Positions 1 to 25,859 of a stretch of DNA of 25,859 bases are shown here, piece after piece (position 1 is the first letter of the stretch; the number at the start of each line of letters is the position of its first letter). Made by a program: the position numbers and the translations under genes. Source of the DNA: Myxococcota bacterium (GTDB lineage: Bacteria; Myxococcota_C; UBA6777); assembly GCA_023150835.1 (NCBI GenBank), contig JAKLKB010000096.1:1-25859 (forward strand), written 5' to 3'. The notes beneath the pieces are model-generated. The model saw nothing but the letters and a program-made list of their open reading frames with translations, was not told the DNA's origin and ran no database searches.

Positions 1-1103
1 ACCCGAAGAATTGGCTTTTGTGCTGGCCTGTATATGCGTTCGATCTCCTCGGCGTGTTCGTCGGAAACGATATGCCCGTAAGTGTCGACAATCAACTTGA
101 TCGTTGAGTGACCCATCAACTTCTGCACCTTCTCCATCCCGATCCCTGCCCGAAGTTGCCAAGCCGCAAACGTATGGCGCAACACGTGAGGAGAGCAGTC
201 AAAGCCTTTCTCCTGATCCGCCCAAGGATAGAACCTTCCTTCCAACCGACCATCCACCGTCACGCGAACAGGTCTCCCCCGAAGAACTCGCATAAACACA
301 TACTCCCCTAACCTCTCCAGACCTTCCAATGCTTCATTCACTTCTGGCAACAAAGGTATGATACGGTCTCTCCCACCTTTGGACACCTGCCCTCGAAACC
401 TCACCCGCCTTGCTTCCAGATCCACATCCGTCCAAAGCAGTCCCCTTGTCTCTCCCCATCTTGCCCCTGTATGTAGCAAGAACAAAAACAAAGCACGCCA
501 CATCGGCCCTCTCTCAGAAGCTGCATCCAAAGCGATCCCAGCCTCTTCACGAGAAAGGAATCGCGCAGAGCGCCGATCTTTCTCAGAAAGCTTTTTAAAC
601 TTGGGGGGACGATGGGGAAGATAATCAAGATCGTGGGCGACGCTGAGAAGGTGAGCGAGCTGGCCCATTTCGAGATTCACACTGCGCGAAGAAACGCCCT
701 CAGCTTTTCGTTCGGTGGCAAAGCGAGAAACGTTGGCTTTCGTGATATCTTCCATGCGGATATCCCAAAACCAACGAGCCAATTCTTGTAGTGCTTTTGC
801 TTTGCGCTTGAGCGTTGGCGCACGATTATCCGCGCTACAGTGCTCCATGTAGAGCGGCGCAAACTCACCAACGGTCAAGGATCGCTGCAGCTCTTTCTCT
901 TGCTGACGCTCCTCTAGCCACATCAGATTGCCCAATCTGTCGGCCTCTCGAAGTTTGTTTAGGTACTCTTTTGCCTGTGAAAGTGTTGTTCCCTTGGGAA
1001 GACGCTCTCGATACATCTCTCCGGGTCGTGTGTGGCGACTGCTGAACTGTATCCGATACCCTTGCAAGGTCTCGGTCAGCCCACGAGGCAATTTCTTTGC
1101 CAT
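1..1103 (-). CDS. int: Tyrosine-recombinase integrase, C-terminus cut by window edge
   Basis: This is a site-specific recombinase that would integrate and excise the element. The minus-strand frame is open from ATG at 1103 to the window edge (367 codons, no stop yet). GGAGG lies 6 nt before the start. The catalytic set of the family is visible: Arg215 in the motif ARWGE, Lys242 in VSKGG, His306-x-x-Arg309 in HVLRH, His332 in MGHS and nucleophile Tyr342 in DTYGH. The N-terminal part (about residues 30-150) looks like an arm-binding and SAM-like core-binding region. It is the last gene of a four-gene operon with overlapping ends. Only a short C-terminal tail is missing, so an attachment site may lie just outside the left edge. 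The family call is firm; the target site is unknown. Confidence 0.95.
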   Translation of the reverse strand, partial: MAKKLPRGLTETLQGYRIQFSSRHTRPGEMYRERLPKGTTLSQAKEYLNKLREADRLGNLMWLEERQQEKELQRSLTVGEFAPLYMEHCSADNRAPTLKRKAKALQELARWFWDIRMEDITKANVSRFATERKAEGVSSRSVNLEMGQLAHLLSVAHDLDYLPHRPPKFKKLSEKDRRSARFLSREEAGIALDAASERGPMWRALFLFLLHTGARWGETRGLLWTDVDLEARRVRFRGQVSKGGRDRIIPLLPEVNEALEGLERLGEYVFMRVLRGRPVRVTVDGRLEGRFYPWADQEKGFDCSPHVLRHTFAAWQLRAGIGMEKVQKLMGHSTIKLIVDTYGHIVSDEHAEEIERIYRPAQKPILR

Positions 1104-1272
1104 CTGGAACCTCCGTAAATTTGTGTGGCAAGTAAAACCAAAACCGCCCTTCCTTATAGCAAGAACCTTTTGGCAAAAAACCACGGTCACGAGCTTTGCG
1201 AAGCGCCTCTGCGCTCGGATAGCCAAGCATCTTGGCTGTTTCATCGGAGTGTCGGAGTCTAAGCGGCAGCAT
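865..1272 (-). CDS. Small HTH (excisionase-like) protein overlapping the integrase start
   Basis: The 135-codon frame begins at ATG 1272 with GAGGAG about 9 nt upstream. It overlaps the end of the preceding gene by 14 nt. The first 55 residues look like a winged-helix/excisionase DNA-binding domain (DETAKMLGYPSAEALRKARD, then a basic-aromatic strand KEGRFWFYLP). After the integrase start at 1103 the frame continues for another 240 nt in a different register from the integrase, and that tail (rich in Arg, Ser and Thr) looks like an out-of-frame shadow. The functional part is probably the first 55-60 residues. An excisionase or directionality factor would fit the position directly before int. 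Frameshifting into int is another possibility. The function is inferred. Confidence 0.6.
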   Translation of the reverse strand: MLPLRLRHSDETAKMLGYPSAEALRKARDRGFLPKGSCYKEGRFWFYLPHKFTEVPDGKEIASWADRDLARVSDTVQQSPHTTRRDVSRASSQGNNTFTGKRVPKQTSRGRQIGQSDVARGASARERAAAILDRW

Positions 1273-1978
1273 CGACGTGCATCTCCTCAGCGCGTTGGCG
1301 CTTCAACTCTTTGGACTGCAAATATTTTTTCATGTGGTCTTTAAGGCGAACCAACGCCGCGCATGGATGGGCATCCCACGCATCACGCAACGCCGCGATG
1401 TGTTTTGCCCCAAGAAGCCTCACCACCGCATCCAACACGCGCTGCTCCAACGTCCGAAACGACCACTCCACCGGCAACAACGACTTGATACCAGCGTGAT
1501 CCAACCCCGCTTCCTTTGCAGCAGCATGAATGCGCGCAAGTGTCTTGTGGCGGCTCTTTGGTGTGTCCTCTGGGGCGCACTCTTCCGCATGTTGCGGATT
1601 TTTCTTTTCTTCTTGTGCTGCTTCGCACTTGGTTGAAAACATACTTTCGTCGTCGATAGAAAAGAGAAAGTCTCCCTGCTCACCCGCCATCGCCAAAAAG
1701 ACCCAATCCATCACAGCTTCCGACTCTTCACGACTCTTTGTTGAAACCAAAAAGCTATCATGCGAAAGAGCCGAAACGCCTTTGTTTAGGATCAGCTCGA
1801 TGCGATGTTCGTTGTGCTCAGAAAAGGTCTTCGCTGCTTGAAGCCTGCTTGTATCCACGAGCAAAATCGGGGTCTTTTCGCGTTTTAACAAAAGAACCTT
1901 GTTGGCGATGGTCGCACAAAGTCGGCCCGTCTTTTGGCGGGGCAACGTGGCCACCGTCAAAAGTTTAGCGGCGCACAT
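1259..1978 (-). CDS. Unrecognised 239-aa protein of the integrase operon
   Basis: I do not recognise this protein. The start is taken as ATG 1978, with GGAGA 7 nt upstream and a 14-nt overlap with the end of the previous gene. The frame is open further upstream, but that part is proline and arginine rich and antiparallel in character to the neighbouring real gene. The N-terminal 110 residues alternate short hydrophobic strands (for example TPILLVDTS and DWVFLAMAGEQGDFLFSID), suggesting a compact alpha/beta domain. A charged Glu/Lys-rich linker follows at about residues 115-145, then a helical basic C-terminus ending in KELKRQRAEEMH. Overlaps on both sides imply translational coupling within the leftward operon, so a role in integration, excision or its control is possible but unproven. 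Confidence 0.7.
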   Translation of the reverse strand: MCAAKLLTVATLPRQKTGRLCATIANKVLLLKREKTPILLVDTSRLQAAKTFSEHNEHRIELILNKGVSALSHDSFLVSTKSREESEAVMDWVFLAMAGEQGDFLFSIDDESMFSTKCEAAQEEKKNPQHAEECAPEDTPKSRHKTLARIHAAAKEAGLDHAGIKSLLPVEWSFRTLEQRVLDAVVRLLGAKHIAALRDAWDAHPCAALVRLKDHMKKYLQSKELKRQRAEEMHVDAAA

Positions 1979-2579
1979 CGCATATCTCCATCTCTTCGGG
2001 GGTTGCGAGCGAATCAAGCGCAGATACAGCTTGGGGAGAGGGTTTGGGGAGCGGATCAAAGTCGGGAGAGGATTTGGGGAGCGGATCAAAGCGAGGGCAT
2101 CCACTCGCGGGTGCGCGGCTCCCAACAGAATCGTCCACGTAAAAGCAGTATCCACGGTGTTCTTCCACACCAGTTCTCTCGATACGGAAGTTCGCGCACT
2201 CTCCGCAAGTTCGGGACTCGTCGAGGCGAAGTTCCACCCAGCCTTGCTCGTTGCCCTGCTCTTTGACGGGGATCGAGGCGATGGCAGGAGTCGGCGGAGG
2301 TGGCGGAGGAACAGGCGCAGGGGGAATGGATGAAGGGGCCGAGACCGTCGGAGGAATCGGCTGAAGGCCAAGACGAAGACGGTTGCGCCATGAGACTTCT
2401 GCGCGGCGTTGGATCTCTGCGTGGATATCCACGAGCGTTTGGCGTGTTGCGCTCAAATTCTTGGTGATAACCACTTTCTGTCGGACGAGTTCGTCTGACT
2501 GCCGACGTGCCTCTTCCATCCATGCGATCAACAAAGATGCAGGAATGTGGCGGTAAGTCGGGGAGGATAACGGATTCAT
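1965..2579 (-). CDS. 204-aa protein with proline linker and four-cysteine cluster
   Basis: This is the first gene of the leftward operon. ATG 2579 is chosen because AGGAGG lies 6 nt upstream; the frame extends upstream to 2708 but that part covers the promoter and operators. Residues 1-75 are predicted helical (WMEEARRQSDELVRQ and following), with coiled-coil-like spacing. Residues 85-105 are a proline-rich linker (PPAPVPPPPPPTP). Residues 125-165 hold a metal-binding-like cluster: CGECANF, then GYC, then GCPRF, a C-x2-C ... C ... C arrangement seen in small zinc-ribbon-like phage and plasmid proteins. A duplicated segment, FDPLPKSSPD and FDPLPKPSPQ, follows. The function is unknown; DNA binding or scaffolding is conceivable. 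Confidence 0.7.
   Translation of the reverse strand: MNPLSSPTYRHIPASLLIAWMEEARRQSDELVRQKVVITKNLSATRQTLVDIHAEIQRRAEVSWRNRLRLGLQPIPPTVSAPSSIPPAPVPPPPPPTPAIASIPVKEQGNEQGWVELRLDESRTCGECANFRIERTGVEEHRGYCFYVDDSVGSRAPASGCPRFDPLPKSSPDFDPLPKPSPQAVSALDSLATPEEMEICDVRR
2034..2093. repeat. Two tandem copies of a 30-bp repeat
   Basis: Copies at 2034-2063 and 2064-2093 differ at only a few positions. They encode the repeated FDPLPK-x-SP segment near the C-terminus of the 204-aa protein. Confidence 0.85.
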
Positions 2580-2636
2580 GGAGCCTCCTATGCAGTTAAG
2601 GGATTGCGTCGGATGACGCACTGCGACATAGGAGAA

Positions 2637-2665
2637 TGTATGCCTAAAGAATACAAGACTGTCAA
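2637..2665 (-). promoter_or_regulatory. Leftward promoter of the integrase operon
   Basis: On the minus strand, TTGACA (2665-2660) and CATACA (2642-2637) are separated by exactly 17 nt. The start codon of the first operon gene lies 58 nt further on. Operator O1 fills the spacer, so a bound repressor would exclude RNA polymerase. Confidence 0.65.
2638..2654. promoter_or_regulatory. Operator O1, GTATGCCTAAAGAATAC
   Basis: This 17-bp near-palindrome with GTAT...ATAC ends sits between the -35 and -10 of the leftward promoter. It matches O2, O3 and O4 and is probably bound by the XRE repressor and/or the Cro-like protein encoded next to it. Confidence 0.7.
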
Positions 2666-2672
2666 GGGAAAA

Positions 2673-2689
2673 GTATGCCAAAGGAATAC
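2673..2689. promoter_or_regulatory. Operator O2, GTATGCCAAAGGAATAC
   Basis: This second copy of the operator starts exactly 35 bp from O1, upstream of the leftward -35. It also lies just upstream of a rightward TTGACA at 2694. Confidence 0.7.
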
Positions 2690-2693
2690 TCTG

Positions 2694-2722
2694 TTGACAA
2701 CGCAACAATATCCTGTACTTAT
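2694..2722 (+). promoter_or_regulatory. Possible rightward promoter pointing into the repressor gene antisense
   Basis: TTGACA at 2694-2699 is followed after 17 nt by ACTTAT at 2717-2722, with a TG extended -10 at 2714-2715. A transcript starting near 2730 would run antisense to the XRE gene. The only plus-strand reading frame it meets (ATG 2765) is short and largely overlaps that gene, so a regulatory RNA is as likely as a protein. Confidence 0.4.
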
Positions 2723-2843
2723 GGATAATAGATACGGATAGACAGATAACAAAAGGACAGTGTTATGCGGGAAGTCAACGATCAGAAAGTGGGAAAGATA
2801 CAGGGGGCGATGGAGAGAATGAGCCTAAAGAACGCCAGAATGC

Positions 2844-3152
2844 TCAGGCGTCTTGTAGATTCTCTGCAAGGCGAACAAGCAAGTCCAGCTTCTCATCGGT
2901 TAGGGTTCGAGCCTTCTCCAAAACATGCGAAATCTCTACAAGCCGAGCAACCTCGATTTGAAGATCTAGAAGAAGGCCCGGAGAAATAGAGAATACCTCA
3001 GCAATCTTCGCCAAAGTGTCCAAGCTGGGTTGTTTGATGCCTCTCTCTATGTTCGATATAGACCCTTTGGTGAGGTCTACCTTGTCTGCCAGATCTTGAA
3101 TTGTCCATCCACGACGTTTCCTCAACTCCCGAATTCGGGTGCCGATCTCCAT
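2844..3152 (-). CDS. XRE-family repressor (cI-like), 102 aa
   Basis: This is probably the master repressor of the element. ATG 3152 is preceded by GGAGGAGG at 5-nt spacing; an in-frame ATG 24 nt upstream lacks such a site. Residues 1-65 form a classic HTH_3 domain: RIRELRKRRGWTIQDLADKV, then TKGSISNIERG for the recognition helix and KQPSLDTLAKIAEVF. Residues 70-102 are helical (LEKARTLTDEKLDLLVRLAE) and could dimerise. There is no peptidase domain, so induction would not be by RecA-stimulated self-cleavage as in lambda CI. The gene is divergent from the Cro-like gene, with two operators between them. One operator touches the upstream edge of its own -35, which would allow self-activation. Confidence 0.92.
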   Translation of the reverse strand: MEIGTRIRELRKRRGWTIQDLADKVDLTKGSISNIERGIKQPSLDTLAKIAEVFSISPGLLLDLQIEVARLVEISHVLEKARTLTDEKLDLLVRLAENLQDA

Positions 3153-3187
3153 TTGCCTCCTCCTTACCAGAAACAATGTTCCCTATC

Positions 3188-3215
3188 ACTATACACCCCC
3201 ATTCGCTATAACAAG
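3188..3215 (-). promoter_or_regulatory. Repressor-maintenance-type promoter of the XRE gene
   Basis: On the minus strand CTTGTT (3215-3210), or TTGTTA one base on, precedes TATAGT (3193-3188) with a 15-16 nt spacer. The start codon is about 36 nt downstream of the -10. Operator O3 begins 3 bp upstream of the -35, a geometry suited to activation by the bound repressor. The -35 is weak. Confidence 0.5.
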
Positions 3216-3217
3216 GA

Positions 3218-3234
3218 GTATTCCTCAAGAAAAC
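3218..3234. promoter_or_regulatory. Operator O3, GTATTCCTCAAGAAAAC
   Basis: This imperfect operator copy (one end AAAC instead of ATAC) lies exactly 35 bp upstream of O4. It is adjacent to the -35 of the leftward repressor promoter. Confidence 0.6.
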
Positions 3235-3241
3235 TTTTCGC

Positions 3242-3270
3242 TTGACACGCCAGTATTCCTTTAGCATACA
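3242..3270 (+). promoter_or_regulatory. Rightward promoter of the Cro-like gene and replication genes
   Basis: TTGACA (3242-3247) and CATACA (3265-3270) with a 17-nt spacer are the same two hexamers and spacing as the leftward promoter. Operator O4 lies between them. Confidence 0.65.
3253..3269. promoter_or_regulatory. Operator O4, GTATTCCTTTAGCATAC
   Basis: This operator is nearly palindromic (GTAT...ATAC) and lies between the -35 and -10 of the rightward promoter. Confidence 0.7.
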
Positions 3271-3295
3271 TTTACTCTTCAGGAGGCAAATAAAA

Positions 3296-3571
3296 ATGAC
3301 GCTAAAGGAATACCTAGAGACAACAAGAATAACACAAACGGATCTTGCCCGTACGGTGGGAGTATTCCGCGGAACGATACACAACATCGTTACAGGGCGA
3401 AAGGCTCCATCGATAGAACTCGCACTCAAGATCCAAGACGCGACGGATGGGGCTGTGACGGTGCGCGATCTTCTCCCCACGAACCATCCTGCTCTGCGTC
3501 TTCTGAGCGAGAAGGATCAAGGATCGAACAGACTACGCCCCGCGATGACAAGCAAAAGCCTCGGTAGGTAG
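3296..3571 (+). CDS. Cro-like small HTH regulator, 91 aa
   Basis: ATG 3296 follows AGGAGG at 9-nt spacing, while the longer frame from 3242 would start inside the promoter. Residues 1-60 are an HTH fold: LKEYLETTRITQTDLARTVG, recognition helix VFRGTIHNIVTGRKAP, then SIELALKIQDATDGAVTVRD. This resembles the phage Cro/C1 and YdaS-type groups. The C-terminal 30 residues are polar. It is transcribed divergently from the XRE repressor across paired operators and lies first on the rightward transcript leading to the primase. A Cro-like role, turning down the repressor and committing to replication, is inferred from this arrangement. A further operator-like site overlaps its first codons, suggesting autoregulation. 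Confidence 0.82.
   Translation: MTLKEYLETTRITQTDLARTVGVFRGTIHNIVTGRKAPSIELALKIQDATDGAVTVRDLLPTNHPALRLLSEKDQGSNRLRPAMTSKSLGR
3297..3313. promoter_or_regulatory. Operator-like site O5 over the cro start codon
   Basis: This site matches the O-type sequence GTATGCTAAAGGAATAC at 14 of 17 positions. The conserved right part is GCTAAAGGAATAC. It begins inside the start codon of the Cro-like gene, and binding there could block elongation or initiation. Confidence 0.4.
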
Positions 3572-3605
3572 GAAGAAATCCCCTCGGTTCGAGTCCGAGC
3601 GAGGC
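3558..3605 (+). other. tRNA-like structure: acceptor-type stem plus perfect T-arm, no D or anticodon arm
   Basis: GCCTCG (3558-3563) pairs with CGAGGC (3600-3605). Directly inside the 3' strand is a perfect T-arm: CTCGG, loop TTCGAGT, CCGAG (3583-3599). The 19 nt between contain only a weak GGA/TCC hairpin, so this is not a normal tRNA. It starts within the end of the cro frame and lies upstream of the primase. It could be a tRNA remnant, an old attachment-site core, or a structured leader RNA. Confidence 0.45.
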
Positions 3606-3671
3606 AGAAGTATATGGGGCCGCACCCCAAACAGCCCAGCCATCGTGCGGCATGGCGGGTAAGGAAAACCA

Positions 3672-6600
3672 ATGACTCCCAAGCAAGGGCAACCCGCCCG
3701 AAAGCACACGAACATTTCCACGATCCTGAGCCGTCTGGAAAGTGTCAAACCCACCCAAAAGCACGGACAATGGGAAGCCAAATGCCCCTCCCATGACGAC
3801 AAGCACCGCTCGCTTTCTATCGGAACCAGCACCGATGGCAACATCCTGTTGTTTTGCCACGCAGGTTGTTCTTTCGAGGACATCCTTTCGGACTTGCACT
3901 TGCCGAACGCGCCGTCCTCACCCCACGACCGACCGATCAAACAGCCCGAAGGCAAGGCATTTTCCACGGCCAACGAAGCGATCCAGCATTACCCTTGGGG
4001 CAAGCCTTCGGGAACGTGGATCTACATGCGAGAAGGCCAACCCGCCTGTGTGGTGTGCCGATGGGAAGGGCGTGATGATAATAAAATCATCCGCCCTGTC
4101 TCGAAGATCGGTGATCTCTGGTATCAAGCGCAGCTCGAAGGGCCGCGCCCGCTCTACCAAAACGAAGTACTCCCTCCAAACGGCCCGATCTATGTCGTCG
4201 AAGGCGAGAAAAAGTGCGTTGCAAACACCCAACAGGGCTTGTTTTCGGTGACGAGCGCAGGGGGCGCAAACGCCGCAAGATTAACCGATTGGACTCCGCT
4301 CCAAGGCCGCGACATCGTGATCCTCCCAGATGCCGATGTCTCAGGACAAAAATATGCACAAGAAGTGACGGAGATCCTCAAAGGGGTTGGCGTACGAACG
4401 ATCAAGATCGTCGAGCTTCCTGATCTCGAAAAGGGCGAAGATGTCTACGATTGGTATCACCGACTTGGCCGAACATCCGAGCAGATCAAGCAACTTGTGG
4501 CGGCAACCCCCTTTGTCTTCGAGGATACCGCTGGTCTTTCTGGCTCCGCTGACAAGGGGGCTTTTGAGAACTTCAAGCGTTGGCCGGAGCTTTATCGCAT
4601 CGCGCAAGGTCTGCCGATGGATCCCCTGCCCATTGTTCCAGAACGCCCGAAGGCTGGGGAGTTTCCACAGATCTCCCTCCATCCCGTGATCGAAGCGATC
4701 CACGAGATCACCCGCGCACCGTATGTTCTTTGCGCGCAGTCTGTTCTGGCCGCAACAGCGGTCGCAACGCAGCACATCGCCGACATCTCCATACCGGGTC
4801 TCGGTGGCCCCGAGACTTCTTCGCAGCCCACTTCGTGCTTTTTCGTCTCAGTCGCCCAATCCGGCGAGCGGAAGACTGCGATTGATCGTCTCGCAACACT
4901 CGGCATCCACGAGTATCAACAACAGTTGAAAGCCAACTATAAGCAAGAACTATTGGACTACAACGATGCGTTATGGCGTTGGCAAACCAGCGAAAAAGAA
5001 CGCTTACGCAACGAAAGTGGGCCACCCACCGAACCACCGAAACCACCGAAACAGCCGATCCTACAGGTCAAAGAACCTACGCAAGAGGGCTTGTTTCGCA
5101 TCCTCAAGGTCGGACAGCTTGCCCAAGGTCTCTTAAACGACGAAGGCGGTACGTTTCTCGGTGGTTTCTCGATGTCAAAAGAACAACGGATGCGTACCGT
5201 GAGCACGCTCAATAAGCTGTGGGATGGCGGGGATCTGGATCGCCCAAGAGCCGCAGATTACGAAGTGTTGAGTGGGCGGCGCTTGTCGTTGCATTTGCAG
5301 ATCCAGCCGAAAGCCAGCGCCGATCTGCTTGCGGATGGGATGTTGACGGATCTGGGGTTTTCGGCGCGTTGTTTGGTGGCCGATCCCGAAAGCACCATCG
5401 GAACGCGCTTTTTACGACCCACTCCAGAGGTTGCACATCGTTGGGTGCGATGGTTTGCGGACAGGTTGAAGGTCTCTCTCCAACACAAAGCGACGCTGGA
5501 CGAAGACGGAGATCTCCGCCCTCCCACGTTGCAGCTAGAAGGCGAAGCGTTGCGCTTGTGGGGGGCCTTCCACGACGAGATCGAAGCGATGATGCCGAAG
5601 CATCGTGAGATCATGGGGTGGTTGGGGAAAGCACCGCAACATGCGCTGCGTTTGGCGGCCCTGTTGACGGTGTTTCAAGACCCACGTGCGACGCATCTTC
5701 CAGCAGCGGCCATCGAGGAGGGGATCGCGCTTGTGCGCTTCTATCTGAGCGAGCAACTACGCGCCAATGCAGCACGACCCACCGAACAAGAAGAACTCGC
5801 GGATCTTTTGCTGCGATGGCTGCACGAAAAATGGGGTGAGCAAAAGATCTCAGCGCGGGATATCTGTCGCAAAGGCCCAACGAAGCTACGCAAGACCGCT
5901 GTGGCAAAACATACGATCATGCTGCTGGTGGAGCGGGGATATCTTCAACCGCTGTCAGGCTCGCATCTGATCCAAGGCGAAAAACGCAATCAATGTTTTG
6001 CCATCACGGATGGTTTTTCGGGGGGGGTTGCTCCTGTCGCAAATGGCGCAGCAAGCGTCGCGGAAGGTGTCGCAAATCGCGTCGCGGAAGGTGTCGCAAA
6101 AAGACCAATCGAAAAACATCAAGAGAAACAAGAGAATAGCGGTCGTGTCGCAAGTGTCGCAGGTGTCGCAACACACAGCGGGCTTTCGGGGATGGATGGG
6201 TCATACACGACCTCTTTACAGCCATCGGTCAGAGGCGTCGCAACACACCGTGAGCCTTCGGGGTTGGAAGCTGCTATGGGTGGTGTCGCAGCACCTGTCA
6301 CGATTGTCGCAAACAGCGTCGCAATGTTTCCATCGGAAAAAGTGCAACAAAAGCAAACTGATAGAGAAGGTGTCGCAGGTGTCGCAACTGTCGCAACACA
6401 CGGCGCTACTTCGGAATCAAGAGATCCGCTCCTTTCCTTGGCAACTGGGAGCGTGGGTTCTGTCGCAAGCAGTGTCGCAAACCGTGTCGCAAAGGTAATG
6501 ATGCAAAAGACCCACTCTCTGCAAGGCGAAGCAGGAAGTGTCGCAAGTGTCGCGGGCGTCGCGCAACTTTCCGAGACGACGGGTTCGGTAGCCTTCCAAT

Positions 6601-6878
6601 CCAAGTATCGAGGGAATCATAAAGAGACCTCTTCGGAACGTGATATCGAAACCTTTGCGACAGTTGCGACAGTTGCGACAGAACATCCGATACTTCCCGC
6701 AAGTCCTTCTGCTACAAGCCTTTTCTTGCGCTCAGAAAGAGAGCGTGGGGTTGCGACAGAGCTTGCGACGGTCGCGACAGAGCTTGCGACGGTCGCGACA
6801 GAGCTTGCGACAGCGTTTGCGGATGAGGTGTGGGAAATCGAAAGCTCCATCGATGACGGGAGGTGGGGTCGTGGCTAA
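3672..6878 (+). CDS. Replication primase: CHC2 zinc finger, TOPRIM and DUF3987-type region, repeat-coded tail
   Basis: This protein would prime and drive replication of the element. ATG 3672 is preceded by AAGGA. Residues 30-80 carry a CHC2-type zinc finger (Cys38, His41, Cys62, Cys66). Residues 170-265 carry a TOPRIM domain with VVEGEK (Glu177) and PDAD (Asp220, Asp222). Residues about 310-770 resemble the DUF3987 replication region, including LLNDEGGTFLGG, then LHLQIQPKASADLLADG and LTDLGFSARCLV. From about residue 785 to 1050 the protein becomes low complexity, with VA-x-VA and VATVAT repeats encoded by ordered GTCGCA and TTGCGAC repeats. The domain order is typical of phage and plasmid primases. 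The tail could bind DNA, or exist only because the DNA repeats lie there. The next gene overlaps its stop. Confidence 0.9.
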   Translation: MTPKQGQPARKHTNISTILSRLESVKPTQKHGQWEAKCPSHDDKHRSLSIGTSTDGNILLFCHAGCSFEDILSDLHLPNAPSSPHDRPIKQPEGKAFSTANEAIQHYPWGKPSGTWIYMREGQPACVVCRWEGRDDNKIIRPVSKIGDLWYQAQLEGPRPLYQNEVLPPNGPIYVVEGEKKCVANTQQGLFSVTSAGGANAARLTDWTPLQGRDIVILPDADVSGQKYAQEVTEILKGVGVRTIKIVELPDLEKGEDVYDWYHRLGRTSEQIKQLVAATPFVFEDTAGLSGSADKGAFENFKRWPELYRIAQGLPMDPLPIVPERPKAGEFPQISLHPVIEAIHEITRAPYVLCAQSVLAATAVATQHIADISIPGLGGPETSSQPTSCFFVSVAQSGERKTAIDRLATLGIHEYQQQLKANYKQELLDYNDALWRWQTSEKERLRNESGPPTEPPKPPKQPILQVKEPTQEGLFRILKVGQLAQGLLNDEGGTFLGGFSMSKEQRMRTVSTLNKLWDGGDLDRPRAADYEVLSGRRLSLHLQIQPKASADLLADGMLTDLGFSARCLVADPESTIGTRFLRPTPEVAHRWVRWFADRLKVSLQHKATLDEDGDLRPPTLQLEGEALRLWGAFHDEIEAMMPKHREIMGWLGKAPQHALRLAALLTVFQDPRATHLPAAAIEEGIALVRFYLSEQLRANAARPTEQEELADLLLRWLHEKWGEQKISARDICRKGPTKLRKTAVAKHTIMLLVERGYLQPLSGSHLIQGEKRNQCFAITDGFSGGVAPVANGAASVAEGVANRVAEGVAKRPIEKHQEKQENSGRVASVAGVATHSGLSGMDGSYTTSLQPSVRGVATHREPSGLEAAMGGVAAPVTIVANSVAMFPSEKVQQKQTDREGVAGVATVATHGATSESRDPLLSLATGSVGSVASSVANRVAKVMMQKTHSLQGEAGSVASVAGVAQLSETTGSVAFQSKYRGNHKETSSERDIETFATVATVATEHPILPASPSATSLFLRSERERGVATELATVATELATVATELATAFADEVWEIESSIDDGRWGRG
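6036..6563 (+). repeat. Ordered GTCGCA repeat array, plus orientation
   Basis: Seventeen exact GTCGCA copies and four GTCGCG copies occur, all in the same codon register (Val-Ala). Three modules recur: a close group, exactly 54 nt, then three copies spaced 9 nt apart. The groups end at 6093, 6318 and 6486; the triplets start at 6147, 6372 and 6540. The next copy after the first two triplets starts exactly 72 nt on. The regular pattern is iteron-like. Confidence 0.85.
6655..6811 (-). repeat. Inverted arm of the GTCGCA array (TTGCGAC on plus strand)
   Basis: Seven TTGCGAC and two TCGCGAC copies occur at 6655, 6664, 6673, 6751, 6763, 6772, 6784, 6793 and 6805. They are the reverse complement of the left arm's GTCGCAA and are read in frame as Ala-Thr. 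The polarity switch lies between 6563 and 6655. Confidence 0.85.
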
Positions 6879-7293
6879 ACGGTATCTCAAAGGGCTGCAC
6901 TTGACCGCTGCGGATCTCGCATCGGGGATCAAGGCGGCAAGTCGTCGCCCCTCTCCAGAGTCGGCGGCATTTCTCAAGGTTCTCGAAACGGCGTCGGGTG
7001 TTTGTGGTGAAACGGCGTTGTTGAACAGGTTGAGGGAGGGATGGCGGCCAAGCCTCGATAACCTCCTTGATGCGGGCCTCGATGCTTTGGCTTTGCGTTG
7101 GATGCCTGAAGGAGCCATCGAGATCAAGATCGACGGTCGGAGTGTGAGGATCAGCAGTCATCGTTTTGTCGATGTCATGCACCAGATCGCCGAATTACCT
7201 GCGCACGAACGCCAAGAGTGGTTGGTGGAATTCGTGCGCGTGCAGTCCCTTCTACCCGGATGTATACGTCGACTACAAAGAGTATCTATTTGA
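6871..7293 (+). CDS. Unrecognised 140-aa protein coupled to the primase
   Basis: GTG 6871 is chosen because GGGAGG lies 7 nt upstream and the codon overlaps the primase stop by 8 nt; an in-frame ATG at 6853 would place that ribosome site inside the gene. I do not recognise the family. The protein begins AKRYLKGLHLTAADLASG, is mostly helical with a short beta pair (GAIEIKIDGRSVRISSH, about residues 85-105), and ends in a basic segment. Close coupling suggests a replication accessory such as an origin-binding or loading factor, but this is only context. It is the last gene of the rightward replication operon before an AT-rich gap. Confidence 0.65.
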   Translation: MAKRYLKGLHLTAADLASGIKAASRRPSPESAAFLKVLETASGVCGETALLNRLREGWRPSLDNLLDAGLDALALRWMPEGAIEIKIDGRSVRISSHRFVDVMHQIAELPAHERQEWLVEFVRVQSLLPGCIRRLQRVSI

Positions 7294-7418
7294 TTGGTTT
7301 ATATTATTTATATAGAGAACATATTTACATGAACAAATAGCCAGTATTCTACGCAGAAACAACACAATCGACTTGCGTCCGCTCATCCGCAGATTGCAGC
7401 AAGCGAATTTCCAGATCT
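7294..7418. other. AT-rich gap between replication genes and next gene
   Basis: The first 50 nt or so are markedly AT rich (TTTATATTATTTATATAG). They are unlike the GC-richer flanks and could be an easily melted segment or terminator-associated DNA. No gene is seen. The GTCGCA array lies about 480 bp upstream. Confidence 0.4.
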
Positions 7419-7679
7419 CTATCGCCCATGACGAAGTACCGTCTGTCCCAAAGAGGATGCGATCACTCGGCGGTTGTATTCCTTCACAGCATCGATCAGG
7501 TAGGGTGTGGGTTCTTCGTCGAACAAGTCTTGCACTTTTTGCACGTCTTCAATAGGAAGGCTCGCCGTTTCTTGTAAAGCGTCGATGTAAAACGCAAAGG
7601 TATCTTCTTTGACTGACTCAGCCTCGATTAATTCTGACACCTCTAGGCTTTTCTTGGCGTTTGGTGGCAAGAGTTCCAT
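7419..7679 (-). CDS. Small acidic protein of unknown function, 86 aa
   Basis: I do not recognise this. It is on the minus strand and convergent with the replication operon. The second ATG (7679) is preferred because GGAG lies 7 nt before it, whereas the first ATG (7685) has GGAG almost touching it. The protein is acidic and predicted helical: KKSLEVSELIEAESV, LPIEDVQKVQDLFDEEPTPY, then LIDAVKEYNRRVIAS. Size, acidity and isolation recall antitoxins and small adaptor proteins, but no partner toxin is adjacent. It separates the replication module from the defence operon and could be cargo. Confidence 0.5.
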   Translation of the reverse strand: MELLPPNAKKSLEVSELIEAESVKEDTFAFYIDALQETASLPIEDVQKVQDLFDEEPTPYLIDAVKEYNRRVIASSLGQTVLRHGR

Positions 7680-8014
7680 CCGCATACTCCATTATGGGTC
7701 AAATTGACAGCGTGGGGCGCAAGAAGCGAACCCGTCACAGAAGAAAAGAACGGCACCAAGCATGGGTTCACCTCGCGGGCCTCGCAAGTCCGTATAGCGC
7801 TAGACCACGTAGACTTGCAAGGGCTAAACGTTTTTTGACTCGCGCCCTCTCTCCTTGGAAGAAAAGGCTACGATCTCTCCCAAACAACCTTTCTCTTGCT
7901 CTGATTCACCGCCTTGACTTTGCACTTTGCTTGGGTATCCTCAAGCGATTGAATCGACGTGAAAGATCTGTTACCTCACGGAGCAGACCGCGCCAAGCGT
8001 GATGGAGGCGGTAC
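7680..8014. other. Gene-free region upstream of the defence operon
   Basis: No convincing gene is seen here. It holds a 7-bp inverted repeat (GCAAGTC 7783-7789 with GACTTGC 7811-7817), a promoter-like pair at 7914-7941 and the GGAGG ribosome site (8004-8008) of the helicase gene. Confidence 0.5.
7914..7941 (+). promoter_or_regulatory. Possible promoter of the helicase-Mod-Res operon
   Basis: TTGACT (7914-7919) and TATCCT (7936-7941) are separated by 16 nt. The leader to the start codon would be about 65 nt. No repressor site like O1-O5 is seen. Confidence 0.4.
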
Positions 8015-10927
8015 ATGACCATCGACACCGTTCAAAGTAAGGCCAATCCACAGCAGCTCGAAGCGATTCTCGCAACAGATGGCCCTGTTCTGATTATCGC
8101 AGGCCCCGGCTCTGGCAAAACATTTACACTTGTTGAGCGGATTGTTTACCTTATCACGCACAAAGGTGTTGCTCCTGAGTCATTGCTTGTTGTGACTTTT
8201 ACGGACAAGGCTGCTCGCGAACTTACGACACGCATCTCGAATCGACTGTCCGAGTTGGGTGTCCACTTCAACCTCAACGAGATGTACCTCGGAACCTTCC
8301 ACTCGATCTGTCTGCGCTTGCTCGAAGATTACCGCGAGTTCACGCGACTCAAGCGCAGCTTTACGCTGTTCGATGAGTTCGACCAACAGTACTTCCTTTA
8401 CCAGCACATCAAGGACTTCCGTTCGTTGCCCGATGCTCGACTTGTGATGGGTGAAGAGCAATCTGGCCGATGGACGCAATCAGAAAACCTCCTCAAATGG
8501 CTGAATAAGGTAAGAGAGGAAGCACTCAACCCCGATACGTTGGCGGCAGCCCCCGAAGCGGAGATCCGAGCGCTCTCCGCATGCTTCGCGAAATACCAAC
8601 AGATGCTGCTCGAACATAACTCGCTCGACTTTTCCGGCATCCAGTACGAAGCGCTGCAACTCTTAGAAAAGCATCCGCATGTGCTCGCGCAGCTACGCGA
8701 AAAGCTAACGTATCTGATGGTCGATGAGTACCAAGACACCAACACCATCCAAGAACGTATCCTTTTGTTGCTTGCAGGTGAGCGCCGAAATCTGTGTGTG
8801 GTGGGTGACGACGATCAAGGCTTGTATCGCTTTCGTGGAGCGACGATCCGTAACATTCTGGAATTTCCCTCCTTGTTTCCCGATACACCGTGTAAACGGG
8901 TCAAACTCACCGTCAATTATCGCTCACACCCAGATATCATCCGTTTCTACAACAAGTGGATGCGTGCGCAAGACTGGGGCGATGGGACGCAAGTGTTTCG
9001 TTTTGCCAAAGAGATCGTGCCGCGTCACGGTACATTTCCCGAAGTTCCCACGACGTTGCGTTTGGCCGCAAAAGACGAAAAGGACGAGACCACAAGTTGG
9101 CACGGTGAGGTACTCGCATTCCTTCATGGCTTACAAGCATCAGGGCGATTGGCTGACTGGAATCAGGTCGCTTTCCTCTTTCGTTCCGTGAAAAATGACA
9201 GGGTCGTCGCTCTTGCGCGTTTCCTCGAAGAGCAAGGCATCCCAGTGTTCTCACCCCGTTCCAATATGTTCTTTGATCGAGAAGAGATCCGCTTGATGAT
9301 CGGTGCCTTGATTTTCCTTTTCCCGCAATTCTCGGCGGTGCGGGTTTGGGCCGAAGGAGCAAAGTTAGCCGTCTGGGACTACTACGATCACCAGTGCTTC
9401 AAGCCTTTTACGGATGAACTGCGAAAGCCTGAAAACAAAGCGTTGTGGGACTGGGCGAGACCGCTGGCAAAACGCCACTTGGCGTTGACACAGAACACGG
9501 ACTATGCCTTCTCAGGCTTGTTTTACCAACTTCTCCAATTCCCTTTGTTCTCGCGATTTCTGACCGAAGAAGCCATCCTCGGCGTGGACAAAGGCCGCGC
9601 AGCACGCAATCTCGGTACTTTTTCCAAGCTGATCACCAAATTCGAATACTTGCACCACATCAGCGTCTTGAGTACCGAATACCTCGAAAAAAACATCCGC
9701 GATCTATTCAACCAATTTCTACGCTTCCTTGCGGACGGAGGGATCGGCGAATACGAAGACGAGGCCGAGTACGTCCCCAAAGGTTGCGTGTCTTTTCTCA
9801 CGATCCACCAATCCAAGGGGCTGGAATTTCCGATTGTGGTGTGTGGCTCGCTGGAGGCCGTACCACGCAAACAATACAGCGACTTGGACGTTTTGCTCGA
9901 AAACGGCGACTACCTCTCCAAAAAACGCTTTGAGCCATTGGATGACATCAAGTTCTTTGATTTCTGGCGATTGTTTTATACAGCCTTTTCTCGTGCACAA
10001 AACCTGTTGGTCTTGGCTGCTCAGGAACGACAAGGACACGGAAAGTCGCCCTCCAAGTATTTCGAGCCGTTGTTTTACGAGCTACCCAGTTGGCGCGACT
10101 TGGATCTCTCGGTGCTGACTTTCGAGGCGATCAAGCAGATGAACCTAAAGCGCGAATACTCGTTCACTTCGCACATCACGGTGTTTGAGAACTGTGCGGA
10201 ACAGTACCGCTTTTTCAAAGAGTTGGAATTTACTCCCATCCGCGAAAGCCCGATGTTGTTTGGAACTTTGGTACACCAAACCATCGAGGACATCCACAAG
10301 GCCGTTTTGCGCGGTGAAGAATCCACCGTAGACACCGACGCAATCAACGTCTGGTTCTCAGCCAACTACGCGATGCTTTCCAAAAAAGAACGTGTGTACC
10401 TCGCTCCAAGCTCGCAAAAGGCGGCGCTTGAGCATGTTCTGCGCTACTACAAGCGCGAAAACGGCAATTGGGAACGCATCAAGGAAGCCGAAGTCGAGAT
10501 ATCGTTGGTCAAAGAGCAATACATCTTGAGAGGAAACGTCGACTTGATCCGTGGTGAGCATGGAACGGTTGAGATCGTCGACTTTAAGTCGGAGAAAAAA
10601 CCCGACATGGACAAAGATCGAGAGCGTCTCAAGCAGTACCAACACCAACTGGAAGTGTACGCCCACCTTGTTGAACAACGCACAGGCCAAAAGGTCAGCC
10701 GAATGCACCTGTACTACACGGGCGAAGACAGCGGCAATCCCTATGTTTCGTTCACGAAAGACGACCGTTCTATCGGCAAAACCATCGCACGATTCGATGA
10801 TATCGTGGCGCGTATCGAGCATCAGGACTACCAGATCGCCGCACGACCAGCCAAATTGTGCACCAACTGCGATATGCGTGCGTATTGTGATTCCAAAAAT
10901 TGGAAATTTAGGAAAAAGAATCCATGA
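8015..10927 (+). CDS. SF1 UvrD/AddA-like helicase with C-terminal RecB-family Fe-S nuclease domain
   Basis: This is an ATP-dependent DNA translocase fused to a nuclease. Helicase motifs in order: Walker A AGPGSGKT (residues 29-36), motif Ia TFTDKAARELTTR, motif II VDEYQDT (Asp237, Glu238), motif III GDDDQGLYRFRGA, motif IV NYRSHPDI, motif V TIHQSKGLEFPIVV and motif VI FYTAFSRAQN near 655-665. The C-terminal domain shows PD-(D/E)XK signatures GNVDLI (Asp843), VDFKSEKK (Asp856, Lys858) and YQHQLEVY. It also has the Fe-S cysteine set of AddB/Cas4-like nucleases: Cys727 in NCAEQYRF, then Cys949, Cys952 and Cys958. ATG 8015 follows GGAGG. The stop overlaps the methyltransferase start as ATGA. By context it is a component of a defence complex rather than housekeeping repair. 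Confidence 0.93.
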   Translation: MTIDTVQSKANPQQLEAILATDGPVLIIAGPGSGKTFTLVERIVYLITHKGVAPESLLVVTFTDKAARELTTRISNRLSELGVHFNLNEMYLGTFHSICLRLLEDYREFTRLKRSFTLFDEFDQQYFLYQHIKDFRSLPDARLVMGEEQSGRWTQSENLLKWLNKVREEALNPDTLAAAPEAEIRALSACFAKYQQMLLEHNSLDFSGIQYEALQLLEKHPHVLAQLREKLTYLMVDEYQDTNTIQERILLLLAGERRNLCVVGDDDQGLYRFRGATIRNILEFPSLFPDTPCKRVKLTVNYRSHPDIIRFYNKWMRAQDWGDGTQVFRFAKEIVPRHGTFPEVPTTLRLAAKDEKDETTSWHGEVLAFLHGLQASGRLADWNQVAFLFRSVKNDRVVALARFLEEQGIPVFSPRSNMFFDREEIRLMIGALIFLFPQFSAVRVWAEGAKLAVWDYYDHQCFKPFTDELRKPENKALWDWARPLAKRHLALTQNTDYAFSGLFYQLLQFPLFSRFLTEEAILGVDKGRAARNLGTFSKLITKFEYLHHISVLSTEYLEKNIRDLFNQFLRFLADGGIGEYEDEAEYVPKGCVSFLTIHQSKGLEFPIVVCGSLEAVPRKQYSDLDVLLENGDYLSKKRFEPLDDIKFFDFWRLFYTAFSRAQNLLVLAAQERQGHGKSPSKYFEPLFYELPSWRDLDLSVLTFEAIKQMNLKREYSFTSHITVFENCAEQYRFFKELEFTPIRESPMLFGTLVHQTIEDIHKAVLRGEESTVDTDAINVWFSANYAMLSKKERVYLAPSSQKAALEHVLRYYKRENGNWERIKEAEVEISLVKEQYILRGNVDLIRGEHGTVEIVDFKSEKKPDMDKDRERLKQYQHQLEVYAHLVEQRTGQKVSRMHLYYTGEDSGNPYVSFTKDDRSIGKTIARFDDIVARIEHQDYQIAARPAKLCTNCDMRAYCDSKNWKFRKKNP

Positions 10928-12798
10928 CAAAAACAACCGTCCCAAATCAGACCGCGCTACCACTCGCTGCACCGAACCAAGGCGCCACCAACGTCGAGAA
11001 GTTCGAATTCGAGCCGATCAAAGGCTATCCGATGCTGAATTGGCGCGGCAAACGTCCGTTCACTTCAACACAGTATTACCCAGCGCAACTAAAGGAAGTC
11101 CACGGCGAAGAAGTCGACGGCTGGCGCAACAAAATTTTCTGGGGCGACAACCTTCAAGTGATGAGCCATCTGCTTAAAGAATTTCGGGGAAAGGTTGATT
11201 TAATCTATATCGACCCTCCTTTCGATTCTAAAGCTGATTACAAAATGACAGTCACCACAAAAGGAAAATCAATATCTAATAATTGGTTATCCTTTGAAGA
11301 AAAACAGTACGGTGATATTTGGGTAAACGATGAATACTTACAATTCATGTTTGATCGTATTGTCATCGCACGAGAGCTTATTTCTTCTTCCGGTGCATTT
11401 TTTATGCATTGTGACTGGCATAAGTCTCATCATTTACGTTGCCTATTGGATGAAATCTTTGGTTTTTCAAATTTCAGAAACGAAATTATTTGGGCATATC
11501 CAGGTCGAGAAATGCATATAGAGAAAAAATATAACTCAAAACACGACACGATTCTATTCTATGCAAAATCAGAAAGTACTCGCGTGTATATGAAGCAAAT
11601 TGCCATTACATACGACCGCGAAGAGAGGCTGAGAACTTTGCGAAGAAAAGTCCACCAAGATGTTGACGGGCGAGAATGGGTGTGGGAGACGCGTGGTCAA
11701 GCGACAGGACAAGAACCATACAAACGTTATATCGACGAAATTCTTGAAGATGGCAAAGCTATAAACGATTACTGGAACGACATTGAATATTCCGGGATAG
11801 ATGATTGTTGGGATGACATTCAATTTCTTCGCGGAAACGACCCAAAAAGAACTGGATACCCAACTCAAAAACCCGAGTCTCTTCTAGAGCGGATTGTAAA
11901 AGGGCATACACAGGAGGGAGGGCTAGTCTTCGATTGCTTTATGGGTTCGGGGACAACGCAGGCTGTTGCGATGAAGCTTGGGCGTCGCTTCATCGGAGCG
12001 GACATCAATTTGGGAGCGATCCAAACAACGACAAAACGACTCATCAGCGTTGGCGGCGAAATCACACAAAGATCGCTGGATAACCAGACCAAACACTTTA
12101 CAGGATTCGAGGTGTACAACGTCAACCACTACGACATCTTCCGCAACCCTGTTCAAGCCAAGGAGTTGCTGATCGAGGCATTGGAGGTGCAGACGCTGGA
12201 GTTCAGTACCGTGTTTGATGGCGAAAAGGACGGTCGCATGGTCAAGATCATGCCGATCAATCGGATCGCAACGCGGGCGGATTTGAACGAGTTAATTGCA
12301 GGCTTTGACTACAAAACATGGGAACAAAAGCAGATCGAAAGTCCAAATCGTTCCGTCGAAAAACTTACGCTTGTCTGTATGGGACACGAACCCGATCTGG
12401 CTGCCCAACTGGAATTGGCCGTCAAGCCGTTCAAGATCGACGTCGAAGTGGTGGATATCCTGCGGGACAAAGCTGATTTGGAATTCAAACGCGATTCCCA
12501 AGCCCAACTCGCCATCAAGGGAGGCAAGCTGATTATCGAGAAGTTCTACCCGATGAACCTCCTACAAAAACTCTCTCTTCAAAAAGAGGCGGTGGAGGAT
12601 TGGAAAGAGTTGGTCGAGTCTGTGCTGGTGGATTGGAATTACGATGGTGCGGTGCTTCAACCAGCAGAGTTGGACATTCCCGACAAAAACGAACTGGTCA
12701 AGGGCGAGTACAAGATACCAAAAGACGCGGGAACGATTCGCGTGAAGATCACAGACTTGCTCTCGGAGTCATGGGAAGGAAGCATCGACAATGGCTAA
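10924..12798 (+). CDS. mod: Beta-class DNA methyltransferase, type III Mod-like
   Basis: This is probably an adenine-N6 (or cytosine-N4) DNA methyltransferase that marks host DNA for the adjacent Res. Motif IV, DPPF, is at residues 97-100 and motif I, DCFMGSGTT, begins at residue 337. This order (IV before I) is that of beta-class and type III Mod enzymes. Between them lies the target-recognition region. Residues about 400-624 form an additional domain, possibly for Res docking. Bases from about 11165 to 11930 are clearly AT richer than both flanks, matching the recognition region and suggesting it was exchanged by recombination. The gene overlaps the helicase by 4 nt and Res by 8 nt. The exact target sequence cannot be read from the gene. 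Confidence 0.92.
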   Translation: MTKTTVPNQTALPLAAPNQGATNVEKFEFEPIKGYPMLNWRGKRPFTSTQYYPAQLKEVHGEEVDGWRNKIFWGDNLQVMSHLLKEFRGKVDLIYIDPPFDSKADYKMTVTTKGKSISNNWLSFEEKQYGDIWVNDEYLQFMFDRIVIARELISSSGAFFMHCDWHKSHHLRCLLDEIFGFSNFRNEIIWAYPGREMHIEKKYNSKHDTILFYAKSESTRVYMKQIAITYDREERLRTLRRKVHQDVDGREWVWETRGQATGQEPYKRYIDEILEDGKAINDYWNDIEYSGIDDCWDDIQFLRGNDPKRTGYPTQKPESLLERIVKGHTQEGGLVFDCFMGSGTTQAVAMKLGRRFIGADINLGAIQTTTKRLISVGGEITQRSLDNQTKHFTGFEVYNVNHYDIFRNPVQAKELLIEALEVQTLEFSTVFDGEKDGRMVKIMPINRIATRADLNELIAGFDYKTWEQKQIESPNRSVEKLTLVCMGHEPDLAAQLELAVKPFKIDVEVVDILRDKADLEFKRDSQAQLAIKGGKLIIEKFYPMNLLQKLSLQKEAVEDWKELVESVLVDWNYDGAVLQPAELDIPDKNELVKGEYKIPKDAGTIRVKITDLLSESWEGSIDNG

Positions 12799-15613
12799 AC
12801 GCTCAAAGTCCAAAGCCGTCGCATCACTCGACTTTGCTTTTTTTCAAGCGCTGTGGTTTTTCTATCAAGACAACCGTGGAACCATTCGGAAACACTACAA
12901 AGAACTCACGAAAAAGTTTTTGGATTTTAACAATCCTGAAAGAAATCCGAAGGCATTTCTTCGGCAACCGCAATTCGAAGCACTTGAGATCTATATCTTT
13001 CTGAAAGAGTTTCTTGATAATGCCAAAATAGAAGAGATACTTCATCAATGGTTTGAGAAAAAAGGCTCATTCGCAGAGCGCAAGGAAGGCGGTATTGCAT
13101 CGAATCAAGGAAGCTTCTTCGATTTTGTAAATCGGGAACAATATGAAGCGGTGTTTGCTGCGATGCGTAAAAACTCTCGCACATACCCAAACTACATCTT
13201 CGCGCTGACGATGGGAACGGGTAAAACCATCTTGATGGCGACCTGCATTTTCTATGAGTTTCTTTTGGGAAATAAGTTCAGCAAAGATACACGTTATTGC
13301 CACAATGCTTTGGTGTTTGCACCAGACAAAACGGTGCTTCAGTCTCTAAAAGAAATCGAATCCTTCGATCTGACTCGCGTTGTGCCACCTGAATACGTGA
13401 ACTTCCTCACTTCTCATCTGCGCTTTCATTATCTCGAAGATGCCGGAACTTCGCTGGATACGTTAGATCATTCTCGCTTCAATATCATCGTTTCCAACAC
13501 CCAAAAGATCATCCTCAAGCGTCGCCACAAAGACAAAACGGCTACGGATAAACTGTTTGGCGCGACGGGCGAGATACTGGCAACGGGTGTTTATGCCGAT
13601 GCAGCCGATCTCTATAACCTCGATCAGCCCGAAGAAGAGGGAGAACTGACAACAAACCAACGCTTCGAAAAGCTGCGCCGTTTGGAACAGCTTGGTATTT
13701 ATGTGGACGAGGCCCACCACGCCTTCGGAAAAGCTCTTGCCAAAGATATGGGCGTGGGGGCAAAGGATACGGATACGAGTCTACGCACAACCATCGACAC
13801 CCTCGCTGCGAGCCTCAACAAATCGGGTACGCGTGTCGTCGCTTGCTACAACTACACTGGAACGCCTTACGTGGGCCGCGAAGTCCTACCGGAAGTGGTC
13901 TATGCTTATGGACTCAAAGAAGCCATCGAAAAGGGGTTTCTTAAGAAAGTGATGTTGCATGGCTACACCAACCCCCGAACCAACGAGTTTGTCGATATCG
14001 CCATCGAAACCTTCTTAAAAGAATCTCCGACAACTCCGCCCGAAGGGTTGCTACCGAAGCTGGCCTTTTTTGCATCCACCATCGAAGAACTGACGGAGGA
14101 ACTCAAACCAGCCGTAGAGCGGGCGCTTGTGAAGCACAACATCCCAACGTCGCGCATTTTGGTGAACGTTGGGGACGATAAGATCACAAAAAACGATGAT
14201 TTAAGAGAGTTCTACCGTTTGGATCAGCCAGATTCGGAAAAGCAATTCATTCTTTTGGTCAACAAAGGCCGCGAAGGTTGGAATTGTCGCTCTTTGTTCG
14301 GTGTTGGACTGTTCCGCGAACCCAAATCAAAGGTGTTTGTGCTTCAAGCGACGATGCGTTGCCTACGATCCATTGGACAGGCTCAATACACCGGCCACGT
14401 CTTCCTTTCCGAAAGCAACCTCAACATACTCAACGATGAGCTTCAACAGAACTTCCACATCAGCGCGGATGAGCTACAAACGGTTGCGAGCGACAAAGTA
14501 CGTGTCCAAGTCCGCGTGACGGAACCTACCGTCAAGATCAAGTTGGTGCGGGTACGCAAGCGTTACGAGATCAAAGAGAAACGGCTCACAGCAGGGCAAG
14601 CGTTGGGTCTTGATCGTTCAAACAAAGAGGCTTGGAAAGCCCTCGTTGAAAAGTACCTTTTTCTTGAGATACAGCAGGCGGGGTTGACCGCTGCGGATGC
14701 CGCTCGATCTCGATCCAGCCGAACCTTCGACTTGACCGAGCGCCGCGAAAAGCGAACATTCTCACGGATGACGCTTGTGGCCGAGATCGCTCGCTATCTG
14801 AACCGAAGCCCGTTGGAGATCGAAGATCTGCTGGACAAAACGAAGGAAGGGACGGAGGAATTGGTCGCGATGGTCAACGAGTACAACGAGTTGTTGTACG
14901 ACGAGGTGATCCCGCGCTTGTTTCACCAACTGTATGATCTTATCGAGGAACAACAAAAAGAAGAACACGAAGTCGATCTGGTCAAAAGCCCCCCAAACGG
15001 CTATTACGAGGTGACAGCGGCCAGAGACAAGATTGTTTACAGGGATATCTTTGCTCTTTCTCGTGAAGAGCGCGCAAAACTCTTACCGAACGGCGAGTAC
15101 GCGGCGACGGCTGCTGAGGGCGATACCGCGTACCTAAAAAACTTGGAGATCATCGATCAAGAGCGCGAAAAAAGTTTTCACCTCGATCCTTACTGCTTTG
15201 ATTCAGGTTCGGAAAAGTCGCTTTTCTTGGATTTATTGCGCGAGCAGCGTGTGAAGAAGATCTACTTTACCGGGATGTTAACTCACGGCCAATCAGACTT
15301 TTTTATTCAGTACATCGATCCAGACTCGAATACGGTGCGTAGCTACTATCCAGACTTTATCTTCCAACGTGAAGAAGAAGATGGAAGCCACAAGTACGTC
15401 CTTGTGGAAGTGAAAGCCGACAACCAGATCGAAAAAGCCGTGGTACAGGCAAAGAAGTCTTTTGCGCAGCAGATCGCGGTGGCAAGCGGCATGGAGTATC
15501 AGATCCTTAAATCTACCGATGCGGATAAAAAAGCCTACCAAAGCCTTCTTTCGCCACCCACAGAGGACTCTCCACAGGGAAGCGGTCACTCCAAGCCTGA
15601 CTTATTCTCTTGA
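12791..15613 (+). CDS. res: Type III-like restriction subunit: DEAD/DEAH helicase with C-terminal nuclease
   Basis: This is the restriction subunit of a type III-like system. Walker A is TMGTGKT (residues 140-146) and motif II is DEAHH from residue 306. Later SF2 elements include NKGREGWNC and QATMRCLRS (motifs V and VI area). The C-terminus holds a PD-(D/E)XK nuclease: YPDFIF (Pro854, Asp855) and VEVKAD (Glu873, Lys875). Length (940 aa) suits type III Res proteins. ATG 12791 lies inside the end of mod. The first 350 nt are AT richer than the rest, perhaps reflecting exchange together with the mod recognition region. A regulatory protein or second subunit is not seen downstream; the next gene is separated by about 240 nt. 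Confidence 0.92.
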   Translation: MAKRSKSKAVASLDFAFFQALWFFYQDNRGTIRKHYKELTKKFLDFNNPERNPKAFLRQPQFEALEIYIFLKEFLDNAKIEEILHQWFEKKGSFAERKEGGIASNQGSFFDFVNREQYEAVFAAMRKNSRTYPNYIFALTMGTGKTILMATCIFYEFLLGNKFSKDTRYCHNALVFAPDKTVLQSLKEIESFDLTRVVPPEYVNFLTSHLRFHYLEDAGTSLDTLDHSRFNIIVSNTQKIILKRRHKDKTATDKLFGATGEILATGVYADAADLYNLDQPEEEGELTTNQRFEKLRRLEQLGIYVDEAHHAFGKALAKDMGVGAKDTDTSLRTTIDTLAASLNKSGTRVVACYNYTGTPYVGREVLPEVVYAYGLKEAIEKGFLKKVMLHGYTNPRTNEFVDIAIETFLKESPTTPPEGLLPKLAFFASTIEELTEELKPAVERALVKHNIPTSRILVNVGDDKITKNDDLREFYRLDQPDSEKQFILLVNKGREGWNCRSLFGVGLFREPKSKVFVLQATMRCLRSIGQAQYTGHVFLSESNLNILNDELQQNFHISADELQTVASDKVRVQVRVTEPTVKIKLVRVRKRYEIKEKRLTAGQALGLDRSNKEAWKALVEKYLFLEIQQAGLTAADAARSRSSRTFDLTERREKRTFSRMTLVAEIARYLNRSPLEIEDLLDKTKEGTEELVAMVNEYNELLYDEVIPRLFHQLYDLIEEQQKEEHEVDLVKSPPNGYYEVTAARDKIVYRDIFALSREERAKLLPNGEYAATAAEGDTAYLKNLEIIDQEREKSFHLDPYCFDSGSEKSLFLDLLREQRVKKIYFTGMLTHGQSDFFIQYIDPDSNTVRSYYPDFIFQREEEDGSHKYVLVEVKADNQIEKAVVQAKKSFAQQIAVASGMEYQILKSTDADKKAYQSLLSPPTEDSPQGSGHSKPDLFS

Positions 15614-15849
15614 TAGCGGCGGTCGGTCGAACGCGCGATAACAAGAAGATCGAACACCCGAAAGATTCGATGTGTTTTTCTCCTCCGTTCGACTGGTGGA
15701 TCATAGTCGCCCTTCTTATGAGCAATGATTCGAGATTGGAAGGTTGACAGGTATGCCATGGGGCTATCGGTTACGGAAGAGAAAAAAAGGGCGCTTATCG
15801 AAACAGGGTCAATTATGAAGCTTTTGGGTGTGGTGGAGGAACAAACTTT
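15614..15849. other. Gap between Res and the interrupted TPR gene
   Basis: No firm gene is seen. A 44-codon frame from ATG 15758 (GLSVTEEKKRALIETG...) has protein-like composition but a weak ribosome site and ends at an early stop. No clear terminator is visible after res. Confidence 0.35.
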
Positions 15850-16245
15850 GTGGATCGTCTCTCAGCAGAGGATACAAACGAGGGGAATCTAGATGCTTCG
15901 TTGAAATCTATGCTCATTACTACCTACGAGAAGCAAGATCTTCATGGGTTTTTCTTTTTAGGAAGTCAGTATCCTAAATCACGTAAACTTGTGGAAGAAG
16001 TATGGAAGCAAGAAACCCACCAAACATGGGCGAAAGACTTAACTTTTGTTTGTGGAAGCTGGTTAAGCCGCTTGCGACATCAAGCCTTGCAGATGAAAAT
16101 TTTCCCTCAAGAAGTTGAGCAAATCAAAAAATTAAAAATTGTTTCAGAGAAAAAACTCATGGACTATCTCGCGGATCTTATCTTGTTGAAAGATACGAGT
16201 ACAGGTGGTTTTACACCAACGATGATGGAAGAAAATAAAAATATG

Positions 16246-16252
16246 ATATTTT
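16246..16252. repeat. Left target-site duplication ATATTTT
   Basis: These seven bases directly before the left IS end are repeated directly after the right end. Confidence 0.75.
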
Positions 16253-16259
16253 GGTAGTC

Positions 16260-16969
16260 TTAAGCATGTAATGATGCGTTGTAATGATGGATGAAAAGCC
16301 AGAGAGCACCGAGATGATTCTCGAATTTCTTGGAGAAAGAAAGTGTTTTTCGAACAAGTCTTGCGACCCTCTGGCGAAGCGTACAGTTCCATCGTTCGAT
16401 ACCATTGGTCTTTCCGCTGTCTTTGCCAACAGCGTGGTGTCTTTGTGAGGGTAAGACTTGTTTGTAAGCTTCCCAAAAATCCGTATGGCAGACGGCGCGC
16501 TCACGATAACTTTCTGGTAAAGAGTCCCAAAGTGCCTGAGCGCTTGTGCGGCTTCGATCTCCGACGTGCATCCCGACGATTTCCTTGGAGTCTGCGTCGA
16601 ATGCCAGCCAAATCCATTGTTTGTTCTCCTTGTTTTGCACAAACGACCAAGCCTCGTCGAGTTGGAGCCTTAGCGGGCCGTTTTTTTTTCCGCGATCGCG
16701 GCTTGCTTCGGCACTTCTTTGAAGACGCGGTTGACGTAACGTTGAACCCAAACATCCGAGATGCCTGTCACGCGGGCGATACCGGCCATCGGAACTCTTT
16801 CCAAGAGCAGCTTGTCGACAAGTGCCCATGTTTCGGATGGAATTCTTTTGACGGTCGGGTTCTCGATAAACTGCCGCCCGCAAGAACGGCAAAGATAGCG
16901 CTGTTTACCGTTGTGAATCTTACCGTTCCGCACGATGGTCGTTCCGTTGCACTCTGGACAGTTTGGCAT
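16260..16969 (-). CDS. insB: IS1-family transposase InsAB', made by -1 frameshift
   Basis: This is the fused transposase read from InsA into the second frame. The slippery site is a run of nine A followed by C on the minus strand (16689-16680), allowing a -1 shift at A-AAA-AAC as in IS1. The fused product would be about 236 aa, close to the 232 aa of IS1. After the shift the protein continues GPLRLQLDEAWSFV with the first catalytic Asp. It then has HTDFWEAY with the second Asp and ERWNCTLRQR with the catalytic Glu, followed by the family-typical VRKTLSFSKKFENH. The N-terminus supplies the zinc finger and HTH domain. The stop lies 8 bases from the left end of the element. Confidence 0.88.
16670..16969 (-). 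CDS. insA: InsA, zinc-finger HTH regulator of the IS1-family element
   Basis: This 99-aa protein binds the IS ends and acts as a repressor of transposition in IS1. It begins MPNCPECNGTTIVRNG and has a zinc-ribbon with CPEC and CRSCGRQF. A helix-turn-helix region follows (VPMAGIARVTGISDVWVQRY). It ends EKKTAR at a stop just past the slippage run, so the unshifted product is InsA and the shifted product is the transposase. GGAGG lies upstream of ATG 16969. Confidence 0.9.
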   Translation of the reverse strand: MPNCPECNGTTIVRNGKIHNGKQRYLCRSCGRQFIENPTVKRIPSETWALVDKLLLERVPMAGIARVTGISDVWVQRYVNRVFKEVPKQAAIAEKKTAR

Positions 16970-17036
16970 CTTTCCTCCTTGCCTCTTGGCTTACAAAGGA
17001 GGCATTCTACACCATCATTACAGATTGGTCACTACC

Positions 17037-17043
17037 ATATTTT
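17037..17043. repeat. Right target-site duplication ATATTTT
   Basis: This copy immediately follows the right IS end and matches the seven bases before the left end. Confidence 0.75.
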
Positions 17044-17779
17044 ATAGAATAAGTGGGAACGAAAAAATGAAAGCTATGAATCGATACGAACAAGCAAGAG
17101 AATGTGATTCCAGAGGGGACTACGAAACAGCAGCCCTACATATGAAGCGCGCAATAGAACTTCAGCCTGAAAATGCAACATTTCATTACCTCTACGGGGC
17201 TTATTTAGGACATTTATGTAAAAATGCAAGGGGCCTCCGACAAGAAGAACTTTTGATTGAGGCTATCCAAGAATGTGAAATTGCGGCGAATCTACCAGAA
17301 GGTACAGGCGTCGAACCAGATAAGCCGCATGTCGAACCCGGAATTATTCTCGCAAACATCGGTCGCTATGAAGAAGCCGTACGTTATCTAGAAAGTATCG
17401 AAAAGAAGACTGGAAAAACTCCTTGGTTCATGCTCTCGCTTGGCGGAGCGCGTTACTTACTTGAAGACTTTGCAGGAGCTTGGGATTGCTTGCAAATGGC
17501 GATAAAGTTCTTCACAGACGACGCTATCGCTCTGGAGAGGGCGGGTCACTGCTGTTTTGAGTTGGGATTAAAGAAAGAAGGAGCCGAATTTCTAAAACGC
17601 GCTAACTTCTTGGGACAATCAAGAGTATATGATTTTTGGCAAGCAGGTGGGTTCAAAACGGCTCTCATACAAACGAAACGATGAAACCCAGCTTCCACAG
17701 GGGGTGATCGACAAGAAGAGGATTTTTTGGTAGGGTAGCCGCTTCGTTTGTCAAGGAAAGAGAAGAACGAGGCAAGAAG

Positions 17780-18174
17780 GTGGGCTATCGGACAAAAAAG
17801 TTGGAGCATCTAGAGATTGTGGCAAGGATCTGCGAACGAATTCAGCTTGTTGAGCAGATCGACTCTTTCTTCCCTGAAAAAGACAGGAAAGTCTCTGTGG
17901 GCTTGGTTGTCAAAGCCATGCTCTTGAATGCTTTGGGCTTTTCCTCTCCCCTCTTTACCTCTCCTCCGAGTTCTTTGAGAACAAACCTGTGGAAACTCTT
18001 TTGGGCCAAGGACTTGAAGCCTCCGATCTCAGATTGAGAGTTTGGCCCGTCAATCCGCTCGCGCTCTTACAGTATGCTCGCCACGACGTGTACGCCACAT
18101 ACCAAAAAAGTGTCACCATGCCACTTTTTTGTCAACCAAAGCAGGCCAGCCGATATGACGTGAGAACGTCGTAA
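17780..18174 (+). pseudogene. Decayed IS1634-like (DUF4277) transposase fragment
   Basis: The N-terminal 55 residues (KKLEHLEIVARICERIQLVE, then RKVSVGLVVKAMLLNALGF) match the pattern of the DUF4277 domain at the start of IS1634-family transposases. Near 17948 the frame breaks: the expected continuation PLYLSSEFFENKPVETLLGQ is found in the next register and leads through GLEASDL. After that the family pattern is lost, and the rest of a transposase of about 500 aa or more is missing. It is therefore a truncated, frameshifted remnant. It indicates repeated insertion into this junction between defence and structural genes. The family call is from memory of the pattern, not a search. Confidence 0.7.
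18104..18130. terminator. Bidirectional terminator-like hairpin
   Basis: AAAAAAGTG (18104-18112) is the exact reverse complement of CACTTTTTT (18122-18130), with a 9-nt loop. The stem has few GC pairs but has A/T runs on both sides. It could insulate the structural operon from upstream transcription. Confidence 0.45.
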
Positions 18175-18362
18175 AAGGCGACCAAACTGTAATTGGCATG
18201 AGCGCCCATCGTGGATGATCGATCACGCATAAACGATCTCCCCGTCTGCTCATTCTGCAACAACGCCCCACAATACGCACAACACGACCCCACAAAAAAC
18301 TGCAAACGCTCCCCCCCGCCACACGCGGCCTCCTGATTGTAACGCAACGACAGGAGCAACCG
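18131..18362. other. Leader region before the structural-like operon
   Basis: No plus-strand gene is seen; a minus-strand frame (18132-18461) runs into the next gene and looks like a shadow. The ribosome site CAGGAGC of the next gene is at the end. A clear promoter was not identified. Confidence 0.4.
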
Positions 18363-19634
18363 ATGTCCCTCAAAGGCAAATCGAACCAAGGGGAACTCCC
18401 CATCAAGGCCCAAAGCAATCCAACCCCAGTGACGGGCTACTTTGTCAATGGCGAATCGCACCGCTCCGTGTCTATCGATTCTCTCACCCCAAACAAGGGG
18501 AAGAACATGAACAGCGGAACGGGTAAAAAGCCCCCATCCAAGCCATCAACCAAGCCCACAAAATCCCCAAGCAAGGGCTACAAGTCCAATCCAGACGGCG
18601 ATGCCTCTTCTGGCTTCACGGTGAAGATCAAAGAGTCCATGCAGAACATCAAGGACTTCGCCAAGTCACTCGAACCCGCCAAGCGCGGGCGAAAGCAGGG
18701 ACGAATTGCAGAAGCGGCCCAAGAGACGCTTTCATCCACGGAGAAGTTTCTCAAGAAAACGGCTTCTCTCGCGGGTGGAAACGCCGAAAAGATGGCCAAA
18801 GAAGTGCAAGCATATACCGAAGATCTCAAGTCCTTTATGAAAAAGTCCATCGCTGCCGCCAAAGACACCCCAGAAAAACAACTCGCTGAGTGTAAAGAGC
18901 AGCTCAAGTCCTGCGACTCTGGTTCTTCGGTAGAAGGAGTTGGCAAATCGACAGGCTCCAAAGATGTGGACGGTCTCGTTTTGAAGATCGGCGACAGCGT
19001 GATCCGCTCCGATGACGCCCGATACCGAAACAACTACGGCACAGTGATCGGTGTGGCCAAAAATGAGCGCGTGATCGTTCGTTGGTCGGACAAGGCGATC
19101 ACCAACCACAAGGCCCACCAAAGCCTCCGCCGTGCGGCTCCCTACAAGTCCAACCCCAATAGCGCTTGGGGCGAGATGTTCAAGCAAGTAGGCGCTGGAC
19201 TCGGCTCCTTCTCCTTGGCCGGTTTGATGCACGCAGGATTGCGCGCACTCTTCGATAAGTTCGCGCCGCAGATGATCCAAAATTACGAAGGCATCGTGGA
19301 TACAGGCATCAGCCTCGTCTCCATCGGTGGGACGGGCGCTATCGCACTTCATCCCAAACTTGAACAGGTTCGCCCCGGTTTCTGGTCATTCTTGGCCTTG
19401 CGTTTTATCAACCATGCTGGGCGGCATCTTCCCAAGAACCTGCCACCCGCCTATCCGCAACTTCTCGGTGCCGGGGCAACCTCTACGCTCGACGGCCTCA
19501 TCGATCTCGACGGTGTTCTGGGTGGTTCCGAGGTGGTGGTGGATGTATTTGACCCAAGCGGACACCTCCCTTTACCAAGACCTTCTCGACGCTCTCTCGC
19601 TCCCCAAGATTGGGAACGACGGGCGCTTCTCTAG
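18363..19634 (+). CDS. Putative membrane-associated structural-type protein, 423 aa, with possible C-terminal frameshift
   Basis: The family is not recognised. ATG 18363 follows CAGGAGC at 6-nt spacing; ATG 18508 with GGGGAAG upstream is an alternative start. Residues 48-80 are Lys/Pro/Ser rich. Residues 90-175 are helical and charged. Residues 203-245 form a small beta domain of KOW or SH3 type (GLVLKIGDSVIRSDDARY, then YGTVIGVAKNERVIVRWSD). Residues 270-390 are hydrophobic and glycine rich (GAGLGSFSLAGLMHAG, then GISLVSIGGTGAIALHP) and may be membrane embedded. The last 28 codons look unnatural, whereas the next register carries LTQADTSLYQDLLDALSLPK up to a stop at 19650. One extra base near 19548-19550 would explain this. 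It heads an operon of membrane and beta-rich proteins, so a virion role is possible. Confidence 0.65.
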   Translation: MSLKGKSNQGELPIKAQSNPTPVTGYFVNGESHRSVSIDSLTPNKGKNMNSGTGKKPPSKPSTKPTKSPSKGYKSNPDGDASSGFTVKIKESMQNIKDFAKSLEPAKRGRKQGRIAEAAQETLSSTEKFLKKTASLAGGNAEKMAKEVQAYTEDLKSFMKKSIAAAKDTPEKQLAECKEQLKSCDSGSSVEGVGKSTGSKDVDGLVLKIGDSVIRSDDARYRNNYGTVIGVAKNERVIVRWSDKAITNHKAHQSLRRAAPYKSNPNSAWGEMFKQVGAGLGSFSLAGLMHAGLRALFDKFAPQMIQNYEGIVDTGISLVSIGGTGAIALHPKLEQVRPGFWSFLALRFINHAGRHLPKNLPPAYPQLLGAGATSTLDGLIDLDGVLGGSEVVVDVFDPSGHLPLPRPSRRSLAPQDWERRALL

Positions 19635-19683
19635 CCTGCGCGGTGCGTAAACAACGCCAAAACGAGACAAGGAAACGACGACG

Positions 19684-20703
19684 ATGGCAAATAAAAAACA
19701 ACCCCGCGCTGAAGAAACACCTCAAATGCCGCAAGAACATAGCAACACCAAGAAGTTTTTCGCAGCCCTTGGCGGTCTTTTGCTGGGTCAAGTCACAGGC
19801 GCGGTCGCTGCACAAGCCTCCACCAAGTGGGGGAGCCTCTTTTCGACGGTCGCAAGCGGTCTCGTCGGTGGAGAGGGCGCTGCAGTGGCCAACCGCAACG
19901 GCAATCCGCTTGGACACGCCGCAGGCTTCGGGATGATGGGAAGCGCGATCCTCAACGGACTCAAGGCACTCTTGGGCCTGAGCAAGAACAACATGTTACG
20001 CGATGTCGGCTCTTTGGAGCGAGCAGTACAAACCGCCCCAAGCACAACATCCACCACGACAAACGCCGCGAATGCTGCGAACACAACAGGCACAACGCCC
20101 GCTGCTCTTCCTAGCGGCCAAGGCGCAGCCACGACACCGCCCGCAAGTGGCGGCGTCAAAGAGCCTCCATCGTCTGCCCAAACAACAGGTGCAGCGCCCG
20201 CCAAGAAGACGCTTGAAGTCAAAGCATACGTTGAAGGCGAAACGATGCGATTCAAGACGCCGGGCGGATTCGTGCAAGAAAACGTGATCGAGATCCAAGA
20301 GGACGGATGGATCGCCACCAAAACGGGCAATGATATCCACCTCCTGATCGACAAGGAGCGCATGGCTTGGAAGGCCGAGGACGGCATGGTCATCCTCAAA
20401 GGACACGCCATCTACAACATCGAGTTTGCCAGCGACGAAGAGAAAAAAGTGGGCGTCGAAAAACCCTTCTACTTCTTCGACGACAGCCAAGGCGTGAGCG
20501 GATTCATCGACTTGGACGACGGCATCAGCGGATTCATCGACTTAAACGACGGCATCAGCGGCCTTGTGGATCTCGATAGCGGTGAGATGAGCGGCCTTGT
20601 GGATCTCGATAGCGGCGATGTCGGCGGATTGATCGAATTGAACGACGATCCTCTCGATGGCTACGCAGATCCTTATGACGATGACGAAGAATACGACGAT
20701 TAA
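19684..20703 (+). CDS. 339-aa protein: hydrophobic N-terminus, Thr/Ala linker, beta domain, acidic repeat tail
   Basis: The family is not recognised. ATG 19684 follows AAGGAAA. Residues 24-45 are hydrophobic (FFAALGGLLLGQVTGAVAA). The following Gly/Ala-rich stretch to about 105 could also associate with membrane. Residues 115-175 are a Thr/Ala/Pro-rich linker. Residues 178-265 look beta-rich (EVKAYVEGETMRFKTPGGFV, then EIQEDGWIATKTGNDIHLLI). From residue 270 a tandem acidic repeat of the form SGFIDLDDGI occurs five times, ending in an Asp/Glu tail (YDDDEEYDD). Similar modular proteins occur as surface or anchoring components, but the exact role is unknown. The phrase GLIDLDG also appears near the end of the preceding protein, hinting at shared ancestry or interaction. 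Confidence 0.7.
   Translation: MANKKQPRAEETPQMPQEHSNTKKFFAALGGLLLGQVTGAVAAQASTKWGSLFSTVASGLVGGEGAAVANRNGNPLGHAAGFGMMGSAILNGLKALLGLSKNNMLRDVGSLERAVQTAPSTTSTTTNAANAANTTGTTPAALPSGQGAATTPPASGGVKEPPSSAQTTGAAPAKKTLEVKAYVEGETMRFKTPGGFVQENVIEIQEDGWIATKTGNDIHLLIDKERMAWKAEDGMVILKGHAIYNIEFASDEEKKVGVEKPFYFFDDSQGVSGFIDLDDGISGFIDLNDGISGLVDLDSGEMSGLVDLDSGDVGGLIELNDDPLDGYADPYDDDEEYDD
20488..20650 (+). repeat. Tandem coding repeat of an acidic 10-12-aa unit
   Basis: Units of 30 to 36 nt encode SGFIDLDDGI, SGFIDLNDGI, SGLVDLDSGEM, SGLVDLDSGDV and GGLIELND. The first two and the next two DNA copies are nearly identical, indicating recent duplication. Confidence 0.8.
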
Positions 20704-20714
20704 GCGAAGTTTCG

Positions 20715-20760
20715 CACAAATATAAACTTGGCTTTCGTACAAGCATAAACTTGGCTTTCG
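20715..20760. repeat. Two tandem copies of a 23-bp intergenic repeat plus partial third
   Basis: Copies at 20715-20737 and 20738-20760 share ATAAACTTGGCTTTCG, and a third begins CACAAG at 20761. GGCTTTC in the second copy can pair with GAAAGCC at 20773-20779. They may be protein-binding sites, a transcript-processing signal or a weak terminator between structural genes. Confidence 0.7.
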
Positions 20761-20826
20761 CACAAGTAAGCAGAAAGCCTTCCAACGGTCGGCAATATGC
20801 CCAAAGACCAAAAGGAAAAAAGGCCC

Positions 20827-21516
20827 ATGACCCAGAAGATTACCCAAGCCCACAGCGGCAACCGCATCAAGAACCGCAGCCCTCAAAGTCCCCGTGGTGT
20901 TGCGATGGTGGAAGACATCATCCTCCGCGACACTCCCCTCTACCAAGACAAAGGCGAGACCGAGGTGGGTACGGGCCTTGTCTTATTCAAAAACCAAGAT
21001 CGCATTGGCGAATCCAAGCAGTTTCTCTGCAATCTCGAAGAAGCTGGCAAAGTCCCTTCGGGTCACGACTTGGAAGTGCGCGAACTCTCGTGTTATCTGA
21101 ACTTCCGCGACGACTTCCCTCTCGTCGATGACGTACCTACCCCAACAGCAGGCAAAGCCACATCCGAAGAACTCTACGATCTCGTGATGAACTGCGGTTA
21201 CATCAAGATCACGAAAGCGGGCAAGTTGACGGTCGCCGAGATCCCCATGCGTCTGATCCCTCAAATCAACGGCGTGATCGGCTCGGCGGGTGCTGCGGGT
21301 GAAGCGAAGTACACCAACGGTCGCGGCAAACTCAAGCTCAAAGAACCCATCGAACTCAAAGCGGGCGAGACTTTCGAGGTCGTTTTCAAATTCTTCGACG
21401 AAGACAATGGTGCGGGATACACCCCCAGCACCCGCTTCGATGCGGCGGATGAAGTCGTGAAAAACTTCAGCTTCCACATGCACTGTGTCCGTGTTGCTGA
21501 GCCTGTGATCGGCTGA
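20827..21516 (+). CDS. Beta-rich protein, candidate capsid protein A (229 aa)
   Basis: The family is not recognised with certainty. ATG 20827 is preferred over ATG 20797 because AAGGAAAAAAGG lies just before it. After a basic 30-residue start the protein is a dense run of beta strands: TGLVLFKNQDRIGESKQFLC, then LEVRELSCYLNFRD, KLTVAEIPMRLIPQ, PIELKAGETFEVVFKFFD and FSFHMHCVRVAEPV at the end. Length and strand pattern suit single jelly-roll capsid proteins of tailless viruses, which often come as adjacent pairs. The next gene has a similar size and the same C-terminal pattern. There are no tailed-phage features. An alternative is a non-virion secreted or surface beta protein. The capsid role is inference. 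Confidence 0.6.
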   Translation: MTQKITQAHSGNRIKNRSPQSPRGVAMVEDIILRDTPLYQDKGETEVGTGLVLFKNQDRIGESKQFLCNLEEAGKVPSGHDLEVRELSCYLNFRDDFPLVDDVPTPTAGKATSEELYDLVMNCGYIKITKAGKLTVAEIPMRLIPQINGVIGSAGAAGEAKYTNGRGKLKLKEPIELKAGETFEVVFKFFDEDNGAGYTPSTRFDAADEVVKNFSFHMHCVRVAEPVIG

Positions 21517-21646
21517 TCCCATCTCGACGTGAATAACCGCGAGGGGCAGGGAGCCTGTATCTCTGGCCCTCATCCTGCCTTCTGCTCGTCCCGCCCCCTC
21601 GCTCATACATCGAAAAATCCCGTCCTTCGGGCCATAGGAAAAAGAG

Positions 21647-22324
21647 ATGAGCGATCAAAAAATCACCCTCCAAGAATTGCGTCAAATGCAACGCGAACTG
21701 GCTGAATTGAAAAAGTCAGTGTCCCAAGAAAGACCCGCCCACCAAGTGATCTCCATCGGTCGATTGGGGCGCGAGTTGTTTCCGAGACACTTCGTGCGCG
21801 AGTCGACTCTGTCAGCCACACTCAAGGCGGGCAAAGAAAACGAATTCTTTGGGGACACAGAAGCCGAAGTCAGCGCAGAGATCGACATCCCATCCAACGA
21901 ACACTTGTTTCTGTGGGGGGTTGGATTTGGCCAATGGAAAAGTGCTGAAGATCCGAACGTCGGGCTGCGAAATACATGGCTTCCGTTGAGCGGCGAGGAT
22001 GTCTCGCTGTATCCGCACACCACGCCCGAAACGGAGATCGATTGGCGCTATACAGGCCGCGATTTTGAATGGGCAATGTCGGAAAATGCGGGTAAAGCAA
22101 ACCTTCAAAACAGTTGGAGGCCAAGCTCCGATGTCAAGGGGCCATACGGCTACATTTTGGCCGAAGAGATGTTTTTGAAATCCGGTACGAAATTCGTTGT
22201 GAAGGCCCGCCCGCTGGGTTCGATCAATATGTGGCTTCCCGATGGAACGCAGCAAAACTACACGCTCAATGTGTATCTGCGCTGCTACGAGATGGTCAAA
22301 CCACTCAACAAGCGGGGGGTTTGA
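21647..22324 (+). CDS. Beta-rich protein, candidate capsid protein B (225 aa)
   Basis: ATG 21647 follows AGGAAAAAGAG. Residues 5-30 form a helix (LQELRQMQRELAELKKSV), unlike the preceding protein. The rest is beta-rich: EAEVSAEIDIPSNEHLFLWG, then EEMFLKSGTKFVVKARPLG and YTLNVYLRCYEMVKPL at the C-terminus. The pair of elements LK-x-G-x-x-F-x-V followed by a final strand and a hydrophobic turn is shared with the preceding protein (LKAGETFEV and HMHCVRVAEPV), suggesting the same fold. Aromatic residues are common (Trp in the segments WGVGFGQWK and DWRYTGRDFEW). A partner capsid or vertex protein would fit. Function is inferred only from pattern and context. Confidence 0.6.
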   Translation: MSDQKITLQELRQMQRELAELKKSVSQERPAHQVISIGRLGRELFPRHFVRESTLSATLKAGKENEFFGDTEAEVSAEIDIPSNEHLFLWGVGFGQWKSAEDPNVGLRNTWLPLSGEDVSLYPHTTPETEIDWRYTGRDFEWAMSENAGKANLQNSWRPSSDVKGPYGYILAEEMFLKSGTKFVVKARPLGSINMWLPDGTQQNYTLNVYLRCYEMVKPLNKRGV

Positions 22325-22325
22325 G

Positions 22326-23936
22326 ATGTCGTGCTGCAAAAGTTGCGAACAAGGCTTGCCCTGCGAAGGCAACGAACCAACGTACCAAACAAACCCCTGT
22401 GAGCCATGCAGCCGAAGATATCGCGAGAACCCCGCCCCCGCGTGGCTTGGGTGGACGTTTGGAGTGTTTGCTGCAACGGCACTTTTTGGCGGAACAGCCG
22501 CCGCAGTGATCGCCCATCAACGGAAGCAAGCAGCCCTCGCTCTCCAGCAGCAAACGTCGGCCCTTCCGCCGCCTCCGCCTGATCCGAAAAAGTCTCTTGC
22601 TCCATCCGTGACACAGCGAGAGAAACTGCTACGTCAAGGCATCCAAACCCTCACGCCATCCGCACAAAAGAGTGTGTCTCTCGGCGCGCATCTCTCAAAA
22701 ACAAGCGTCACTTTGCTTGGTGGCGCGAATCCGTTTGTGATCACGCTCTCGCAAGCAGAAGCCAGCGCCCGAAGCGTGTTGGATGCGCTCAAAAAAGACG
22801 GAGCGCCGCTCTCGGATATGCGGACGAAAACGATCTACATCCACACATGGCAAGACGTGGAGGAGCTGGCAGCGATGATGCAGACCTTGTTGCTCCACAC
22901 ACTCAAGCCCACGAAAGAAGGGGCTGAGATGGCCCAACACCTCCGCTCTTTCTTCCTTCGTAACCGTTGGACAGTGCAGACATCGAGCGAAGTACACCAA
23001 GATCAGAAGCTCGTGTTGGATTACTTGACCCCACGAGATGGGCGCCAAGTAATCGACGCTGCTATACGGGTGCGCGAACAAGCATGGGCGGGGGAAGTGG
23101 AATCGAGCAACGATTATATCCCCCAAACGCTCGACTATATCCGCCATCTCGGTTGTATCCCCAAGTGGCTTCCTCCGCTAAGTGACGCCAACCGCGAAAA
23201 AGTACCTCATGTTTTGAGCGATGGACTCTTGCTGATCTTCGAACATGCCTTGATCAAGACCGGTAACTTTCTCGCTGTGATGATGGCCAACCCCAAGGCG
23301 ATCCCCGGACTCGAAGCCAAGCTGTTGAGCGTGGCTGCTCCGTTGTTGATCGCAGGGGCCAAGGTCGGTGTCGCTGCGGTGATCGGTGGGGCCGCTGCTG
23401 CTTCCTCTGCGGTTCCTGTCGCGGGGTGGATTACGGCTGCTGTAGGGGCAGTCGCTGCGGGTGTTGCCGCACTTGTTGAGTTAATCGGATCTTTCAACAA
23501 GCGAGAAGAGGCCAACCTTGCTTGGCAGCAAACTCTTCAGAATGCGGCGGAAGACTTGTGGACAAAAGGCTTGAGTCGTCGGCCCTTGCGAGAATCTTTG
23601 TTGGGCTATCAGCTTGGTTTGATCTCGGAGGATCCGAGCTACAAAGAAGGTGACTCTCGCACAAGAGCACCGTGGCTTCGCAACTTCTGCCTCGTGCGTG
23701 GTGAGCCTTGGGGATCTCCGTGCGCAGAGCGCATCTTTCCGCAGATACCGTTGCTGGTGCGCCAAATCAAGCAAGGTGCAGTGGTGCAGTTTGGCATCGG
23801 TCGAGACGCCATCCGCACCGTGAACACTGCGCGTGCTTGGATGGCCCCGAACAAGCGCCTGATCATGGGTTGGCAACTTCACGATATCGAGTTCGAGAAA
23901 CTGCCCAACAACCTCGGATTTTTGGGGGTGGTGTGA
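22326..23936 (+). CDS. Large membrane protein, 536 aa, with N-terminal Cys cluster
   Basis: The family is not recognised. ATG 22326 lies 1 nt after the previous stop with a GGGGGG run upstream. The first 35 residues contain eight Cys (SCCKSCEQGLPCEG, then NPCEPCSRR), likely metal binding. A membrane segment follows at about residues 41-62 (LGWTFGVFAATALFGGTAAA). A Pro-rich linker and a large soluble region come next. Residues about 335-385 are a long hydrophobic, Ala/Gly/Val-rich stretch (AAPLLIAGAKVGVAAVIGGA, continuing to VAALVELIGSF) that could form two or more membrane helices or a pore. The motif VRGEPWG occurs near residue 458 and reappears in the 85-aa protein encoded downstream. A virion membrane, DNA-delivery or pore role is possible. 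Confidence 0.7.
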   Translation: MSCCKSCEQGLPCEGNEPTYQTNPCEPCSRRYRENPAPAWLGWTFGVFAATALFGGTAAAVIAHQRKQAALALQQQTSALPPPPPDPKKSLAPSVTQREKLLRQGIQTLTPSAQKSVSLGAHLSKTSVTLLGGANPFVITLSQAEASARSVLDALKKDGAPLSDMRTKTIYIHTWQDVEELAAMMQTLLLHTLKPTKEGAEMAQHLRSFFLRNRWTVQTSSEVHQDQKLVLDYLTPRDGRQVIDAAIRVREQAWAGEVESSNDYIPQTLDYIRHLGCIPKWLPPLSDANREKVPHVLSDGLLLIFEHALIKTGNFLAVMMANPKAIPGLEAKLLSVAAPLLIAGAKVGVAAVIGGAAAASSAVPVAGWITAAVGAVAAGVAALVELIGSFNKREEANLAWQQTLQNAAEDLWTKGLSRRPLRESLLGYQLGLISEDPSYKEGDSRTRAPWLRNFCLVRGEPWGSPCAERIFPQIPLLVRQIKQGAVVQFGIGRDAIRTVNTARAWMAPNKRLIMGWQLHDIEFEKLPNNLGFLGVV

Positions 23937-24466
23937 TGTGCCATGAGATGCCCGAAGGTGCGACGCCCTTCATTCATTCGACGATCTGGAGTTCGGGCGA
24001 TCCTGCCGATCTTCCTGAGGAAGTGAAGCCCAAGAGCTTGTCGCGGTTTTCCGTGAACAAAAGGATCTATCATATCACGGTGTATGGTTGCGTTGTGTAC
24101 GCGATGGAGCCGACATCTTGGGGCGAGATGGCACTTGTGGAACAACCACCCTTGCGCTTCTTGGGTCGCCATCAATGGAAGCTCGTCGGCACAAAGGTAA
24201 GCGCAGAAACAGACGGATTGAAAGAGGCGATAGACAACTTTCCATCCTCTCCCGATGCACCGAAGAAATGGGAAGGGTTGATGGAGTTCCGCGTCTTTTC
24301 GGTCGCTGAGGGGTATCCCGCGCTGATCGCCGCAGAGAACGAGGTCTACATTAAGGTCGAGTACGGGAAGTATCTCGGTGTGGTGTCTCCTCCACCCACT
24401 CCATACAATCGGCTTTTTTACAAGACGGTCTTGGCGGGGTACTGGCTGCCAAGGGGAGTCTCGTAA
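23936..24466 (+). CDS. Beta-rich 176-aa protein, unknown
   Basis: ATG 23936 overlaps the previous stop (TGATG), which implies coupling. The protein is not recognised. It is rich in short beta strands: KRIYHITVYGCVVYAMEP, LIAAENEVYIKVEYGKYLG and FYKTVLAGYWLP at the end. This closing strand-turn pattern resembles the ends of the two beta-rich proteins upstream. There is no signal peptide or clear membrane segment. A minor capsid, spike-base or vertex protein is possible but unproven. Confidence 0.65.
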   Translation: MCHEMPEGATPFIHSTIWSSGDPADLPEEVKPKSLSRFSVNKRIYHITVYGCVVYAMEPTSWGEMALVEQPPLRFLGRHQWKLVGTKVSAETDGLKEAIDNFPSSPDAPKKWEGLMEFRVFSVAEGYPALIAAENEVYIKVEYGKYLGVVSPPPTPYNRLFYKTVLAGYWLPRGVS

Positions 24467-24503
24467 GGGCCGCTCTTATCCTCTGGCAAAAGTATGCGTT
24501 CCA

Positions 24504-24544
24504 GCGAGATGCCCCCCTTTGTGGGCAGATATCGCCTGCTTTTT
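24504..24544 (+). terminator. Weak terminator-like hairpin with T-run
   Basis: GCGA-x3-GCCC (24504-24514) pairs with GGGC-x5-TCGC (24523-24535), and five T follow at 24540-24544. The internal loop makes it weak, so it may only reduce expression of the following genes. Confidence 0.35.
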
Positions 24545-24571
24545 CCTCTTCTTCGAAAGGATTGTTGAAAC

Positions 24572-25045
24572 ATGAGTACAACACAACAAAACAAAGAGAC
24601 CGAACCCACAGGACAACCCATGCCTTGTGTGGAGTCTCGCGCTCCTTTCACCTCTTTCCATGTCCTTTGGGCGCTTTTGCTAGCCAACATCGGAAAAGTA
24701 TTGATCTTGGGGATTCCAGCCGTTGGGACGGCCACTTTTGGCGCGTTCTGGCTGTTTTCCCGCGCTTCGATCTCAGACGTTCAAAAACTCCAAGAACGCA
24801 CCGACAAAGAGATGAACGCTCTACGCGAACAAACCAACAAGACGCTCCAAGAGCATCGAGATCGCACGGATAGCGCCATCAAACGCACGAACAAGGCGAT
24901 CCAAGAGCTGCGTGTGGCGTTGCGCGACCTGCGTATCAACATCCGCAAGGACATTAGCGAGTTGTTGAAAGAAGCCCTTGATCCTCTCAGAGAGCGGATA
25001 CGCCGAAACGAACAGACGCTCGACGCTTACCGCAAAAAGGAATGA
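24572..25045 (+). CDS. Membrane-anchored coiled-coil protein, 157 aa
   Basis: ATG 24572 follows AAAGGA. Residues 30-63 are hydrophobic (FHVLWALLLANIGKVLILGI, then GTATFGAFWLF), enough for one long or two short membrane helices. Residues 70-155 are strongly charged and helical with heptad character (LQERTDKEMNALREQTNKTL, then IRKDISELLKEALDPLRERI). The overall form, an anchor plus a long coiled coil, is seen in phage spanin-like and membrane-scaffold proteins and in bacterial DUF1640-type proteins. No lytic motif is seen. Its place within the run of small membrane proteins suggests a structural or delivery role. Not recognised further. Confidence 0.7.
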   Translation: MSTTQQNKETEPTGQPMPCVESRAPFTSFHVLWALLLANIGKVLILGIPAVGTATFGAFWLFSRASISDVQKLQERTDKEMNALREQTNKTLQEHRDRTDSAIKRTNKAIQELRVALRDLRINIRKDISELLKEALDPLRERIRRNEQTLDAYRKKE

Positions 25046-25048
25046 GCG

Positions 25049-25306
25049 ATGCAAGGCCCAAGATACGAAGAACAAGTCGTCCCCTCCGCAAGATCGGCGT
25101 TGATGGTCGTGCGGGGGGAGCCTTGGGGATGGGCTTATGCGGCGAGAGATCTGACGCTACGGGCCTCTGTGATCGGCGTGGGGTTATGGCTGGCTGGGGA
25201 GCGTGAACCCGCCCCGCTCGCAAAGAAGGCGCTCGCGGGGTCTGCTGCTATCGAGGTGGTTGTGTTGGCGCTCGCTGCGAGAAAGGAGGCTGCGCGAAAT
25301 GGTTGA
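25049..25306 (+). CDS. Small membrane protein, 85 aa, sharing VRGEPWG motif
   Basis: ATG 25049 starts 3 nt after the previous stop. Two hydrophobic segments are seen: LTLRASVIGVGLWLAG (about residues 35-50) and LAGSAAIEVVVLALAA (about 62-78). Before them is VVRGEPWGWAYAARD, which repeats the VRGEPWG motif of the 536-aa protein; the DNA copies match at 20 of 22 bases. Not otherwise recognised. It overlaps the next gene by 8 nt. Small two-helix proteins of this kind are common in membrane-containing virions and in holin-type roles; neither can be chosen from sequence. Confidence 0.7.
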   Translation: MQGPRYEEQVVPSARSALMVVRGEPWGWAYAARDLTLRASVIGVGLWLAGEREPAPLAKKALAGSAAIEVVVLALAARKEAARNG

Positions 25307-25811
25307 AATCGACGCTGCAAGGAGGCTTTACGAGGTTTGGTCGCGCAAGAAGTCCCATCGCACCAAGAAAGTACGCTTTGCTTGGCCTGCACCGATGGTC
25401 TTGTTTGGGTTAGCCACCAAGATCACCTACCGTTCGGACAAATGGAATCTCGATGGTGTGGAGGAAAAGTACATCCACACCTTCAAACATCCCCAAACGC
25501 GAATCCTTGTAAACCCTCCACAAGATCACTCCAAAGAAGCTGTCCGATTGCGAAAAGTGCCTATCTTTGGCGGTATGTCGTCTCCCAAGCAGAATTCCTC
25601 ATTCACTTGGTTGGCTCACTGCATGCACCTTGAATATCGGGAAACACCCAACGGGCCGCTCAAATACTGGCAGTTTCCCGTGGATGAACAACCCATGCTT
25701 GCCGTCGATCCTGACCGTCAAAACGAGCTACTTTTGGTATGGCACAACGAACCTTGTTGGGTCGTGACCTCACCCATCTTGCGTGTGACCGCACGCGGCA
25801 TCCTCTACTAG
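25299..25811 (+). CDS. Beta-rich 170-aa protein, unknown
   Basis: ATG 25299 is chosen because AGGAGG lies about 10 nt upstream and the codon overlaps the previous stop by 8 nt; the longer frame from 25203 is a shadow of the 85-aa gene. The first 40 residues are basic. The remainder is beta-rich with many aromatics: PMVLFGLATKITYRSDKWN, SSFTWLAHCMHLEYRE, KYWQFPVDEQPMLAV and ELLLVWHNEPCWVVTSPILR. No membrane segment is clear. It is the last gene visible in the operon; 48 nt remain to the window edge with no feature seen. Capsid-accessory or matrix roles would fit context only. Confidence 0.65.
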   Translation: MVEIDAARRLYEVWSRKKSHRTKKVRFAWPAPMVLFGLATKITYRSDKWNLDGVEEKYIHTFKHPQTRILVNPPQDHSKEAVRLRKVPIFGGMSSPKQNSSFTWLAHCMHLEYRETPNGPLKYWQFPVDEQPMLAVDPDRQNELLLVWHNEPCWVVTSPILRVTARGILY

Positions 25812-25859
25812 CCTTCCGACTTTCTTCTAAAATTCCGAACAAAATCCATCTCTCAAACG

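Follow-up and report, generated by a model that had tools for sequence, protein, structure and literature searches.

A probable iteron origin translated as the Val-Ala tail of a DUF3987 primase-helicase gene in a Myxococcota contig

Why should the gene for a primase-helicase end in an array of one short DNA word, GTCGCA, first in one orientation and then in the other? We investigated this in the window, the whole stretch of 25,859 nucleotides analysed here (contig JAKLKB010000096.1 of a Myxococcota bacterium), whose relevant features are collected in Table 1. We conclude that the array is probably an iteron replication origin, bound by the winged helix of the primase-helicase itself and translated as its Val-Ala tail.

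Table 1. Coordinates of the repeat array, the gene that contains it and nearby features of the window.
Feature	Position	Strand	Details
HTH_3 repressor gene	2844-3176	-	Divergent from 3296..3571
HTH regulator gene	3296..3571	+	Just upstream of the primase gene
Primase-helicase ORF	3672..6878	+	1068 aa, intact; weak CHC2-like zinc finger, Toprim-like domain, DUF3987, C-terminal winged helix, Val-Ala tail
DUF3987 AAA+ core, predicted MCM-like fold	4662..5783	+	AlphaFold2 pLDDT 89.5; PDB matches are MCM helicases
C-terminal winged helix	5784..6005	+	Residues 705-778; proposed origin-binding domain; from secondary structure and fold matches
RKGPTKLR motif	5868-5891	+	Within the winged helix; motif type associated with TNGCA-type words
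Left arm	6036..6563	+	17 GTCGCA and 4 GTCGCG; word count
Unit u1	6081..6173	+	Words at 12-nt spacing, 54 nt, then 9-nt triplet 6147/6156/6165
Unit u2	6306..6398	+	Layout as u1; triplet 6372/6381/6390
Unit u3	6474..6566	+	Layout as u1; triplet 6540/6549/6558
Spacer, last forward to reverse triplet	6564..6654	.	98 nt between word starts; length as in G001
Reverse triplet	6655..6680	-	TTGCGACAG TTGCGACAG TTGCGACA; 9-nt spacing
21-nt tandem repeat, three copies	6749..6811	-	TTGCGAC and palindromic GTCGCGAC words; TRF score 119
Most AT-rich 60-mers of the window	7271..7350	.	Up to 80% AT; about 460 nt past the array; possible melting region, assignment uncertain

The gene lies downstream of a divergent pair of HTH genes, with GTATTCC/GGAATAC words inside the gap of the pair and next to it, and GTATTC again near 7340, an arrangement that looks like a phage-type switch and operator. 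Three overlapping genes at 8015-15613 encode a UvrD helicase with a PD-(D/E)XK nuclease, an N6/N4 DNA methylase (type III-like) and a ResIII helicase with a TnsA-like nuclease domain, and are probably a restriction or defence island with an ancillary helicase-nuclease. An IS1-type transposase is encoded at 16260-16969 on the minus strand in two overlapping frames (an InsA-like zinc ribbon, then a DDE domain), as in frameshifted IS1. The same-strand gene run at 18363-25811 gave no convincing Pfam or PHROG match and could encode the structural proteins of a virus or satellite not yet described; ORF 19684-20703 contains at 20497-20561 a 30-nt tandem repeat, which gives the protein a C-terminal end of SGFIDL(N/D)DGI-like acidic repeats. 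Neither an integrase nor an AlpA-type activator was found among the window ORFs scanned with Pfam, and the contig ends do not overlap, so that the contig gives no proof of a circle.

The primase-helicase covers the DUF3987 profile (PF13148) almost fully (Pfam, E=6.6e-64, profile positions 2-361 of 364, residues 349-698), with a Toprim_2 match just under the cut-off (Pfam, E=5e-4) and PHROG matches to DNA helicase (E=6e-39) and DNA primase (E=1e-24). The predicted model of the DUF3987 core matched the MCM structure 6mii (Z 18.8, rmsd 3.7, 273 residues), which agrees with the earlier prediction that DUF3987/YfjI proteins, the family of the window gene, are helicases of mobile elements (PMC5862659). 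No sequence relatives of DUF3987 were found in the PDB. DUF3987 thus models as an MCM-like AAA+ fold with a C-terminal winged helix, and a common fold alone does not establish function. The winged helices of related primases have been suggested to recognise origins (PMC5862659). For the window gene, the winged helix modelled by itself has low confidence (pLDDT 70); its best fold matches are generic winged helices (Z 7-8), with weak matches also to the MCM4 winged helices (Z 7-8), and the P4 origin-binding domain is not prominent among them.

The word counts, 9-nt triplets, 54-nt and 72-nt distances and reading frame reported in the original prediction are all exact in the sequence. GTCGCA starts in the left arm at 6036, 6069, 6093, 6147, 6156, 6165, 6237, 6285, 6306, 6318, 6372, 6381, 6390, 6462, 6474, 6486 and 6540, and GTCGCG at 6057, 6081, 6549 and 6558; the right arm has seven copies of TTGCGAC (6655, 6664, 6673, 6751, 6763, 6784, 6805) and two of TCGCGAC (6772, 6793). 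All of these words lie in the frame of the gene, where the left arm is read as V-A and the right arm as V/L/F-A-T, TTGCGAC remaining constant in the latter while the first codon varies between GTT, CTT and TTT. Exactly 54 nt separate 6093 from 6147, 6318 from 6372 and 6486 from 6540, and exactly 72 nt separate 6165 from 6237 and 6390 from 6462. Forward and reverse triplet sets are both present 3' of the helicase domain, and the inner spacer is 52% AT. Rfam gave no match.

Comparison of the units identified the left arm as three diverged tandem copies of a single unit, which the original prediction had overlooked. Because u1 to u3 arose by tandem duplication, the 54-nt regularity is partly inherited: the distances themselves stand, and the regular order built on them is in part not independent evidence. 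Identity between the three units is 90-97% in the words, against 42-54% in the linkers, and third codon positions are identical at 24 of 30 sites in the words versus 19 of 48 in the linkers (p=0.0005).

Protein selection alone had been thought a poor explanation of this geometry, and recoding bears this out. GTCGCA and TGCGAC together occur 23 times, against a mean of 3.9 and a maximum of 12 in 20,000 synonymous redraws with the protein fixed and codons taken from the gene body; permuting the tail's own codons among equal residues (20,000 runs) gave a mean of 13.1 and a maximum of 22. Six of the seven close pairs of TGTCGCAA in the 7.56-Mb genome fall in the window array, and the reversed control pattern gave no close pairs in that genome. 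Such clustering of one short word beyond chance is a characteristic of iteron origins.

Within the phylum, five genomes are represented in our genome set, two of which have the gene. The only other tail of this kind from the genus belongs to the homologue in the congener, G001, and shows erosion: the tail is shorter, with a single unit, partly eroded words and about five exact ones. Its unit linker is identical to that of u1 at 33 of 48 positions. From the last forward to the first reverse word it measures 98 nt, equal to the window, with 55 of 92 spacer bases identical and no indel. The upstream part of the gene is identical at 294 of 328 positions while the spacer is so at 55 of 92, indicating rapid evolution of the tail, which spares its layout and words. 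The window array may be drifting or recently expanded. A second primase copy, 92% identical, was identified in the source genome (L009, G000:C178:3-1838), where the contig end cuts it before the tail; the element family thus has at least two copies there.

It is conceivable, though on balance unlikely, that the array is a once-functional origin decaying in the genus, the remnant of a domesticated element; this would be the same origin type, inactive here, and overlaps with our preferred explanation. The few exact words that G001 retains adjoin a ClpB-like gene, the second primase copy is truncated as described and the contig lacks an integrase, all of which would suit decay; against it, the words are the best-preserved part of the window tail, and the ORF is intact over all its codons.

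We investigated the distribution of arrays in DUF3987 genes sampled without regard to repeats from Gammaproteobacteria, Alphaproteobacteria, Burkholderiales and Acidobacteriota, scoring 7-mer arrays against dinucleotide shuffles. Significant arrays at p<=0.01 were found in 16 of 50 3' flanks, 1 of 50 5' flanks and 1 of 52 DUF3987 domains, and at p<=0.05 in 24 of 50 3' flanks and 3 of 50 5' flanks (3' versus 5', p=8e-5 and 3e-6, respectively). Around half of these unselected loci were without a significant array. The array words vary by lineage, and include GTCGCA, GTAGCA, AATAGC, TTAGCA, AACTGACA, CCCGACAA, GTGACAA and ACGCTAC, among others. A conserved array position beside the initiator gene, as found here, is a further characteristic of iteron origins.

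A scan of 84,980 genomes by DNA alone, with TGTCGCAANTGTCGCAANTGTCGCA, matched 47 loci from many phyla. DUF3987 was encoded in 24 of the 43 searchable genomes of this word-matched set. At 19 of the 47 loci, the array lay around 250-720 nt 3' of the DUF3987 domain, mostly starting 20-100 nt past the stop codon. Since there is about one DUF3987 gene per genome, this association far exceeds chance. The remaining 28 loci had no demonstrated DUF3987 neighbour, and some of them are low-complexity coding repeats. In a viral contig found through the word alone (L023), the array is likewise 3' of a DUF3987 gene. Exact inverted-triplet patterns gave no matches in viral contigs, and a similar pattern run on 385 alphaproteobacterial genomes recovered only the site in G008, which had already been chosen, with no matches in the controls; the inverted-triplet pattern is very specific, and too strict for a census.

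Several loci show the word in other settings. GTCGCA arrays were found directly after a DnaB-type helicase gene (L063:5183-5396) and across the 3' end of a D5_N/DUF5906 primase gene (L025:2157-2500), and the word is therefore not confined to DUF3987 elements. In two Acidobacteriota loci (L065, L106), GTCGCAA words lie 5' of the DUF3987 gene and TTGCGAC words 3' of it, both facing inwards. Long Cys-rich tandem-repeat ORFs of CDNCDNC type (L050:2036-2637, L017, L018) contain the same DNA word, apparently as a codon coincidence, with no primase link seen.

The comparison of homologues that was proposed with the original prediction shows conserved DNA spacing, under words and reading frames that change. 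In the TNGCA group, 9 nt is by far the commonest distance between words on the same strand. Inverted groups face each other across a gap of 30/31 nt in 13 loci (7 word-selected, 6 unselected), and this gap is identical under GTCGCA and GTAGCA. A gap of 41 nt was found in L180, and one of 42 nt, with an AT-rich spacer, between the inverted triplets directly after the DUF3987 gene of a Legionella oakridgensis plasmid, each around one helical turn over 30/31. AT-rich spacers are also present in L219, L104 and L189. A minority layout, with forward then reverse triplets around 90-120 nt apart, is shared by L097, L104, L198, L219, G001 and the window. On a circular Pseudomonas putida DUF3987 plasmid, the GC skew showed no switch at the array.

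Often the array occupies the opening codons of the following ORF, where it is read mainly in the VA frame whichever strand carries the word; some close relatives read it as SQ or CRK, so that the frame differs and the word stays. This is the opposite of a Val-Ala repeat retained with the hexamer destroyed by synonymous codons: the word is kept and the frame varies (VA, SQ, CRK, RQL). The array of L180, from the Acidobacteriota, is likewise inside the primase ORF, and the embedded array of the window is thus not unique.

The words are also associated with the protein. An RxGPxxLR motif, at the turn preceding the recognition helix of the winged helix, goes with TNGCA words in 12 of 18 versus 1 of 31 training loci (p=2e-6) and in 7 of 11 versus 5 of 27 held-out loci (p=0.017), the word regex and classes having been defined on the training loci after viewing them, the held-out effect being weaker and relatedness being partly controlled. 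Among the five held-out exceptions lacking the motif, four have a variant, VTPGxLRQK. Word similarity tracks similarity of the C-terminus (Mantel p=0.0005), also given DUF3987 similarity (p=0.001), and the window, with RKGPTKLR and GTCGCA, has the expected pairing. Taken comparatively, position, side-specificity, spacing and the association of winged helix and word support the original prediction of an origin in the 3' end of the gene, recognised by the primase.

Iterons commonly double as control sites, and initiation might take place elsewhere, with the array binding the primase or a small regulator for autoregulation, copy control or incompatibility, as P4 crr does, or for partition. We consider this improbable. 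The distance of the most AT-rich stretch from the array, a small ORF with its start at 6871 that overlaps the end of the primase gene, and the integrase genes beside some arrays (L045, L055, L019) would all fit it; however, the constant place directly 3' of the helicase-primase, the two inverted triplet sets and the pairing of winged helix and word reproduce the PICI/SaPI origin layout, and a partition gene was not recognised in the window. That the tail is a low-complexity Val-Ala-Thr linker grown by slippage, with the DNA regularity as a by-product, is very improbable and largely refuted by the frame changes, for although every copy is in the VA frame, u1 to u3 are clear tandem duplicates and the 9- and 12-nt spacings are codon multiples, synonymous recoding never reached 23 words, the word is constant across the V/L/F codons of the right arm and present as its reverse complement, relatives carry it outside genes or in other frames, and gap length is conserved while words change.

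On the preferred reading of the array as an iteron origin, a protein that joins a DnaG-type primase to an MCM-like DUF3987 helicase would use its C-terminal winged helix to bind the GTCGCA words, MCM-like helicase rings would form on the two triplet sets, on or near the array, the DNA would open, and the Toprim part would prime synthesis. We infer winged-helix binding, ring loading, melting and origin activity at the array by analogy with SaPI/PICI Rep, SCCmec Cch2 and P4 alpha. The left arm would have expanded through tandem duplication of one unit, and the origin, inside the primase ORF, would be read as Val-Ala/Val-Ala-Thr, a frame giving small neutral residues from either strand. In most relatives the origin would lie immediately beyond the end of the primase gene, often overlapping the start of the small ORF that follows.

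More tentatively, at somewhat below even chances, DUF3987 primase-helicases may form one family-wide replicon type across several phyla, with an MCM-like initiator that recognises, through its winged helix, an exchangeable word in fixed inverted 9-bp triplets, and with an origin frequently translated in the primase tail or the next ORF, one stretch being both protein and origin. If true, this would account for many database proteins with "VATVATVAT". DUF3987/YfjI proteins occur widely in integrative elements, satellites and plasmids; no origin for such elements was found in the literature searched, which also gave no match to the array strings or to VATVATVAT. Such an origin grammar, made up of a word, triplets at 9-nt spacing, an inverted gap of 30/31 nt and a position 3' of the gene, would make origins predictable from sequence, the protein-word code would become testable by swapping winged helices, and a replication origin could sit within coding sequence by using the single frame that is harmless in both orientations.

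The origin of phage lambda lies in the middle of gene O, as four longer iterons, which are bound by the product of that gene. The window would resemble it in having iterons within the coding sequence of their proposed binding protein, and differs in that the protein is unrelated and around 30 short words lie in a C-terminal tail. P4 alpha, like the window protein, joins a Toprim-type primase, a helicase and a C-terminal winged helix, for which repeat reading is proposed in the window, in one chain. The P4 helicase is of SF3/D5 type, and ori and crr are separate. The window gene falls outside the P4 type, having a DUF3987 (MCM-like) helicase, not D5_N/DUF5906, and an array inside the gene; P4 alpha provides a precedent for an initiator that reads repeats (PMC4234260). 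The description of DUF3987/YfjI proteins in PMC5862659 mentions no iteron. In SCCmec, Cch2 binds direct-repeat iterons with its C-terminal domain, and the related Cch is MCM-like (PMC7581432); the Cch2/CCPol-MP system shares with the window an initiator helicase, short direct repeats 3' of the gene and a C-terminal domain as reader (proposed in the window), and differs in its non-coding iterons, three AAGTG, and its separate primase protein (PMC7581432). The pri-rep-ori module of PICI/SaPI elements differs from the window, where the putative origin is inside the ORF, the helicase is DUF3987, the words are GTCGCA in 9-nt triplets, and the integrase and AlpA-type activator of such elements are not seen, although the element may extend beyond the contig. 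For SaPI/PICI Rep, two iteron sets form an ori immediately 3' of the rep gene (PMC6092414; Ubeda et al. as cited in PMC7581432). The window resembles these elements in the iterons directly 3' of the primase/helicase region, in their two sets and in an initiator with a C-terminal DNA-binding domain, which is predicted in the window.
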